A stretch of DNA of 64,000 bases from positions 102,386 through 166,385 of the IMG/VR virus record IMGVR_UViG_3300034102_003517; one strand, written 5' to 3'. Positions 1 through 64,000 of this stretch are shown here, piece after piece. The notes beneath the pieces were generated by a model, which saw only the letters and a program-made list of their open reading frames with translations, was not told where the DNA came from and made no database searches. Position 1 is the first letter of the stretch, and each line of letters opens with the position of its first letter. A program made the position numbers and the translations under genes. The DNA is from a virus.

Positions 1-2
1 TG

Positions 3-1925
3 AGAGTTGCGTTATGGGTAACAACAAATATTACTGACGCATTTGAATATTACAAATCTTTATCAGAGCAACTAATTTCAAAGGCAACTCCAATCATGAT
101 CAACTCAGGTACAAAAGTACCTCAATTGGCGTCGTGTGTATTACATTATAATGATGCTGACTCAAGAAAAGGTTTATTAGATACTTTGACGGATATCTCT
201 ACATTCTCTTCAGACGCTGCTGGTATCGGACTTTCAATGTCCAATATCCGTAGTAAAGAGAGTAGAATATCAAGTTCAGGTGGTTATGCTGGTGGGTTAT
301 TGAAATATCTTAAAATTGTTAATGAATCTCTTAGGTTCTTTAACCAACAAGGTCGTAGACCTGGTTCTGCGGCAATCTACCTTGAGCCTTGGCATAAAGA
401 TATTTTCGATTTATTGGATATTAAAAAGAATACGGGAGCAGAAGAATTAAGAGCAAGAGACTTATTCACCGCTTTGTGGATTCCTGACAACTTTATGAGG
501 GCAGTTAAAAACAATTCTGAATGGTATTTGTTTTGTCCTAATGATATTAATAAGGCAGGACTTAAACCACTTCAAGAATGTTATGGTGAGGAATATGAAG
601 AGGTTTATAACCAAGCAGTTAACTTAGGTTTGGGTAAAAAAGTTAAGGCTCAAGATATTTGGACTAAAATTATTGAATCACAAGTAGAGACAGGAGTGCC
701 TTATCTATGTTCAAAGGATAGTGCAAATAGAAAAACCAATCACCAAAATATTGGAGTAATCAAGCAATCAAATCTTTGTAATGAGATTTATCAATATACA
801 GATGAAAACACGACGGCCATATGCACACTTTCATCAATGGTTTTAAAAAACTTTATTAAATCCGGTAAGTTTGATTTTGAACTTCTTTTTAGTGAAGTTA
901 GAAAAGTTGTAAGATCTTTAAATAAAGTTGTGGATATTAACAATTACTCAACAGAAAAAGGTAGAAAAGGCGGTTTAGAGCAAAGAGCGATAGCTATTGG
1001 TACTCAGGGATTAGCGGATGTATTCTATTTAATGGATTATATATTCACATCGGACGACGCTAAAAAATTAAACAGAGATATTTTTGAGACCATTTATTAC
1101 GCCGCGATTTATGAAAGTAATCAGTTGTGTATTGACGGACAATATAAACCATATGACTTCTTCAAAGGGTCACCAATGTCACAAGGAAATTTTCAGTTTG
1201 ATATGTGGGATGTTGACCAATCAAATCTATCAGGTATGTGGGATTGGAAAAAATTAAAACAAAGTGTTATGGAACACGGAGTATGTAATTCATTGTTTAC
1301 TGCACAAATGCCTGTAGCATCATCTGCAAAAATTACAGGTTCTTATGAAATGACTGAACCGGCACATTCTGCGATCTTTAACAGACGAGTTGTTGGTGGA
1401 GAAATTATGATTGTTAACAAATATCTAATTAATGATTTTGAAAAAATTGGAATTTGGAGTGAAGACCTTAAAAACGAAATAATTATTAATGAAGGATCAA
1501 TTCAAAACATTAACTTCAATAATTATTTAGATCCCGAGGATAAGAATTACAATAAGAAAGTTAAACGAATTGAACACCTTATTCCAAAATATAAAACTAT
1601 TTGGGAGATTTCACAAAAACAACTTATCGATATGGCTTCAGATAGAGCACCATTTATTGATCAGTCTCAATCAATGAACATTTACATGTCAAATCCAACA
1701 CTTTCAAAGATTACATCGTCACATTTTCATTCTTGGGAAAGTGGATTGAAAACACTTTGTTATTATGTTAGAACAAAGGCGATTTCTACGGGAGCCAAAC
1801 ATTTAGCGGTAGATATTTCAAAAAAAGAAATTAAACAAAAAAATGAAGTGCCTAAAGTTGAATATGTAAACTTACCACCAAAACCTGAAAATTCTGATTT
1901 TGAATGTTTTGGTTGTTCATCATAA
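3..1925 (+). CDS. nrdA: Ribonucleoside-diphosphate reductase large subunit, class I, 5'-truncated by window edge
   Basis: Catalytic subunit that reduces ribonucleoside diphosphates to deoxyribonucleotides for phage DNA synthesis. The frame is open from base 3, so the N-terminus lies outside the window; the ATG at 96 is internal. Visible hallmarks are the first redox cysteine in ASCVLHY (about 126-146), the active-site SNLCNEI (about 768-788), the CTLSS cysteine near 823, and a C-terminal ECFGCSS tail whose Cys pair re-reduces the active site. A perfect hairpin terminator follows at once, so this gene ends its operon. nrdB would be expected upstream but is not visible. Family assignment is secure; the class I call rests on the C-terminal CxxC and the overall motif order. 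Confidence 0.95.
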   Translation, partial: RVALWVTTNITDAFEYYKSLSEQLISKATPIMINSGTKVPQLASCVLHYNDADSRKGLLDTLTDISTFSSDAAGIGLSMSNIRSKESRISSSGGYAGGLLKYLKIVNESLRFFNQQGRRPGSAAIYLEPWHKDIFDLLDIKKNTGAEELRARDLFTALWIPDNFMRAVKNNSEWYLFCPNDINKAGLKPLQECYGEEYEEVYNQAVNLGLGKKVKAQDIWTKIIESQVETGVPYLCSKDSANRKTNHQNIGVIKQSNLCNEIYQYTDENTTAICTLSSMVLKNFIKSGKFDFELLFSEVRKVVRSLNKVVDINNYSTEKGRKGGLEQRAIAIGTQGLADVFYLMDYIFTSDDAKKLNRDIFETIYYAAIYESNQLCIDGQYKPYDFFKGSPMSQGNFQFDMWDVDQSNLSGMWDWKKLKQSVMEHGVCNSLFTAQMPVASSAKITGSYEMTEPAHSAIFNRRVVGGEIMIVNKYLINDFEKIGIWSEDLKNEIIINEGSIQNINFNNYLDPEDKNYNKKVKRIEHLIPKYKTIWEISQKQLIDMASDRAPFIDQSQSMNIYMSNPTLSKITSSHFHSWESGLKTLCYYVRTKAISTGAKHLAVDISKKEIKQKNEVPKVEYVNLPPKPENSDFECFGCSS

Positions 1926-1930
1926 TCTTA

Positions 1931-1955
1931 AAGTCCGAGTAATCGGACTTTTTTG
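1931..1955 (+). terminator. Intrinsic terminator after nrdA
   Basis: AAGTCCGA (1931-1938) pairs perfectly with TCGGACTT (1943-1950) around a GTAA loop, followed by a T-rich run. It separates nrdA from the baseplate genes. Confidence 0.85.
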
Positions 1956-1990
1956 TTTTTAATCTATTTATTCAAAAAATAGCAACATTA

Positions 1991-1997
1991 TATTTAT
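1991..1997 (+). promoter_or_regulatory. TATTTAT motif, candidate late promoter element
   Basis: TATTTAT ends 5 bases before the ATG of the gp25-like gene, immediately after the nrdA terminator, where a new transcript must start. It is one of ten such motifs at the heads of gene clusters here; see the finding on this motif. Confidence 0.4.
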
Positions 1998-2002
1998 TTA
2001 AT

Positions 2003-2464
2003 ATGGCAAACGGAATAACATATGGTATTAATTTTCCTTTAAGACAGAGTTTAAAAGGTCAATACCTATCTCTATCGGAAACACCAGATGAAGAAATCAG
2101 AACTGATTTGGTCCATCTGTTACTAACAAGGAAAGGATCAAGATACTATCTACCAAATTTTGGTACAAGATTGTATGAATATATTTTTGAACCTTTAGAT
2201 GGGGATACCTTTTCAACACTGAGAAGTGAAATAGAAGAATCAATATCTACATTTATTCCTAATCTTACTATTCAAAATATAAGTATAGAACCATATGTTA
2301 ATTCTGAACCATCTTTAGGTGAGTTAGTTGTTCCTGAACAAGACATTCCTGTTTATGCTATTCCTGGAGCAAATACTGAAGAGTACACAGCAAAAATAAA
2401 AATAGAATATGTTGACGAAAGCAGTGCTTTCGGAACAAGACAATTCGTTATCATCAATTTATAA
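2003..2464 (+). CDS. Baseplate wedge protein, gp25/GpW family
   Basis: 153 residues, the usual size for T4 gp25-like baseplate wedge subunits, which connect the wedge to the sheath and start sheath polymerisation. The diagnostic pattern is present: LLLTRKGSRYYLPNFGTRL (about residues 40-58), then the FEPLD stretch and a helix leading to IPNLTIQNISIEP. It is first in a run of tail genes and lies 3 bases from the gp6-like gene, as in the T4-like order. The ATG at 2003 follows a short AT-rich leader with no Shine-Dalgarno sequence, as expected for a Bacteroidota host. Confidence 0.88.
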   Translation: MANGITYGINFPLRQSLKGQYLSLSETPDEEIRTDLVHLLLTRKGSRYYLPNFGTRLYEYIFEPLDGDTFSTLRSEIEESISTFIPNLTIQNISIEPYVNSEPSLGELVVPEQDIPVYAIPGANTEEYTAKIKIEYVDESSAFGTRQFVIINL

Positions 2465-2467
2465 ACT

Positions 2468-4309
2468 ATGGCAAATAGAAGAATTGCATATACTGACAGA
2501 GATTTTGAAGCGTTAAGACAAGACCTCATAGATTATACCCAACAGTATTATCCAGAATTAATACAAAATTTTAATGATGCGTCTGTATTTTCAGTACTGA
2601 TGGATTTGAATGCTGCGATTGGTGACAATTTGCATTTTCATATAGATAGGAGTATACAAGAAACCGTTTTACAGTTTGCACAACAAAGATCTTCTATATT
2701 TAACATTGCTAGAACCTATGGACTAAAAGTACCTGGATTTAGACCTTCTGTTGCTTTGGTTGATATTTCGATAACTATACCTGCTTTAGGTGACTCTGAA
2801 GATGTAAGATATTTAGGTATATTAAGAGCCGGAGCCCAATTCAACGGTGGAGGAACGACATTTGAAACCGTATATGACATTGATTTCTCAACTCAATTTA
2901 ACAGAGAAGGGTTTGTGAACAGAACAAAAATACCACAATTCAGTGATGATAATTCTGCACCATCAAGCTACATAATTACAAAACGAGAAATTGTTGTCAA
3001 TGGTAGTACCCAAGTATTCAAAAAGGTAATTACCCCTGCAGAAGTAATACCTTTCTTTAGTTTTTTCTTACCTGAAAAAAATGTCTTAGGTGTGACATCG
3101 ATAATACAAAAAGACGGTACTGATTACCAATCAACACCATCCTTCACTGAATTCCAAACTTCACCAAACAGATGGTATGAGGTTGATTCATTAGTAGAAA
3201 ATACAGTATTTATCGAGGACCCAACTAAACCTGTTGATGACGCTGGCGTAAAAGTAGGAAGGTATTTAAAAACAGATAATCGATTCATTACTGAATACAC
3301 CCCCGAGGGATTTTTAAGAATTCAATTTGGTAATGGGACTGTAACACCTGAAGAACAACTAAATCAATTTACTAAAACAGGTGTTCCACTAAAAATACAA
3401 AATTATCAAAATAACATAGGTTTAGGTTTAACAGTAAGACCAAATACTACTTTGTTTGTTCAATATAGGACAGGTGGTGGATTGGCTAGTAATGTTGGTG
3501 TTGGTGCGATCAATCAAGTTGCATTAGTTGATTTTGCAGTAAACGGACCCTCAGCGGTTGTCAATAACAATACCATACAATCGATTAGAGTTAATAATGT
3601 GACTGCGGCAATCGGAGGAGCAAACCAACCTTCAGTTAACGAGGTAAGAAATATGGTTACATATAACTTTGCGGCACAAAAAAGAGCGGTAACAATAAAT
3701 GACTACAAGTCTCTAATTGATACAATGCCAGGACAATACGGTGCCCCAGCTAAAGTGTCGATATCAGAATTCAACAATAAAATTTTGGTGAAGATCCTTT
3801 CTTTCGACACACAAGGTGCTCTAACACAAACAGTCTCGAATAATCTTAAAACAAATTTGGCAACTTATCTATCGAAGTATAGAATGATTAACGATTATAT
3901 TTCAATTGAAGTCGCTAAAGTTATAGATTTGGAATTTGAGTTCTTTGTTGTTTTAACCGCTGCAGGATCACAAAGTCAAGTCATCACACAAATAATTGAT
4001 AATGTAACAACTTACATGGCACCATCTACAAGGGAGTTAGGTGAAAATGTTAATGTTTCAGAAATTAGACAAATCGTTCAAGGAATAGAAGGAGTTAATA
4101 CATTATCTGAAATAAGAGTATATAATAGAGTTGGCGGTCAATACTCATCATCTGAAACATCACAAAGATATGTAGATGTTGCAACTAAACAAATTGAACT
4201 TATTGATGACACTATTTTTGCAGAGCCCGATCAAATTTACCAAGTAAGATTCCCAAATAAAGACATAAAAGTAAGGGTTAAAAATATAACAACAGTAGAT
4301 TATAGTTAA
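2468..4309 (+). CDS. Baseplate wedge protein, gp6/gpJ-like
   Basis: 613 residues. The N-terminus (YTDRDFEALRQDLIDYTQ, then FNDASVFSVLMDLNAAIGDN) is the conserved start of T4 gp6-type wedge proteins. The middle part (about residues 330-480), with the segment AAQKRAVTINDYKSLIDTMP, is typical of the baseplate J domain. In T4, gp6 dimers form the inner ring of the baseplate with gp7 and gp25. Position directly after the gp25-like gene supports the call. It ends just before a hairpin and a TATTTAT motif that separate it from the next large gene. Confidence 0.88.
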   Translation: MANRRIAYTDRDFEALRQDLIDYTQQYYPELIQNFNDASVFSVLMDLNAAIGDNLHFHIDRSIQETVLQFAQQRSSIFNIARTYGLKVPGFRPSVALVDISITIPALGDSEDVRYLGILRAGAQFNGGGTTFETVYDIDFSTQFNREGFVNRTKIPQFSDDNSAPSSYIITKREIVVNGSTQVFKKVITPAEVIPFFSFFLPEKNVLGVTSIIQKDGTDYQSTPSFTEFQTSPNRWYEVDSLVENTVFIEDPTKPVDDAGVKVGRYLKTDNRFITEYTPEGFLRIQFGNGTVTPEEQLNQFTKTGVPLKIQNYQNNIGLGLTVRPNTTLFVQYRTGGGLASNVGVGAINQVALVDFAVNGPSAVVNNNTIQSIRVNNVTAAIGGANQPSVNEVRNMVTYNFAAQKRAVTINDYKSLIDTMPGQYGAPAKVSISEFNNKILVKILSFDTQGALTQTVSNNLKTNLATYLSKYRMINDYISIEVAKVIDLEFEFFVVLTAAGSQSQVITQIIDNVTTYMAPSTRELGENVNVSEIRQIVQGIEGVNTLSEIRVYNRVGGQYSSSETSQRYVDVATKQIELIDDTIFAEPDQIYQVRFPNKDIKVRVKNITTVDYS

Positions 4310-4344
4310 GATTGTTTATTTTAACCCAAACCGTGTTACTTTTA

Positions 4345-4372
4345 AAATAGTCAAAAAGACTATTTATTTTTA
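4345..4372 (+). terminator. Possible weak terminator overlapping a TATTTAT motif
   Basis: AAATAGTC (4345-4352) pairs with GACTATTT (4358-4365) around an A5 loop and is followed by a T-rich stretch. The TATTTAT motif (4361-4367) overlaps the 3' arm, so termination and re-initiation signals may be superimposed. The stem is AT-rich. Confidence 0.4.
4361..4367 (+). promoter_or_regulatory. TATTTAT motif, candidate late promoter element
   Basis: Ends 14 bases before the ATG of the 1792-residue protein, in the only sizeable gap of the baseplate block. Confidence 0.4.
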
Positions 4373-4381
4373 AACGATATT

Positions 4382-7300
4382 ATGTCCAAAAGTTATAGAA
4401 TTAGAACAACGCCTGGAATCGATAAAAACATCCGAATTGACATCCAACAAGATTTTGACTTAATAGAAATCTTGTCGTTGAAATTAAAACAAGAAGATGT
4501 TTATACTCGTTTTTGTGCCGATTATGGTGTTGTAGTAGGTAGGGTAATTGCAAATGGCGGTTACGGAGTACCAAATGTACCAATATCTGTTTTTGTACCA
4601 CTCACCACAGAAGATGAAACAGACCCTGTAATATCAACATTATACCCATATAAAACAATCACAGATAAAAATGACGAAGGTTATAGATATAACCTTTTAC
4701 CTTATGTACAAGAGTACGGAGGACATACACCGACAGGTACTTTTCCTGATATTGAAGAAGTTTTAACAAGAAAAGAAGTATTAGAAGTATATGAAAAATA
4801 CTACAAGTACACCGTAAGAACTAACGATAGTGGTGACTTTATGATAGTTGGAGTACCTTTAGGTATTCAGACGATCGTAATGGATTTAGACTTATCTAAT
4901 ATCGGATGTTTTTCCCAAAGACCTACAGATTTAGTTAGACAAGGTCTTGGTGTTAAATCACAATTTGCTGGCCCTAATTTTAGATCATCTGAAAATTTAG
5001 ATTCATTACCACAAATAGTTAATCAAGCTAAAGATGTTGAAGTTGCCGCATTTTGGGGTGAAGAAAACATATGTAATGTTGGTATTACAAGAATTGACTT
5101 TGATTTAAGGGACTCAGGTATAGAGATAGTACCTCAATCAATTTTCATGGGATCTTTGTTTTCGACTAGTGAAGATGATGTTTTAAATGTGAATTGTAAA
5201 CCAAAATTCGATTCAGGTAATCTTTGTGATTTAGTTACAGGTGCTGGGAAAATTTTAGCATTAAGACAAACAGTTTTTAACGACAGTCAAGGATTACCGG
5301 TTTTAGAAGAGTATAGATTTGAAGACGGAGGAAATGTCATTGATGATAATGGAACATGGTTAATTGAAGTGCCGATGAACTTTGATTTTGTAACTACAAA
5401 TGAGTTCGGAGACCAGATTATATCGAATGACCCTACAATTGGTATACCAACCAAGGGCAAGTACAGATTCAGGATCCAATACCAAAATGAAGATGGGTTA
5501 GAAAATAATGCCATGAGAGCTGACTACTTAGTACCTAATATTAAAGAATACGGTTGGTCACTTACACAATCTGAAGCACCTCTTTCAGATACCCTTCAAA
5601 AACAATCATATGCCTTTAGTTTAGACTGGAATGATTATGGAGATACTGCAACAACTATCGGAAACCAAATGATTCAGGAGGCGATCAACTGTGAAGATAG
5701 ATTCTTTGAAATGAACTTCAATCGAGTTTATACTGTTGCAAATTTTATTGATAGATGGAAATGGGGATATAATAGAGCAAGACATTTAGGAATAAAGGAA
5801 ATAACAGATAGGGCATGTTCAACAACAACAAATAGATTTCCAGTGAATGATGGAGTTAGAAATTTTGATTTTATATTTTTCTTATTTAATTTGTTAATAA
5901 CATTACTATCACCATTATTAGCTTCTATAATTGTTATTTTACATATTTTGGCGTTAATATATCCAATTATAGTAAAATTCATAAATTCTATAATAGATTT
6001 TATCAATGATGTTGTTTTTGCAATATGTAAGGCTATAAACTGGCTAACCAATGGGAATAAACCTGAAGGTGGGTGTAACAAGGCAGTTTTAGATAAACTT
6101 GAAGAAAACAATCCATTCAAAAGAATTTCATTACCCATGATGTCATATCCTGATTGTGAAGCTTGTAACTGTGAGGATGCGTCACTTAATACTACTACTA
6201 ACTTTAATCCATTTCAGAATTTCCTTATTTCACAGGGCAATTATAGTCAACTAATAAATTCAAATTCAGTGTCTTCTTTTGAAGGTTTGGTTGTAAGTAC
6301 TACCAGTACAGAAGGACAAAACAATGGATTAAGACAGGTTTTAGCTGGGTACCAATTTTTACCAGGTTCAACATTCAATAGTAATATAATGGACCAAAAG
6401 TTAACAAAACTTCCTATTTTGGAATGGCCAAACCAAGCCTCGAGTTATAAGTACTTAGGAAATGATGTTACATTATCACAGTCTTTGAACATGGCTAATT
6501 TAAGAATAAGGTACTTTGAGGGTGAAAATATAATAAGAACTACAGTATTTAATACACCACCAAATGGTTTAATTCCTCAGCCATCAACACCATTTACAGA
6601 CTCAGTTCTCATGGTAGTTTGTGATGCGGGAACACTTCAAACATTATTACCTGGAGATTTAATTTCTTTCCATGACATATCAAAAATACAAGATCCTAAC
6701 TTAACAGGGGCTACTTTGAATCAGTTCCAAACTAAAAGTATTACAGGTAGTACCAATCCCAACCAAGTGGCGCTTGTTAATAAAACTGTACAGTATGTGA
6801 CAACAGGTGGAACCATACAGACTGCAACATTGAAGTTAAAAATTACTGAAGATGGAAAACCTTATAATTTTGTTGCAGGGAATGAGTACTTCCAAGTAAT
6901 AACAGGAGGGACTGTCAGTCAATATTCTGGTCTTACAAATCAAAATAATGTCAACTCACTTTTAAACAAGTATCTTTTTGCTAAAACTCAGAGAGCCTAT
7001 TATCATTCTGTCCCACAATTACCGCAAAACTCGAACCTCCAAACATTTATTTCAACCCCACTACAGGCGTACGACTTATTTGGTGATCAGGAGATTATAT
7101 TTCTTTCAAGGGGAGTTGATCCTTATACTCAAAAACAAAACATAAAATATGACCTTTCTAAATTGTTTGGGTATAATTTTACACAAGGACCTATTGTTGA
7201 AGGCAGTTATTATTTGAATATTCCAATACAGTCAAATACAAATTTAAATTTACCATGGAGAAACGACTATAAAACACCGGAAACACATGAAACAACCACA

Positions 7301-9760
7301 AATAATAATAATAAGTTGTTTCACATACCATTCTCGTTTTCGGTACAACCTTCTGTTTTTTCGGCATTTACAAACAACATTTTAAAATATTACAATTCCA
7401 CAGATAAATCACGATTTGGGTCACCTGCGTACTTTGGTGATACCTATGCTTTAAATCAATTTACACTACCTGCTGGGGTTTATTCTGACATTGCATGTAA
7501 TGGGCCCGAACTTGGAAAGAGTACTATAGGTTTTCAGTTTGGATCCATTCAATCAACAACACAACTTTATACATGGACAAGACCTGTTGCAGATGGGTAC
7601 GCTTTTTATTCTAACACAGACCCTTCGAACAATTATGCATATCAGACTTCTTGTTCGGGTATACCTATTGGTATACCATGTCAATTTGGTGTTGGTGCTT
7701 GTGAAAACTTTAGTACAGGTTATGGTGTCGTAACAACATCACCATTCTTAAATGTTGGTGATATTTTCTACACACAATATGTCGGACCAAATAGTCCCGG
7801 AAACATACCAATGGACGGTGTTTTCAACACAACTATAAATGATTTTCTGTGGGTTCCTATGAGGTACGACTATTATGATGCGACAACTGGACAATATACT
7901 TGGTTTGTACAGGCGGCAGTTAAATTAGACGCTAGTGGAATAATTTTAGATTATGAAGTTTGTTCAGGGGCATGGAACGGATCTTTAACTCCTCAACCTA
8001 CATGTGCAACATCACCACAAGGTAATATTGAGGGTGGAACTTTGTTAGCGGGTTATGAACCTCAACAAGTCTCTATGCCAACACAACAACAAAATAGACA
8101 CAGTAGAGTTTTTTCCCCCACTTATCATTTAGATTATACACCTAATACTAACATGGTAAACTCAGATAGATTAATACTCAGATCAGACAGATTACCAACT
8201 TCAGATGTAGTTCAAGTTTCGGGTAACACATCATTTTCTTTACACCTAAATGATAACTTTTTAATGTATAAGTTATTGGATACAGGAGGTGTTATTACTA
8301 TACCGGTGTTTAACATGCAACCTACAGATACTACAAATAATTTACAAGATTTCGAAGATGATGGTAGTGGTGTCAGTGATGCGGTGTTAGGGTCTTTAAC
8401 ATGTGATCAATTAACATTATTAGAATGTTATTCAGGTAGTGGTGAAAATTTCGGAGTAAAGGCGCCATGTCCTGCGAATTTCCCTAACAATCCTGATAAA
8501 ACTAGAGTTAAAGGGGGGTGTTATTATTTTGTCCAAGACGAACTTATAAAGACAATAAAAGACGACTTAAAATATTTGGCAGAATGGAAAGCAAGATTCA
8601 GATTTGTATTTGGTGCTTGTAGAGGTGTGATTAGTCATGTATTCCAAAACAATTGGGTGAATGGTACCCTTTACGCGTTCTCGTTCAGGAAACAAACAAT
8701 TTTTGATAGTGTCGGTAATGTTAAGAAATATAAGTTTTGCGGAACAAAGGACCCCGTGCTAATTCAAGTCACTACTAACCAAGGACCGATTTATTTTGAT
8801 GAAGATAGATTTTCATTCTTTTATAGATCAACACCTTACGATTATGTTACGGGTCAGTTTATTGGACAATTACCTATGAAAAAGAATTTATTCAATAATG
8901 ACTGGGAGCCCGTTGGACCGACATATAAAGGAATGAATAATCGCAATTTATTTTTTCCAACTACAATTATGGATTTGGGTCCTAGAGATGAATTTGCAAA
9001 AGAAATCTGTTTAAATCCTCAATTGGAGGGTTATTTAGTGGATACATTGAAGAGTACTACATACAACGAAACTGCCGATATATTACTTTTTGCTATACTA
9101 TCAAGATTGTTATCCACATCATTTACCCAACAAATTTTAGGTAGTGGAGACGCATCAATTAATAGTTTATTTTCGAGAAGTGAGGATAGAATTGATGGGG
9201 ACATCGCTCAAATGTTTAGCATAAACTCTGAATATGGTATTTTACCTTTCAATGACGAATTTTATGATGATAATGATATCTACTTAGCTCCGAACACAAA
9301 TGACGGACCACTTATAGGTGTATTATATTCTGCTATTACTGAGAATAGAATAAGATTAACACCAGGTACTATAACATTTGGTAATATTACGCAGACAATT
9401 GGGTACCCTAAAACCCAAGTAGTACCTATGTATAAATGGATTAAAGACGGTCAAACCGCACCACAAACTATTTTAGGAAGCCAAGACAACGATTGGTTTA
9501 CATCATTTGATGCGAACAATGGATATTACACAGCACCTTACCAAGAGATGAGTTTTAATACTACTGATTATTTCCAAGCGACAAACGGTCCTTCTACTGG
9601 ATATATCTACAATTATAATAATAATGGAGTACCGACATTCGCACCTTCAGTTAACCAACCATCTAATAGATATGTTGTTGGTGCTCCATATCATTTTTAC
9701 TTTGGGTTAAATAAAGGTAAATCATCATTAAACAGGTACATCACTAAATATCTTCTATAA
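4382..9760 (+). CDS. Very large tail/baseplate-associated structural protein with internal hydrophobic segment
   Basis: 1792 residues, the largest protein in the window. Residues about 50-165 read like a carboxypeptidase-regulatory or Ig-like beta sandwich: VVVGRVIANGGYGVPNVPIS, then YTVRTNDSGDFMIVGVPLG. Residues about 496-553 form a long, strongly hydrophobic stretch (starting FDFIFFLFNLLITLLSPLL), followed by a Cys-rich patch containing DCEACNCED. The remainder is Gly/Asn/Thr-rich and beta-strand-like, as in baseplate or fibre-attachment proteins. It lies just after gp6, where T4 has gp7, but I see no sequence support for gp7 homology. It is 2 bases upstream of the next structural gene. The hydrophobic segment is unusual for a baseplate protein and could contact the host membrane or be buried. 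Function inferred from position only. Confidence 0.75.
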   Translation: MSKSYRIRTTPGIDKNIRIDIQQDFDLIEILSLKLKQEDVYTRFCADYGVVVGRVIANGGYGVPNVPISVFVPLTTEDETDPVISTLYPYKTITDKNDEGYRYNLLPYVQEYGGHTPTGTFPDIEEVLTRKEVLEVYEKYYKYTVRTNDSGDFMIVGVPLGIQTIVMDLDLSNIGCFSQRPTDLVRQGLGVKSQFAGPNFRSSENLDSLPQIVNQAKDVEVAAFWGEENICNVGITRIDFDLRDSGIEIVPQSIFMGSLFSTSEDDVLNVNCKPKFDSGNLCDLVTGAGKILALRQTVFNDSQGLPVLEEYRFEDGGNVIDDNGTWLIEVPMNFDFVTTNEFGDQIISNDPTIGIPTKGKYRFRIQYQNEDGLENNAMRADYLVPNIKEYGWSLTQSEAPLSDTLQKQSYAFSLDWNDYGDTATTIGNQMIQEAINCEDRFFEMNFNRVYTVANFIDRWKWGYNRARHLGIKEITDRACSTTTNRFPVNDGVRNFDFIFFLFNLLITLLSPLLASIIVILHILALIYPIIVKFINSIIDFINDVVFAICKAINWLTNGNKPEGGCNKAVLDKLEENNPFKRISLPMMSYPDCEACNCEDASLNTTTNFNPFQNFLISQGNYSQLINSNSVSSFEGLVVSTTSTEGQNNGLRQVLAGYQFLPGSTFNSNIMDQKLTKLPILEWPNQASSYKYLGNDVTLSQSLNMANLRIRYFEGENIIRTTVFNTPPNGLIPQPSTPFTDSVLMVVCDAGTLQTLLPGDLISFHDISKIQDPNLTGATLNQFQTKSITGSTNPNQVALVNKTVQYVTTGGTIQTATLKLKITEDGKPYNFVAGNEYFQVITGGTVSQYSGLTNQNNVNSLLNKYLFAKTQRAYYHSVPQLPQNSNLQTFISTPLQAYDLFGDQEIIFLSRGVDPYTQKQNIKYDLSKLFGYNFTQGPIVEGSYYLNIPIQSNTNLNLPWRNDYKTPETHETTTNNNNKLFHIPFSFSVQPSVFSAFTNNILKYYNSTDKSRFGSPAYFGDTYALNQFTLPAGVYSDIACNGPELGKSTIGFQFGSIQSTTQLYTWTRPVADGYAFYSNTDPSNNYAYQTSCSGIPIGIPCQFGVGACENFSTGYGVVTTSPFLNVGDIFYTQYVGPNSPGNIPMDGVFNTTINDFLWVPMRYDYYDATTGQYTWFVQAAVKLDASGIILDYEVCSGAWNGSLTPQPTCATSPQGNIEGGTLLAGYEPQQVSMPTQQQNRHSRVFSPTYHLDYTPNTNMVNSDRLILRSDRLPTSDVVQVSGNTSFSLHLNDNFLMYKLLDTGGVITIPVFNMQPTDTTNNLQDFEDDGSGVSDAVLGSLTCDQLTLLECYSGSGENFGVKAPCPANFPNNPDKTRVKGGCYYFVQDELIKTIKDDLKYLAEWKARFRFVFGACRGVISHVFQNNWVNGTLYAFSFRKQTIFDSVGNVKKYKFCGTKDPVLIQVTTNQGPIYFDEDRFSFFYRSTPYDYVTGQFIGQLPMKKNLFNNDWEPVGPTYKGMNNRNLFFPTTIMDLGPRDEFAKEICLNPQLEGYLVDTLKSTTYNETADILLFAILSRLLSTSFTQQILGSGDASINSLFSRSEDRIDGDIAQMFSINSEYGILPFNDEFYDDNDIYLAPNTNDGPLIGVLYSAITENRIRLTPGTITFGNITQTIGYPKTQVVPMYKWIKDGQTAPQTILGSQDNDWFTSFDANNGYYTAPYQEMSFNTTDYFQATNGPSTGYIYNYNNNGVPTFAPSVNQPSNRYVVGAPYHFYFGLNKGKSSLNRYITKYLL

Positions 9761-9762
9761 TA

Positions 9763-11475
9763 ATGAGAAAACAGGATGACATAAGAATAGTTTTAGGATC
9801 GAAAAGATTTGCTGGTTCTGCAAATGTGGATGAGCAACTACAAGTACCATTGTTTGGTAAAAGAAGGAATATGGTTCAAGGAGATAGATCAAGAATAGTA
9901 AGTTTGAATGATATCTTTGACGAAGAAAGAACTGAATCATCCATTTTTAGACTTAATGGTAAAATCGTAAACTTGTTCAACAATTCTATTTCAGGTAGTA
10001 CTAGTTATACCCCATTTAAAAATTCATTATATTATATAAATCCTGAAGTTTCGGTCAATACGAATGTTTGGAAAGGGTTTCCCCAATATGATGAATTTAG
10101 TATGATACGGTCTAGCGGGATTACAAACCACTTCCAATTCCAAACGGTTAGTGCTTCAACATATAATTGGACATATTATGCATCATATGCGTTCAGTAGT
10201 AGTACGGCTCAAACAATGTCCTATACTAACGAAAAATACAATGTAACTAACCAATCCTACAATGTTTCCGATGGAATACCATTTGTAATGAATACAGGTC
10301 AAACGAATGGTAAAGATTTAATATTCTTTAATTGTCCAACTAATCATAATTTGAGTGTTGGACAGTGGGTTGAATTAAGTATTACCATAAATGGAAAAAA
10401 TTTATATCAAGTTTACTCATTAGGTAATGGATCTTATAGGTCTGAAAAAAATGTATTCACTGTCTATAATTTATCTTATTCACAAAATGATGTATATGAT
10501 GGAAGATATGGTAATTTCAAAAGAATAACTGATATTACAAATAGTGCTGAAACAAAATCAAGATATTATATTAGATTACATAAAATACTTACAAATGTTG
10601 AAGATACTTTTGTAACTAAACTTGGGTTTGAAAATAACCCATTTCCCGTCAAAAGAAAATTAGAATTTTCGGCACTTACACCAAATTCGTTTCAAAGAAT
10701 ATCGGTTAAGACTGGAACACAAAGTTATGGTTTTTCGGTGAATAGAGATATTGATATATCACCATTAATTGACAACAATGGTAAACCAGTTACTGAATTA
10801 TTTTTTACTATGTTATTTAAAGGTTATGCTGGATGGTTCAACAAACCAAACGCGGGACAAACATCGGCTTTAGAAATTGGATGGGAGTTTAACTTTTTAA
10901 AAAATAACATAAGTAATTGGTGGGACAAATCGTCATCGTTTAATAAAGATAACATCCCTTATGGGTCATATACCCTTCAAGGTAAAACATTTTATTTTAA
11001 TCAAGATTTAAAAATAGGTGACACCATTAAAGGGGATTTTTGCGAATATAATAATATTGAACAAAGGGAATATGTTTTATCACCACTTTACCACAAATAT
11101 TCGATAAATCCAAATAATTTTATTGATGATGCGACATCTGGTACGACAAATTTACCTTCAGGATACGCCTACAAACCCCACTATAGTATTCCAATCAGAG
11201 TGTTTAGTGATTTTATTGAAACATTACCTGTAAATAGTATTGTTAATGCCCCATTCTATTCCTACTTCTCAAAAAAAACGGGGAACTTTATATGGCGTGA
11301 TATATATAGTTATGGGTATATTGATGGAGATGGAATAGGTTTGAACATTCCATTTTTAAATGATTCACATTACCCGTTTAAAGAAGTTAGAATGATACAG
11401 TTTCCTACAAGAAGAAATGTTTCTGATTTAGAAACAGACCTGATAAATGACCCAATAACTGACGATTGTGAGTGA
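9763..11475 (+). CDS. Putative tail/baseplate structural protein
   Basis: 570 residues with no family I can name. It starts with a charged segment (MRKQDDIRIVLGSKRFAG) and then becomes rich in Ser, Thr, Asn and Tyr with alternating beta-strand patterns, like other tail proteins here. It follows the 1792-residue gene by 2 bases and overlaps the next gene by 8, so all three are probably co-translated. A structural role is inferred from context and composition. Confidence 0.7.
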   Translation: MRKQDDIRIVLGSKRFAGSANVDEQLQVPLFGKRRNMVQGDRSRIVSLNDIFDEERTESSIFRLNGKIVNLFNNSISGSTSYTPFKNSLYYINPEVSVNTNVWKGFPQYDEFSMIRSSGITNHFQFQTVSASTYNWTYYASYAFSSSTAQTMSYTNEKYNVTNQSYNVSDGIPFVMNTGQTNGKDLIFFNCPTNHNLSVGQWVELSITINGKNLYQVYSLGNGSYRSEKNVFTVYNLSYSQNDVYDGRYGNFKRITDITNSAETKSRYYIRLHKILTNVEDTFVTKLGFENNPFPVKRKLEFSALTPNSFQRISVKTGTQSYGFSVNRDIDISPLIDNNGKPVTELFFTMLFKGYAGWFNKPNAGQTSALEIGWEFNFLKNNISNWWDKSSSFNKDNIPYGSYTLQGKTFYFNQDLKIGDTIKGDFCEYNNIEQREYVLSPLYHKYSINPNNFIDDATSGTTNLPSGYAYKPHYSIPIRVFSDFIETLPVNSIVNAPFYSYFSKKTGNFIWRDIYSYGYIDGDGIGLNIPFLNDSHYPFKEVRMIQFPTRRNVSDLETDLINDPITDDCE

Positions 11476-12355
11476 TAAATTTTTAGGAACACTTAAAGTA
11501 CAAGACGGTTATTTGAATATACCGCTAGAAGTCGATTTCGATTTGGAAGGTCGTTCACAGGCAGTTGAGGATTTTGAAAATCAAATCTTAAGACAAATTA
11601 TAAATCCCGTCACTGATTTTGAAATGACTAAGTTTGCTCATTCGGGATGGACTGTAAATTTCCAAATTGTATCACCACCATTTATACCTGGAGGTAGTAG
11701 TATAATTTTAAATGTAACTATTATCCCCACAACTATAGATTATGAATTTTTCTTTTTTGACTATACAACAAATGTTGATATAGCAACCACATCAAATTGG
11801 GACGATGATTATGAAAAGGCAGGATTCACGGATAATGAAATTTACTATTTCGCAAACTCATTTAAAGGTAGCTTTTTCAAGTTGGATTTCTACGATAAAA
11901 AAGATTCTCAAACACAACAATTATTTTTAACCGTAATACTACCTACACAACAAGGTTTAAAAGAAAATGGTTCCATCGGATCACCCAATAATCCAATAAG
12001 TGTAATGGTCAACAAACCAAAATTTAAATTGGATTATATCGGAGCAAATAAAGAAGGTTTTTTTGTTTATTTCTTAAAAGATAAATCAATTTTCAATTTA
12101 GACGCGTTTTATGTGTCATGTAAGTTCTTCAATGCAAAAAATGGACAATTTGTGAGAATGTTAACCACACCACAATCTACATTTGTAGGTCCGGGGGTTT
12201 TTAATGTAAACAAAGATGATACATTTTATTACAAATACATTTTGGATTACAACACATTCAAATATGCTGTTTACAAAGAATCACCTAATGGTAGTTTATC
12301 AAGAGTAGGGACAACTATTAGTCCAATAAAATGGTATGAATATGTGAATCCATAA
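11468..12355 (+). CDS. Putative tail/baseplate structural protein, GTG start
   Basis: 295 residues. The chosen start is the GTG at 11468, overlapping the end of the previous gene by 8 bases; its first residues SDKFLGTLKVQDGYLNIPLE look like real coding sequence and no better ATG lies nearby. The protein is beta-rich, with aromatic stretches such as YEFFFFDYTTNVD. It shares one base with the next start (TAATG), typical of translational coupling. Function unknown; a tail role is inferred from position. Confidence 0.65.
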   Translation: MSDKFLGTLKVQDGYLNIPLEVDFDLEGRSQAVEDFENQILRQIINPVTDFEMTKFAHSGWTVNFQIVSPPFIPGGSSIILNVTIIPTTIDYEFFFFDYTTNVDIATTSNWDDDYEKAGFTDNEIYYFANSFKGSFFKLDFYDKKDSQTQQLFLTVILPTQQGLKENGSIGSPNNPISVMVNKPKFKLDYIGANKEGFFVYFLKDKSIFNLDAFYVSCKFFNAKNGQFVRMLTTPQSTFVGPGVFNVNKDDTFYYKYILDYNTFKYAVYKESPNGSLSRVGTTISPIKWYEYVNP

Positions 12356-13437
12356 TGAATCCTGAAAAAATAAATATTGTTATTTCACCCGAAGTACTCA
12401 GAGACGATTTGTTTGCTGAGGTTTATCAAACTCAGACTTTTGATGTATACTCTGGTTTAAGTTATGTTCTTAGTGGGGGTACAAATGGATCGTCACTTCT
12501 AACAGGATTGACCATACCAATTCTTTTAACACAAAACTTTAATGATATTGGATATTATTCTCCGTTTGAGGGATTCATAGATCAAAAAGATGTGGTTACT
12601 AATTTTGTAATTTCAGGTGACCCTATAAATCCATATCAAGTTCATGTATTTAATAGTGCTGGATATAATTTTCAAAACTATCTTCAAGATTCTTCATACA
12701 ATGTTGCTTGGGGTGATGGATCAAGTGGATCCACAATTTCAATCAATAATACCACACAATCACATGTTTACCCAAGTGTACCACAAAGTTATACAATAAC
12801 ACTTTCACAAACAAATATGTTTGGATTAACAACGGTCCAACAACCAGTTACAGTTCCCTTCACGGGTGTTACCATTACAAATCAATTGGGTAATATTACT
12901 TTTGCTGCACAAGGAGGAAGTTGGGCAGGGGTTCAGTTGAGTTTAGATTTTATTTTTACTGGTGACTCTAATAATAACATAAACCAACAGATTTCAAGTG
13001 CATACACCACAGTACCATTCCAAGTTTCGGGATACACAAATTCACAGTTAGAGTTACTAAGAAGATGGGGACCACAACCATTTACAGTTGGGTATATTAC
13101 ACAACTATCAAACGGGGGTATTGGTTATGTGTCAGAAATAACAAATGAATATACCGCTTACACAATCAACAGTGTTAATTATTTCAACCTACCGAATGGT
13201 TTAACTTATTTTGTTTTTGAATCGTCAGGATTAACCGCTAATGATATTACAGTTTCGGCTTTGACTAAAAATGAATACCTTCTTGATTTTGTGATGGATC
13301 CTGAAGTACAAACGGATATTGCGGTAGAGAGAGGAAGGTATAGTCCATTCGAACCATTACAACGACTTAACGAGGTTGATAATCTTGGTGATTTAATAAG
13401 TTATGGTTATGGGTATTACAAAATTAACAACGATTAA
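12355..13437 (+). CDS. Putative tail protein with PKD-like domain
   Basis: 360 residues. Residues about 105-170 fit a PKD-type Ig-like domain: NVAWGDGSSGS, a downstream HVYP, then SYTITLSQTN. Such domains are common surface-display modules in Bacteroidota proteins and in phage tail or capsid decoration proteins. The C-terminal part (VERGRYSPFEPLQRLNEVDN) is more conserved-looking and could be an assembly segment. It follows the previous gene with a TAATG overlap. The following gap holds a TATTTAT motif, so this may be the last gene of its transcription unit. Confidence 0.68.
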   Translation: MNPEKINIVISPEVLRDDLFAEVYQTQTFDVYSGLSYVLSGGTNGSSLLTGLTIPILLTQNFNDIGYYSPFEGFIDQKDVVTNFVISGDPINPYQVHVFNSAGYNFQNYLQDSSYNVAWGDGSSGSTISINNTTQSHVYPSVPQSYTITLSQTNMFGLTTVQQPVTVPFTGVTITNQLGNITFAAQGGSWAGVQLSLDFIFTGDSNNNINQQISSAYTTVPFQVSGYTNSQLELLRRWGPQPFTVGYITQLSNGGIGYVSEITNEYTAYTINSVNYFNLPNGLTYFVFESSGLTANDITVSALTKNEYLLDFVMDPEVQTDIAVERGRYSPFEPLQRLNEVDNLGDLISYGYGYYKINND

Positions 13438-13452
13438 AAAAGCGTCATAAAC

Positions 13453-13459
13453 TATTTAT
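13453..13459 (+). promoter_or_regulatory. TATTTAT motif, candidate late promoter element
   Basis: TATTTATAAATA, a partly palindromic version, ends 12 bases before the ATG at 13472. In the reverse orientation it also contains the T4 late-promoter word TATAAATA. Confidence 0.42.
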
Positions 13460-13471
13460 AAATAAAAACTA

Positions 13472-14380
13472 ATGGCATTAGGAGCATACGGTACTATCAG
13501 ACCCGCAGATGTATCACCATCTGATGTTGAAATATTATTACATTACACGCCGTCGCGTGATGTAACATCTAACTTTGTATTGAAAAAATTAGATGCAACA
13601 ACAATTTTAACACCATATTACCACAACAATCAGACTGGTGGAAACAATAATATTGAAATATTGGGAGGGTTATATAATCTTAGATTACCTGCCACTGAGT
13701 TTAATGCTGTTGGTATTTACACACTTTACATTAGACCCGCCGAAATTAGAACAAGAATAACAGATTGTGGTGTGTTATCGGCACTCCCTAATGTTAAAGG
13801 TATTATTATAGACATCAATCAGGTCCCACAACAATTTAGAAACAAATTTGTGAACCAAGGTTTAGTTGGATTCAGAATTGAATATTTAAACAATGACGGA
13901 ACAAAAATACCTAATTTTTATAGAATAGTAACATCTTCTTTTTATTGTGAGCCGGTTGTTTCAGACCAGACAAACACTACTCAAAAGTCTATAAGATATC
14001 GTTATGTTGAGGGTGCGAGTGATTTATTATTTTGTACACTTTCACCTAGTTCATCACCAACTAACAAACCGAATGCTACACCATTTATTGGTCAACCAAA
14101 TCAAAATATTATTGTTACGAATACTTTTTTCAATCCACTTAGTTTGGATGTGCAAATATCTAATTATGATATTGATACATTGGCAATTGCGTTATACGGT
14201 AATCAAACTAAATCTATTGAAGATGGTATCTACACTCTTTATGATAGTGTTGGTAACATTTATAAACAATACAACCTATTTGAGGTTAGAGATAACTTTA
14301 ATGAACTTCTTTATGAGGTTAGACAAGATAGGGGAACTAATATCGACTTTAGTAAAAACTTTACAAATATTATTAGTTAA
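13472..14380 (+). CDS. Putative tail/baseplate structural protein
   Basis: 302 residues, no named family recognised. The start MALGAYGTIRPADVSPSDVE is Pro/Asp-rich and is followed by beta-strand patterns typical of virion proteins. The stop overlaps the next ATG by one base, coupling it to the gpI-like protein. A TATTTAT motif precedes it. Assignment to the tail is by context. Confidence 0.65.
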   Translation: MALGAYGTIRPADVSPSDVEILLHYTPSRDVTSNFVLKKLDATTILTPYYHNNQTGGNNNIEILGGLYNLRLPATEFNAVGIYTLYIRPAEIRTRITDCGVLSALPNVKGIIIDINQVPQQFRNKFVNQGLVGFRIEYLNNDGTKIPNFYRIVTSSFYCEPVVSDQTNTTQKSIRYRYVEGASDLLFCTLSPSSSPTNKPNATPFIGQPNQNIIVTNTFFNPLSLDVQISNYDIDTLAIALYGNQTKSIEDGIYTLYDSVGNIYKQYNLFEVRDNFNELLYEVRQDRGTNIDFSKNFTNIIS

Positions 14381-17300
14381 TGGCAGTTACAAAATATAAA
14401 TGTCCAGCACCACCTGCAAACGGATCAGGTACCTTTTCCAATGAATTAGTTGGTTTACAATTAGTCTCGGGTGGTGGTTTAACGCAAGGAAATTTTCAGT
14501 TTACCACTGCAATATATGAAAAAATTGACAGGACATTTGATACTGGTCTTTTTTCTGACCCATACACTCTTGAAAACCTAAATATTGAATCAGTCGAACA
14601 AGCAAAAGAAATAGTTCGCAAAAATTTTAAGGTATATCCAAATTTTGATTTAGCTCAAGTCACTAACTATACTCTTTATGGTTCATTACAGAAAAGACTT
14701 TCTTCATCTATAACCAAGATAATTAACTTTTTTCCGGCCGGAATCCAAATAGATTTTCAGAATTACAGTTTAAACACAGGTTATACTGCGTTCAATATTA
14801 TATATGATCCTATAGGTGATGAAACATCTTTTGATGTGGATGTTCAATTTTTCAAAAATCCATTCGCAATTGATTATAGCGTTAATGCCGCACAGAACAT
14901 ACAAGTTCTACCATACAATGTAAGCAAATATAGAGATTTAAAAAAATTCTATGAAAGTTATTCATTATATACTACAACTTTCAATGATGAATACCCAATC
15001 ATTGATTTAGTAGCGACGACAACACTCACTGCTGGTACAATTCCGATAGTAGTAAAAGGTCAACCATTTACGGGTTCTCAAATCACAGATACTATTATTA
15101 TCAAACCAAACAATTTAGTAACTGAACAAGTATTTAAAAACGATTTTGATGAAATTGAGCAATACCTTCTTAATAGAAATACTTTTCCTAAGTACACCGC
15201 TAAATTTCAATATCCTGATTATGATAGTAATGGTAATTACACTTTATTTACTAAACCTGTAACATGGAAATTAGATGGTGCTTGGAATCTTGACATTGAA
15301 ACGACTAATTTTGACACATACCTAACAACGATTCAGGAAATTGCTGAATTAATCGACCAATTCAAGACAAACCTGTTAAGTAGATTTTTAACATCTGACT
15401 CACTTAAAGAATTTGACACACCAGACCAAAAGTTAGAAAAAGTTTTACAAATTTATGGTAGAAGTTTTGATGAGACAAAGACACTAATAGATGCTTTGGC
15501 AAACATGAATTCGGTAAATTATATCACTAAAAATGACATACCCGATCAATTATTGTCGTATATAGTTGAAACACTAGGTTGGAAAACAAATATATCACCA
15601 ATCACAACTGATGGACTTAACGATACGATATATAACACGACAAATAATGTAATCTATCCTGGACAATCGAAAATACAAACACCAGAACAAGTAAACATAC
15701 AGTATTATAAAAATTTAATACTTAATTCTGCTTATTTGTATAAAACTAAAGGTACGAGAAAGTCAATTGAGTATATTATGAAGATGGTTGGTGTGCCCGA
15801 CCAACTTATTGAGTTTAATGAATATGTTTATCTTGCGGATCAAAAAATATCTGTTTCTGATTTTGAAACACAATTTGCTCAAATTTCAGGTGGAACCAAG
15901 TTGGATAAGATTACATCCTTAAATTCTAGTATTCAATACTCAATACAAAGCATCAATTTTACAGGGTTTGTTGCTAATTCAGTTATTACTACGGTTAACA
16001 CCGGACTTGGAGACTACCCGATATCTTTAGAAACAGGATATCCTGAAAGTGCGGTTGAAACCGAAGATTATTTTTTTCAAAAAGGTGCCGGTTGGTTTGA
16101 AACGACTCCCGAACACACATCACCCGAAGTTATTAATTTTTCAACATCAGAAATTAATCCGCAAATTGCGGTATTTTCTTCTGTACTTACACCATTCACA
16201 TATGGGCAAGAATATTTGGATCGTTACGAAAAGTTTCCATTTTTGGACTTAGGATATCGATTAACAAGAACGGTTGACAATACAAAATCATGGGTGGATA
16301 CTCAGGTTGGTTTAAGAAAAAACACACAAAATTATTCGGAAACATATTACACTGTACCAAATGAAGATTTGGCAATCAATTCTAAAAACATGGAATTGTA
16401 CCTTAATATGGGCCAAGGAATAACATATGACATTTGGGATATGTCTTCTAAATACGGATACCCAATTGCGAATACAGGGTTAACATCTCCATATGCAACA
16501 CAAGGTGGAATTGATTGGACGGTAATTAATCCTAAACCGAATCAAAAAACCTTTTTAGAATTTGCACAAACATTCTATAATAACATGATAAATGTTAGAA
16601 ATAGACAATGGATTTTTGACGGTAAAACCGGAGGTTACCCAACATTACAATATATTTTTTGGAAGTATTTGGAAACTACACAAAATACAAATTTCCCATT
16701 CAATGATTTTACATATCAAAAAATGGTAGATTATACTCTGAATTTAGGTGACTATTGGGTTAGACTTGTTGAACAATTTGTACCCGCCACTACTTTATGG
16801 AATACGGGTCAAAAATTTGACAACTCAATATTTCATAGACAAAAAGTGTCATGGAAAAGACAAAGAGGATGTACTTTTGTCGGTACTGGTTCTTTTACCC
16901 CTCAAGATGAACCACCTGTACAATCTGTATATGAAGGAGGAAGTGGTGCTTACGACTGTAATGAACAAACACTGACAGCAGCATTAACTATGTTTGATCC
17001 TTTTGAAATTCTTAGTATCGAAACAAATGATGCGATTTTAAATCAAGGAATTGACTTATCCCAATGTAATAATAATACGGTTATATCTACTTGGTATGTT
17101 GAAGTAGTCTTAACAAATTTACTAACTGGTAATGAACAAATTTTATTGTTTGAACAGTTTTGGATTGGAGATGGACCTGAAGCACTTAATCAACAAACAG
17201 GTGACCCATTATATTATGACGGGGTGTTACTAGCCATTACAAACAGTTTACAACCTTTAGAATCTGTTGGTTTAGGTTATAGTTTTGAAGGTGGAAACCT

Positions 17301-17394
17301 AACTATTTTCAATACAACATGTCTTGATGAATTTACAAATAGCTCATTAACCATAAATGTTGTCTTAGATGTGACAGTTGAATGTATTAATTAA
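14380..17394 (+). CDS. Large baseplate protein with P2 gpI/T4 gp7-type segment
   Basis: 1004 residues. Residues about 335-475 are helical and end with YLYKTKGTRKSIEYIMKMVG (about 452-471). This resembles the 'Y+.KGT..ai...l...G' signature of phage tail protein I, which pairs with gpJ in simple contractile baseplates; T4 gp7 plays the same structural role beside gp6. The flanks are beta-rich, and the last 150 residues look like a separate decorating domain. Presence of gp25-like and gp6-like genes upstream supports a wedge role. The size is close to T4 gp7 (about 1000 residues). I infer this protein, rather than the 1792-residue one, is the gpI/gp7 equivalent. Confidence 0.6.
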   Translation: MAVTKYKCPAPPANGSGTFSNELVGLQLVSGGGLTQGNFQFTTAIYEKIDRTFDTGLFSDPYTLENLNIESVEQAKEIVRKNFKVYPNFDLAQVTNYTLYGSLQKRLSSSITKIINFFPAGIQIDFQNYSLNTGYTAFNIIYDPIGDETSFDVDVQFFKNPFAIDYSVNAAQNIQVLPYNVSKYRDLKKFYESYSLYTTTFNDEYPIIDLVATTTLTAGTIPIVVKGQPFTGSQITDTIIIKPNNLVTEQVFKNDFDEIEQYLLNRNTFPKYTAKFQYPDYDSNGNYTLFTKPVTWKLDGAWNLDIETTNFDTYLTTIQEIAELIDQFKTNLLSRFLTSDSLKEFDTPDQKLEKVLQIYGRSFDETKTLIDALANMNSVNYITKNDIPDQLLSYIVETLGWKTNISPITTDGLNDTIYNTTNNVIYPGQSKIQTPEQVNIQYYKNLILNSAYLYKTKGTRKSIEYIMKMVGVPDQLIEFNEYVYLADQKISVSDFETQFAQISGGTKLDKITSLNSSIQYSIQSINFTGFVANSVITTVNTGLGDYPISLETGYPESAVETEDYFFQKGAGWFETTPEHTSPEVINFSTSEINPQIAVFSSVLTPFTYGQEYLDRYEKFPFLDLGYRLTRTVDNTKSWVDTQVGLRKNTQNYSETYYTVPNEDLAINSKNMELYLNMGQGITYDIWDMSSKYGYPIANTGLTSPYATQGGIDWTVINPKPNQKTFLEFAQTFYNNMINVRNRQWIFDGKTGGYPTLQYIFWKYLETTQNTNFPFNDFTYQKMVDYTLNLGDYWVRLVEQFVPATTLWNTGQKFDNSIFHRQKVSWKRQRGCTFVGTGSFTPQDEPPVQSVYEGGSGAYDCNEQTLTAALTMFDPFEILSIETNDAILNQGIDLSQCNNNTVISTWYVEVVLTNLLTGNEQILLFEQFWIGDGPEALNQQTGDPLYYDGVLLAITNSLQPLESVGLGYSFEGGNLTIFNTTCLDEFTNSSLTINVVLDVTVECIN

Positions 17395-17406
17395 TAATTA
17401 AATAAA

Positions 17407-20079
17407 ATGGCTTGTATTAGTGGATATACAAATGGAATTTATACTTATGTTGACTGTTGTGGATTGACAAGGGTCGGTGCATCATCAGGTGAAACTGTAT
17501 GTTTGGACCAAAGTTACTCTGGAAGTGCCGTAAACATAGTGTATGATACTGGTAGTACTTGTACACAGGCTTGTAGTGGAACATCTGAATTATCTTATTT
17601 TTTCACGGTAACTGGTACATGTGGAATTGCAAATGGATCGGTTACTATATCCCCTAACGGAGGTTACCCACCATACACAATTGACCCAATTTTTCCTGTG
17701 GGTCATGGATTGTCCGCACAAACAGGAACAACTTCAATAACTTTTACGGGGCTTACTGATGAAACTTATGTTTTTAGACTCAACGACTCGTTAGGTGATG
17801 TTAATTCGGAATTGTTTATAAATGTAAGTGTCGGAAACTGTTTTAGTGCAACTACAACTTTTGTTGAAGGTACTACCTGCGGTTTAGAAAACGGTTTAAT
17901 AACTGTGAGTGCATCATCAACGACACCACCATATAATATTCTTTTATATAAGGATGAAGTTCTAAATCAAATACAACAAACAAATTCAGTACCATATATA
18001 TTTCCTGAATTAGGTGAGGGTATTTACTACGCATTACTTGTTGATTCAAGTAATGTTACCGCTAAAACAGAAAATGTTGTCATAAGTGCTAGTACACAGT
18101 TAGATTTTGGTTTATGGAAGGTAGATACTTCACAGTGTGCAACTGACAAAGGAAAAATTTCTGTCACAGGACAAACTGGTGTATGTCCATACACCTATTT
18201 ATGGTCTGACGGACATACAGGTCAAACTATAACAGGACTAACGGTAGGTGAATATTCAGTAACCGTAACAGACAGCCAAGGGTGTGAGTTAACAAAAAGT
18301 GTTTTTGTGGATATAGCATCACCATTGGGGGTTGGTTTGGTCACAGGAACTAACCCAACATGTTTTAGTAACAATGGAATTATAGATATTACAATAACAG
18401 GTGGAAGTGTTCCATACTATTACTCGGCATCGTCTGGTAATATAGGAGTTACACTATCTAATGAATTATCAATTACGGGGTTAACCGCAGGGGATTACCA
18501 AATTATTATAAAAGATGCTAATCTTTGTACATTAGATTTTATAACAGAACTTAACTCAGTTAATGGATTCAGAAATGTAAGTAATACTATAACAAACTCA
18601 ACCTGCTCATTTGATAATGGGTTAATACAGACAAGTATTGTTGGGTTGTATGGTTTCTACTCTTACATTCTTTCGGGTCAAAATACGAATCAGGTGTTTA
18701 CTAAGTTTACACAGGACCAAAATGTGACATTTGACGGTTTGGAAACCGATACATACCTATTAACAATATCAGGAAACTCAAGTAGTTGTGTTTATACCGA
18801 AACTTTGGAAGTTACATCCGAAAGTAAGTTTACGGTTACAGCAACAACAACACCATCGTCATGTGGATCACAAAGCGGATCTATCTCTGTAAATGTGAGT
18901 ACTGGTTACACAGAACCGATTGATTATGTCTTAAGTAATGGTAACACATTACAAAATGTAAACTTTTCTTCATACACATTCAATTTCTTAACACCTGGAA
19001 GTTATACACTACAAGTGACTGATGCTGATAACTGTACGGTAAGTTTAGATTTAACCGTACCATTAAGTGGTAATCTAACATCTACATTAACTAAAACCGA
19101 CTGTACTAATAATAATGACGGTGCTGCGACCGTAACAATTTTTGATGGTGCACCACCATTTACATTTGATTGGTCAGATAATGTTCCTTCAGGGAGTACA
19201 GGGAGTACTGTGACTGGATTGTCGGGTGGAAGTTATTCGGTGACTGTTGCAGATAATAGTGGGTGTACTGAATTTTGGACATTCGACATAGTATGTAATC
19301 AATATTTAGTTACAGGTAGAACAAGATATAATGTCGTTAATCAAAAATTTGACACACTTACAGGAACCAAGAGATCTATTCAAAAAATGATAAATGAAGG
19401 ATTTTTTGACCTAATAAATTTATCAGGGTACTCCAATTGTATATTAAATAAAGTAGAGTTAGAAGCATTAGTAACCATTAATGGGTCAACATCGGGACAA
19501 ACATTTACATATGCCGATGATTATTCTTGGCAACACGCAATCGAAGCTATTTTAGACATAATACCCGAGGTAAACGCATATACTATAAGTGTACTCAATA
19601 ATACATTGGAAATAACATGTGATTGTAGTTCTATCAGTAGTAACTACTTCAAAATTGAATTAGAAATCACATATGACATCAAATGTTCGCAATTAACAAC
19701 ACCAACTCCAACACCAACACCAACTCCAACACCGACACCAACTTATGTGCCGACATCAACACCTACTGCGACTCCAACACCAACCCCAACATCGTCAGGT
19801 ATTGTTTGGTTTACAAACCTTGATATTTACAATATTGCTGATGAAGATGTTTGTGAGGATACAATTTGTAACAGAAGTCTCTATTCTACGGGTGCAACGA
19901 TTAATGTTGGTGATGTGATATATACGGATCCATTATTAACAACTAAATATGTTGGGACTAATTTTGGACCTACGGATGGATTTGCAAGAATTTATGTTTC
20001 AAGTGCTTGTCCGATAACTACTCGAAATGTGTTACAAGTTAACGATTTAGGTGTCGTATTATCTAAATATGTCTGTTAA
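17407..20079 (+). CDS. Fibre/adhesin-like protein with SprB-type repeats and Thr-Pro linker
   Basis: 890 residues. From about 70 to 620 there are roughly seven repeats of about 75-85 residues, each beginning near a Cys with an 'NG.I.v...GG.pPY' pattern and ending 'G.Y.v.vtDs.GC'. The clearest is about 243-300 (YLWSDGHTGQTITGL, then GEYSVTVTDSQGCE). This is the SprB repeat known from Bacteroidota gliding adhesins. Residues about 763-797 are a Thr-Pro tract, followed by a Cys-containing C-terminal domain (about 800-890) that resembles the C-terminus of the fibre at 27327. It heads the adhesion region, so a tail-fibre or surface-decoration role is likely. The exact virion location is unknown. 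Confidence 0.72.
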   Translation: MACISGYTNGIYTYVDCCGLTRVGASSGETVCLDQSYSGSAVNIVYDTGSTCTQACSGTSELSYFFTVTGTCGIANGSVTISPNGGYPPYTIDPIFPVGHGLSAQTGTTSITFTGLTDETYVFRLNDSLGDVNSELFINVSVGNCFSATTTFVEGTTCGLENGLITVSASSTTPPYNILLYKDEVLNQIQQTNSVPYIFPELGEGIYYALLVDSSNVTAKTENVVISASTQLDFGLWKVDTSQCATDKGKISVTGQTGVCPYTYLWSDGHTGQTITGLTVGEYSVTVTDSQGCELTKSVFVDIASPLGVGLVTGTNPTCFSNNGIIDITITGGSVPYYYSASSGNIGVTLSNELSITGLTAGDYQIIIKDANLCTLDFITELNSVNGFRNVSNTITNSTCSFDNGLIQTSIVGLYGFYSYILSGQNTNQVFTKFTQDQNVTFDGLETDTYLLTISGNSSSCVYTETLEVTSESKFTVTATTTPSSCGSQSGSISVNVSTGYTEPIDYVLSNGNTLQNVNFSSYTFNFLTPGSYTLQVTDADNCTVSLDLTVPLSGNLTSTLTKTDCTNNNDGAATVTIFDGAPPFTFDWSDNVPSGSTGSTVTGLSGGSYSVTVADNSGCTEFWTFDIVCNQYLVTGRTRYNVVNQKFDTLTGTKRSIQKMINEGFFDLINLSGYSNCILNKVELEALVTINGSTSGQTFTYADDYSWQHAIEAILDIIPEVNAYTISVLNNTLEITCDCSSISSNYFKIELEITYDIKCSQLTTPTPTPTPTPTPTPTYVPTSTPTATPTPTPTSSGIVWFTNLDIYNIADEDVCEDTICNRSLYSTGATINVGDVIYTDPLLTTKYVGTNFGPTDGFARIYVSSACPITTRNVLQVNDLGVVLSKYVC
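19696..19800 (+). repeat. Thr-Pro-encoding microsatellite-like tract
   Basis: Near-tandem ACACCA/ACTCCA hexamers encode (Thr-Pro)n with a few Ser, Ala, Tyr and Val interruptions. Third-base variation among units suggests the amino-acid pattern is maintained, not just recent slippage. Confidence 0.85.
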
Positions 20080-20081
20080 TA

Positions 20082-20360
20082 ATGGCTAGTGGTTTGGTAA
20101 TATCGGGTGAAACGGGGGGTAATCCACCATACCAATTTTTTATATGTGATGAAAATGGTAATAATTGCCAATATATTGGTACAACAGGAGGAACCTTTAC
20201 CCTTAATAGTTTTTTTCAAACTGCAGAAACCATAATGGTCAAACTTGTTGACAGTAATAATTTTGAAGTTTTCCAATTAATAAGTTGCCCAATAGGGTAT
20301 TTATTACAAGAGAACGGTTATTACATATTACAAGAAAACGGTTTTAAAATTATACTATAG
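20082..20360 (+). CDS. Small fibre-associated protein, paralogous family A
   Basis: 92 residues, 2 bases after the SprB-repeat gene. The pattern 'G.tgg.pPy.ffiCde..n.C.yI', then a hydrophobic strand pair and 'vKLvDSnnf', is shared with the whole 28941 protein and the first 75 residues of the 21906 protein. The C-terminal end contains a near-duplicate: YLLQENGYY then YILQENGFK. No known family recognised. Position between fibre genes suggests a fibre-tip or adaptor module. Confidence 0.65.
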   Translation: MASGLVISGETGGNPPYQFFICDENGNNCQYIGTTGGTFTLNSFFQTAETIMVKLVDSNNFEVFQLISCPIGYLLQENGYYILQENGFKIIL

Positions 20361-21896
20361 ATGTCACAAGATTTAAGAATATCTCAACTACCATTTGTAA
20401 GTTCAGGGCAACCACAATCTATTATGGTGCTTGTAGACTACAGCACTAATGCTTCAGGAATAACAAGTGCAATATATTTTTCTTCTATTACTGCGAGTAT
20501 TAGCGGCGGTACAGGTACTTCCGGATCTTCAGGAAGTAGCGGTAGCTCGGGTTCTTCAGGAAGTAGCGGCACCTCTGGTACCTCAGGTAGCGGTAGCTCG
20601 GGTTCTTCAGGGTCGAGTGGTTCTTCAGGAAGTAGCGGTACCTCTGGTACCTCAGGTAGTGGGAGCTCGGGCTCAAGTGGAACTAGCGGAATCTCAGGTT
20701 CTTCAGGGTCTTCAGGAACATATGGATCGAGTGGAAGTAGCGGCTCTTCAGGATCTAGCGGAACAAGCGGTTCTTCAGGAAGTAGTGGAAGCTCAGGGTC
20801 AAGTGGAACTTCAGGAAGTAGTGGAAGCTCGGGTTCTTCAGGGACTAGCGGAATTAGTCCTGATGGTTTATATCTACCTTTATCAGGTGGGACTGTAACA
20901 GGTAATACTTATTTTGGTATTACATCAGGTATTACTTTGGACCAAGTTAATAATAGATTGGGTATAAATACAAACAATCCACAACATACAGTTGAAGCGT
21001 TTGGGACAAAATCTAAAATCACTTATGAAAATACAGCAGGTGGTGTATTTCAAATATCAGGTGATACTTTCTTACCAAGAATTAATGTGGCAGGGGCCCC
21101 ATCTGTAACCAAACCATTATTTAGTTTATCTGCAGGTGTTAGAACTTGGGACGATGTAACATATCCTGGATATGGTAAAGTTGGCGACACATTCATATAC
21201 GCCTCCAACGAAGCAAACGGGCTTAATATTATCAATCGTCAAACATCAGGTTCTACAATAGAGGATTACATTAGATTTTATGCAGGTCAAGACGCTAATG
21301 GAACAATACCTGATATTCATATCCAAGGTACTGGTACTACAAGAGGATATGTTGGATTTGGTATTACTAACCCAACAGAAATGGTTGACATATCTGGTAA
21401 TACAAAAGTTGGAGGACGAATAACTGCACCAACAATTTCGGCAACTACAATATCAGCAACGACATTTAATCTTTCGGGTTCACAAATAGAAACTGCTTGG
21501 GCATCATATACACCAGTTTGGACAGCAAGTGTTACTAACCCTGTAATTGGTAATGGAACTATAGAAGGATACTACAAAGTAATCGGTAAAACATGTTTTG
21601 TTAGGGGTAATATTGTGATGGGTAGCTCAACAACATTTGGTTCAGGTGAATGGTATGTATCGATGCCGTTTACTGCCGCTAATGCGGATGCTATACTATT
21701 GACAGCCACGTTATTAGATAATGGTTCCGCTTGGTATAATGCTACTATGGTTGGGGCAAGAGCTGGATTTAACACTAAAGCTCCGATACAATATCAAACT
21801 ACAGGTGGAACCGCTAACGATGTTAATTCAATCCAACCGTTTACTTGGGCAAGTACTGATAGATTCATTTGGAACGGTAGTTATGAGATACAATAA
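20361..21896 (+). CDS. Tail fibre with collagen-like Gly-Ser-Ser tract
   Basis: 511 residues. The N-terminal 48 residues (starting MSQDLRISQLPFVSSG) may be the attachment domain. Residues about 49-172 are collagen-like Gly-Xaa-Yaa triplets, almost all GSS or GTS, with two places where a GSG step breaks the triplet phase. After this comes LYLPLSGGTVTGN, a common phage-fibre motif, then LGINTNNPQHTVEA and GFGITNPTEMVDISGN. The C-terminal 150 residues are a compact beta-rich head (TPVWTASVTNPVIGNGTIEG). It abuts the previous gene and is followed by another fibre gene. A trimeric fibre role is well supported by architecture. Confidence 0.82.
   Translation: MSQDLRISQLPFVSSGQPQSIMVLVDYSTNASGITSAIYFSSITASISGGTGTSGSSGSSGSSGSSGSSGTSGTSGSGSSGSSGSSGSSGSSGTSGTSGSGSSGSSGTSGISGSSGSSGTYGSSGSSGSSGSSGTSGSSGSSGSSGSSGTSGSSGSSGSSGTSGISPDGLYLPLSGGTVTGNTYFGITSGITLDQVNNRLGINTNNPQHTVEAFGTKSKITYENTAGGVFQISGDTFLPRINVAGAPSVTKPLFSLSAGVRTWDDVTYPGYGKVGDTFIYASNEANGLNIINRQTSGSTIEDYIRFYAGQDANGTIPDIHIQGTGTTRGYVGFGITNPTEMVDISGNTKVGGRITAPTISATTISATTFNLSGSQIETAWASYTPVWTASVTNPVIGNGTIEGYYKVIGKTCFVRGNIVMGSSTTFGSGEWYVSMPFTAANADAILLTATLLDNGSAWYNATMVGARAGFNTKAPIQYQTTGGTANDVNSIQPFTWASTDRFIWNGSYEIQ
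20512..20855 (+). repeat. Gly-Ser-Ser collagen-like coding repeat
   Basis: About 115 codons of GSS/GTS triplets. Serine codons alternate between AGT/AGC and TCT/TCA/TCG types, so the amino-acid periodicity is stronger than the nucleotide periodicity. The tract is also visibly richer in GC than its surroundings. Confidence 0.85.
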
Positions 21897-21905
21897 TAAA
21901 AATAG

Positions 21906-23042
21906 ATGATAATACAAATAACTGGTGTAACAAGTGGAACAAGTCCATATGATGTATTTTTATGTAATACTGGATATACGTCTTGCTTTTTAATATCAGG
22001 TAGTTGTCAAATACCACCTACAGTTGTGGTGGATACTGATTACTTTTTTCCTAATTATGATTCTATCGGTGTTAAGTTAATAGATAGTAATGGATGTATA
22101 TATACCGAAAATAAAGTATGTATTCCTACACCTACGCCTACACCAACTCCGACTATCTCACCAACACCTACTTCGACACCAACACCTACACCCACAGTTA
22201 GTCCAACACCTACACCTATACCACCGACAGCAACACCAACTCCGACTATCTCACCAACACCGACTCCTACCCCAACCCCAACTGTTTCGCCTACACCAAC
22301 TCCTACCCCAACAACACCACCTGATGTTGTTATTGCATCATCCTTTGATGACAATAGTGATTTTTACTTGTATAGTATAAACGATAATACGATGCAAGGA
22401 GGTTATAATTTGAGTGGGTTGACAGATGGTGGCACATTGGCGAATAGTTCAAACAAAATTTGGGTAAGACCATTTGATGGTGGTATTGACGAGTTGAATT
22501 ATACCTTAAATCCTTTTAGTGTAACATACAGTAGATCAATCACAAACCCTTTTTCTGAAAGTACTAGACAAGGATTTGAAGCAAAAGACACTAATACTTT
22601 GATTTGTACACACTATGATCAAACAGGTACATCTTTGAATTATGTCTATAACATAGACATATCTGGAAGTGCTGCAACTTATACACAACTATTTCAATTA
22701 CAAGGATCACTTTCGGGTGATCCTGCGATACAAGACATTGTATTGTCGACTACAGGTGATTTAATAATTTTGGGTGGTGACGGAACAAACTATTACATAC
22801 AACAGTATAATTATTCATCAGGGGCAACATTAGATATAGAAATAGACATAACAACAGGTGTAACGACACCGACAGGTATTATCGGAAGTAGTGGATCAAT
22901 TTATATTATAGACTCAAATGGTGAGACATATAGTATAGAAGTTAATTCACCGTATCTTGTGAGTTCATACCAAACGACTCCAGGACCAAATGTTTTTTAT
23001 ACCACTCAAAATATTGGTAGTTTAACGGTTTCTTTTAATTAA
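21906..23042 (+). CDS. Fibre-like protein: family A domain, Thr-Pro tract, beta-rich C-terminal domain
   Basis: 378 residues. Residues 1-72 belong to the small family A also found at 20082 and 28941 (CFLISGSC, then [11 protein letters not shown]). Residues about 73-139 are the longest Thr-Pro tract of the window, with TVSPTP and TISPTP variants. Residues about 140-378 contain repeated short strand patterns such as [20 protein letters not shown], suggesting a beta-propeller or similar repeat fold. Reasonable alternatives are a receptor-binding fibre or a decoration protein. It is the last gene before the glycosyltransferase cassette. Confidence 0.68.
22125..22324 (+). repeat. Long Thr-Pro-encoding tract
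   Basis: About 66 codons of Thr-Pro dipeptides with regular Ser/Val/Ile interruptions, built from ACxCCx hexamers with varied third bases. The antisense strand is open but encodes only an artefactual Gly-Val tract. Confidence 0.85.
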
Positions 23043-23086
23043 CCTTTATTTAGTCAAATCATAGGTTATTTTTCAAATAAAAATCT

Positions 23087-24334
23087 ATGAAAATTTTTAT
23101 TCAGATTGCTTCATATCGTGACCCTGAACTAATCCCAACTATCAAGAGTTGTATTGAAAATTCAAAAAATCCTGAGAACTTAGTTTTCAGTATTGCAAAA
23201 CAATTTCACCCTGATGACAAATTTGATGATCTGTCTGAGTATAGTGACGATGAAAGATTTAAAGTGATTGATATACCTCACGAAGAGTCAAAAGGGGTAT
23301 GTTGGGCTAGAAACCTTACCCAACAACAATATGATGGTGAGGAATACACATTACAAATAGATTCCCATATGAGATTTGAAAAAAATTGGGATAAAATGTT
23401 AATCAACATGGTTAAACAACTCCAAGAAATAGGCATACCAAAACCATTATTAACATCGTATGTGCCTTCATATAACCCAACGAATGATCCCGATGGTAGA
23501 GTCCAAGTTCCTTGGAGAATGGCGTTTGATAAATTCATACCTGAAGGTGCGGTTTTCTTCTTACCTGAGACAATTCCAAATTGGGAAGAAATTGAAATGC
23601 CAGTGCCGGCTAGATTTTATTCTGCACACTTCTGTTTTACTTTAGGTCAGTTTTCGAAGGAAGTTCAACACAATCCTGAATATTATTTTCACGGAGAGGA
23701 AATTTCAATAGCCGTTAGGGCGTTCACACATGGTTATGATCTATTTCATCCACACAGAATTGTGTGTTGGCATGAGTATACCAGAAACGGTAGAACAAAA
23801 CAATGGGATGATGATAAAGAATGGTACAAAAAAAATGAATCATCACATCTTACAAATAGAAAATTATTTGGTATGGATGGGTTAGAACAAGAAGGTCATG
23901 ACGGACCTTATGGTTTTGGAAAAGAAAGAACATTAAGAGACTATGAAATATATTCCGGACTTTTATTTGAAAAAAGATCTGTTCAGGACTACACCCTACA
24001 AAAAAATTACCCACCAAATCCATATGAATATAATTCAGAAGATGAGTGGAAGGAAAGTTTTGTAAAAGACTTTGAATACTGTATCAGTGTAGATAGATCA
24101 AAACTACCTGAGAATGATTATGAATTTTGGGTTGTTGCTTTCCATAGAGAAGGTGGTGAAACTTTACACAGACAAGATGCAGATATAAATGAAATAAATT
24201 TCCTAACGAGAGAAGAACCTCAGATGTATAACATCTGTAGAAAATTCCAAACAGCCGAAAAACCTAATTATTATGTAGTCTGGCCGTTTTCTAAATCTAA
24301 AGGTTGGTGTGAAAAAATAGAGAAAAAGTTATGA
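23087..24334 (+). CDS. GT60-like (GlcNAc-type) glycosyltransferase
   Basis: 415 residues. The N-terminus IFIQIASYRDPELIPTIKSC, the segment KGVCWARNLTQ, and LQIDSHMRFEKNWDKMLI (about 90-107, with a DSH in place of DxD) match the 'Glycosyltransferase (GlcNAc)' family, CAZy GT60. A later HGEEISIAVRAFTHGYDLFH (about 203-222) is also typical. Characterised GT60 enzymes are eukaryotic and transfer GlcNAc to protein hydroxyproline or Thr/Ser, including on mucin-like substrates of Trypanosoma cruzi. Here it heads five overlapping transferase genes between Thr-Pro-rich fibre genes, so a fibre-modifying role is attractive but unproven. Donor and acceptor cannot be read from the sequence. It overlaps the next gene by ATGA. 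Confidence 0.82.
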   Translation: MKIFIQIASYRDPELIPTIKSCIENSKNPENLVFSIAKQFHPDDKFDDLSEYSDDERFKVIDIPHEESKGVCWARNLTQQQYDGEEYTLQIDSHMRFEKNWDKMLINMVKQLQEIGIPKPLLTSYVPSYNPTNDPDGRVQVPWRMAFDKFIPEGAVFFLPETIPNWEEIEMPVPARFYSAHFCFTLGQFSKEVQHNPEYYFHGEEISIAVRAFTHGYDLFHPHRIVCWHEYTRNGRTKQWDDDKEWYKKNESSHLTNRKLFGMDGLEQEGHDGPYGFGKERTLRDYEIYSGLLFEKRSVQDYTLQKNYPPNPYEYNSEDEWKESFVKDFEYCISVDRSKLPENDYEFWVVAFHREGGETLHRQDADINEINFLTREEPQMYNICRKFQTAEKPNYYVVWPFSKSKGWCEKIEKKL

Positions 24335-24930
24335 ATGTAGAAGTAGTAGTTGCAAAATTTAATGAGGATGTGAGTTGGACTAAAAATGTAAAACACAAAG
24401 TTACAATATATAATAAGAATAGAGAAGACGACCACTTATATGAAAATAATCTTCCTAATTATGGTAAAGACGCTCAAACTCATTTGTATCACATAATAAA
24501 CAATTATGATAATTTAACGGACTTTACTATTTTTTTACAAGGTAATCCTTTCGATCATTATTGTGAAAATTGTGTAGAATTTATAAACAGTTATAAATTT
24601 GACAAAGAATTCCATCCGTTAGGTGCGACCTATGTACGAGATAATGAAGGTTGTATAAAACAAGCAACTGATTATTGTGATAAGATGGGAATAAGTTATG
24701 AATTACCTTTTATGTTTGTTGCTGGTATGCAATGTATCGTAAAAAAAGAAACAATTCAAAAAAACAGCCGTGATTTTTATGTAAAATTGATAGAAAGTAT
24801 TAGAAAAACTATATCATTATCCTCAGGACCGGGTGACGGAAACGACAATAATATTTGGGCTTTGGAGTATACATGGCCAACAATTTTCGGTGTAAATGAC
24901 CAATTAACTCATAGATTAAACAATTGTTAG
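24331..24930 (+). CDS. DUF3431-type putative glycosyltransferase
   Basis: 199 residues. VVVAKFNEDVSWTKN at the start, IYNKNRED, then LPNYGKDAQTHLYHIINNYD and FTIFLQGNPFDH (about 68-80) match the DUF3431 family, often found beside polysaccharide genes and thought to be GT-A-like. Length is within the range of the family's core domain. It is translationally coupled to the GT60-like gene by an ATGA overlap and is followed after 1 base by another transferase. Enzymatic activity has not been shown for this family to my knowledge, so the function is tentative. Confidence 0.72.
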   Translation: MNVEVVVAKFNEDVSWTKNVKHKVTIYNKNREDDHLYENNLPNYGKDAQTHLYHIINNYDNLTDFTIFLQGNPFDHYCENCVEFINSYKFDKEFHPLGATYVRDNEGCIKQATDYCDKMGISYELPFMFVAGMQCIVKKETIQKNSRDFYVKLIESIRKTISLSSGPGDGNDNNIWALEYTWPTIFGVNDQLTHRLNNC

Positions 24931-24931
24931 T

Positions 24932-25750
24932 ATGAAAAAAGTGTTAACTGGACTATGTAACAACATATCCCAAAACATAGGTAAAATAAAAGTTTGGTCT
25001 AATAGCTTCAAAAGATCAACAGACGGAGATGTCGTACTACTTTGTGCAAACTCAACGGAGGACGAGATAAAATTATGCGAACAATTAGGTATTATACCAA
25101 TTAAGGTAAATGTTGAGGATACATGGTTTATTAACAATAAGAGATTGAAACATACTTTAGATTTCATTACAACATCTGATTATGATTTTTATTTGATTAC
25201 AGATGTTTTTGATGTTGTCTTCCAATCGGACCCGTTTGTTAAATTCACAAATGACTATGATGTTTTTGTGGGTTCTGAAGGTTTAAAAATAAATGAAGAG
25301 CCTTGGAATGGTGATGTAATATCTAAAGTATTCCCCGAAGATTTAGAGTTATGTCGAAACCATGAAATTATATGTTCAGGAGTAATCGGAGGAAAAAAAG
25401 AAGAGTTAATTAAACTTTATACCAAAATGAATGATATGTGTGAAAACAGTAGTAACTTACACAACATCAAAGATCAAGCGGCATTGATTGTAATGATTGC
25501 TAAAAATGAAATTGAAAAATTAAAAATATTTTCTTTTGATGAGGGTTGGACTGTACATTGTGCTGTTGGTGGACCTACACAGTTCTTTGAATCATGGGGA
25601 TTTAAAAATACTCTTATAAATAGATACGGAGGTATTCCATATCTTAAAGATAATAAAATATATAACCACAAAGACCAAGTCTATGACATTGTACACCAAT
25701 TCAATAGAATACCTGAGTGGAATGAAATAATACTAAAAGAATATGAATAG
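24932..25750 (+). CDS. Putative GT-A glycosyltransferase
   Basis: 272 residues. YDFYLITDVFDVVFQSDPF (about 87-105) has the hydrophobic strand and Asp-rich turn of GT-A fold enzymes, where acidic residues bind the metal-nucleotide sugar. SGVIGGKKEELIKLY later resembles the 'n.G...g..' acceptor-side motif of GT8-like and related enzymes. It sits in the centre of the transferase cassette and overlaps the next gene by 8 bases. No specific CAZy family assigned. Confidence 0.65.
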   Translation: MKKVLTGLCNNISQNIGKIKVWSNSFKRSTDGDVVLLCANSTEDEIKLCEQLGIIPIKVNVEDTWFINNKRLKHTLDFITTSDYDFYLITDVFDVVFQSDPFVKFTNDYDVFVGSEGLKINEEPWNGDVISKVFPEDLELCRNHEIICSGVIGGKKEELIKLYTKMNDMCENSSNLHNIKDQAALIVMIAKNEIEKLKIFSFDEGWTVHCAVGGPTQFFESWGFKNTLINRYGGIPYLKDNKIYNHKDQVYDIVHQFNRIPEWNEIILKEYE

Positions 25751-26489
25751 TGTATATTGTGTCTGTACGACACCTGATGTGTATCCGGCATATGAGAATA
25801 ATTGGAAAAACTTCACTAAAGACATTGTTTGGGTGACAGATAATAGTAAAAATGAAAACTTTAATTTAGGTTTTACATATACAGAAAAAAAATTAAGAGA
25901 ACAATTAGATTTTACTGGTGAGGTCAGTAAAAGACATTATTGGAATTCAAACGGGAATCGAAATATAATATGGTTCTACGCTCATTTTAGGATGTTAAAT
26001 TATTACACCCAAAACCCCAATTATGACTATTATTGGTTTTTTGATGACGATGTAAAAGTTGGGAATTGGGATTTATTTTTTGAAGGAACGGATAAAGACG
26101 ATTCAGACTTTTTAGGTTATATCGTATTCAAGGACTCAAATGTGATTACACAAGAAAAAATACCAGTAATTGATAACAGAACCACATCACAACACATGTG
26201 GTTTGAAAGATTTCCGGGCGATGGAGATATTTTACCCGATGACATTAATGAAAAGTTTGGTTCGTTTTTTCCAACAAACAGATTTTCTAATAGGGCTATG
26301 AAAAAATTATTGGAAATACACGAAGAAGGTTTACACGGATATTCTGAAGGATTTGTACCAACCATGTTGAACAAATATGGATATACACTAAATACGATAA
26401 TAAAATCTGATAATACTTCTGATTTTTTTGATGTCGATCAAGTAAACATACAACATAAAAACATAAAAATAAATTGGGAATGGATATAA
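25743..26489 (+). CDS. Putative glycosyltransferase, GT-A-like
   Basis: 248 residues. It opens with a short strand (SVYCVCTTPDVYP) and has YYWFFDDDVKVGNWDLFF (about 95-112), whose DDD is a likely metal-binding DxD motif. A later HGYSEGFVPTMLNKYGY resembles the acceptor-binding end of GT-A enzymes. It overlaps both neighbours in the cassette. Family membership uncertain; the strong DDD motif and context support a sugar transferase. Confidence 0.62.
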   Translation: MNSVYCVCTTPDVYPAYENNWKNFTKDIVWVTDNSKNENFNLGFTYTEKKLREQLDFTGEVSKRHYWNSNGNRNIIWFYAHFRMLNYYTQNPNYDYYWFFDDDVKVGNWDLFFEGTDKDDSDFLGYIVFKDSNVITQEKIPVIDNRTTSQHMWFERFPGDGDILPDDINEKFGSFFPTNRFSNRAMKKLLEIHEEGLHGYSEGFVPTMLNKYGYTLNTIIKSDNTSDFFDVDQVNIQHKNIKINWEWI

Positions 26490-27271
26490 AGAAAACGGCA
26501 TTAGTCACCGCGCTATTTGATATAGGAAGAGATAAATGGGACAATTTTACGATGTCTTATCACACATATATTTGGTGGATGAGAAGTTTGCTTTATTTGG
26601 ATACTAATTTGATAATTTACACCGAAGAAAAGTTTAAGGATCAAATCATGAATTTCAGAAAAGAGGTTGACCCCAACTTAGAAAAGACAATTTTTGTGAT
26701 ACAACCTTTAGAACAAATCGACGGTTATAAAACATTTAATGAACCTCTCCAAAATTTAATGTCATCCGAGTCATTTAAAAAGAAAATACAATTTGATGTA
26801 CCAGAAATGACAAAACCGTTGTACAATGTTGTAATGTTTAGTAAGTTGTATTACATCTTAGACTCATACAAAAATAATTATTTTGATGCTGACTTATATG
26901 TTTGGGCAGATGCGGGAGTGATTAGAGAAGACCACCCGCAAAAAAATGTACACTGGCCAAATTTAGAAAAAATTAATAAACTTGATAATGATAAAATAAC
27001 ATTTTTCTGTCATCACGATTATGTGAGAGTCGAAAACCAAGAATTCCACGCACTTTCACAAACAAGGTTTATTCAAGGAGGGTCTTTGTTCGTACCGAAA
27101 AATAAAATAGAAGATGCGGTTAAGATTTTTGAAAAGGTTACACTTAATTCTATTAACAATGAGTATGTTGGTAGTGATGAAAAAATGTTTGACTTTATGT
27201 ATCTATCTGATCCTGAAAAATACAATTTGATAAAGTGTGGATGGAGAGAATATATTGATCTATTCTTATAA
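26480..27271 (+). CDS. HtrL/YibB-like putative glycosyltransferase
   Basis: 263 residues from the ATG at 26480, preferred over an upstream TTG in the same frame (26474); it overlaps the previous gene by 10 bases. ALVTALFDIGRDKW at the start, SKLYYILDSYKNNYFDADLYVWADAG (split around residues 120-146) and QGGSLFVPKN match the HtrL/YibB family. These are proteins of lipopolysaccharide or capsule loci, predicted to be glycosyltransferases; WADAG carries the candidate acidic metal site. It is the last gene of the cassette, followed by a 55-base gap with a TATTTAT motif. Confidence 0.7.
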   Translation: MDIKKTALVTALFDIGRDKWDNFTMSYHTYIWWMRSLLYLDTNLIIYTEEKFKDQIMNFRKEVDPNLEKTIFVIQPLEQIDGYKTFNEPLQNLMSSESFKKKIQFDVPEMTKPLYNVVMFSKLYYILDSYKNNYFDADLYVWADAGVIREDHPQKNVHWPNLEKINKLDNDKITFFCHHDYVRVENQEFHALSQTRFIQGGSLFVPKNKIEDAVKIFEKVTLNSINNEYVGSDEKMFDFMYLSDPEKYNLIKCGWREYIDLFL

Positions 27272-27300
27272 TAAAATCTTTAATAAAACGAATATTTGAT

Positions 27301-27307
27301 TATTTAT
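27301..27307 (+). promoter_or_regulatory. TATTTAT motif, candidate late promoter element
   Basis: Ends 19 bases before the ATG of the next fibre gene, in the gap between the transferase cassette and the second fibre cluster. Confidence 0.4.
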
Positions 27308-27326
27308 ATAATAAAGTTAAACCTAA

Positions 27327-28937
27327 ATGGCAAATATTTTATTTGAAGGTTGTTATTATCCTGGATATCAGTTCTTTACCGATGAGAGTAATTGGACAGG
27401 GGCGACTTCCGCAGTAACATCAGTTTTTTCCTTTCAATCAGACACAACCGTTCCTAATGGTTGTTATACGATTGTTTCTGCGTTCACATCAGGTTATACA
27501 AGTGTGAGTTTTGTGCCCGATGGGGTTTATACATTACAAGCTAATTGTTCTGCAACTGCTTGTAACTCTTCTGCTTTTTGTAGTAATGAAATTTGTATCA
27601 CAATAAACAACGATACCTATAGTGGGTATAGTGGTGTTTATGAAGTTGCCGGAACTAATGGCGGATACCCGTATTGGACAGGATCGACAAATGGTTTTGT
27701 TTATTTTACGGGAACTCGTTGGTGTCTTAGTAATTCCTTATCTGGGACATGTTACTTTTTTGGGTCACAACCAACTAATGCGACCTGTCCAGATCTAAGT
27801 GAAACAATTTCCTATACAGGATCTTGCTTACCGACCCCAACACCGGCAAACCCTTGTTCAGGACTAACTTTTAACGCTTCATTAGATTGTGATTTTGTAA
27901 CACCCACACCAACACCGACACCTACATCTAGTCCTACTCCGACACCAACACCGACACCTACGCCAACACCTTGTGTTTTTACGGCTACAATTACATTTAG
28001 TGCAGTCACTACCCCAACACCTACACCTACCCCAACACCTACACCAACACCAAACTATCAGTACACAATAACTGGTGAGAGTGTTGTATTTGTGGTTGAA
28101 CAAGGATATTTTAATTGCCCAACAATAAAAGTATTGGAAGATTGTAATAATGGTCAGATTTATTATGTGGGTGGACCAATAATTAGTGGTACAACGACTA
28201 TTGCGACAGGAACTACATTACAAGCAAGAATTGATAATCAAGTCAGATGTGTCACATACACTGAAGATATTGCAGGTAGCCCGTCAAACTATTTAAATTC
28301 TATTTTGGCAACATATGGGTCATGTGTTGGATGTGTCACACCAACACCAACACCTACTCCTACCGCAACACCAACACCTACACCAACTTCGAGCCCAACA
28401 CCAACACCTGTTGTGACTTATGAACCGTATACTCAATTTGTATTCACAGGGTGTAATAATAATCTGATGATTGTACAAGATGAAACACCACCAAGTAATG
28501 TGAACATTGGTGATATAATCAAAGATCAAAATATTGGATGTTTTACATATATTGGGTTCTTTGTTAGGTATTCACCACCAAGTGGTTACAAATGGTCAAA
28601 CCAACCAATATTTACCGCTTCAACTGCAACAACATATGTGACATGTCTTGAGTGTTTAACACCAACACCAACGCCAACATTTACATATAAATCTTGGTCA
28701 GCTCAAGGTGGTTTTAGTGTATCGTGTCCTGTTTGTCAGTTGACGGACGGAGGTACTAATCTAACATTCTATACTTCATCTACGGTTGACACTTTAGAAA
28801 CAGGAAACTTTATTTATCAAGATAGTTCTCTTACTGAACCAATAATTGAAGACTATATTAGATATAATGGATTCATATATTCTGTTGATGTAAATGGACA
28901 AATAACACAGTTTTGTAGAGTAAATGGAAATTGTTAA
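27327..28937 (+). CDS. Multi-domain fibre-like protein with several Thr-Pro linkers
   Basis: 536 residues organised as small Cys-containing domains joined by Thr-Pro tracts (about 190-216, 228-244, 336-364, and a short one near 443). Two domains (about 245-336 and 365-443) share a pattern: an early aromatic strand with a Cys, a central 'CvTYt' or 'CFTYIG', and a closing CVGC or CLEC. A third copy is in the 29174 protein. The segment GGYPYWTGSTNG (about 110-121) also has a counterpart there (NGYPSWTAS). The C-terminal 85 residues resemble the C-terminus of the 17407 protein. Modular architecture and location point to an adhesin or fibre, but no database family was recognised. Confidence 0.68.
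   Translation: MANILFEGCYYPGYQFFTDESNWTGATSAVTSVFSFQSDTTVPNGCYTIVSAFTSGYTSVSFVPDGVYTLQANCSATACNSSAFCSNEICITINNDTYSGYSGVYEVAGTNGGYPYWTGSTNGFVYFTGTRWCLSNSLSGTCYFFGSQPTNATCPDLSETISYTGSCLPTPTPANPCSGLTFNASLDCDFVTPTPTPTPTSSPTPTPTPTPTPTPCVFTATITFSAVTTPTPTPTPTPTPTPNYQYTITGESVVFVVEQGYFNCPTIKVLEDCNNGQIYYVGGPIISGTTTIATGTTLQARIDNQVRCVTYTEDIAGSPSNYLNSILATYGSCVGCVTPTPTPTPTATPTPTPTSSPTPTPVVTYEPYTQFVFTGCNNNLMIVQDETPPSNVNIGDIIKDQNIGCFTYIGFFVRYSPPSGYKWSNQPIFTASTATTYVTCLECLTPTPTPTFTYKSWSAQGGFSVSCPVCQLTDGGTNLTFYTSSTVDTLETGNFIYQDSSLTEPIIEDYIRYNGFIYSVDVNGQITQFCRVNGNC
27897..28060 (+). repeat. Two Thr-Pro-encoding tracts
   Basis: Tracts at about 27897-27973 and 28010-28060 encode (Thr-Pro)n flanking a short segment around CVFTATITFSAV. 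Hexamer units have mixed third bases. Confidence 0.8.
28335..28420 (+). repeat. Thr-Pro-encoding tract
   Basis: About 28 codons of Thr-Pro with Ala and Ser interruptions, linking two homologous Cys-containing domains of the same protein. Confidence 0.8.
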
Positions 28938-28940
28938 TTT

Positions 28941-29162
28941 ATGAGTACATCAGTAACAATACAATCAGTAACAGGGGCAACAACACCAATAGATTTATGG
29001 ATTTGTGATGATTGTTCCACGACATCAAGTTGTCAATATATTAAGACAATTAACTCGTTACCACACACCTTCACATTACCCTCAGTATATGAAGTTGCCA
29101 CGCAATATGCGATAAAATTGAATAGTGCAAATGGATGTACCTTTTGTGCTGTTTATACTTAA
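28941..29162 (+). CDS. Small fibre-associated protein, paralogous family A
   Basis: 73 residues: 'V.gaTtPidlwiCdd', then CQYIKTINSLPHTFTLPS and a final AIKLNSANGC. The same pattern occurs in the 20082 protein and at the N-terminus of the 21906 protein. It starts 3 bases after the preceding fibre gene. It is probably a compact beta domain used as a tip or adaptor; function unknown. Confidence 0.65.
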   Translation: MSTSVTIQSVTGATTPIDLWICDDCSTTSSCQYIKTINSLPHTFTLPSVYEVATQYAIKLNSANGCTFCAVYT

Positions 29163-29173
29163 TAATTTGTTAG

Positions 29174-30799
29174 ATGCCTGCTTTATCTGGTAATTCTTGT
29201 CAAGTAATAACATTATTTCCTATGGGAGTAGAATGTGTGGTTACAGATGCATATACCCCTTTTACTCAGGACGGTGCAATTAACTTAATAATCACTGGTG
29301 GAACACCACCATACTCTGTTACATGGAGCAATGGATCGGCAAATCAAAATATTACAAACCTACAATTTGGTGACTATACCGCAACAGTTGTTGATTATTA
29401 TGGTGATTTTAGTGCAACTACAACATGTACTGTTGAGTTTGATACTTTTTATTTACAAAGATTTGAAAACTGTATTGATCCCACAAATGTTATTTTTTAT
29501 TTAGCAGATATCACACAAAGTCAATATGTTATAGATGAGGTTTACAGTATTAATGGTCAGAGTGGGTGTTGGAATAGAACAGGAGTAATATTGTATACTA
29601 ATCAAACTTATTATAATTATGAACCTGTATTTGTTTCAGGTCCTTTTGATTCTTGTGGGGAATGTTTACCAACAGTTCCTGCGTTGTTGAATGTTTCAGG
29701 ATTATGTGTGACCTCAAATTACCAAGGTTCACAAACACAGTATCAGTTTCTTTCAGGTGGAACAATAAATGGTTACCCTTCTTGGACTGCCTCCACACCG
29801 TCTCAAACAATGTATTACAACACGGCAAACACCATGTGGATGATAAATGGTTGGCAACTTAATGGTCAACCTTCATTACCATCGGCAGTCAGTCCACCAA
29901 TTGGAATTTGGAATGTTTTAGGAAGTAGTAGAACTGTTTCGGTGAGTTTAGGTAACTGTTCAGCCACAATTTCGGCAATTATTACCACAAATAACCCAAG
30001 TTGTACAGCAGCATCTAATGGAAGTATACAAGTAAGTAATGTTATTGGTGGAGACCCACCATATACATATTCATTGATTAATACACCAGCATCTTACCAA
30101 GTATCAAACTCATTTACAAACTTATCTAATGGTGTATATACTGTTTATGTACAAGATTTTGATGGGAACATATCGGCAAATGCCGTCAACCTCCAATCAT
30201 CCACAAGTGTAACCCAATATACTGTTTCCTTAAATTTTGTACCAACTAATGGACAAACAACCACATCGACAGGTAGTGTATCTAAGGTTTATAATTGGGT
30301 AGTAAGTGTGTCGCCATCTTTACCTGCGGGTAGACAATTATTGTTTAATGTGACACATGTAACTAATTTTACAAGAGGAATAACAAACATAACACCTACA
30401 ATAGTACATAGTGTTACAACAGGTACGACAGGTGGAGGTCAATATTTATCTTCAGCTTCCACAATTACATCATCAGTATCAACAACAAACGCTTGTAATT
30501 CGAGTACTAACTATATATCATATCAGACAAGTGCTAGAACAAGAACTTACAGTGCTAGAATTGTTGGAGCAGGAACGGTTAGTAGTAATGTAGTATCAAC
30601 TATTAGTACGGCTGATAGTACATTCCCTTGTACGAACTTTGGTGAAACTGCAGATAGTATCTCCCTTTCGAATATAACTTTAGTGAATCAAAATATTTGC
30701 GAAAGTATAAACACTTCCGTATCACCTATATCGTTTAGTAACTTTAGACAATCTATTGTATTGATTAGTCCTGGTGGTAATGTATCAATTGCGGGATAA
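29174..30799 (+). CDS. Fibre/adhesin-like protein with SprB-type repeats
   Basis: 541 residues. Two SprB-like repeats are visible, at about 35-88 (GAINLIITGGTPPYSVTWSN, then FGDYTATVVDYYGD) and about 274-335 (NGSIQVSNVIGGDPPYTYSL, then NGVYTVYVQDFDGN). Between them, about 90-170 is a copy of the CxxC-ending domain found twice in the 27327 protein, ending CGECL. The C-terminal 200 residues are Ser/Thr-rich and beta-like. It has no Thr-Pro tract. Last gene of the second fibre cluster; the following gap contains a TATTTAT motif. Confidence 0.68.
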   Translation: MPALSGNSCQVITLFPMGVECVVTDAYTPFTQDGAINLIITGGTPPYSVTWSNGSANQNITNLQFGDYTATVVDYYGDFSATTTCTVEFDTFYLQRFENCIDPTNVIFYLADITQSQYVIDEVYSINGQSGCWNRTGVILYTNQTYYNYEPVFVSGPFDSCGECLPTVPALLNVSGLCVTSNYQGSQTQYQFLSGGTINGYPSWTASTPSQTMYYNTANTMWMINGWQLNGQPSLPSAVSPPIGIWNVLGSSRTVSVSLGNCSATISAIITTNNPSCTAASNGSIQVSNVIGGDPPYTYSLINTPASYQVSNSFTNLSNGVYTVYVQDFDGNISANAVNLQSSTSVTQYTVSLNFVPTNGQTTTSTGSVSKVYNWVVSVSPSLPAGRQLLFNVTHVTNFTRGITNITPTIVHSVTTGTTGGGQYLSSASTITSSVSTTNACNSSTNYISYQTSARTRTYSARIVGAGTVSSNVVSTISTADSTFPCTNFGETADSISLSNITLVNQNICESINTSVSPISFSNFRQSIVLISPGGNVSIAG

Positions 30800-30813
30800 A
30801 TAAAAAAATAAAG

Positions 30814-30820
30814 TATTTAT
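30814..30820 (+). promoter_or_regulatory. TATTTAT motif, candidate late promoter element
   Basis: Ends 5 bases before the ATG at 30826, in a 26-base gap. Confidence 0.4.
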
Positions 30821-30825
30821 AAAAT

Positions 30826-33036
30826 ATGTCATATATTAATAAAATAACAGGACCATTAATTAGTACGATTTTAACGGATGCTGCTAGAAAAAGGATGTCC
30901 CAAGGAAATTTCAACATCTCTTATTTTCAAGTTGGTGATAGTGAAGTTTCTTACAACACGATAGACAATTTAGTACCTTCTCAGTTGAATGTTTTGATGC
31001 CACAGTATAACGCTCAAAACTTGACACCGGCACCAGAAAGTAATAGACACCATGTTAAATATCCTTTATTTTTAGACTCGACTTCAGGATCCACCTATGG
31101 TATACCATATGATGCATCATATGTTGATAATATTTATAACTCTGCAGCGCCAAGAGGTTTTTTTACAGGATCGACCGCATCGACATTTAACTTTAGTGCT
31201 TATACTTCTTCCGCATATACTATTAATCCTAACTATTATGTGTTTAATTCTGGACTTACATCAGGTAATACAATAACTATTAACTTAGGATCCTTAGCAC
31301 CAACTGTGTCGGGTACGGTGACACCTGGTATGTTTTTAACATTGTTTACGACTAACTCAATCACTCCTGTAAGTGGTAATTCATCCATGTTTACATATAC
31401 TGTAGTTGCTATTACTGGAAACACATCTGGAAATACTACTGTCACAGTACAACTTGATAGAGATGTGCCTAATTTTAGTACTATGGGTTATTCTGGAACA
31501 TCATATGCTTTGTTTTATCCATCAGGGATGACCTCATTGTACGATTCCATTACACCACAAATATATTGGGCATCAAATGTATTTAATTACGAAACAAACT
31601 GTGATGTATCCCAATCTGATGTTAAAGTTTGGAATATGAATATTCCATGGACTGAGTCACCGGCCGGAGTATTCCCAAACAATGTTCAAGATTTTAATTA
31701 CTATAAGTCCACAGGTTATACAGGTTCAAAAGAATATTTCGGATACACTTCTAATAGCGGTCAAGTTGATACAGGATCTGTTTATTTTACTAACTCACTC
31801 GATCAAAACATTATCCTTAGTCCGAGTGATCAAAAATCAATTGCCATTATACACTATACAAATCAAGCGATAGATAACTTTTATGGTGAAAAATTTGCAC
31901 AACAACCGTATGATGATACAAACCCTGGTGGGACTGGACAAGCCAGAAACTTCAAGATAAGTATTCCATGGTTAATGTGGCATAAGAACACCAACGCAAC
32001 AATAGGACAAGATTTTTACACAGACCCATCTGGATTCACTAGTCAAAATCTGTTCGAAGCTCAATACATAAAATCAAAAAAAGATGCACAATTTAATAAT
32101 CCTGGTTTGAGATATTATTACCTATGGGATACACACGCGAATGCGGATGGAAAACCAAGTAGAGTTGGTAAAGTTTTCCCTGATTATAAAATGGTTATTT
32201 TTGATGACGATGAAATCGTGGCGGCATTGAGTTATAAATCAAATAGATCTTGGACATTACCAGCACCTAAAATAGGAACCATAATACCAAACGCATGTGA
32301 AGGCGTATTAGGTGAAGATGAAGGACTTTTGAGTGCTAATACAGAGTCAGTATTTGTGACTTACAGATTTAATAATTCGGCATTTACAAATTCATTACAT
32401 TGTAATTACTACACTAGAGTTAATCCTGTTTTATTTGACCCTAATCAACCTACATATAATATATTCTTAAAATTTGGAAATGAATTTCCTTTCTTAATTT
32501 CAAATACTTCAACAATACCTACAGGATACACTGCGAATCAAATGAAAGTTTTAGTACAAAAGGTTAGTAGTGGTACGACAAGACCGAACTCAACAGCATG
32601 GAAAGAAATTGATGTTATGACTCAATTATCTGCGTCAACAACTAATGGATTTTTAACTGTGAGTGGTTTAACTGGATCTACGATACAAATCACTAAAGAT
32701 ATGTACGATAATGCGCCAACATATGATCTAACAAATTACATTGACTTACCAAGTTTGGGTTCAACAGGAGTAACTTTGAATTTTGGTGGAGAATATTATT
32801 TTTACGGCGTATTGAAGACTGATATTCAGGCAACAATTTATGTTATGAACTTCCTTTGTAATTTAGGACAAACACAATTTCTAAACTCAACAAATCCTAC
32901 ATGGGACGGAACAGCACCTTATGTAACTGAGGTTGCTCTTTACAATGACCAAAAAGAACTTATGGTTATTTCTAAGATACAGTCCCCTGAAAAAAGACAG
33001 GGTATACAACAGTATCCTGTTAAATTGGATTTCTAA
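30826..33036 (+). CDS. Putative tail/baseplate structural protein
   Basis: 736 residues. The first 35 residues (ISTILTDAARKRMSQGNFNI, then FQVGDSEVSYN) look like a conserved assembly segment, and much of the rest is beta-rich with many Ser, Thr, Asn and Tyr. The segment KVWNMNIPWTESPAGVFPNN and the C-terminal EVALYNDQKELMVISKIQSP also look conserved rather than low-complexity. It is last in the structural block and 6 bases upstream of the RuvC-like gene. No named family; a virion role is inferred from context. Confidence 0.65.
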   Translation: MSYINKITGPLISTILTDAARKRMSQGNFNISYFQVGDSEVSYNTIDNLVPSQLNVLMPQYNAQNLTPAPESNRHHVKYPLFLDSTSGSTYGIPYDASYVDNIYNSAAPRGFFTGSTASTFNFSAYTSSAYTINPNYYVFNSGLTSGNTITINLGSLAPTVSGTVTPGMFLTLFTTNSITPVSGNSSMFTYTVVAITGNTSGNTTVTVQLDRDVPNFSTMGYSGTSYALFYPSGMTSLYDSITPQIYWASNVFNYETNCDVSQSDVKVWNMNIPWTESPAGVFPNNVQDFNYYKSTGYTGSKEYFGYTSNSGQVDTGSVYFTNSLDQNIILSPSDQKSIAIIHYTNQAIDNFYGEKFAQQPYDDTNPGGTGQARNFKISIPWLMWHKNTNATIGQDFYTDPSGFTSQNLFEAQYIKSKKDAQFNNPGLRYYYLWDTHANADGKPSRVGKVFPDYKMVIFDDDEIVAALSYKSNRSWTLPAPKIGTIIPNACEGVLGEDEGLLSANTESVFVTYRFNNSAFTNSLHCNYYTRVNPVLFDPNQPTYNIFLKFGNEFPFLISNTSTIPTGYTANQMKVLVQKVSSGTTRPNSTAWKEIDVMTQLSASTTNGFLTVSGLTGSTIQITKDMYDNAPTYDLTNYIDLPSLGSTGVTLNFGGEYYFYGVLKTDIQATIYVMNFLCNLGQTQFLNSTNPTWDGTAPYVTEVALYNDQKELMVISKIQSPEKRQGIQQYPVKLDF

Positions 33037-33042
33037 TTAGTT

Positions 33043-33645
33043 ATGACAAAACAAGATTTTAAAAATTCACCTAAAGTGTTAGGTTTGGACATTTCCACTA
33101 AAACAATTGGATGGTCATTGTTCGACATTCAAACAAAAGAATTACTTGAGCTAACTCATTTTTCACCGGTAATCAAACCAAAACCTGAAGATAAAATAGA
33201 AGAGTTACTTTTAAAAGTAGTTGCTTTTGAAGAAAAATTAGAGGGATATAGAAATTTAGGAATTACTAAAGTGATTATTGAAGAACCACTCCTAAATTCA
33301 AACAATGTGTGGACAGTGGGTACATTATTAAGATATAACTCTATGATCACTAAGTCTATTTATGATACATTAGGTATTATCCCAAATTATATCTCAACCT
33401 ATAACTCTAGAAAATATGCTTGGCCTGATCTTACTCAAAAAAATGATAAAGACAAGTATGTGTTATTTGGCGGATTACCAAAAGATATCGATAAGAAGGA
33501 AATTATTTGGAAAAAGGTTTCAGATAAGGAACCACAAATTACATGGCTTTTTACAAAAAACAATACATTGAAAAAAGAATGTTTTGATATGGCCGATTCT
33601 TACACATGCGTTCTTGGGTATATGAAAGAACAAAAAATTTGGTAA
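33043..33645 (+). CDS. RuvC-like Holliday-junction/RNase H-fold nuclease
   Basis: 200 residues. VLGLDISTKTIGWSLFD (about 12-28) is the first beta-hairpin of the RNase H fold with catalytic Asp16; VIIEEPL (about 76-82) supplies a Glu, and CFDMADSYTCVLGY near the C-terminus supplies the final Asp residues. Most RuvC-type resolvases are of similar size. In phages these resolve branched replication and recombination DNA before packaging, the role T4 gives to gp49, an unrelated fold. It heads the replication/recombination block. Exact substrate is inferred. Confidence 0.8.
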   Translation: MTKQDFKNSPKVLGLDISTKTIGWSLFDIQTKELLELTHFSPVIKPKPEDKIEELLLKVVAFEEKLEGYRNLGITKVIIEEPLLNSNNVWTVGTLLRYNSMITKSIYDTLGIIPNYISTYNSRKYAWPDLTQKNDKDKYVLFGGLPKDIDKKEIIWKKVSDKEPQITWLFTKNNTLKKECFDMADSYTCVLGYMKEQKIW

Positions 33646-33719
33646 AATTATTATTACCACAAAAAATCGGTTTTTAAACCGGTAATTGACATTCCCCTTA
33701 TTATTCTTATCTTTTAGGG

Positions 33720-34637
33720 GTGGAAGCAGAAGAACTAATCATAGATCTTATTGGTAACATTTTTGGAGAACCAAAAATGATAAATGAAATCAGAGGACAA
33801 ATCTCGGTAGATTGTCCTGTCTGCTCGTACACCATAAAAGGACTCGATAAATTGGATGGAAAGGGTAATCTTGAAATCAACTACCAACAACATGTTTATA
33901 AATGTTGGGCTTGTGCTGAAACACACGGAACTCATGGTCACTTAGGAAAACTTATTGATAAGTTTGGTAATAAAAAAGATAAGAAAATCTATAAGTTAAT
34001 TAGACCTGATGAGTTTGAAAAAAAAGAAAAAGTTTATAAAAAACTTGAACTACCAAAAGAATATAAAAAGTTTGATGAGGTTCACCCACTTCATATTCCA
34101 AGAAAGGAAGCTTTAAACTACCTTAAAAAAAGAGGTATTACTGACGAGATAATTGAGAAATACCAAATTGGATTATGTTTGGAAGGAGAATATTCTGGTA
34201 GAATAATAGTCCCATCATTTGATAAAAAAGGTGAGTTAAACTTTTTTGTATCAAGGTCTTGGAACCCAAGAAGTAAATTAAAATACAAAAACCCTGAAGC
34301 ATCAAAAGACTTCTTAATTTTCAACGAGAGTTTAATTGATTGGAAAAAAGATATATACCTTGTTGAGGGTGTATTCGATAGTTTCTTTTTGGATAACTCA
34401 ATATGTCTATTGGGAAAGTTTTTAACTGACAATTTATGGGAAAAATTGTATTCCAAAGCAAAGAAGAATATAATAGTTTGTTTGGATGGTGATGCATACA
34501 CCGACGCAAAGAACTTGTATGATAAATTAAATGGTGGGACTCTATACAATAGAGTGAAGTTAGTGAAACTACCAAAAGATAAAGATGTATGTGATCTTAA
34601 AGGTGACATAGAAAAATATTACATAGAATTCAAATGA
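33720..34637 (+). CDS. DnaG-type DNA primase (zinc ribbon and TOPRIM)
   Basis: 305 residues from a GTG start at 33720; no in-frame ATG lies between it and conserved sequence. An N-terminal zinc ribbon has CPVC (about 32-35) and CWAC (about 62-65). The TOPRIM core has YLVEGVFDSFFLD (about 213-225, catalytic Glu) and CLDGDAYTDA (about 254-263, metal-binding DxD). Short phage primases of the T4 gp61 kind have a similar length and layout and work with a separate helicase, not visible here. The start of the next gene overlaps by ATGA, coupling it to the PD-(D/E)XK nuclease. Confidence 0.85.
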   Translation: MEAEELIIDLIGNIFGEPKMINEIRGQISVDCPVCSYTIKGLDKLDGKGNLEINYQQHVYKCWACAETHGTHGHLGKLIDKFGNKKDKKIYKLIRPDEFEKKEKVYKKLELPKEYKKFDEVHPLHIPRKEALNYLKKRGITDEIIEKYQIGLCLEGEYSGRIIVPSFDKKGELNFFVSRSWNPRSKLKYKNPEASKDFLIFNESLIDWKKDIYLVEGVFDSFFLDNSICLLGKFLTDNLWEKLYSKAKKNIIVCLDGDAYTDAKNLYDKLNGGTLYNRVKLVKLPKDKDVCDLKGDIEKYYIEFK

Positions 34638-35503
34638 TAGATTTAAGAGAAATAGCAAAAGAAATAAGAGATATTATATCACAAAAACAACAAGAGTTTC
34701 AATTAACTTTTGAAGAAGATAATCATAGATACACAATGTTGGATGTTAATGGTAAAGTCAGAGACGACTTCCCATCGGTATCAAAAGTAATGAAGTTGTT
34801 TTATGACGAGTTTCCAACAGAAGAAGTGGCAAAAAGGAAGGCAAAAGGTGATCCATATTTAATGCACACTTATTTAGAAGAGTGGAAACAAAGTGGTCTA
34901 ATATCGACAAATATGGGAAGTAGAGTTCATTATGAACTTGAATTAGAAACCGTTAATAGATTTAAATTAGATAAAGAAGTGAGGCAACCACTTTTTGAGT
35001 GTGACTTGGAATTAGTGATGAAAGGTGATCGAATGATTAAAGGTGGTAAGAAGTTTTTAACACTAATGGAAGAAAGAGGTGCTGTATTACTTGACACGGA
35101 GATTGTCTTAGGTCATCCTAAACTTGGATATACGGGACAACCCGATAAGGTATGGTTAATGTTTAATAAATTAAAAACGGGGTTTGGGATTGTTATTACC
35201 GATTGGAAGACAAATAAGGAAAAAAATATGGAGGTTAATGACTACACCAAACCTATGAAAAAACCTTTTGAAAACCTTCCTAACAATGCACTTGGGCACT
35301 ATAATACCCAATTACCTTTTTATGGTAAACTGCTCTTAAAAATGTTGGAAGGGACAAAGTATGGTAACATACCATTACTTGGTGGAGTCATTGTCCATTT
35401 AACTGAAGATACCGAATTCAAAGAATATAGAATACCACGAGATGTTGTTGATACAATATTAAAAATGGATATTAGTAAGTATTTGACTAAATTAAATAAA
35501 TAA
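34634..35503 (+). CDS. PD-(D/E)XK (RecB/Cas4-like) nuclease
   Basis: 289 residues. The core motif runs LLDTEIVLGHPKLGYTGQPD (about 156-175) to ITDWKTNK (about 188-195), giving the expected E...D...DxK catalytic triad. GSRVHYELE (about 95-103) is the upstream 'G..vH' helix, and LGHYNTQLPFYGKLL is the downstream 'Y..QL' helix found in RecB-family nucleases. It overlaps the primase by 4 bases. A DNA exonuclease role in recombination or end processing is likely; whether it acts alone is unknown. Confidence 0.8.
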   Translation: MIDLREIAKEIRDIISQKQQEFQLTFEEDNHRYTMLDVNGKVRDDFPSVSKVMKLFYDEFPTEEVAKRKAKGDPYLMHTYLEEWKQSGLISTNMGSRVHYELELETVNRFKLDKEVRQPLFECDLELVMKGDRMIKGGKKFLTLMEERGAVLLDTEIVLGHPKLGYTGQPDKVWLMFNKLKTGFGIVITDWKTNKEKNMEVNDYTKPMKKPFENLPNNALGHYNTQLPFYGKLLLKMLEGTKYGNIPLLGGVIVHLTEDTEFKEYRIPRDVVDTILKMDISKYLTKLNK

Positions 35504-35516
35504 ATTATATTATAAC

Positions 35517-35609
35517 ATGGAATCTACTATAACACCAATTTGGTATACAACAACTAGTTGGGACCAAGAATTACCATTTAAAATAAAAATAAATTATATC
35601 ATAAAATGA
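35517..35609 (+). CDS. Possible 30-residue microprotein
   Basis: A short frame MESTITPIWYTTTSWDQE... of 30 residues whose TGA overlaps the next ATG as ATGA, the coupling style used elsewhere in this block. Its conservation cannot be judged here, and it could simply be leader sequence. Confidence 0.35.
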   Translation: MESTITPIWYTTTSWDQELPFKIKINYIIK

Positions 35610-35821
35610 GCGAAGACATTATAAAACCAAGAATTGACTTGAGACAACAACAAACAATCCAATGTGGAAAGTGTGAGGGAGTCTTTTTTAAAGAAGTAAC
35701 AATGCTTAAAAAAGTTCCTAAACTATTAACAGGTAGTTCTGAAGATACTATAGTACCATTTCCTACATACATGTGCAATGAATGTGGACATGTTAACGAG
35801 GATTTCAAATTATTCGATTAA
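35606..35821 (+). CDS. Small zinc-ribbon protein
   Basis: 71 residues with two paired cysteines: CGKC (about 20-23) and CNEC (about 57-60), the latter followed by GHVN. This is a classical zinc-ribbon layout, as in many small phage and transcription-associated proteins. It lies between nuclease genes in the replication block. Function unknown; nucleic-acid binding is a reasonable inference only. Confidence 0.65.
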   Translation: MSEDIIKPRIDLRQQQTIQCGKCEGVFFKEVTMLKKVPKLLTGSSEDTIVPFPTYMCNECGHVNEDFKLFD

Positions 35822-35822
35822 A

Positions 35823-35969
35823 ATGGAAATAGGTAAAATGACTATAAGTGAAGCGTACCCATACTTGAAAAGTATTGGATTAGCATATGGTCTAAAATTA
35901 AATAGAGCTAAAGATTTTAAATTCGCAAGAATTATATTAGCAAACCTTTATAATAGAGAATTAGTATGA
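35823..35969 (+). CDS. Small protein of unknown function
   Basis: 48 residues from the ATG at 35823, directly after the zinc-ribbon gene's stop. An upstream in-frame ATG at 35778 would overlap that gene by 44 bases and is less likely. The sequence is mainly helical (MTISEAYPYLKSIGLAYGLK) and basic. It overlaps the next gene by ATGA. Confidence 0.55.
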   Translation: MEIGKMTISEAYPYLKSIGLAYGLKLNRAKDFKFARIILANLYNRELV

Positions 35970-36214
35970 CACACAAAGAATTTTATATTTGGTTGGAAGG
36001 ATTTATGACCAATAAAAGATGGACAGATTTCAAACAAATTGATATCGAGACTATCCAAGAGAAGATGAAAGAGGTTAAAGATGAACCAAAGATCGGTATT
36101 GCCGAACCATACCGAGTTCCGATGCCAATTAATCCTTTTCCTGGTAGTTCTGGTGACCCATATAGACCACCATACGAAGTATATTGCGAAGACAAAACAC
36201 AGTTAAATGATTAA
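35966..36214 (+). CDS. Small protein of unknown function
   Basis: 82 residues. The N-terminal half is helical (FYIWLEGFMTNKRWTDFKQI); the C-terminal half is Pro/Gly-rich (PINPFPGSSGDPYRPPYEVY) and probably disordered. Overlaps at both ends (4 and 8 bases) tie it to the gp47 gene. Confidence 0.55.
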   Translation: MTHKEFYIWLEGFMTNKRWTDFKQIDIETIQEKMKEVKDEPKIGIAEPYRVPMPINPFPGSSGDPYRPPYEVYCEDKTQLND

Positions 36215-36986
36215 GAAACTTACACACTTTTCTGATTTACACATCCGTTTATTTAAAGATCACGACTTGTATCGCGACATTATTCGCGACATGTTGTCGC
36301 GATTCGAACAAATTAAGCCGGATAGAATAGTATTCACAGGTGATTTAGTTCATTCTAAAAATCAAATGACACCTGAACTTATTGAGATTGTTGCTTGGGT
36401 TTTAACCGAATGTTCTAAGATCGCAAAGACAATCTTGATTCCTGGTAACCACGACTTTTTGGTAAACAACACAGAAAGATTGGATGCTCTAACACCAATT
36501 ATTAATTCACTTAATAGTGAGAATATTGTTTATTACAAAGACAGAGGTGTTTATGAAGACGAGAACATTAGTTGGTGTGTTTATTCACAATATCAAGGAA
36601 ACATTCCACCTGATATTACTGAATCAAAAGGTAAACGAATTGGATTGTTTCACGGACCAATACAAGGTATGAAAACAGACCTTGGATTTGACTTTGGTGA
36701 AGAGGCTTATGATGTTGAAAAGTTCGATGGTCTTGAAGCAGTGTTATGTGGAGATATTCACAAACGACAAGAGTTCAAATTCAAAACAGGTAAAGGGTAT
36801 ATGATTGGAAGTCCGATTCAACAAAACATAGGAGAAAGTATCCAAAGACACGGGTATGGAATTTATGATGTTGAAACAAAAGAATACTCCTATGTTGATT
36901 TATTCAACCCAAAACCTTTTTTGAAGTTCTCAATAAAATCTTTTGAAGATATTGAAAATGGAACAGAAAAACTCCAAAATGCTTAA
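36207..36986 (+). CDS. Recombination endonuclease subunit, gp47/SbcD/Mre11-like
   Basis: 259 residues of the calcineurin-like metallophosphoesterase family. The metal-binding motifs are all present: FSDLH (about 8-12), FTGDLVHS (about 44-51), PGNHDF (about 78-83), LFHGP near 150 and CGDIHKR (about 179-185). In T4, gp47 with gp46 resects DNA ends for recombination-dependent replication. The gp46 partner lies 1.3 kb downstream, separated by three small genes. Length is shorter than T4 gp47 (about 340), so the C-terminal capping domain is reduced. A GC-rich palindromic cluster (36271-36303) lies within its 5' part. Confidence 0.88.
   Translation: MIKKLTHFSDLHIRLFKDHDLYRDIIRDMLSRFEQIKPDRIVFTGDLVHSKNQMTPELIEIVAWVLTECSKIAKTILIPGNHDFLVNNTERLDALTPIINSLNSENIVYYKDRGVYEDENISWCVYSQYQGNIPPDITESKGKRIGLFHGPIQGMKTDLGFDFGEEAYDVEKFDGLEAVLCGDIHKRQEFKFKTGKGYMIGSPIQQNIGESIQRHGYGIYDVETKEYSYVDLFNPKPFLKFSIKSFEDIENGTEKLQNA
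36271..36303 (+). repeat. Cluster of three TCGCGA palindromes inside gp47
   Basis: TCGCGACA occurs at 36272-36279 and 36284-36291, and its reverse complement TGTCGCGA at 36295-36302. The second and third form an 8-bp hairpin with a 3-base loop. The GC-rich run uses CGC, CGA and TCG codons, which are scarce in the neighbouring genes. Confidence 0.6.
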
Positions 36987-37629
36987 CGACAAAATTGTGC
37001 AGACGGTGTCTGAATATTGTTCTGCAAACAATATTGAAAATGTTGATGACTTTGTTTACAAGTGTTTCAAACAAGGTTTCGATATTGAGAAGTATGGTTT
37101 TTTGGGAAAAACACTTAATGAAGGTGAAAAACACTTAAAAACGGGTGGGATCGAAGAAAAACAGGTAATAAAGGAGGTAATTGTTGAAAAACGGGTGGAA
37201 GTACCTGTTGAAGTGATTAAAGAAATACCGGTAGAGAAAGTTGTAATTCAAGAGGTTATCAAAGAAGTCCCAATAGATAGAGTTATTAAAAAAGAAATCT
37301 ATATAACTGACGACACTCAAGTAAATGAACTGTTGTTAAAAATACAACAGTTGGAGCAAGAAATTTCCACTAAAACTACCGAAATCGATACAATTAGACA
37401 AGAATTTTCCACTAAAACACAAGAAATGGAAAATAATTTCCAAAATACCGACAACAACAAACTTCAAATGTTACAACAGACAATTACAAACTTGAATGTT
37501 GAGATCAGGGATTTAAAAATAAAAAATAAAGAATTAGAAAATAAAATATTAAATCAACCTAAAATCGACAATCAAATGAACGCTCGATTTCATGGTGGTT
37601 CTAATCTAAACGATAACTTATATAGGTAG
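36958..37629 (+). CDS. Coiled-coil protein of unknown function between gp47 and gp46
   Basis: 223 residues from the ATG at 36958; an ATG at 36979 is an equally plausible start, and an in-frame TTG at 36943 less so. The N-terminal 60 residues are a small helical domain. Next comes an unusual Val/Glu/Pro run with repeats such as VPVEVIKEIPVEKVV (about 80-110), then a long coiled coil (about 118-200). The C-terminal tail NARFHGGSNLNDNLYR is polar. Position suggests a partner of the gp46/47 complex, but nothing in the sequence proves it. Confidence 0.6.
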   Translation: MEQKNSKMLNDKIVQTVSEYCSANNIENVDDFVYKCFKQGFDIEKYGFLGKTLNEGEKHLKTGGIEEKQVIKEVIVEKRVEVPVEVIKEIPVEKVVIQEVIKEVPIDRVIKKEIYITDDTQVNELLLKIQQLEQEISTKTTEIDTIRQEFSTKTQEMENNFQNTDNNKLQMLQQTITNLNVEIRDLKIKNKELENKILNQPKIDNQMNARFHGGSNLNDNLYR

Positions 37630-37630
37630 T

Positions 37631-37969
37631 ATGAATTTATTAATTTGGGCAGTTGTCGCCTATGGAATGACAACAATTTTAGTTTATGGATCAATTTTCG
37701 CAAATTGGAGAAATGCGATTCACAGGTGGGGTAAAAATGAATATGCTCCATTTAATTTTATAGGTAATTTTTTATCTGGTTTAATTTCTTGTATGTTATG
37801 TACAGGTACATGGGTGGGATTTTTTCTATCATTGGCATATTTTTCACCAAACAAAGAATTCATTGGACTAAATGAATTTTTATCTGTATTTTATGATGGT
37901 ATGTTATCTGCGGGTTTTGTATGGGGGATAAATGCAATCATTGAGTGGTTTGAGGAAAACAGAAAGTAA
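37631..37969 (+). CDS. Small inner-membrane protein, about three TM segments
   Basis: 112 residues. Hydrophobic segments lie near residues 3-22, 45-70 and 85-102. The motif SCMLCTGTWVGFFLSLAYF resembles the 'C..C.g.WvG' signature of DUF1360-like phage membrane proteins, but I hold this loosely. It starts 1 base after the coiled-coil gene. Confidence 0.6.
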   Translation: MNLLIWAVVAYGMTTILVYGSIFANWRNAIHRWGKNEYAPFNFIGNFLSGLISCMLCTGTWVGFFLSLAYFSPNKEFIGLNEFLSVFYDGMLSAGFVWGINAIIEWFEENRK

Positions 37970-37994
37970 TAAATAATAATTAATAGTTTAAAAA

Positions 37995-38237
37995 ATGGGA
38001 AAAGCGGCAAAAGCACACAGAGCAAAAGTTCTTAAAAGAAATCTTAGATTACAACACACAGAAAGAAAAATTTCAAAAGAATGGAACACGGCGATGCAAG
38101 AACAAATGGAAAAATTAAGAGAAGAGTTTGCAAAAATGTCAGCAGACACAGAAAATAATTTAGTTGAAGATGCAACAATAGTTGATGAAAATACAAATAC
38201 AACCACAGAACCAGTTGGATCTGTTCAAGGAAACTAA
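37995..38237 (+). CDS. Small basic/acidic coiled-coil protein
   Basis: 80 residues. The first 30 are strongly basic (MGKAAKAHRAKVLKRNLRLQ), the middle is a short coiled coil, and the tail is acidic and Thr-rich (DATIVDENTNTTTEP). Such charge segregation suggests a nucleic-acid-binding or scaffolding helper. No family recognised. Confidence 0.55.
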   Translation: MGKAAKAHRAKVLKRNLRLQHTERKISKEWNTAMQEQMEKLREEFAKMSADTENNLVEDATIVDENTNTTTEPVGSVQGN

Positions 38238-38256
38238 AACCTTTAATTACCAAATA

Positions 38257-40587
38257 ATGATAAAAGACCTTGATATTTCAAAGTTTATTAACCCAACAAT
38301 TCAAGTAGTTTGGGAAGACCTACCTGAAAACTTTACACAAGACAAAATAAAGTCCGTTAAACACTACTTTTCAAAAAAGTATAATACAACTAATGTAAAT
38401 GTTCTAACAAAGGCAAAAGTCACCAACATTGAAGAGAACCAAAGTATTGATGTGTCGATGAATATCACTGACACTAATTACCAGTTGGGGTTAATTAAAC
38501 AACACTTGGAGACAAAAGGTTATAACGACCACTTAGAATCAGTACTATCTATTAACCGAATGGTTGAAAACAAGATCGCTGAAAAACAAGAGGAAACTGC
38601 TCAGTTTAAAAAGTGGTACATTAAAAACATCGAGTTCTCAAACTTCCTGTCTTATGGTGAAAATCAGAGATTGGATTTTGAGAAACTCAATGGAATTATT
38701 GTTGTAGAATCAGACCCGCCAAACTTCGGTGGAAAAACGGTTCTTTCAGTTGATCTATTGATGTTCTTGTTCTTTAATGAAACAACAAAGACAACAAAGG
38801 CTGAAGAAATATTCAATCGTTTTAGTGATAAGAACAAGGTACATGTAAAGGGTGAAGTGCAAATCGATGGTGAAGATTATATCATAGTAAGAACAATTGA
38901 AAGAAAGTTATCTAAAAAAGGTGAATGGAATGTTAAAACTGAGTTGGACTTCTTTAAAAAGTTGTCTGATGGTAGTTTACAAAACTTTACAGGTGAACAA
39001 AGAAGAGAAACCGAAGCGTTCATTAAATCTTCAATTGGTACGAAAGAGGACTTCTTAATGACCATTCTTACAACCGCATCAAACCTTGAAGAGTTGTTGG
39101 AGGCAAAACCAACAGCGAGAGGTCAGGTTTTATCGAGATTTATGGGATTAGAGTTTTTGAAAACAAAAGAGGAAATAGCAAAAGAAATCTACTCTGAATT
39201 TTCAAAATCCAAGATGTCAAACATTTATTCTTCACAACAATTAAAAGATGATATCGAAACACATGAAGGATCAATCAAAAATAATTTAGAACAGATTGTA
39301 GAAAGTAAGAAGGAACTTTTAAATGTAGAAGATGCGATTCTGAAAGGTAAAACTTATCGTGATGACATGTTAAAGAAAAAACACACAAACATTGACCACG
39401 AGATTAGTTTATTAAATCCAACAAAGACACAGGAAGAAATCAACACAATTGATTTTGAAAAAAAGGGTCTAGTTTCTAAAATCATTGAACTTAAAGTTGT
39501 TGAACCATCTCAGTTTTATTATGAGGATACACACGATAAAGTAAAAGAAGAAATTAATGAACTTTACAAAGATATAGTTAAGATTGATACCGAAATTGCG
39601 TCAATCAATAAGTTGAAGTCATCTGTTGAAGGTGGAATTAAATGTGAGCACTGTGGTATTGAATTAATGAACGCTGTGATCACGAATGCAAAGATTGCTG
39701 AACTTGATGGATATATCATGCAGAAACAGACAAATGAGGTTGCTATGACGGTTTTATCCCGCACGGAAGAAGGTTTTGTTCAGTTGAAAAAAGAGTTTGA
39801 TGAGTATGAAAAAAACAAACTTATTAAAGAAAAGTACGAGGTTAGTATTGAAAGTTGCGATTTAAAAATTACTTCTTTGAAAGATAAAATCAAAAGGTGG
39901 GAGGAAATCCAAGATAAAATCCAAGAAAACCAAAAGATTGATTCAATGTTGATTAAGGCTGATTTGAGATTAGATGAATTAGATAATCAAAAAAACAAAA
40001 TCAATACTCTTATATCTAATAATGAGTTCACAATCAAGTCTTTAGAAGAAAAGATTGAAAACAACAAAAAAACTATTGTTAAAATCCAAGAAGAAGAGGA
40101 AAAAGAAAAAATCTATAAGATATACTTAGAACTTTTTGGTAAGAATGGAATTTCTAAAATCATAATGAAAACCATGATGCCACTCATCAACTCAGAACTT
40201 CAACGATTGATGGAAGATAGTTCATACTTCAAACTTGAAATTAGAATTTCAGACAAAAACGAAGTCGAGTTTGTGATGATTGATAATGGAACAGGAATTG
40301 AAAAACTAATGGTATCAGGTTCGGGTTATGAGCGTAGTGTTGCTGCACTTGCTTTAAGATCAGTATTGAGTAAGATATGTAGTTTACCTAAACCAAATGT
40401 AATTGTTTTTGACGAGATATTCGGTAAAATTAGTAATGACAACTTAGAGATGGTTGCTGAGTTCTTCACCAAAATAAAAGAATATTTTGACAAGATTTTC
40501 GTCATAACTCACTCGCCCCTCGTCTCTCAATGGGCTGATTGCGTTGTGAAAATACGTAAAGAAAATAATATTTCAAAATTAGTATAG
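38257..40587 (+). CDS. Recombination endonuclease subunit, gp46/SbcC/Rad50-like
   Basis: 776 residues from the ATG at 38257, chosen because earlier in-frame ATG/TTG codons lie inside the preceding gene. After an N-terminal extension of about 125 residues (from MIKDLDISKF) comes the ABC ATPase: KNIEFSNFLSYGEN, a P-loop NFGGKT (about 156-161), a coiled coil with zinc hook CEHC (about 462-465), SGSGYERS (about 687) as signature, IVFDEIFGK (Walker B, about 716) and ITHSPLVSQW (switch His). The P-loop has Pro where the first Gly of GxxxxGK[ST] normally is. T4 gp46 is about 560 residues and lacks such an N-terminal domain. Partner of the gp47-like protein upstream. Confidence 0.87.
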   Translation: MIKDLDISKFINPTIQVVWEDLPENFTQDKIKSVKHYFSKKYNTTNVNVLTKAKVTNIEENQSIDVSMNITDTNYQLGLIKQHLETKGYNDHLESVLSINRMVENKIAEKQEETAQFKKWYIKNIEFSNFLSYGENQRLDFEKLNGIIVVESDPPNFGGKTVLSVDLLMFLFFNETTKTTKAEEIFNRFSDKNKVHVKGEVQIDGEDYIIVRTIERKLSKKGEWNVKTELDFFKKLSDGSLQNFTGEQRRETEAFIKSSIGTKEDFLMTILTTASNLEELLEAKPTARGQVLSRFMGLEFLKTKEEIAKEIYSEFSKSKMSNIYSSQQLKDDIETHEGSIKNNLEQIVESKKELLNVEDAILKGKTYRDDMLKKKHTNIDHEISLLNPTKTQEEINTIDFEKKGLVSKIIELKVVEPSQFYYEDTHDKVKEEINELYKDIVKIDTEIASINKLKSSVEGGIKCEHCGIELMNAVITNAKIAELDGYIMQKQTNEVAMTVLSRTEEGFVQLKKEFDEYEKNKLIKEKYEVSIESCDLKITSLKDKIKRWEEIQDKIQENQKIDSMLIKADLRLDELDNQKNKINTLISNNEFTIKSLEEKIENNKKTIVKIQEEEEKEKIYKIYLELFGKNGISKIIMKTMMPLINSELQRLMEDSSYFKLEIRISDKNEVEFVMIDNGTGIEKLMVSGSGYERSVAALALRSVLSKICSLPKPNVIVFDEIFGKISNDNLEMVAEFFTKIKEYFDKIFVITHSPLVSQWADCVVKIRKENNISKLV

Positions 40588-40603
40588 ATACTAAAAATAA
40601 TAG

Positions 40604-40611
40604 TATATTTG
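40604..40611 (+). promoter_or_regulatory. Possible Bacteroidota -7 box
   Basis: TATATTTG fits TAnnTTTG, 23 bases before the ATG at 40635. No clear -33 TTG at the right distance. It would drive the small protein and the sigma factor. Confidence 0.4.
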
Positions 40612-40634
40612 TAAAATACATTTAAGAAATATTT

Positions 40635-41240
40635 ATGGGAAGAATTAAGAAAGAAGAAATGAAGTCACAAGATAAAAGATATATGTTGTTTATTTTCGGC
40701 GATTTTTCGGAAATGGAAAACTTTATTGATGAAATTTCGTATCAATTAGTTACTATCGTATCTAGTGAGTTTTTAAAATTCAACTACGGTGAGTTTGGAA
40801 TGGTTTTACACTTTAGAACCAAAGAAACATTTGCTGAGTTGAAAGACTATATTGACATGTGTTTAGAGGGTCAAGTAGAACAGTATTTTTTGATGGAAGC
40901 GACAGAAAATGTAGATATCAAGATGGACAGAAAATTGAAGAAAGATTTTTTAAATATTGACGGAGTTAAGAAAGAAAACAAGAACAAAGAAGTAGATGTA
41001 GAAAAATTAAATGAAGAAAAAGAGAAAAAATTAGGTAATATCATGGAATTTATTTTACCTTTGTCGGATGAAAACTTTGAGTTTCCGATGAAGTTTAAAA
41101 GACCTGAATCACCTAAACCAACAGTGGACCAAATTTTAGAAAAGATAACAGAGAAAGGAATAGAGTCATTAACAAAAGAAGAGAAACAAATATTAGACAA
41201 TTATGGAAAGAGAGAAAATGGAGGAAACAAAATCAACTAA
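40635..41240 (+). CDS. Protein of unknown function with DUF6576-like C-terminal tail
   Basis: 201 residues. The N-terminal half has alternating strands and helices (YMLFIFGDFSEMENFIDEIS). The middle is charged and coiled-coil-like. The end, VDQILEKITEKGIESLTKEE, closely resembles the 'vDeILdKI...G.dSLT.eEK..L' tail found on Bacteroidota rhomboid and other proteins. It overlaps the sigma-factor gene by 38 bases (or 23 if that gene starts at 41218), so the two are likely co-expressed. An interaction with transcription is conceivable but not shown. Confidence 0.55.
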   Translation: MGRIKKEEMKSQDKRYMLFIFGDFSEMENFIDEISYQLVTIVSSEFLKFNYGEFGMVLHFRTKETFAELKDYIDMCLEGQVEQYFLMEATENVDIKMDRKLKKDFLNIDGVKKENKNKEVDVEKLNEEKEKKLGNIMEFILPLSDENFEFPMKFKRPESPKPTVDQILEKITEKGIESLTKEEKQILDNYGKRENGGNKIN

Positions 41241-42018
41241 CCCCCTTAATCAGGATGAAATTCAAATTTACCTTAAAGACATTCGAAAACTAAAAGTCAT
41301 GACTCCCGAAAGGGAACGAGCATTGGCTGAGAGAATCTCATCAACAGACTGTACGGATAGAGAAAAAAATGCTATTCAAAAAGAAATGTTAGAAGGGAAC
41401 CTTCGATTTGTGATTACGGTTGCTAAACAATACCAAAACCAAGGTGTTGACCTATCAGATTTGATAGCGGAAGGGAATTATGGGTTAATGAAGGCAATAA
41501 AAAACTTCGATTGGTCAAAGAAAAATCGTTTTATTTCTTATGCGGTTTGGTGGATCAAACAATCAATCCTACAATCATTAAATGATAACTCTCGTACCAT
41601 CCGACTACCGGTAAATGTCGTACAAGACATGCAAAAAGAAAAACGAGAAAACGAAAAAACAAACAAAGAGTTGTCTAGTAAGTTTGCTTCTTTACCTCGC
41701 ATGGTTGATTTAGACATGCATATCAATGAAGATGGTGATACTCTAATTGACATTATCAAAAACGATAATGTAGAATCACCCGACGAAGTTTTCAACACTA
41801 AAGACATCTTAAAACAAAAAATGATGGAAATTATGGGTGTTTTAGATGAAAGAGAAAGAATTATTATAGAAGACTACTACGGTATCACAGGTACACCTAG
41901 AACATTAGAAGACATTGGTTCTGATTTTAGTCTAACTAAAGAACGAGTAAGACAAATTAAAGAAAAAGCACTTCGTAAACTTCGTAACGAGTGTTCGGAT
42001 TTGTTTGAATATTTATGA
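41203..42018 (+). CDS. Sigma-70 family RNA polymerase sigma factor, primary-sigma-like
   Basis: 271 residues. Region 1.2 is visible as IQIYLKDIRKLKVMTPERER, region 2 as NLRFVITVAKQYQNQGVDLS (from about 66) through NRFISYAVWWIKQSILQSL, and region 4 as TLEDIGSDFSLTKERVRQIK (about 235-254) with the helix-turn-helix. It closely resembles the short primary sigma (SigA/RpoD) of Bacteroidota, but region 3.1 is shortened while a 3.2-like linker (DGDTLIDIIKND) remains. It should direct host RNA polymerase to phage promoters. An alternative start at 41218 removes five residues. Followed by a strong terminator. Confidence 0.92.
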   Translation: MEREKMEETKSTNPLNQDEIQIYLKDIRKLKVMTPERERALAERISSTDCTDREKNAIQKEMLEGNLRFVITVAKQYQNQGVDLSDLIAEGNYGLMKAIKNFDWSKKNRFISYAVWWIKQSILQSLNDNSRTIRLPVNVVQDMQKEKRENEKTNKELSSKFASLPRMVDLDMHINEDGDTLIDIIKNDNVESPDEVFNTKDILKQKMMEIMGVLDERERIIIEDYYGITGTPRTLEDIGSDFSLTKERVRQIKEKALRKLRNECSDLFEYL

Positions 42019-42030
42019 TACTATAACACG

Positions 42031-42056
42031 ACCCCCTTCTAACAAGGGGGTTTTTC
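42031..42056 (+). terminator. Strong intrinsic terminator after sigma factor
   Basis: ACCCCCTT (42031-42038) pairs perfectly with AAGGGGGT (42044-42051) around a 5-base loop, followed by TTTTCTTT. It closes the replication/sigma operon. Confidence 0.9.
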
Positions 42057-42067
42057 TTTATCTTTTA

Positions 42068-42074
42068 TATTTAT
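42068..42074 (+). promoter_or_regulatory. TATTTAT motif, candidate late promoter element
   Basis: Lies just after a strong terminator and ends 17 bases before the ATG at 42092, so a promoter is required close by. Confidence 0.45.
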
Positions 42075-42091
42075 CTATTATAGTTATTATT

Positions 42092-43255
42092 ATGAAAAAT
42101 AAATTATTACCGTGGTTTTTACTTTTTTGTGCTCTTGGTTTGTCAGGAACTGCAGCATATTATAGTGTTGTTGGTCTATCCGTTGTATTTGTGGGGGTTG
42201 CTTTACCTGTTATAGTTATGGGTGGATTTTTAGAAATATCTAAACTTGCAATTGCAACATATTTACACGACAAGTGGAAAGAAACATATGGAGTATTGAA
42301 AATTTATATGACAATAGCATTGGTAACATTATCACTTATTACATCTCTTGGTATCTATGGTTTATTAAGTACCGGATTTTCTTCTAATATTGCAAAACTT
42401 GAGATAGGTCAAAAGGAAATAAAAAACATCGAAGTAAAAAAAGAAAGGTTTGAAGAAATCAAAGGTGAATACCAAAAAGAAAAACAAACATTAGATAAAG
42501 ACATATCAAAATTAAGAGAAGCTCTTTCAAGTAATACTACAACTCAAAGTGTTGATAGACAAACAGGTCAGTTGATTACAAGAGCAAATAACGCAAATAG
42601 AAAGTCATTTGAAACACAATTGACGATGGCAATTGAAAATCGTGATAAAATGTCTTTGAAAATTGATGCGTTAAACGATAGTATTACAAAATTGGATATT
42701 GAGATATTAGATAAAGAATCTGCTGAGATATCAGGTAATGAACTTGGTACAATTAAATATATAAGTGAGCTTACTGGTTGGGGTGTTAAGAAAACTGCAA
42801 ACATATTCATTCTTATATTAATATTCGTTTTTGATCCATTGGCGATAACATTGGTCATTGCTACGAACCAAGCGTTTAAAACTAGTAAAAAAGAAGAAGA
42901 GGAGACCCCCCAAGTCACCCCTCAAGTCACCCCTCAAGTTACCCCCCAAGTCACCCCCCAAGTCACCCCTCAAGTTACCCCCCAAGTCTTACCCATTTTT
43001 CCAAAAAATACTCCTACCCCCACACCAGAACCAACGATAGAAATACAAGAAGTAAGATCATTTGAAAAAATGTTCGAAGACGATGAAAATTTATTTGACG
43101 AGGAAAAATACTTCAAAATGTTTGAAGAAAATAATATAGTGGAACAACCAATAATTGAAGAAACGAAACCTGAAAATGTTGCACCTACTAATAAACGATT
43201 GTCTTACATAAATCGAGGTGGAAGTCCAAAATCTGTCAGCATCCAACGAATTTAA
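42092..43255 (+). CDS. Multi-pass membrane protein with coiled coil and TPQV repeats
   Basis: 387 residues from the ATG at 42092; an upstream in-frame ATG at 42005 would lie inside the sigma gene and span the terminator. Residues about 5-100 contain three hydrophobic segments, 105-205 a coiled coil, and about 235-263 another membrane segment with the phrase IFVFDPLAITLVIATNQAF. Residues about 273-300 are seven TPQV repeats, followed by a Pro-rich and acidic tail. The FDPLA segment occurs in membrane proteins of other phages, as far as I recall, with unknown role. Its place before a degenerate amidase and two coiled-coil membrane proteins suggests envelope or lysis functions. Confidence 0.65.
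   Translation: MKNKLLPWFLLFCALGLSGTAAYYSVVGLSVVFVGVALPVIVMGGFLEISKLAIATYLHDKWKETYGVLKIYMTIALVTLSLITSLGIYGLLSTGFSSNIAKLEIGQKEIKNIEVKKERFEEIKGEYQKEKQTLDKDISKLREALSSNTTTQSVDRQTGQLITRANNANRKSFETQLTMAIENRDKMSLKIDALNDSITKLDIEILDKESAEISGNELGTIKYISELTGWGVKKTANIFILILIFVFDPLAITLVIATNQAFKTSKKEEEETPQVTPQVTPQVTPQVTPQVTPQVTPQVLPIFPKNTPTPTPEPTIEIQEVRSFEKMFEDDENLFDEEKYFKMFEENNIVEQPIIEETKPENVAPTNKRLSYINRGGSPKSVSIQRI
42911..42988 (+). repeat. 12-bp tandem repeat encoding TPQV
   Basis: Six full units plus a partial of CAAGTCACCCCT, with T/C and C/T variants at two positions. The units are far richer in C than the surrounding DNA and nearly identical, so the array probably expands and contracts by slippage. Confidence 0.9.
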
Positions 43256-43820
43256 ACCGATTGGTACTAGTAACAATAAAAAACAAATTATTATTACTGA
43301 CACTAAAAGAGGTTATAAGAATTATATTAATTCTTTAAGATATCGGTATAATAAAAATAACCCATATTTACCACATTATATTATCACAAAAGATGGGGAT
43401 GTCTTTCAAATCATGGAACCCCAAAGTTATTCAAAATACATGGATGATGAAGATGTGAATAGATATGGTATAATAATAACATTAGAGAATTATAATTGGC
43501 TTAAAAAAAATCCTTTACAAGATTCGTATGTTAATTGGATTGGGGATATTTATAAAAAAAAGGCTTACGAAAAAAAGTGGAGAGATCATTTTTTTTGGGA
43601 CCCATACACTGAAATTCAGTTAGAAAATTTGGCAAATTTGATAAGTGAGTTATGTGAGAAATTCAACATACCAAAAACTTGTTTGGGAAATAATGTTAAA
43701 CAAGATGATGTTGAGTACTTCAAAGGTGTTGTGTCAAGAAGTAATTTTGATTTTATATATAAGGATGTAAATCCTTCATTTAACTTTAAACGATTAGAAG
43801 AATTATTAAAAAATGAATAG
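43218..43820 (+). CDS. Degenerate N-acetylmuramoyl-L-alanine amidase-fold protein
   Basis: 200 residues from a GTG at 43218, overlapping the previous gene by 38 bases; no ATG exists before conserved sequence. The Amidase_2/T7-lysozyme scaffold is recognisable: QIIITDTKRG (first strand), HYIITKDGDVFQIMEP, RYGIIITLENYNWL, YTEIQLENLANLISELCEKF and VVSRSNFDFIYKDVNPSF. However, the zinc-ligand positions (the His of the first strand, and the His and Cys/Asp near the end) read as Thr/Asp, Arg and Val, and the Tyr before the conserved His is Pro. It is probably catalytically inactive or altered, perhaps a peptidoglycan-binding or regulatory protein. Fold assignment moderate. Confidence 0.55.
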   Translation: MEVQNLSASNEFKPIGTSNNKKQIIITDTKRGYKNYINSLRYRYNKNNPYLPHYIITKDGDVFQIMEPQSYSKYMDDEDVNRYGIIITLENYNWLKKNPLQDSYVNWIGDIYKKKAYEKKWRDHFFWDPYTEIQLENLANLISELCEKFNIPKTCLGNNVKQDDVEYFKGVVSRSNFDFIYKDVNPSFNFKRLEELLKNE

Positions 43821-44364
43821 TTACGATGAAATAAAAAGTTTGTTAAAAAGATCTAGACTTTTACAAGAACAAACAACAGGTACTAATATTGCTAAAAGTA
43901 TCGAAGACAATATTGAAGACGATGTTTATCAAGACGAAGTCGGTGCAGAAAGTGATGACATTAAACAAGATAAATCAAAAACTTATAGAATATCTGGAGG
44001 TTTACTTGCATTACATGGTAAAGAAAAAAAAGAACTTCAGTTGACCACGGAAGAAAAGGCTGCTTTTCAAGAAACTATGGATGAGTTTGTAAATGATGTT
44101 TCAGACTTATCAGATTTTGGGATATTAAATGTTTACCCAAATAGCGTTCAATGGAGCGGTAAGATTTTAGATGCAGATATTGAGTTCTTCTATTCAATCG
44201 GAGAGGATAATGGGGTATATATAAACGGAGAAATGATCAAATTGGATGACAAATTGGTTGATTTGATTAACAAGTTGACCTCCTACCATGAAAAATTTAA
44301 ATCAAAGTGGGCTAAAGTAATTTCATCAAGAAAGAAAACACAATTTAAAAAAGAAGAAGAATAA
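43813..44364 (+). CDS. Conserved-looking phage protein of unknown function
   Basis: 183 residues. The N-terminus is helical and charged (SYDEIKSLLKRSRLLQEQ), followed by an acidic disordered stretch. From about residue 55 there is a compact alpha/beta domain (YRISGGLLALHGKEKKEL, then ILDADIEFFYSIGEDNGVYI). It overlaps the amidase-like gene by 8 bases. Resembles small internal virion proteins in layout only. Confidence 0.5.
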   Translation: MNSYDEIKSLLKRSRLLQEQTTGTNIAKSIEDNIEDDVYQDEVGAESDDIKQDKSKTYRISGGLLALHGKEKKELQLTTEEKAAFQETMDEFVNDVSDLSDFGILNVYPNSVQWSGKILDADIEFFYSIGEDNGVYINGEMIKLDDKLVDLINKLTSYHEKFKSKWAKVISSRKKTQFKKEEE

Positions 44365-44366
44365 TT

Positions 44367-44720
44367 ATGAAAGATTTTTTTACTAAAAATTGGAAAATGA
44401 TAACACTTGGTATACTAGGTGTTATTTTTATTTATTTACTAATCAGAGTTTTTACACCGGCACCTGATATGTCAGAATTAAACAAATATAAGTTAGAACA
44501 GTTGGACAAACATATAAATGAAATGAAACAACTACAACTTAAACTTAATGACTCTATTCAAGCTTACCAAAGTAAAATAGATAAGATAGATGAAAAAATT
44601 GGTAAGATAAAAATGGAGAAAAGCCAAGTAAACAACTATTATACTCAAAAGAAAGAAGAGATAAAAAGTGCCGACAAAAAACAAATAGATAGTTTGTTGA
44701 GAGGACGATATAATTTTTAA
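44367..44720 (+). CDS. Membrane-anchored coiled-coil protein, possible spanin-like
   Basis: 117 residues. One N-terminal membrane segment (ITLGILGVIFIYLLIRVF, about 12-29) is followed by a coiled coil to the C-terminus. This N-in, periplasmic coiled-coil layout is that of inner-membrane spanins such as Rz. The next gene encodes a second coiled-coil protein with a signal peptide. Together with the amidase-like gene they could form a lysis module; a tail or membrane-biogenesis role is not excluded. Confidence 0.55.
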   Translation: MKDFFTKNWKMITLGILGVIFIYLLIRVFTPAPDMSELNKYKLEQLDKHINEMKQLQLKLNDSIQAYQSKIDKIDEKIGKIKMEKSQVNNYYTQKKEEIKSADKKQIDSLLRGRYNF

Positions 44721-44722
44721 TT

Positions 44723-45136
44723 ATGAAAAATATTTTAACACTTATAGGGTTTGTTTTGTTGAGTTTTAAATTAAGTGCTCAAAAACCAATTATGGATACA
44801 TCTGAAATGTGTATCCCATTTTCTGTTGCTCAAAAAATCTTATTAGATCTGAACGATTATGACAGATTGAAAGAAATTGACAAACTCAATCAAAAAGAAA
44901 TAAAAGAATTGAATAATAAAATTGTTTTGTTGGATAAAACAATTAAAACATATGTAGAAAAGGATTCTTTGAGTACTCAAATAATTTCTAAAACTGAAGA
45001 AAAGGTTGAAATATATAAAACAGAAAATCAAAGATTGGCTGATGACAACAAAAGATTGAAAACAAAAAACACAATTTTCAACATCATATCAGGGGCAATA
45101 ATAGCACCATTAACTTATCTTTTAATTTTCAAATAA
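44723..45136 (+). CDS. Exported coiled-coil protein with C-terminal membrane segment
   Basis: 137 residues. A signal peptide (ILTLIGFVLLSFKLSAQ, about 4-20) is followed by a short domain (MCIPFSVAQKILLDLNDYDR), a coiled coil (about 55-115) and a final hydrophobic segment (IISGAIIAPLTYLLIF). The Cys in MCIPF is not at a lipobox, so this is not a canonical Rz1 lipoprotein. It overlaps the next gene by one base. A lysis (spanin) partner role is possible from context. Confidence 0.55.
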   Translation: MKNILTLIGFVLLSFKLSAQKPIMDTSEMCIPFSVAQKILLDLNDYDRLKEIDKLNQKEIKELNNKIVLLDKTIKTYVEKDSLSTQIISKTEEKVEIYKTENQRLADDNKRLKTKNTIFNIISGAIIAPLTYLLIFK

Positions 45137-45384
45137 TGCCATTATCATCTTCAGATAAAAAAGAAATTGAAAACATCGTTAGAAAAGAAATAAAAAGTTT
45201 CTTGGATGCTAATACCATTAAAAAATTTGAAGATAGAATGATAGAAAGAATAAAAACAGACATGAAGTCAGGTAAATTACGAGGAGATGTTAATGAGTAT
45301 ATTCGTAAAGCCTTTGTTGAATTTTATCATTTTTTGTGGTCAAAGAGATCAAATTGGGAAAATACAATTAAAAACATTAAGTAA
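45136..45384 (+). CDS. Small helical protein of unknown function
   Basis: 82 residues, fully helical and charged (KEIENIVRKEIKSFLDANTI), ending in VEFYHFLWSKRSNWENTIKN. It overlaps both neighbours by one base. No family named. Confidence 0.55.
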   Translation: MPLSSSDKKEIENIVRKEIKSFLDANTIKKFEDRMIERIKTDMKSGKLRGDVNEYIRKAFVEFYHFLWSKRSNWENTIKNIK

Positions 45385-45905
45385 TGGATAAGAAAATTTT
45401 AAACAAATACATACTTGAAGCCTTAAAGAAAAAAAAGGAAGAAGAAACAACAGAAGTTACGGCTACTGGTGGAGGATATGGTTACTCAAGTCCCGCATTC
45501 AGTATGTGGTCAGAAGACGATGTTGCTAAATCTGAATATAAAACAAAAAAAGACATCAAACAAATAGAAGCGAACGAAGTAACATCGAGTTCTTCTGTCG
45601 GGCCATATGATGCGAACAGTTTTCAAGACATAAACATGAAGGGTAATACAGTAAAAGGACAGGGTTCCTCATGGAATAAGGCTCAGATACCTGGAGGATC
45701 TTTTGTGTCAGTAAAAGAAAAATGTAAAACTTTCCCTTATTGTAACCAAGGAGACATTAATGCCTTGGATATTAGAAAACCAAAAAAAAGAAGAAAAAAG
45801 AAAACTAAACTCCAAGAGGCTATTGAAAATGTTTCATTGAGATCAGGTTTAGATGTTGAAACTATAAAATACTTATTATTCAATAAGTTGGGTGACAATT
45901 CATAA
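45384..45905 (+). CDS. Low-complexity basic protein, possible internal virion/scaffold component
   Basis: 173 residues. It starts with a charged helix, then has a Gly/Ser/Thr-rich segment (ATGGGYGYSSPAFSMW, and later EVTSSSSVGPYDANSFQ), a short CKTFPYCNQ, a Lys/Arg cluster (KPKKRRKKKTK) and a final helix (LRSGLDVETIKYLLFNKL). Such Ser/Gly 'TS.SSSG.Y..P' segments recur in structural or core proteins of large environmental phages, as far as I recall. Function unknown. Confidence 0.5.
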   Translation: MDKKILNKYILEALKKKKEEETTEVTATGGGYGYSSPAFSMWSEDDVAKSEYKTKKDIKQIEANEVTSSSSVGPYDANSFQDINMKGNTVKGQGSSWNKAQIPGGSFVSVKEKCKTFPYCNQGDINALDIRKPKKRRKKKTKLQEAIENVSLRSGLDVETIKYLLFNKLGDNS

Positions 45906-45913
45906 ATTAAAGA

Positions 45914-45920
45914 TATTTAT
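45914..45920 (+). promoter_or_regulatory. TATTTAT motif, candidate late promoter element
   Basis: Ends 5 bases before the ATG at 45926, in a 20-base gap. Confidence 0.4.
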
Positions 45921-45925
45921 TAGGT

Positions 45926-47332
45926 ATGAACAAAGAAATTATGAAAATCGTTAATAAAGTTTTATCTGAAGAAATGTCGGATAAAATGTCAGATATTAAA
46001 AGAAGAATATTTGAAAACAAAGAAATGTGCGAACAATGTGGTACAGGACAAATGGTTGAGAATGAATGTAATGAGTGCGGTTATATGAAAGAAGCCCAAC
46101 TTGATGAGTTAGGTGGTATGGATGACGGACACCCAAGATTCGGTAAAAAGAGATTCTCTAAAGAAATGTCAATTGATGACATTGAAAGTATATTAAGAGG
46201 AGATAGTGATATGGACACTAGAACTTCTTTAGAAAGAGAAAGAGATATGTACGATACAGATATGGAAATTGGATTCAAAGAAATTGATGAAGATGAGGTT
46301 GAAGAAGGAAATGAATTTTCAGGTGAATTAGCAAAGGCGAGAGAAGCTGGTAAAAAAACATTTACAGTTGATGGTAAAACCTATCCGGTAAAAAACGAAT
46401 CACAATTAGAGGAAAAATGGTCTAATGATGTTGATGTTAAAAAAACGGGAAACCACTCAAACAAAAGTATTGAACAATTAAATAAAGAAATCAAAAAATT
46501 AAAAAATAAGTCAGAAGAATTTCAAAAAGACGGTAAGAAAGTTCCTCACAAATTAAGAAGTGATTTGAGTCAACTTTATTTTGCTAAAAGAGCTAAAAAA
46601 GACGATTGGTCTGGAAAAGTAGCAGTTAGTGAACAGGATGTTTATGAACTTTATATGAATGAGTCTACAGGTGAAAGAATTTTCTTTACAGAAAATGAAG
46701 TAATTGACATTATTGAAAACATCGTTTTAGAGGAAAAAAATAAAAAAGGTAGTAAAACTGTCGACCCAACACTAAAAAAATCATTGAAGGTTTCTGAAAA
46801 AGAAAATGAAGACTACATTGAAAGTGTTGTTAAAAAAATGAAAGATTACTTGAAGAAAGGTTCTAAAGGTTCATACGAAATGAACCCAAAAGATTTTCCA
46901 AGAGGAAATGGAGAAATAGAAAAAATGTCAAAAAAGGCTTACATACCTTCAAAATCAGTTGATGAGTATATCAAAAACTTTACGGCAGCGGCTTTAGAAA
47001 ATATTGATTATGATGGGATCAATCCTGATGAAGAATGGGTGACAGATAACATCGAAGGATCATCAAGAACTGGTAATAATCCAGATTGGGCAAATGCAGT
47101 TGAAACAGGAGTTAACAAAGAAAGAAATACCATAAGAAAAAATAATTTATTATCAAAACTTAAGAAAAAGGCTTACAACAAAGCTTCTCAACCGGTCAAT
47201 GATGTTGCTGGTGAAAACGCAGATGAAGCAAGTGAAATACTAATGAAACTTGAATCTGTTGAAAACAAAAAAGTTTTATCAGAAGTTCAAAAAATGAAAG
47301 ATTTAATTGGTTATAAACAAAAAACCCAATAA
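45926..47332 (+). CDS. Charged, scaffold-like protein with zinc-ribbon start
   Basis: 468 residues. The N-terminus has CEQCGTGQM then CNECGY (about 34-52), a likely zinc ribbon. The rest is dominated by Glu, Asp and Lys, with long predicted helices, and ends with LSEVQKMKDLIGYKQK. A segment WVTDNIEGSSRTGNNPDWAN is more polar. Such highly charged proteins are typical of prohead core or scaffold proteins of T4-like phages, but no direct homology to T4 gp22 or gp68 is visible. Followed by the remarkable 20-bp hairpin at 47354. Confidence 0.5.
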   Translation: MNKEIMKIVNKVLSEEMSDKMSDIKRRIFENKEMCEQCGTGQMVENECNECGYMKEAQLDELGGMDDGHPRFGKKRFSKEMSIDDIESILRGDSDMDTRTSLERERDMYDTDMEIGFKEIDEDEVEEGNEFSGELAKAREAGKKTFTVDGKTYPVKNESQLEEKWSNDVDVKKTGNHSNKSIEQLNKEIKKLKNKSEEFQKDGKKVPHKLRSDLSQLYFAKRAKKDDWSGKVAVSEQDVYELYMNESTGERIFFTENEVIDIIENIVLEEKNKKGSKTVDPTLKKSLKVSEKENEDYIESVVKKMKDYLKKGSKGSYEMNPKDFPRGNGEIEKMSKKAYIPSKSVDEYIKNFTAAALENIDYDGINPDEEWVTDNIEGSSRTGNNPDWANAVETGVNKERNTIRKNNLLSKLKKKAYNKASQPVNDVAGENADEASEILMKLESVENKKVLSEVQKMKDLIGYKQKTQ

Positions 47333-47353
47333 TCTAATCTACAATTTTAAACT

Positions 47354-47406
47354 GACCCATATTATTATTAGTTATGGAAACTAATAATAGTATGGGTCGT
47401 TTTTTT
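47354..47406 (+). terminator. 20-bp terminator-like hairpin with a start codon in its loop
   Basis: Bases 47354-47373 pair with 47379-47398 (19 Watson-Crick pairs and one G-T wobble) around the loop ATGGA, followed by a G and seven Ts (47400-47406). It has the form of an intrinsic terminator for the upstream scaffold-like gene, but the ATG in the loop is the start of the next gene and the T-run encodes its Phe-Phe. Confidence 0.75.
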
Positions 47407-47865
47407 GATTGGTTGGCCAAACCAATGGACCAAGAAGACATTACCGCTTGGTATTTGGCAAACAATATCACACCAGAACTTACAGAACTATTTAGGGATT
47501 TTTGTTTTTCCTTCCTTCAATTACTAAAAGAAACATATTTAGGTGATGACTTTAGTGACAACAAAGAAACTAGAGTTGGAATGACAATAGAACAAAAAAA
47601 GGACCACTTCAGGTGGTGTTGGAATAAAACAATTGAAAATTTTCAAAAAGAAAATATAGATTTCAAGTTCAACAATAACGACTCTGAATTTTTTGAATCG
47701 TTCTTTTTTGAAATATTCTACGATCAACCCGACAAAGAAATCAAAGATAATATAAATAAGTTCTTCAAAGAACTATTTGACATCAGGTCTAAAAAAACTA
47801 AATCCGATATTGAAATTTTTACAGACATATATAAAGTACTCGAAAGGTCCATGAATATTTTATAA
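47374..47865 (+). CDS. Acidic helical protein of unknown function, start inside hairpin loop
   Basis: 163 residues from the ATG at 47374; an in-frame ATG at 47392 (MGRFFDWLAKPMDQEDITAW) is a good alternative and lies in the 3' arm of the hairpin. The sequence is helical and rich in Phe, Glu and Asp (ELTELFRDFCFSFLQLLKET, then YLGDDFSDN). I recall similar small proteins with an N-terminal 'WLakPM.qED...W' motif in environmental T4-like phages, of unknown role. Translation and transcription may be linked by the hairpin. Confidence 0.6.
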   Translation: METNNSMGRFFDWLAKPMDQEDITAWYLANNITPELTELFRDFCFSFLQLLKETYLGDDFSDNKETRVGMTIEQKKDHFRWCWNKTIENFQKENIDFKFNNNDSEFFESFFFEIFYDQPDKEIKDNINKFFKELFDIRSKKTKSDIEIFTDIYKVLERSMNIL

Positions 47866-47934
47866 AAACTGTATTTACATATGTGATATAAGGGATTATA
47901 GTTAAATAAAATAAAAATTTATAATAATAAAAAA

Positions 47935-48117
47935 ATGGAAACGCTAGAACAAATCAAAACATTAGTTGAAACACTTTCTGTTGACACCACAAAATTTTAT
48001 AATGGTAATAAGTCTGCGGGTGTAAGAGCAAGAAAAGTTTCACAAGAATTGAAAAACGCAGTTCAAAAATTAAGAGGAGAGATTTTGACACATAGTAAAA
48101 CAGAAACGAATGACTAA
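47935..48117 (+). CDS. Histone H1-like DNA-binding protein, Bacteroidota type
   Basis: 60 residues. TTKFYNGNKSAGVRARKVSQ (about 19-38) followed by ELKNAVQKLRGEIL matches the short H1/Hc1-like proteins common in Bacteroidota, whose typical core is 'gNkaAGtRaRK....L......R'. These are small helical proteins thought to bind DNA or compact the nucleoid. Here it may help organise phage DNA or mimic the host protein. It overlaps the next gene by 8 bases. Confidence 0.72.
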   Translation: METLEQIKTLVETLSVDTTKFYNGNKSAGVRARKVSQELKNAVQKLRGEILTHSKTETND

Positions 48118-48301
48118 TTTTTTAAGTTTTATTGGGATGTACCTTTTCGTCTTTTCTGTAATGGTAATTGGTAGATTAATATTTAAGTTCTTTAAATCTT
48201 TTTTATCTACACCTCCACAAAGATTAGAATTGTCGATAATTGAAACTACGATAAGTGGTTTATTTTTATCATACATAATAACTTATATTTTTTTCATTTA
48301 A
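48110..48301 (+). CDS. Small membrane protein
   Basis: 63 residues with two hydrophobic segments (FIGMYLFVFSVMVIGRLIF, about 7-25, and ISGLFLSYIITYIFFI at the end) and a short polar loop containing TPPQRLE. A holin-like size and topology, but no direct evidence for such a role. Confidence 0.5.
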   Translation: MTNFLSFIGMYLFVFSVMVIGRLIFKFFKSFLSTPPQRLELSIIETTISGLFLSYIITYIFFI

Positions 48302-48302
48302 A

Positions 48303-48728
48303 ATGGTGTACAGTGAATTTATTAATAAAACAAGCAAATACCTAAAGTCGGTTAGGATATTAAAAAATTATGTTAGTTTGGACATGATTTTTCCTAATAC
48401 TTGGGTTATGTTAAAAAAGATGCCAGATGGTATTGAAATAGTACAAACTGAAACACAGGACTCAGGAATGGTAAGTTCATTTGTATGTGAGAATAAAGAA
48501 GACCTTTTAAATAAAGTTGAAGAAGTATTCAACAATATTGTGAAAACTAATATCGAAAGAGAAGAAAAAGAGAGACTTTTCAAAACCAAAGTACAAGAGT
48601 TGAAAAGTATTTTTGAAACTAAAAACTTAGAAAGTTTGAAAGGTTTAAAATTTGATATGGAGGAATTAACAAAACTTATTTCTAATGAAGCAGAGGAAAT
48701 CAATATCGGAGATACAAAAGAATCTTGA
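48303..48728 (+). CDS. Protein of unknown function
   Basis: 141 residues. The N-terminal part has mixed strands and helices (DMIFPNTWVMLKKMPDGIEI); the C-terminal part is a charged helix or coiled coil. It overlaps the next frame by 44 bases. Confidence 0.55.
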   Translation: MVYSEFINKTSKYLKSVRILKNYVSLDMIFPNTWVMLKKMPDGIEIVQTETQDSGMVSSFVCENKEDLLNKVEEVFNNIVKTNIEREEKERLFKTKVQELKSIFETKNLESLKGLKFDMEELTKLISNEAEEINIGDTKES

Positions 48729-48897
48729 TCTTTTGAATGATGAAAGAAGTCTTTTTGAAAACCAAAACGAAAAATACAAAAAGGAACTTTCTGAACAAAT
48801 CAAAAAGTATAAAAACACCCAATTAATTAATACGCCTATTGTTGAGGAAAAATATAATTTATGGCAAAGAATATTGAAAACTTTAGGGATGAATTAA
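48685..48897 (+). CDS. Small coiled-coil protein
   Basis: 70 residues, a coiled coil (DLLNDERSLFENQNEKYKKE) with a short tail (YNLWQRILKTLGMN). It overlaps the previous gene by 44 bases and the next by 37, a compact arrangement. Coding in this frame is plausible but less certain than for its neighbours. Confidence 0.48.
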   Translation: MKQRKSISEIQKNLDLLNDERSLFENQNEKYKKELSEQIKKYKNTQLINTPIVEEKYNLWQRILKTLGMN

Positions 48898-49082
48898 CAA
48901 AATTAGCCGAAGTAGTTGAAATTTTAGAAAAATCCTTCTTATCAAAAGGAGACATTAAAGTTGAGGTGTCATTAGACGATGACACCTTTTCTAATTTATT
49001 AAAAACACTAAGAAACAATAGTGAGGATTTAAAATGTATAATATCAATAGGTGATGTAGATTTTACCTTTTTGAAAAAGTAG
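48861..49082 (+). CDS. Small helical protein of unknown function
   Basis: 73 residues: FRDELTKLAEVVEILEKSFL then VEVSLDDDTFSNLLKTLRNN. It overlaps the previous gene by 37 bases and the minus-strand gene by 20 bases at their 3' ends. Confidence 0.5.
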   Translation: MAKNIENFRDELTKLAEVVEILEKSFLSKGDIKVEVSLDDDTFSNLLKTLRNNSEDLKCIISIGDVDFTFLKK

Positions 49083-49707
49083 TTTTTAAACGGTAGAGCC
49101 TTTTTTTATCAAACCCCTTTTCTTCCAATGTGTTGTAAATCCATTTTCTTTGTGCAGATGACACATCCCTAACAAAGATCGCATCATAACGACCATTATC
49201 CCTAAAATAACCCTCAACAGACTCTAAAAATCTTTCAGAGTCTATTTTATTCTTTAAAGAAAATACACTTACTTCTGTGTCAATTTGCACACATATTTTA
49301 TTGTGTAATGTAAAAATACTCTTAAGATCCCTACCTTTACAATAATTTTTGATAAATTCTATTGTAGTTATTTTTTCTTTAGTTTGCCAATCAAATATTT
49401 TTTCTTCTACCTTAAACCTTTGAATCTCTAAAAAAACATAATCAGGATTTTCCAAATTAACTGGAATATTTCTTCCTAAATCGTCGGTAATGAATAAACT
49501 CTTTTGTGTTTTTTGATTATTTGTTAATAAACCTAACTCGTATGTGACCTCAGTCGCATTTTCATATTTTTTATCAAACAATATATTTTCGTTTTCCTTT
49601 AACAACTCTTTGTACTTGACAGTTGCGGTTTTTTCCGTAATATATGATTTGATAAGTTTCTTTTTTGACTTATTTTTAAATAAAACTATTATATAATTTT
49701 GAGACAT
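49063..49707 (-). CDS. Minus-strand protein of unknown function
   Basis: 214 residues, the first minus-strand gene of the window. Basic, with alternating strands and helices; NYIIVLFKNKSKKKLIKSYI at the start and RYDAIFVRDVSSAQRKWIYN near the end look like a conserved core. Its ATG (49705-49707) and the ATG of dnaJ (49706-49708) share bases of one CATG, so the two start codons diverge from the same spot. Its 3' end also overlaps the plus-strand gene at 48861. Function unknown. Confidence 0.65.
   Translation of the reverse strand: MSQNYIIVLFKNKSKKKLIKSYITEKTATVKYKELLKENENILFDKKYENATEVTYELGLLTNNQKTQKSLFITDDLGRNIPVNLENPDYVFLEIQRFKVEEKIFDWQTKEKITTIEFIKNYCKGRDLKSIFTLHNKICVQIDTEVSVFSLKNKIDSERFLESVEGYFRDNGRYDAIFVRDVSSAQRKWIYNTLEEKGFDKKRLYRLKTTFSKR
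49694..49701 (+). promoter_or_regulatory. Possible -7 box before dnaJ
   Basis: TAATTTTG fits TAnnTTTG and ends 4 bases before the dnaJ ATG. A -33 TTG at standard distance is lacking, and a start here would make a near-leaderless mRNA. Confidence 0.25.
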
Positions 49708-50689
49708 GAAAAATTATTACGATATATTAGGTGTAAATGAAAACACCACTTTAGACGACATAAAAAAGGCGTATAGAAAATTAAGTAAACAATATCATCC
49801 AGATGTAAACCCAAATGGAGAGGAAAAGTTTAAAGACATAACTGAGGCCTATGAAATTTTAGGAGATCAAAACAAAAAAAATGATTACGATAATAGAAGG
49901 AATAACCCGTTCGGATCATTCAATATGGAAGATTTATTTAATGGGTTCGGTGGAGGAAGACCACCAATGAAAGCTCCCGACAAAATTATCAACTTAGAAA
50001 TTAATCCAATTGAATCGTATTTTGGTGTTAATAAAGTTTTGGAATTTAATTCATCGGATTGTTGTAATGTTTGTGATGGAAACGGTGGTGATAGAAAGGT
50101 TTGTAATGTTTGTAATGGGTCAGGTGTTATAATACAACAGTTTGGAAGTGGTATGTTTGTACAAAGGATCCAAACACAATGTGGTCAGTGTCGAGGGGAG
50201 GGTAGTGTAATAAGTAAAAGATGTTTAGCTTGTCACGGTACCGGATTAAAAAATACCCTTGAAAAATTATCAGTATCTATTCCCAAAAATGTTGATGACG
50301 GTGATTTTATGAGGGTTGCAGGTAAAGGTGACTTTAATAATAAAGCAAGATCCAAGGGGGATGTCATACTCAAAATAATTATGACTAAAAGAGATGGGTA
50401 TGAAAAAATTGGTAAAGATTTGATTTTAAATAAAAGACTTACTCCTATTGAGATACTATCCGACGAACAAATTGAAATAAGTCACCCCGATGGGAATTTA
50501 AAAATTAAATTACCTGACACTTTTGATAGTGAAAAACCATTGAGGGTTCCTAGTAAAGGGTATAAATTTAATGATGGTAATGGTGATTTCTACATCAAAG
50601 TATATGTGACAAAACCAAACATTAAAGATCCTGAAACTATCGGTAAGTTAGATAAATTATTGGAAGATGCTAAAAATGTATTCAAATAG
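49706..50689 (+). CDS. dnaJ: DnaJ-type co-chaperone (type I/A)
   Basis: 327 residues, slightly shorter than bacterial DnaJ (about 370). J-domain residues 1-62 include the essential HPD (31-33). A Gly/Phe-rich linker (NPFGSFNMEDLFNGFGGGRP) follows. The zinc domain has four CxxCxGxG motifs (CNVCDGNG, CNVCNGSG, CGQCRGEG, CLACHGTG), and the C-terminal substrate-binding domain ends normally. Host DnaK would be its partner. Complete type I DnaJ proteins are not typical phage genes; it may help virion assembly or replication. Confidence 0.93.
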   Translation: MKNYYDILGVNENTTLDDIKKAYRKLSKQYHPDVNPNGEEKFKDITEAYEILGDQNKKNDYDNRRNNPFGSFNMEDLFNGFGGGRPPMKAPDKIINLEINPIESYFGVNKVLEFNSSDCCNVCDGNGGDRKVCNVCNGSGVIIQQFGSGMFVQRIQTQCGQCRGEGSVISKRCLACHGTGLKNTLEKLSVSIPKNVDDGDFMRVAGKGDFNNKARSKGDVILKIIMTKRDGYEKIGKDLILNKRLTPIEILSDEQIEISHPDGNLKIKLPDTFDSEKPLRVPSKGYKFNDGNGDFYIKVYVTKPNIKDPETIGKLDKLLEDAKNVFK

Positions 50690-50818
50690 TTCTACGGTTG
50701 AATACAAGGTTGCCCCAACCATATAAAATCCAGCAAATAACATAACTTTTTGTCTGTTTGAAAGACCACCTTTACATGTATTACATCCTGTAACTTCTGT
50801 TGCTTTTTCTTTTTCCAT
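50657..50818 (-). CDS. 53-residue minus-strand membrane microprotein with CxxC
   Basis: Reads MEKEKATEVTGCNTCKGG, then SNRQKVMLFAGFYMVGATLY and a hydrophobic C-terminus. It has a soluble N-terminus with one CNTC pair (12-15) and a single membrane helix. It fills an otherwise empty stretch after dnaJ and overlaps dnaJ's 3' end by 33 bases. The clean division into CxxC and membrane segment supports a real gene. Confidence 0.55.
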   Translation of the reverse strand: MEKEKATEVTGCNTCKGGLSNRQKVMLFAGFYMVGATLYSTVELFEYIFSIFQ

Positions 50819-50842
50819 ACCTATATTTTAATTAGTGATTAG

Positions 50843-50873
50843 TTGAAAATAAATATCAAAAAAACTATATTTG
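50843..50873 (+). promoter_or_regulatory. Bacteroidota-type promoter before Dam methyltransferase
   Basis: TTG (50843-50845), 20 bases, then TATATTTG (50866-50873) fits the phylum's -33/-7 consensus with TAnnTTTG. The ATG at 50878 is close, giving a very short leader. Confidence 0.6.
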
Positions 50874-50877
50874 TAAT

Positions 50878-51717
50878 ATGTTAAGTTATATCGGAGGAAA
50901 AAGTAAAATTGGAAAGTGGATAGTCCCTTTCTATGATAAAAATATGGAAGTCTATTTGGAGACTTTTGGAGGGATGTTTTGGTGTTTTTATAACATGGAC
51001 CTAAAACAGTACCCTAACCTAAAGAAAGTTGTTTACAACGACTTTAATCCACTCAATTACAATTTGTTTCAGTGTGTTCAAAACCCAACTGAATTATTAA
51101 GATCAATCAATGATATTGATTGCCAAAAACAAGGTGTTGATGTAACTCCCGAGATTTATAAAGAACAATTTGTAAGGTTTCAGGCTGATATTTTTAATAA
51201 AGATTTCAGGGTACAGGCTTACGATTATGAAACCGCTGCTAAGTATGTTTATGTTCTAACTCAGGTTTTCAGTGGTTCAAAACCAGAGACCTCAAATTTT
51301 ATTGACCTTAAAGGAAAATATAAATCAAAATTTCTTACCTTCAGAGATAAGTTATTAAAACCTGATTGGGTAGATCATTTTCTAAAAATCACAGATGTTG
51401 AAAATATGGACTTTGCTGAGGTAATAACTAAATATGATTCACCATCAACATACATCTATTTAGACCCACCTTATTGGAAGACTGAAAACTATTACTCCAA
51501 TCACGATTTTGATAGAGGAGATCACGAAAGATTGGCAAAAAACTTACACAATATTCAAGGTAAGTTCTCGTTATCTTACTATGATTTTGATTTACTTCAC
51601 GAATGGTTCCCTGAAGACCAATACACTTGGGTGAAAAAAGAGTTCGCTAAAGCTGCTTCAGCAAAGAAAGGAGAAAAACAAAATATGGGAGAAGAATTAC
51701 TAATTATGAATTATTAA
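50878..51717 (+). CDS. DNA adenine methyltransferase, D12 (Dam-like) class
   Basis: 279 residues. YIGGKSKIGKWIVPFY (about 4-19) is the SAM-binding motif I, followed by YLETFGGMFWCFYN, and YLDPPYWKTENYYS (about 193-206) contains the catalytic DPPY. The recognition region lies between. It probably methylates N6 of adenine, perhaps to protect phage DNA from host restriction or to mark it. Likely expressed early from the host-type promoter just upstream. The specificity (for instance GATC) cannot be read here. Confidence 0.88.
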   Translation: MLSYIGGKSKIGKWIVPFYDKNMEVYLETFGGMFWCFYNMDLKQYPNLKKVVYNDFNPLNYNLFQCVQNPTELLRSINDIDCQKQGVDVTPEIYKEQFVRFQADIFNKDFRVQAYDYETAAKYVYVLTQVFSGSKPETSNFIDLKGKYKSKFLTFRDKLLKPDWVDHFLKITDVENMDFAEVITKYDSPSTYIYLDPPYWKTENYYSNHDFDRGDHERLAKNLHNIQGKFSLSYYDFDLLHEWFPEDQYTWVKKEFAKAASAKKGEKQNMGEELLIMNY

Positions 51718-51740
51718 TCTTCGTTTTTGTAAAATTGTAA

Positions 51741-51747
51741 TATTTAT
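51741..51747 (+). promoter_or_regulatory. TATTTAT motif, candidate late promoter element
   Basis: TATTTATATAAATA, partly palindromic, with the motif ending 18 bases before the ATG at 51766. Confidence 0.42.
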
Positions 51748-51765
51748 ATAAATAAAAATATCAAA

Positions 51766-53136
51766 ATGGCTATTAGTTTCACTAACATCTTAAAAGACTT
51801 AATCGTTGAAAACTCAAGATTCCAAGTTCTTTTCGACAAATTCGTAAAACCAAAAGAAAAGGGTAAAAAAGGTATGATGCCTTTTGAAACTTTATTTGCA
51901 ATTATTGCTGCGGACCCTACATCTAAATTTCCACAAGGAATGGACATCGATAATGCCAAACTTGAAGATATGGATAAGGTTAAAATTGGTAAATACACTC
52001 AATGGTTGTTAAAAAACTTTGTTTCACCTAAATTGGCCGCTGACCACCCATTGATGGTTTCCGACCCACAATCAGGACAATACAAACAAGCAATGAAAGA
52101 ATATCAAGATTTATTCTTGGAAGACTTATATAAAGTTACAGGTGACTTACAAAAATTTGAAAGATTTAAAAATCGTTTACCACAAGAAGCTAGAGACATC
52201 AATAAATTAACTATTGAAACATTATACGACAATGTTAAAGACTTCAGTTTAGAAAAAACTAAAGCAAGTGCTACTGAAAAGAAAGAGGCTTCTAAGACAT
52301 ACGCTCACCCCGGTGCTGATATTGTATATAGAGGCACTGACTGGACAGTTGCAAGAATTTCAGATACAGGTAAATTAGGTAAGGACGCTGCGTGTTTCTA
52401 TGGTGGTTCTTATCAAGAACCCGGTAAAGGTGAAACAAGATGGTGTACATCGTCACCTGGACTTACTTGGTTTGACCGTTATATTAAAGATGGGCCTCTG
52501 TATGTTGTAATGCCAAATACCGGTAAAAAATTCCAATCAGATAAAGAATATGGTGATGTATCTGGTCTTCCGGCTAATCGTTACCAATTCCACTTCCCAT
52601 CTAATCAGTATATGGACCCGGCTGATAGACAAATTGATTTAGTTGACTTTTTGAATACAAATGAAGAAGGAATGAAAGAATATTTCAAATTTGAATTCAT
52701 GAAAGGATTAAGTGACAAAAACGAAGGAAAAAAAGTAACAGTTTCTTATCCTGGCGACTCAGCTTCGAAATTTATTGCCCTTTATGGGTTTGATGAGTTT
52801 TTTGAAACTCTCCCAAAGCAAATCACAAGATTAGAGTTTATAGCTAAATCAGGTAAGTTAGATTTAAATATCCCTCAATCAATTGGTAATTTCAAAGAAT
52901 TAACCGCACTTCATTTGGTAGGTTGTGTTGCTTCAATACCTGAAACTATATGTAACTTAACTAAATTACAATTCTTATCTTTACCTGACAATCCTAATCT
53001 ACAAAAACTACCTGAGTGTATTGCAAATTTATCATCGCTATCTGTAATTAATATAAAGAATAGTAATAAAGCTGCATTACCTGAGAGTATAATAGCTATG
53101 GCGGGTGAAGATTCTAATTTGCACATTTTTGATTAA
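51766..53136 (+). CDS. Leucine-rich-repeat protein with N-terminal 'WCT' domain
   Basis: 456 residues. Residues about 1-180 are helical and Lys-rich. Residues about 185-300 contain GETRWCTSSPGLTWFDRYIK then GPLYVVMPNTGKKFQ, a motif set I recall from large environmental phages next to LRR domains; its function is unknown. Residues about 340-450 contain four to five leucine-rich repeats (LTALHLVGCVASIPETICNL, LQFLSLPDNPNLQKLPECIA). LRRs normally mediate protein binding, so a host-interaction role is plausible. A TATTTAT motif precedes it. Confidence 0.68.
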   Translation: MAISFTNILKDLIVENSRFQVLFDKFVKPKEKGKKGMMPFETLFAIIAADPTSKFPQGMDIDNAKLEDMDKVKIGKYTQWLLKNFVSPKLAADHPLMVSDPQSGQYKQAMKEYQDLFLEDLYKVTGDLQKFERFKNRLPQEARDINKLTIETLYDNVKDFSLEKTKASATEKKEASKTYAHPGADIVYRGTDWTVARISDTGKLGKDAACFYGGSYQEPGKGETRWCTSSPGLTWFDRYIKDGPLYVVMPNTGKKFQSDKEYGDVSGLPANRYQFHFPSNQYMDPADRQIDLVDFLNTNEEGMKEYFKFEFMKGLSDKNEGKKVTVSYPGDSASKFIALYGFDEFFETLPKQITRLEFIAKSGKLDLNIPQSIGNFKELTALHLVGCVASIPETICNLTKLQFLSLPDNPNLQKLPECIANLSSLSVINIKNSNKAALPESIIAMAGEDSNLHIFD

Positions 53137-53163
53137 AATTTATATTATTTAATATTTTTTTAT

Positions 53164-53171
53164 TATTTTTG
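53164..53171 (+). promoter_or_regulatory. Possible Bacteroidota -7 box
   Basis: TATTTTTG fits TAnnTTTG, 4 bases before the ATG at 53176. No good -33 element at standard distance. Confidence 0.3.
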
Positions 53172-53175
53172 TCAT

Positions 53176-53463
53176 ATGGCAAATGTAGATATTGAAATTT
53201 ATATGACTAACTTCATCGGGTTTTTTAAAAAAAATCCAGATCAGTTAAAGTTATTAATTGGGACTATAGATAGTGAAATTTTTTACGAAGAAGTTAGAAA
53301 ATTGGCAACAAATAACTTTGACTCTGAAAAAGAAATTGCACCAACAAGAAATCAATTAATATCATTGTTGGTTTCATTAAATCAAGACAAGAAAGAAGAT
53401 CAAATAAAAAAAGACATCCAACCATTCATGGATCACCACATGGGTAAAATTTTTATGAATTGA
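53176..53463 (+). CDS. Small helical protein of unknown function
   Basis: 95 residues: MTNFIGFFKKNPDQLKLLIG, a central FYEEVRKLATNNFDSEKEIA, and a polar tail ending HHMGKIFMN. No family recognised. It is followed by a terminator. Confidence 0.58.
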   Translation: MANVDIEIYMTNFIGFFKKNPDQLKLLIGTIDSEIFYEEVRKLATNNFDSEKEIAPTRNQLISLLVSLNQDKKEDQIKKDIQPFMDHHMGKIFMN

Positions 53464-53468
53464 TGTAT

Positions 53469-53497
53469 CCCCCGGTTGAATAAGTCGGGGGTTTTTT
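53469..53497 (+). terminator. Intrinsic terminator
   Basis: CCCCCG (53469-53474) pairs with CGGGGG (53486-53491) around an 11-base loop, followed by six Ts. Confidence 0.85.
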
Positions 53498-53510
53498 ATA
53501 TCTTTATTCT

Positions 53511-55253
53511 ATGTTAGAAGTAGAAGGTAAAACATTTCATAAGTTTGTTGAGATTAAAAACTATAGAACTAGTTTATATCTTAATTATTGCGATATAAAT
53601 CAAAAAGATAGACATATCTTAGGCTTGTATGTTGAAACAAAAAATAAAGGTAAGTTCTTTTCTGATGCTCAATTCCACACTGAAGATGCCTTTGTTGAGC
53701 ATTTTGGAAATCCATTTGCATCAGTCCATTTTGATAGACAAAGGTTGTTTATAGAAGAGGGTGATGATAAAATATCAATTAAGTTCCAATTTCACCAAAA
53801 AAATAGAAAAGTGGGGGGTAGGTATTTTACAGAAAGAAAGGTTACAAACTACCTTACATTCAATTTCAAAAAGAAAATGTTTTATTCAGGAACATTTTCA
53901 ACTAAGAAGAAAAAAATTATTGGACGAAGTATGAAAGTGAACCCAACATACTTCACTATAGAAAGTTTTTTGAGGAATCTTAGAATTGAAAATAGTGTTG
54001 GTGTGGATCAGTACCTTTATTTTTTCTTGGAAAAGATTTGGGATAGAATGGGAATTGAAAACCCACAAAACTTTCAGTGGGATTGTATGAGATCATTTTA
54101 TAGTTTAACTTACTATTTGGTTAATGGTATTAAAATCCCAAACAATTGGAGAAAATTCACAGGCACATTCTTTTCTAAAAAAGAATTGAAGAAGTTTGAT
54201 ATGAACTTGGTTGATACTGCGATGGATAAACTAAAGATCAAAGGTTCCAAAGCTAAACAGATTTTTAATGAAATGGAATGGATTGATTTCGATAGATTGT
54301 ATATGGTTTATAACATTTTAGGTATAGACAGGTTTAATAAAATTGAAAACAAAGTATTTGACCCATACTACGGTGATGAAACAATGCCAATGGAAATGAA
54401 TCGAATGGGTGGGTCTTTTGAATGTTTTTATTCAGATAAAGAACAATTTAATCAATATTTCTTGGGTAGAATATTAGTCCCTTTGACTCCAAAAGAAAAA
54501 GATAGAATTTTAGATTTGATACCATATTTTGACCATTATAAATGGAGAACTTTAATTGACCATTTAGATATGAAAAAAGATTTAATGAATCTTGGTGAAG
54601 ATGTTAAATTTAAATTCACAAACATTAGTAGTTTTAATTTAGAACACGAGGAGTTTAGTCGTCTTTTACAATCGTATAGAAAAGGTGAGGTTGAAAGATT
54701 TTACGGTGATGTAGATAGTTTAGAAACACCAATCGAACACGAAGGTGAAACATATTATCCTGTTCTTCTTCGTAAAACTGAGGACTATGAAAAAGAATCC
54801 CAACACCAAAGAAATTGTGTTCGTGGGTATTCAGAAAGACCGGACTGCTTGATCTTCTCAATTCGTAAAGGATCGACAGATGGTGATGAAAGAATTACGG
54901 TTGAATATCAATTTAGACAGAAAGAAGTTCTTAATGTACAAGAACGAGCAAGGTTTAATGGTATGTCACCATTTGAATTCTCTGAGGTGGCAAGAGTTCA
55001 GTTGGCTAATATCAATTTGATGTATAAGTTGGGAACCTTAAAATTACCGAAGATGGTTAAGAAATATCGTAATGGTAAGGTGATAGAACAACAGTCGGTG
55101 TTTAATAGTGTTGATGCCACTGTAGGTGGTGAAAAAGGTAGAATGATTAGAATGACACCAAGTTGGGACAACGAAACACCTGAATTAAGTACATACGGTG
55201 AATTAATACCGGTGAACCCTGTTAATTTTGATTTTTTTGATGATTTACCATAA
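53511..55253 (+). CDS. PcfJ-like protein
   Basis: 580 residues. The first 300 have aromatic and Lys-rich strands and helices. Residues about 420-510 match the PcfJ domain: QHQRNCVRGYSERPDCLIFS, then RITVEYQFRQKEVLNVQERA and RFNGMSPFEF. PcfJ-like proteins occur in conjugative plasmids and large phages and have no settled biochemical function. A terminator precedes it and a small gene follows after 11 bases. Confidence 0.65.
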   Translation: MLEVEGKTFHKFVEIKNYRTSLYLNYCDINQKDRHILGLYVETKNKGKFFSDAQFHTEDAFVEHFGNPFASVHFDRQRLFIEEGDDKISIKFQFHQKNRKVGGRYFTERKVTNYLTFNFKKKMFYSGTFSTKKKKIIGRSMKVNPTYFTIESFLRNLRIENSVGVDQYLYFFLEKIWDRMGIENPQNFQWDCMRSFYSLTYYLVNGIKIPNNWRKFTGTFFSKKELKKFDMNLVDTAMDKLKIKGSKAKQIFNEMEWIDFDRLYMVYNILGIDRFNKIENKVFDPYYGDETMPMEMNRMGGSFECFYSDKEQFNQYFLGRILVPLTPKEKDRILDLIPYFDHYKWRTLIDHLDMKKDLMNLGEDVKFKFTNISSFNLEHEEFSRLLQSYRKGEVERFYGDVDSLETPIEHEGETYYPVLLRKTEDYEKESQHQRNCVRGYSERPDCLIFSIRKGSTDGDERITVEYQFRQKEVLNVQERARFNGMSPFEFSEVARVQLANINLMYKLGTLKLPKMVKKYRNGKVIEQQSVFNSVDATVGGEKGRMIRMTPSWDNETPELSTYGELIPVNPVNFDFFDDLP

Positions 55254-55264
55254 TTATATAATAT

Positions 55265-55606
55265 ATGAGCAAGGATAAAATAATACCCGAACATGTTTTT
55301 GATTTATACGAACAAGAGTTCGAGTTGAAAAAAATACCTAATATTGTTAGACCAAAAAACATCACATATAAAGGTCTCGAAACTTTAATTGAAAAAAATA
55401 ACTTAATTTGGTCAAGTTCTATTTTTGATAAAGGTTATAATTATTTAGAAGGAGTTATTAAGTGGGGATCCAACACTGTTTTTATATATTTTATAAGACT
55501 TGAACACGACTCAACCTACATAATATACATTCTGACTGACTCATTAAAAAATATTGACATGTTATTAATTGGGTTGAATAACCATCATACGATAGATAAA
55601 TTATGA
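55265..55606 (+). CDS. Small protein of unknown function
   Basis: 113 residues with strand-helix alternation (KWGSNTVFIYFIRLEHDSTY, IIYILTDSLKNIDMLLIGL). Overlaps glutaredoxin by ATGA. Confidence 0.55.
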   Translation: MSKDKIIPEHVFDLYEQEFELKKIPNIVRPKNITYKGLETLIEKNNLIWSSSIFDKGYNYLEGVIKWGSNTVFIYFIRLEHDSTYIIYILTDSLKNIDMLLIGLNNHHTIDKL

Positions 55607-55887
55607 AAATAACGGTACTTTACACCATGAAAGGATGTCCTTTTTGTGGTATGATCAAAGAGGAATTAAAAAACAATAATATAATGTTTGTTGAACGAGA
55701 CATTCACGATAATGAGGAGGAATATGATAAATTTGTTGAAATGACGCAAAATGAATTTATACCGGCATTTATGTTATTAACCATAAATGAAAAAGAAGAG
55801 GCAACAGATATTACTCTACTTGCCCCTGAAAGAGATTTCCAAGATATTCACGAAGGAGTGAGTATGGTTAAACAATACCTAAAATAA
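55603..55887 (+). CDS. Glutaredoxin
   Basis: 94 residues. The dithiol active site CPFC is at 12-15 after the first strand (ITVLYTMKG), and FIPAF (about 51-55) is the cis-Pro loop. Small phage glutaredoxins (T4 NrdC is 87 residues) donate electrons to ribonucleotide reductase, fitting the nrdA at the left end. It overlaps the minus-strand gene by 9 bases at its 3' end. Confidence 0.9.
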   Translation: MKITVLYTMKGCPFCGMIKEELKNNNIMFVERDIHDNEEEYDKFVEMTQNEFIPAFMLLTINEKEEATDITLLAPERDFQDIHEGVSMVKQYLK

Positions 55888-56757
55888 GATCAACTCGTTA
55901 AGAAGGTCTAATTTTTCCCAAGGAAATCCAATATTACCATTCTCAATATTTTCTGAGTAATCTAATTTTTTCAAATCAAATTTGTTTTTAAGTTCTGTTA
56001 ATTCAAATGGAAAAACATCTAATATTAATGATTCTAACCATTCTGTGTTAACTATGTGTTTACCACCAACGACTCTTAATGAACAGTTTTCATTATTCAC
56101 TGAGTTAATATTTTCGGCAAATAATTTAATTTGAATTGAACTTGAGATAGATTTTTTAAATAAATGATTTTTAATATACTCCAAAAGTATAAGATAATAT
56201 TTTTTTGAATTATTTGACATACCAAAAAAATCATCAGAAATATATATTTCTTTCGAAAAGTCCGACCTTGTGATTTTTTTATCTCCAAACTCCTTTTGAA
56301 TAATTTGTATTAAGTCGTCTTCTTTATCTGATGAATGATCGATTAAAACATTATCATCAACCATTTTAATATTCATACGAGTATCTTTTTTTACAAATCC
56401 ATTCAAAAACTCCTCAATACGGATTTTTGAGGATTCAACATACTTATCACTCGATAGAGATAAATTTAATACTTCATCACTCAAATCGACATTATACAAA
56501 ATAAGATCAATTACTTTTATTGTTTTTGACATTTCAATATCATGTTGATTCACATAATTTTGAAAAATTGACGCGCAATTTATAATTTGATCTGAGGTAG
56601 TAAAACCTCTTACAATAAAAAAATTCCTAACATTAATTACTTTTAATTCAGTATTACTGTTAGGAATTAGTTCATTGATTTTGTCAACAAGTAAACTTGC
56701 GAAAATATTACATAAATTTTTACCATCTAAAAAGTTATAAACTTCTATATCAACCAT
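55879..56757 (-). CDS. Minus-strand protein of unknown function
   Basis: 292 residues, mixed strands and helices (MVDIEVYNFLDGKNLCNIFA at the start, and SLRVVGGKHIVNTEWLESLI near the end). No family recognised. Upstream on the same strand lie two MGCGCKK microproteins, so the three form a minus-strand operon that converges with glutaredoxin. Confidence 0.62.
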   Translation of the reverse strand: MVDIEVYNFLDGKNLCNIFASLLVDKINELIPNSNTELKVINVRNFFIVRGFTTSDQIINCASIFQNYVNQHDIEMSKTIKVIDLILYNVDLSDEVLNLSLSSDKYVESSKIRIEEFLNGFVKKDTRMNIKMVDDNVLIDHSSDKEDDLIQIIQKEFGDKKITRSDFSKEIYISDDFFGMSNNSKKYYLILLEYIKNHLFKKSISSSIQIKLFAENINSVNNENCSLRVVGGKHIVNTEWLESLILDVFPFELTELKNKFDLKKLDYSENIENGNIGFPWEKLDLLNELILF

Positions 56758-56817
56758 ATTTTTTTTCTAATAGTTTATTTAAATAATACTATTCAAAAAA
56801 AAAGACAGGTTAAATAG

Positions 56818-56946
56818 TTAGTTTTTCTTTTTGTAATATTTTTCCACAATCTTAGTAACTGCACTTTTAACAGATTCGTTTGTTTTTTGTGATTGTGTTG
56901 TTTGTGTTTGTTGTGATGATTGGTTTTTTTTACATCCGCATCCCAT
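56818..56946 (-). CDS. MGCGCKKNQ microprotein 1 (42 residues)
   Basis: Begins MGCGCKKNQ, followed by a Gln/Ser/Thr-rich linker and a short basic helix (VKSAVTKIVEKYYKKKN). The two close cysteines suggest metal or lipid attachment. The first 27 bases are identical to the start of the neighbouring microprotein. Too short for most gene finders. Confidence 0.6.
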   Translation of the reverse strand: MGCGCKKNQSSQQTQTTQSQKTNESVKSAVTKIVEKYYKKKN

Positions 56947-56962
56947 GATATAATTAATTTAA

Positions 56963-57049
56963 TTATTTATTGGAAGACTCAGTTTGTGGTTGTTGAGTTT
57001 CCGCTGTTGGTTGTTCTGGTTGTTGGTTTTTTTTACATCCGCATCCCAT
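56963..57049 (-). CDS. MGCGCKKNQ microprotein 2 (28 residues)
   Basis: Begins with the same MGCGCKKNQ, then a Gln/Pro/Glu-rich tail (QPEQPTAETQQPQTESSNK). It lacks the C-terminal basic helix of its partner. A minus-strand TATTTAT (plus coordinates 57081-57087) lies 31 bases upstream of its ATG. Confidence 0.58.
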   Translation of the reverse strand: MGCGCKKNQQPEQPTAETQQPQTESSNK

Positions 57050-57141
57050 GACTTTTTAGTTTTAAAGGTTTATTACATCTATAAATATTTTGTAATATAT
57101 AATTTATATAGGTATAAAGATAAATCAATTCTATTTTTAGA

Positions 57142-57148
57142 TATTTAT
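57142..57148 (+). promoter_or_regulatory. TATTTAT motif, candidate late promoter element
   Basis: Ends 5 bases before the ATG at 57154, in the space between divergent transcription units. Confidence 0.42.
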
Positions 57149-57153
57149 AACAT

Positions 57154-58350
57154 ATGTCAATTGAAAAAATTATAAAAAAGTTATTAAAAGAAGAATCAGA
57201 ACAAGTTGCTCGTATTAGTGCGGACGATTTTAAAGACATACTCAATTATGTGAATAATGATGTTGCATCAATTCTTAGACTACCACAATATAAAAACAAA
57301 GATATTATTATTGCTGGAGATTTGGATCTGTCAGGTAATAAACAAATACAAAATCTAAACCTAATTTCAAAAATAGAAGGAAGGTTGAATATATCTAATT
57401 CTAGCGTCGATGTTTTTGATGATGAAAAGGCGCAAGGAGTATATGATTACAACAGTAAAAGATACCATAATAAAAGAACCAAAGAATTATTTGCTAAATA
57501 TGAGAAATTAGCGGTTTTGAGATCAAACGACGAGTGGAGTGTCCAAAATGGAAAAGAAATATCGTATGAAACCGAAGCATTATATGAATATTTAGATGTT
57601 AATGAAATGTTGGTATCAACTGACGAAGATGGTGAAGACGAGGACAAGTACAATATATACCCGATGGGTTACAAACACTACGGAGGTAATATGTATCAGT
57701 GGTTAGGTAATGAAGGTTTTGAACAAGAATATGTGGTCTATAATGAAGATAAAATACATGAATCTTGTGTTGAAGCTATTGAATCAAGAATTGACGAACT
57801 AGGGTATGAAGCATTTAATCAATGGGTTTGGGAATCTAACTTAGACCATGATGAGGTTTTACAGTTCTTAAGAGAATATATTAGTGATGTCGTTTATGAT
57901 GACCCTGAAAATTGGGGGGTTTCTAAAGTTTTAACCAATCAACAATATAAGTATATTGAAATTTATGAGTCTAAAATTCAAAAATTAAATCAAAAACTTA
58001 AAACAGACACTAGTCTTACTGATGAACAAAAACAACAATTAGGTAGTGAAATTGTTGATGCTCAAGACCTAATTGATGATATCAGAGAAAATCCAGAAGG
58101 TGATTACGACGAAGACCAAATAGAAGGAGAGATTGAAAATTGGACTAGAGATAATGAAGATAATTTTATTCAGTTGTATACCGATACGGGAATGAACCCC
58201 AAAGATATTATTAACTATGTGGACACTAAAGGTATAGTGGATACAGTAATGGCTGAAGATGGTTACGGTACCATTCTTGGTAGTTATGACGGTGACTACG
58301 AAGAAATAGATGTAGAAAACGAAACCTACATCGTATTTAGATATAACTAG
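57154..58350 (+). CDS. Acidic protein of unknown function with short LRR-like start
   Basis: 398 residues. Residues about 45-90 contain a short solenoid-like repeat (IIIAGDLDLSGNKQIQNLNL, then GRLNISNSSVDVFDDE). The remainder is extremely acidic with many Tyr and Asn residues (VSTDEDGEDEDKYNIYPMGY), including a coiled coil near 270-305. Acidic proteins of this kind can mimic nucleic acid, but no such family is recognised. Divergent from the MGCGCKK operon. Confidence 0.58.
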   Translation: MSIEKIIKKLLKEESEQVARISADDFKDILNYVNNDVASILRLPQYKNKDIIIAGDLDLSGNKQIQNLNLISKIEGRLNISNSSVDVFDDEKAQGVYDYNSKRYHNKRTKELFAKYEKLAVLRSNDEWSVQNGKEISYETEALYEYLDVNEMLVSTDEDGEDEDKYNIYPMGYKHYGGNMYQWLGNEGFEQEYVVYNEDKIHESCVEAIESRIDELGYEAFNQWVWESNLDHDEVLQFLREYISDVVYDDPENWGVSKVLTNQQYKYIEIYESKIQKLNQKLKTDTSLTDEQKQQLGSEIVDAQDLIDDIRENPEGDYDEDQIEGEIENWTRDNEDNFIQLYTDTGMNPKDIINYVDTKGIVDTVMAEDGYGTILGSYDGDYEEIDVENETYIVFRYN

Positions 58351-58391
58351 TTTATTTACAATTCCAATACAGTTGAATACATTTATTATTA

Positions 58392-59138
58392 ATGGAAACA
58401 AATTGGGTATTTCAAGAACCTATCGATTTAGAGCACAAACAATATGTGTTACTTGGATTTTTACATAAGATTCAAAAAGACTTTGACAAGTTAAAATTAT
58501 ACCCAAATTTTCAATACCTATCTTTACATTTAGCCAACATAAATTTGTTGATTGAAAAAGGACAATATTTAAGTTTGAATAGATCCCTTAAAGATCCTGA
58601 CGATGAAATTCTTATTTCAGATTTGATTGCCAATAATCTACCTAATATTAACGGAAGTGAACTTTTGGAGGTATTTAACATTTGTAGATTCTCTAATGAA
58701 AAATTACAGGATTTTTTCAATCAAGCGAAAGCGATATGGGAAATTGCTAACGATACAATATCAATTAACCCAATCAAAAACATCAAAAGTGTTGAACATA
58801 AACAAGGTATTTTTTTTGTGACATACGGTGAAAAAAAATATGCATATGAGTTTATCGTAAAACCTATTAAAAGGGGATCAAATGACACAAAGTGTATGGT
58901 AAAAAAAATTAATTGGAAAGATTCTGAGTCCTTAGAAGATTCTTTAACAAAAAGTAAAAACACACTTATTAAAAATATTAACAACCCTGATGTCTTCAGT
59001 AAGTTAATTATTTTTGACTCTCACCATAATAATAATTTTCCATTAAAAGAAACAGTTCTACCTATTGTTAAAAGAAAAATTATGAACTACATGATCCAAT
59101 CAAAACTTATTATGGATAAAAGTTTGACAAAGAAATAA
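58392..59138 (+). CDS. Protein of unknown function
   Basis: 248 residues. WVFQEPIDLEHKQYVLLGFL (about 5-24) is a motif I recall from other large T4-like environmental phages, of unknown role. The C-terminal half contains a strand-rich domain (GIFFVTYGEKKYAYEFIVKP) and a closing helix. Confidence 0.58.
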   Translation: METNWVFQEPIDLEHKQYVLLGFLHKIQKDFDKLKLYPNFQYLSLHLANINLLIEKGQYLSLNRSLKDPDDEILISDLIANNLPNINGSELLEVFNICRFSNEKLQDFFNQAKAIWEIANDTISINPIKNIKSVEHKQGIFFVTYGEKKYAYEFIVKPIKRGSNDTKCMVKKINWKDSESLEDSLTKSKNTLIKNINNPDVFSKLIIFDSHHNNNFPLKETVLPIVKRKIMNYMIQSKLIMDKSLTKK

Positions 59139-59159
59139 TAATATTTTATATTTTAATTT

Positions 59160-59399
59160 ATGGAAGGTACTTTATATGAAACAATTCTTGAACTATCAAA
59201 AAAACACCCAAATGATTTCGAGTTTGGAAATAAAGTTAGAGAGTTAATAGTGAATTTGCAAAAACAACAAAAAGAGTCCGGAACTATCACCTATGAAGTT
59301 TTACAAAAACTTCCAGATCCTGAACAAGAAAAGTGGAAACCAACTGAAGGTGAACTTAAAAAGTTAGAAAAATATTTGAATAACCTCGAATCTAATTAA
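59160..59399 (+). CDS. Small charged protein of unknown function
   Basis: 79 residues, helical and charged (LYETILELSKKHPNDFEFGN; ITYEVLQKLPDPEQEKWKPT). It is followed after one base by the next small gene, in the operon that leads to glutamine synthetase. Confidence 0.55.
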   Translation: MEGTLYETILELSKKHPNDFEFGNKVRELIVNLQKQQKESGTITYEVLQKLPDPEQEKWKPTEGELKKLEKYLNNLESN

Positions 59400-59400
59400 A

Positions 59401-59583
59401 ATGAGTTTTAACAAAAGAATTCTAAAAAAAGAAAACATACTTAATCACACCCATGATCTTATGAGATATTTAGACGCCGATGCAATTATTTGCACCGACG
59501 ATTTTTCGCGCAAAGTTTATAGGATGTTTGTTGAGAAATCCACTAAAGAAGAAATAATAACCGTAATAAATAAAATGAAATGA
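59401..59583 (+). CDS. Small protein of unknown function
   Basis: 60 residues. HTHDLMRYLDADAIICTDDF suggests a small alpha/beta or helical domain. Its stop overlaps the glutamine synthetase start by ATGA, so the two are translationally coupled. Confidence 0.55.
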   Translation: MSFNKRILKKENILNHTHDLMRYLDADAIICTDDFSRKVYRMFVEKSTKEEIITVINKMK

Positions 59584-60713
59584 AAATTAAGTTAGAGTAT
59601 GTTTGGCTTGATGGATACAAACCAGAACCAAACCTTAGAAGCAAAGTAAAAATTGTTGAATATGAGTCAGTTAAAAATGCGTTCTTAGACAGCAACTTCC
59701 CAATGTGGAATTTTGATGGGTCGTCCACAAATCAAGCGGTAACTGGGAACTCTGATCGTCTATTGAAACCTGTTAGACACTACACACCTTCCACCTTTCC
59801 ATTAGAAAATAACACTGTTTATATTCTATGCGAGGTATTGAATCCTGATGGAACACCACACGAATCAAATAAAAGATCTCAGATTGGGGATAACTTTGAA
59901 GATCTTTGGTTTGGATTTGAACAGGAATACTTTATTCGTGAAGAGATTAACGGAAACATTTTAGGACACAAAAGAAACATACTTAAAGGTCAAGGTGAAT
60001 ACTATTGTGGTGTGGGTCATAATGTTGTTGGTCGTGAGTTTGTTGAAGAACATACAGACATGTGTTTAAGACACGGAATCGATATTACTGGAACAAATGC
60101 AGAGGTTGCTTTAGGTCAGTGGGAATATCAAGTATTCTCAAAAGGAAAATTAAAAGGTGGTGATGACCTTTGGATTACCCGTTACTTCCTACTCAAGACC
60201 GCAGAAAAATACGGATATCATATTGAACTTCACCCTAAACCATTAACACATGGTGAGTGGAATGGATCAGGACTACACACTAACTTTTCAACTGACATGA
60301 TGAGAATTGATGGTGGTGAAGAATATTTCATAGCATTGTTTAATGCATTTGAATCAAGACACCAAGATCATATCAAAGCATATGGTTCTAACAACAACCT
60401 TCGTTTGACTGGTGAGTATGAAACACAAGCAATTGACAAATTCAGTTGGGGTGTCTCAGATCGCGGAGCGTCAATTCGTGTTCCTCAAGACACCGCAAAA
60501 GAATGGAAAGGTTATGTTGAAGATCGTAGACCAGGATCAAATGCGGATCCATACAAAATCATTCGTGAGATTGTTAAATCATTAGATACTACTAAACAAA
60601 TTTATGAAATGAAAGATATGATGACTAGATTTGTTGATATGGATGGTTTAAGTGGTAAGTACAATACCATATCAAATGAAGAATTACTAAAAGAATATAG
60701 AGAAGAAGAATAA
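59580..60713 (+). CDS. Glutamine synthetase, type II (GSII)
   Basis: 377 residues, a full-length GSII. This enzyme makes glutamine from glutamate, ammonia and ATP. Conserved blocks are FPMWNFDGSSTNQA (about 40-53), LWFGFEQEYF, GQGEYYCGVG, GTNAEVALGQWEYQVFSKGK, GEWNGSGLHTNFST (about 225-238), FSWGVSDRGASIRVP and EDRRPGSNADPY. All ATP- and glutamate-binding motifs appear intact, so it should be active. GSII occurs in eukaryotes and several bacterial groups, including Bacteroidota. As a phage gene it is an auxiliary metabolic gene for nitrogen assimilation. It lies in an operon with small unknown genes and DUF3310. Confidence 0.93.
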   Translation: MKIKLEYVWLDGYKPEPNLRSKVKIVEYESVKNAFLDSNFPMWNFDGSSTNQAVTGNSDRLLKPVRHYTPSTFPLENNTVYILCEVLNPDGTPHESNKRSQIGDNFEDLWFGFEQEYFIREEINGNILGHKRNILKGQGEYYCGVGHNVVGREFVEEHTDMCLRHGIDITGTNAEVALGQWEYQVFSKGKLKGGDDLWITRYFLLKTAEKYGYHIELHPKPLTHGEWNGSGLHTNFSTDMMRIDGGEEYFIALFNAFESRHQDHIKAYGSNNNLRLTGEYETQAIDKFSWGVSDRGASIRVPQDTAKEWKGYVEDRRPGSNADPYKIIREIVKSLDTTKQIYEMKDMMTRFVDMDGLSGKYNTISNEELLKEYREEE

Positions 60714-60718
60714 TAATA

Positions 60719-60943
60719 ATGGAACAAGTAAATCACCCCCAACATTACGGAGGACAAGATAACCCATACGAAGCCATCAAAGTGATTGATGCTTGGGAAT
60801 TGGGTTTTAGTTTAGGAAACACAGTAAAATATATAAGTCGTGCAGGAAAAAAAGGAAAAGACAAAGAACTTGAGGACCTCAGAAAAGCCCTCTGGTACCT
60901 CCAACACCACATCGAAACCCTTGAAGAAAACAGGTCTCGATAA
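60719..60943 (+). CDS. DUF3310 protein
   Basis: 74 residues. VNHPQHYGGQ (about 4-13), YEAIKVIDAWELGFSLGNTV and KYISRAGKKG with LRKALWYLQHHIE define DUF3310, a small family found in many phages and described as nucleotide-related, with no firm function. Its 3' end overlaps the next gene in another frame. Confidence 0.87.
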   Translation: MEQVNHPQHYGGQDNPYEAIKVIDAWELGFSLGNTVKYISRAGKKGKDKELEDLRKALWYLQHHIETLEENRSR

Positions 60944-61232
60944 AGAGATCAGCGTCTTAGATGCGATCACCACACCGAATGAATTAATCCGTGAAACCCT
61001 TATAAACTTTATGTGGGGATTCCTTGGGAACTCAATTGTTGTTTTTGCGTCAAAAGAACTGGACTTTTTAGTTTTGATAAACTATATTGTTTATTACATA
61101 TTAATTTCTTATATTGTAAATAGGAAGAAATATGAAACTATGTTAGGTAAGTTTATAGTTCTTCCAGGTTCCGCAGCAATCGGAGCATTTACAGGATATA
61201 AGTTGGCTCAAATAATCGCACAAACACTATGA
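60921..61232 (+). CDS. Small membrane protein, TTG start
   Basis: 103 residues if the TTG at 60921 is used; an in-frame GTG at 60840 would give a longer form whose extra residues look like a shadow of DUF3310. The core starts at about ISVLDAITTPNELIRETLIN and has hydrophobic segments around FMWGFLGNSIVVFA, LVLINYIVYYILISYIV and GSAAIGAFTGYKLAQII. It overlaps the next microprotein by ATGA. Start choice uncertain. Confidence 0.55.
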   Translation: MKKTGLDKEISVLDAITTPNELIRETLINFMWGFLGNSIVVFASKELDFLVLINYIVYYILISYIVNRKKYETMLGKFIVLPGSAAIGAFTGYKLAQIIAQTL

Positions 61233-61384
61233 TTATGAAAGAAGAATTTAACCCCGAAGATTATCAAGGTAGGTCAAAAGATCATGTTGAAAGAAATTAT
61301 AGAATATTCGCATTTGTATTTGTTATTTTATGGTTGGCGGCGACCTATATTTTTATATACGCATTAATAAAAAGTTTAACATAA
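61229..61384 (+). CDS. 51-residue single-pass membrane microprotein
   Basis: Begins MIMKEEFNPEDYQGRSKD, then a basic segment (HVERNYR) and one membrane helix (IFAFVFVILWLAATYIFIYA). Its ATG overlaps the stop of the previous membrane protein (ATGA). Good membrane topology and tight coupling support a real gene. Confidence 0.6.
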   Translation: MIMKEEFNPEDYQGRSKDHVERNYRIFAFVFVILWLAATYIFIYALIKSLT

Positions 61385-61388
61385 ATTT

Positions 61389-61595
61389 ATGGAATTAACT
61401 AAAACACAAACAAATAAAATTGATGAGATTCTATCTTTAGTTGAAGATGATCTATCGTTCGAAGAAAAACATGAAGAAGTAATGGATATCTGTTTAGATA
61501 ATGGGGTCTTTAATTTAGAAGATGACGAAGACGGAGATCTATATGAAGAATATTCAAATTTAGTTTGGGATTATTTAGAAGACAAGGAGAAATAA
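61389..61595 (+). CDS. Small acidic protein
   Basis: 68 residues, very acidic (SLVEDDLSFEEKHEEVMDIC, then GVFNLEDDEDGDLYEEYSNL). One base of its stop is shared with the next ATG (TAATG). Acidic microproteins in phages are sometimes DNA mimics, but nothing here proves it. Confidence 0.58.
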   Translation: MELTKTQTNKIDEILSLVEDDLSFEEKHEEVMDICLDNGVFNLEDDEDGDLYEEYSNLVWDYLEDKEK

Positions 61596-62443
61596 TGATA
61601 GAAACAGGAAAAATAATTAACGGAGATTGCGTTGAGGTAATGAAAGAATTACCTGAGGGTACTATAGACCTTATAGTGACTAGCCCACCTTATGGTGTTG
61701 GTATTGCTTATGATGTTCACGAAGATGATGTTGAATTTGATAAATATGTTAAGTTTGCAAAAAATTGGTTAAGTGAGGCGTATAGATTATTGAAAGATGA
61801 TGGAAGAATTGCTTTGAATATTCCATATGAGATTAATCGTCAAAAGAAAGGAGGAAGAATATTCTTTGTGTCTGAGATGTGGCAAATCATGAAAGAGATT
61901 GGTTATGGGTTCTTTGGGATCGTTGACCTTGAGGAGCAATCACCACATAGAAGTAAGACTACCGCTTGGGGATCTTGGATGAGTCCATCGTCACCATACA
62001 TCTATAACCCAAAAGAGTGTGTTATTTTGGCATATAAAAAACATCACATAAAAAAAGTTAAAGGAGAACCACAATGGGTGGGAGTACCAACTGACATTGA
62101 ACAAGAAGATGGTACATTAAAGAAAAAAGTGGTTTATGAAGAAACAGATAAGAAAGAATTTATGGAACTTGTTTTTGGTCAGTGGAATTATTTTGCAGAT
62201 ACAAAATCACTCACTAAGGCAACATTCTCGATGGACATCCCGACCAAGGCAATTAAGATTTTGTCCTACAAAAACGATGTAGTTTTGGACCCGTTTGCTG
62301 GAAGCGGAACTAGTTTGGTAGCTGCGGAAACATTAGACAGAAGATGGTTAGGTATTGAGTTAAGTGAGAACTACGCTAAAATAGCACAAACGAGGATTGA
62401 TTATTTCAAAACACTCGACACCATAAATGAAATCCCACAATAG
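61595..62443 (+). CDS. DNA methyltransferase, SPPY type (N4-cytosine or N6-adenine)
   Basis: 282 residues from the ATG at 61595; an upstream in-frame TTG at 61565 lies inside the previous gene. DLIVTSPPYGVGIAYD (about 23-38) contains the catalytic SPPY motif IV, and VVLDPFAGSGTSLVAAE (about 229-245) the SAM-binding motif I. Motif IV before motif I marks the beta class. This is the second DNA methyltransferase in the window, next to a Dam-like one 11 kb upstream. Target sequence and base cannot be read. A terminator hairpin overlaps its stop codon. Confidence 0.88.
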   Translation: MIETGKIINGDCVEVMKELPEGTIDLIVTSPPYGVGIAYDVHEDDVEFDKYVKFAKNWLSEAYRLLKDDGRIALNIPYEINRQKKGGRIFFVSEMWQIMKEIGYGFFGIVDLEEQSPHRSKTTAWGSWMSPSSPYIYNPKECVILAYKKHHIKKVKGEPQWVGVPTDIEQEDGTLKKKVVYEETDKKEFMELVFGQWNYFADTKSLTKATFSMDIPTKAIKILSYKNDVVLDPFAGSGTSLVAAETLDRRWLGIELSENYAKIAQTRIDYFKTLDTINEIPQ

Positions 62444-62458
62444 TGGGATTTTTTATTT
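62431..62458 (+). terminator. Intrinsic terminator overlapping methyltransferase stop
   Basis: AATCCCAC (62431-62438) pairs with GTGGGATT (62443-62450) around AATA, followed by a T-rich run. The TAG stop codon (62441-62443) lies mostly in the loop. Confidence 0.85.
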
Positions 62459-62465
62459 TACAAGG

Positions 62466-62472
62466 TATTTAT
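62466..62472 (+). promoter_or_regulatory. TATTTAT motif, candidate late promoter element
   Basis: Immediately after a terminator; ends 4 bases before the ATG at 62477. Confidence 0.45.
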
Positions 62473-62476
62473 TAAT

Positions 62477-64000
62477 ATGAAAATTAACATAACCGAGAAA
62501 CAATATAGAACACTGATCAACGAATCAGGAATCAGAGACATTAAAAACCTTGCAAAAAGATATGACAAGGCAAAAATATACTTTCACCAAGATTTAGATG
62601 GTGTCACAACTGCTATTGCAATGAAAGAGTATTTGGAACAAAATGGAATTAAGGTTGTTGACTGTGAAGTTATTCAATACGGGACCAAAGAATTTGCGAT
62701 CAAAAAACCTGAAGGTGAAGGTAATATTATGCCGGTGTTAGTTGATTTTGCTCATGGTAAACCAATGTTTGTTATTCACACAGACCACCACGATAGTCAG
62801 GCTGGTGTTGAGGGAGACACCGCAACTAGCTTTAGACCATCAAGATCAAATGTTGAAACCATTTCTCAGATCATTTCACCAAAAGACATTTTCCCATCTG
62901 ATGACATTATGTTAATATCAACAGTTGACTCTGCGAACTTTGCGGTAAATAAGATTACTCCTGAAATGGTTATGAACTTCTTATATAAGTTTGATAAAGA
63001 TAGTTCCTTACAGAAAAATAAAATGATGATGGGTCTTGTTGTAAACAAATTATTATTGGCTTACAAAAACAACGCAAACTTCTTGGAGGATTTAGTGATG
63101 AAATCAAAACCATCTTTACTTAGTATTTTGAACAACATCAAAAAACTCGCTAAAGATCAAGGTTTTGCTAGTACTGAAACTATGGTGCAAAACCAAGAAA
63201 AATTCTTACAAGCTAGAGAAAAAGAAGGTGTGATACAAAAAACTGGAAATGTTATATCACAGTTTGGTCTTGGTAGTATGAAAAAAGGATCTTATGATCG
63301 TTATGTACCTTTTAAACTTAATCCCGAGGCCGACTTTTTGGTTACTGGGTTGGGTGGACAAGTGGGGATGGTACAAGCCTCATGTAACCCCTTCAAAGAA
63401 GAAAGGGCACTCAAAGGGATTAACTTAGGTGAAATAAAAGACGAAATATTAGATTTATTTAGACCTGAATTAGAAAAACAAGTATTAAGCTTCAGAATAA
63501 TCAAAAAGATCGCAGAAAGAGAAGCAACACCAGAGTCAGTAGGATTTACATCGAAAGATATGATGGCACTTTATGGAAAAATGCCTTCATTTGACCCTGA
63601 AAAACAAACCATTAATGGGTATGACTTTTTGAGAGCAAATTCAGGAGGTCACAAATGTATTACAAATATATCCGGTATTAACTTCCTTTATAGTGGTTAT
63701 GATAAACCTTACACTAAAGATTTACCAGCTGAAGCATTACCAATCGCATTTTATGAAGGTAGTAATAACTTTGTTAAAGATATAAGACAAAAACTTTTAA
63801 GATTTAGAAAATTGTCTGAAAAACAAATTGAAGCAGCACTCAATCAAATGAAAAAAGAGGGTATTGATGTTTCAGTCACACCTAACAAAGAAAATCAAAG
63901 AACATATTCTGATTTGGTTAGAGAAATGAAAGATGCGTTTGTTGACATTCTGAATAAAAAAATTCAAAACTCTACAAGTATTACTGAAAACAAATTTAGC
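62477..64000 (+). CDS. DHH-family phosphoesterase, truncated by window edge
   Basis: At least 508 residues, open to the last base. KIYFHQDLDGVTTAIAMKEY (about 35-54) carries the DxDG motif I, and FVIHTDHHDSQAG (about 96-108) carries the name-giving DHH. DHH proteins include the RecJ exonuclease and NrnA oligoribonuclease/phosphatase. The N-terminus MKINITEKQYRTLI is a phrase I recall from Bacteroidota phage proteins. The rest (LNPEADFLVTGLGG, then FKEERALKGINLGEIKDEIL, and GYDFLRANSGGHKCITNISG) may hold a DHHA-like substrate domain. Exact substrate unknown. Confidence 0.85.
   Translation, partial: MKINITEKQYRTLINESGIRDIKNLAKRYDKAKIYFHQDLDGVTTAIAMKEYLEQNGIKVVDCEVIQYGTKEFAIKKPEGEGNIMPVLVDFAHGKPMFVIHTDHHDSQAGVEGDTATSFRPSRSNVETISQIISPKDIFPSDDIMLISTVDSANFAVNKITPEMVMNFLYKFDKDSSLQKNKMMMGLVVNKLLLAYKNNANFLEDLVMKSKPSLLSILNNIKKLAKDQGFASTETMVQNQEKFLQAREKEGVIQKTGNVISQFGLGSMKKGSYDRYVPFKLNPEADFLVTGLGGQVGMVQASCNPFKEERALKGINLGEIKDEILDLFRPELEKQVLSFRIIKKIAEREATPESVGFTSKDMMALYGKMPSFDPEKQTINGYDFLRANSGGHKCITNISGINFLYSGYDKPYTKDLPAEALPIAFYEGSNNFVKDIRQKLLRFRKLSEKQIEAALNQMKKEGIDVSVTPNKENQRTYSDLVREMKDAFVDILNKKIQNSTSITENKFS

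Follow-up and report, generated by a model that had tools for sequence, protein, structure and literature searches.

Mucin-type O-glycosylation, in which a polypeptide HexNAc-transferase acts on a Thr/Pro-rich protein, counts as a process of eukaryotes. The partners of the GT60 enzymes of Trypanosoma cruzi are Thr/Pro-rich mucin-like proteins, and in this they resemble the phage fibres described here. GT60 is a family of polypeptide α-GlcNAc-transferases akin to the animal polypeptide GalNAc-transferases, and one of its members, Gnt1 of Dictyostelium, is a cytosolic enzyme which modifies a hydroxyproline of Skp1 (PMC8724618). Glycosylation of phage virions is already known: mycobacteriophages carry glycans on the C-termini of their capsid and tail-tube proteins (Freeman et al. 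2023, as given in PMC12619734). For Xanthomonas phage XacN1, proteomic analysis is reported to have shown at least two glycoproteins, which the authors suggest to be the work of phage transferases (PMC5852040). PMC12619734 also describes the moraphages, which are aquatic, T4-related large phages of Bacteroidota. We found no prior report of a phage GT60 or of Thr/Pro-rich phage glycoproteins in the literature searched, which did not extend to subscription papers; as far as this literature shows, the new elements are a mucin-type initiating enzyme, its Thr/Pro-rich partners and a plug-in cassette.

We analysed the final 64 kb of a 166,385-base IMG/VR virus record (this stretch is called the window below). 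The record probably belongs to a large aquatic phage with a host in the phylum Bacteroidota. Of the glutamine synthetase and DnaJ/DnaK genes which characterise moraphages, this phage has a glutamine synthetase (PF00120, 1.1e−17, at 59580) and a DnaJ (TIGR02349, 7.7e−73, at 49706). Its 1004-aa tail protein, which begins at 14380 and opens the tail region, had no tblastn matches among named phages, so there is no isolate near the window phage.

All genes of the tail region lie on the + strand, in the order 14380, 17407, 20082, 20361, 21906, a cassette at 23087-27271, 27327, 28941, 29174 and 30826. The second gene encodes an 890-aa fibre-like protein (17407-20079) with SprB repeats (PF13573, 4e−23) and Thr-Pro tracts at 19696-19800, and about 50 relatives have a homologue at this position. 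It is followed by a small 92-aa fibre-associated domain protein (20082-20360), the position of which is kept in relatives, by a 511-aa collagen-like fibre with a Gly-Ser-Ser/Gly-Thr-Ser tract (20361-21896; PF01391, 1.8e−12, and PHROG tail-fibre families) and by a 378-aa fibre (21906-23042) directly upstream of the GT60 gene. This last fibre has an N-terminal domain of ~73 aa, which also precedes GT60 in many phages, and then a Thr-Pro tract at 22125-22325; it is a likely GT60 acceptor. On the far side of the cassette lies a 536-aa fibre-like protein (27327-28937), also a likely acceptor, with tracts that are kept in most of its orthologues. The original prediction of three fibre-like genes with Thr-Pro tracts and one with a Gly-Ser-Ser tract holds, as do the ORFs and their coordinates, except that the third Thr-Pro region is not a single stretch to 28420: a tract scan resolved it into four tracts spanning 27900-28682 (27900-27974, 28008-28055, 28338-28412 and 28659-28682). 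The region continues with a small 73-aa fibre domain protein (28941-29162), which adjoins the 536-aa fibre in relatives too, a 541-aa fibre-like protein (29174-30799), again a neighbour kept in relatives, and a 736-aa structural protein which is baseplate-like by position (30826-33036). The 736-aa protein matched 324 viral stretches and was used as an independent anchor for sampling relatives.

Adjacent Thr-Pro units shared their third codon positions at a value of 0.397, compared to 0.413 when shuffled, and the codons of the tracts were similar to the general codon usage of the window. Recent DNA slippage was ruled out as the origin of the tracts by this test. As the units show no excess of third-position sharing and use ordinary codons, an artefact of replication does not account for the tracts, and their codons point to selection at the level of protein sequence.

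The predicted overlapping cassette of five genes between the fibre genes was recovered: the genes at 23087-27271 are co-directional, overlap or abut, and are headed by a GT60-family enzyme. Phage-encoded transferase genes thus lie among structural genes, an arrangement expected of a virion glycosylation system. The first gene (23087-24334) encodes a polypeptide HexNAc-transferase of family GT60, the predicted initiating enzyme (PF11397, 2.7e−68; 231.5 bits, the cut-off being 21; PHROG 24687, 3.7e−160). The last gene (26474-27271, possibly starting only at the ATG of 26480) encodes an HtrL/YibB homologue which passes the Pfam cut-off (PF09612, 1.5e−26; 94 bits against 24.1) and falls below that of the NCBIfam YibB equivalog (101.9 bits against 264.9), and is therefore a distant homologue of YibB rather than an orthologue. 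Its AF2 model (pLDDT 93.6) matched xyloside xylosyltransferase, LARGE1 and the blood-group enzymes GTA/GTB in Foldseek, and in this model the protein folds as a retaining GT-A enzyme. The description of all five genes as putative glycosyltransferases thus stands for the first and last genes, and for the three between them it is likely from their sequences and placement, short of a firm assignment. These are a DUF3431 protein (24331-24930; PF11913, 8.9e−14), a protein with no Pfam match and a weak match to the PHROG 1579 glycosyltransferase family (24932-25750; 9.8e−5), and a protein with a DDD motif in WFFDDDVKVG (25743-26489), which had no family match in Pfam, PHROG and NCBIfam profile searches and is classed by its position in the cassette, being kept in L005 and L268.

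We compared the GT60 protein to solved structures. Its profile had no match among PDB chain sequences, so that a comparison of folds was needed, and an AF2 model was built with 50 relatives which are 31-80% identical to the window protein (mean pLDDT 93.7). The best 31 PDB matches of this model in Foldseek were all polypeptide GalNAc-transferases, several of them with mucin peptides, and further down the top 50 there were GT-A enzymes of bacteria, TarS and GlfT2 among them. The TM-scores were moderate (about 0.5 by query length, with an rmsd of about 4 Å for the catalytic part), because the protein has a C-terminal beta-rich domain of its own. D92-S93-H94, which is invariant across the 50 sequences, corresponds to the DXH metal motif of GT27; the modelled protein has a GT-A fold with a motif of the DXD/DXH type, for which the metal role is taken over from GT27. 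PF11397 was the only family which Pfam found in the protein, and neither a ricin-type lectin domain nor a GT27 profile was detected. The structural comparison hence favours reading the enzyme as a polypeptide transferase.

Close relatives of this enzyme were nearly absent from Bacteroidota chromosomes: a genome scan gave 1 match, a family profile gave 5 of 398 relatives, and alignment gave 1 strong match in 395. A host origin of the GT60 gene was ruled out by this near-absence of close relatives, which indicates that the family is centred on phages.

The question of whether GT60 genes accompany mucin-like proteins was addressed with a survey of loci which had been fetched by GT60 alone and dereplicated at 90%. 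We defined a mucin-like ORF as one with some 30-residue window of at least 60% Thr/Ser/Pro, at least 6 Pro and at least 9 Thr/Ser; this definition was set after examples had been seen, and was left unchanged for the controls, GT11 and GT2-type, which were added later and are two families from the second glycan block of the window phage. A mucin-like ORF was found within three genes of GT60 in 22 of the 25 dereplicated loci, and immediately upstream of it in 13 of the 25, compared to none of 56 GT11 loci and none of 26 GT2-type loci within three genes (Fisher: P = 6e−17 and P = 1e−11 respectively, values which are overstated as the sequences are related). Among all unbiased GT60 loci, 44 of 54 had a mucin-like ORF, against 27 of the 129 genes (21%) across the record of the window phage itself, and in 5 of the 54 such an ORF was absent from view. 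In other phages, the proteins encoded just before GT60 have a strikingly mucin-like sequence, as in TPTNTPTNTQTPTKTPTPTPTNT (L010, L060, L069 and L071). GT60 was also found on 11 of 50 contigs with Thr/Pro tracts and on none of 48 with Ala-Pro tracts, which lends weak support, the Ala-Pro contigs being shorter and from other phages. The distribution of Thr/Pro-rich fibres and GT60 therefore favours the original idea that the phage glycosylates its own fibres.

Part of this linkage may be to fibres in general rather than to the tracts, since the fibre modules of this group are Thr/Pro-rich. Thr/Pro-rich ORFs are nearly universal in the family sampled by the 736-aa anchor, so co-occurrence within that family does not discriminate. 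Some contigs on which no GT60 was detected likewise carry Thr/Pro-rich fibres, among them L271 (89 kb) and L419 (108 kb), though these contigs are fragments. Such fibres suit an explanation which we regard as rather unlikely, namely that the cassette glycosylates virion proteins other than the Thr/Pro tracts, for example the Ser-rich collagen-like fibre or a fibre head, and that the tracts are flexible linkers. In L061 and at other loci, the gene immediately before GT60 encodes a collagen-like GSS/GTS protein, and the mycobacteriophage glycans at capsid and tail-tube C-termini (cited in PMC12619734) are a precedent for such acceptors. Against it are the Thr/Ser/Pro-rich ORFs near GT60 in 22 of 25 loci, a similar association in a bacterial chromosome which has no fibres (see below), and the GT60 fold, which matches that of the enzymes initiating mucin glycosylation.

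Scanning with the GT60 protein yielded 246 viral relatives, of which 80 were kept. In most of them GT60 lies directly 3' of a fibre-type gene, 0-13 small genes in the same direction come next, and a YibB homologue often closes the cassette: of 98 distinct GT60 genes for which the sequence reached far enough downstream, 63 had a recognisable YibB within 14 genes. The internal genes vary from phage to phage and are sugar enzymes: GT25, the GT10 and GT11 fucosyltransferase families, GT2, GT61, FkbM and rhamnosyl methyltransferases, DegT aminotransferases, and carbamoyl-, acetyl- and sulfotransferases. GT60 is the sole transferase at the site, directly before a Thr/Pro-rich fibre, in L034, L040, L246 and L255. 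Three close relatives, L228, L229 and L243, have a different small gene on the reverse strand at this site, GT29-like in L228, and still possess the Thr/Pro tracts; either another initiator serves these phages or the tracts are independent of GT60.

The GT60 cassette recurs at several unrelated genomic sites. The genes from GT60 to YibB lie between the 378-aa and 536-aa fibres in the window phage, adjoin the gene for a DNA polymerase B in phages such as L010, and stand beside proteins of 2833 and 1794 aa in L447; the corresponding place next to the polymerase in the window phage's own record (L463) has no cassette. Isolates which carry the cassette are XacN1, RAS14 and CM1. The GT60 proteins of XacN1 and Stenotrophomonas phage RAS14 are 43-46% identical to that of the window, and in both phages GT60 is grouped with a carbamoyltransferase and a YibB homologue, and the giant proteins 3' of the cassette have Thr/Pro tracts. 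ORF350 of XacN1 has a long mucin-like domain. A Saprospiraceae chromosome also has a GT60-YibB pair, with a GT60 64% identical to that of the window, which is divergent from a secreted Ser/Thr/Pro-rich protein with SPTPTTSVSPSNS repeats and a T9SS sorting domain. By sequence, its chromosomal neighbours are UvrB, Nif3-like, TatA-like and carbamoyl-phosphate-synthase-like genes. A second Saprospiraceae genome has the same pair at the same chromosomal place, on a contig which ends before the position of the partner. The Saprospiraceae locus has no tail fibres; what the bacterial and phage loci have in common is GT60, YibB and a Ser/Thr/Pro-rich protein.

Elsewhere, the record encodes a GDP-mannose 4,6-dehydratase (gmd) above its NCBIfam cut-off and a GDP-fucose-synthase-like gene below its own, and further glycan genes comprise a DegT aminotransferase, an epimerase, GT11 and NodZ-like genes, several genes of the GT2, GT4 and GT9 families, and FkbM domains. 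A GDP-fucose-type pathway with fucosyltransferase-like genes is thus predicted for the window phage. YibB is located in the LPS region of E. coli and LPS synthesis employs members of the GT25, GT9 and DegT families, both of which count towards the alternative that the transferases alter host surface polysaccharide during infection, by superinfection exclusion or receptor masking. The best match of XacN1 ORF328 lies in Xanthomonas (PMC5852040), which agrees with this alternative. However, simple hydropathy predicted no TM segments in any glycan gene of the record, from which it follows that the record lacks a conventional flippase, polymerase and lipid-carrier transferase, and that assembly on a soluble cytosolic acceptor is likely; the membrane-bound flippase with its transferase which is the hallmark of gtr-type serotype conversion was not found in the window phage. 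The initiating enzyme is moreover of the polypeptide class, and several unrelated sites have the cassette flanked by genes for virion fibres. An effect on the host surface, which the original prediction had offered as its alternative, is weakened by the lack of any membrane protein among these genes, and we consider it improbable.

Phage glycosyltransferases which hypermodify DNA are known, and one YibB-long protein of L010 has a weak match to a TET-associated glycosyltransferase (4.8e−4). Glycosylation of modified bases in the phage's own DNA is nevertheless very improbable here, as GT60 folds like enzymes which act on peptides and the record contains neither a dCMP-hydroxymethylase homologue nor a thymidylate-synthase-family gene (PF00303, for which a positive control was detected), and so gives no sign of hydroxymethylated bases. 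A Tet/JBP search of the record had no match, and neither did its positive control.

The record does contain a PF13640 2OG-Fe(II) oxygenase, near a Thr/Pro-rich protein and a collagen-like gene. Such an enzyme could make hydroxyproline in Thr/Pro-rich or collagen-like fibres for GT60 to modify, as Gnt1 does on Skp1 of Dictyostelium (PMC8724618). PF13640 proteins have many other functions, though, and the family is absent from 15 of 19 large records, nearly all of which bear GT60 and which include XacN1 and RAS14. Hydroxyproline is therefore disfavoured as a general acceptor even though the window phage has an oxygenase, and we hold this route to be unlikely.

We consider it fairly probable that the cassette is a phage-encoded, cytosolic system of mucin-type O-glycosylation for the phage's own virion fibres, and phages of this kind probably coat their fibres with sugars which they build themselves. 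GT60 would transfer the first HexNAc, from UDP-HexNAc, onto Thr/Ser of the Thr-Pro tracts in the neighbouring fibres; the later genes, ending with the YibB-type retaining GT-A enzyme, would extend and decorate this core, and the swapping of internal genes among phages would give each phage a distinct glycan. We infer the tracts as acceptor, HexNAc as sugar and the glycan on mature virions. The original proposal of fibre self-glycosylation is partly supported, by the survey, by the fold and by recurrence in unrelated phages and one bacterial chromosome; the predicted glycan may, as first suggested, lend stiffness or protease resistance, act as a decoy or serve receptor binding. The broader claim, that widespread large aquatic phages have their own mucin-type O-glycosylation, with a HexNAc-transferase and a swappable, site-mobile glycan cassette coating Thr/Pro-rich fibres, we would give an even chance. 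If true, there are bacterial viruses with self-made mucins and a sugar coat diversified by gene swapping, and an initiating enzyme of this class beside mucin-like fibres would extend mucin-type O-glycosylation to bacterial viruses. This reading would also give a function to Thr/Pro-rich tracts which are otherwise dismissed as low-complexity linkers, and would explain the variable sugar-gene clusters in phage tail regions; should the glycan mediate attachment or mask the particle, the variable cassette would be an unrecognised determinant of host range. It is directly testable, as isolates with the cassette exist and glycoproteins have been reported for one of them, XacN1.

Compared to known systems, the window phage shares with the moraphages an aquatic T4-like type, the glutamine synthetase and DnaJ genes and several core glycosyltransferases, whereas the available passages of PMC12619734 do not describe fibre glycosylation or GT60 for them. 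The GT27 enzymes, which initiate animal mucins, provide the closest solved structures to the GT60 model and share its GT-A catalytic domain with the invariant DSH motif; however, identity is about 10-17%, where those enzymes have a ricin lectin the phage protein ends in a beta-rich domain of its own, and by profile it belongs to another family. With the CAZy GT60 enzymes of protists (T. cruzi and Dictyostelium) it shares a Pfam family, above the cut-off, and like Gnt1 (PMC8724618) it is predicted to be soluble and cytosolic. Unlike the protist enzymes it sits in a hypervariable cassette between tail-fibre genes, and its activity is predicted from sequence and model. The glycosylated virions of mycobacteriophages and the glycoproteins of XacN1 resemble the proposed system in that phage-encoded transferases are tied to virion glycoproteins; for the mycobacteriophages the acceptors have no mucin-like tract and no GT60 is named, and XacN1 carries the GT60/YibB cassette as the window phage does.

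A reverse-strand gene was found to occupy the GT60 site in place of GT60 in L228, L229 and L243, close relatives of the window phage. In L228 this gene (5222-5824, - strand) is GT29 sialyltransferase-like (PF00777, 2.6e-22), and the ORFs of L229 and L243 are placed in the same way.

A chromosomal GT60-YibB pair was present in a Saprospiraceae MAG (L443:6504-11092; L480:16421-19500), divergent from a T9SS-sorted S/T/P-rich protein, and this locus is possibly a bacterial mucin-like glycoprotein system. A sulfotransferase-like gene lies near the pair. In Saprospiraceae genomes, proteins carrying a pair of GT60 domains and about 1520 aa in length were also observed (L478:9479-14029 and L479:5137-9738), with sulfotransferase-like genes adjoining them.

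The phage record (G000) contains a second glycan block upstream of the window (G000:39801-59700, - strand), comprising gmd, GDP-fucose-synthase-like, DegT, epimerase and AsnB-like genes, two GT11 genes, NodZ-like and TOD1/MUCI70-like genes and several GT2 genes. The third block (G000:1-19900) encodes a collagen-like GXY protein, a T/P-rich protein, a PF13640 2OG-Fe(II) oxygenase, a DUF6445 protein, a UDP-galactopyranose-mutase-like gene and a 978 aa GT4/GT9/FkbM fusion protein.

Within the window, a putative sigma-70-type-factor-like ORF (41203-42018) was noted by eye only, from its sequence. Glutamine synthetase and DnaJ are both reported traits of the moraphages of Bacteroidota, and the window phage likewise carries a glutamine synthetase gene (59580-60713, PF00120) and a DnaJ homologue (49706-50689; TIGR02349, 7.7e-73, under the equivalog cut-off).
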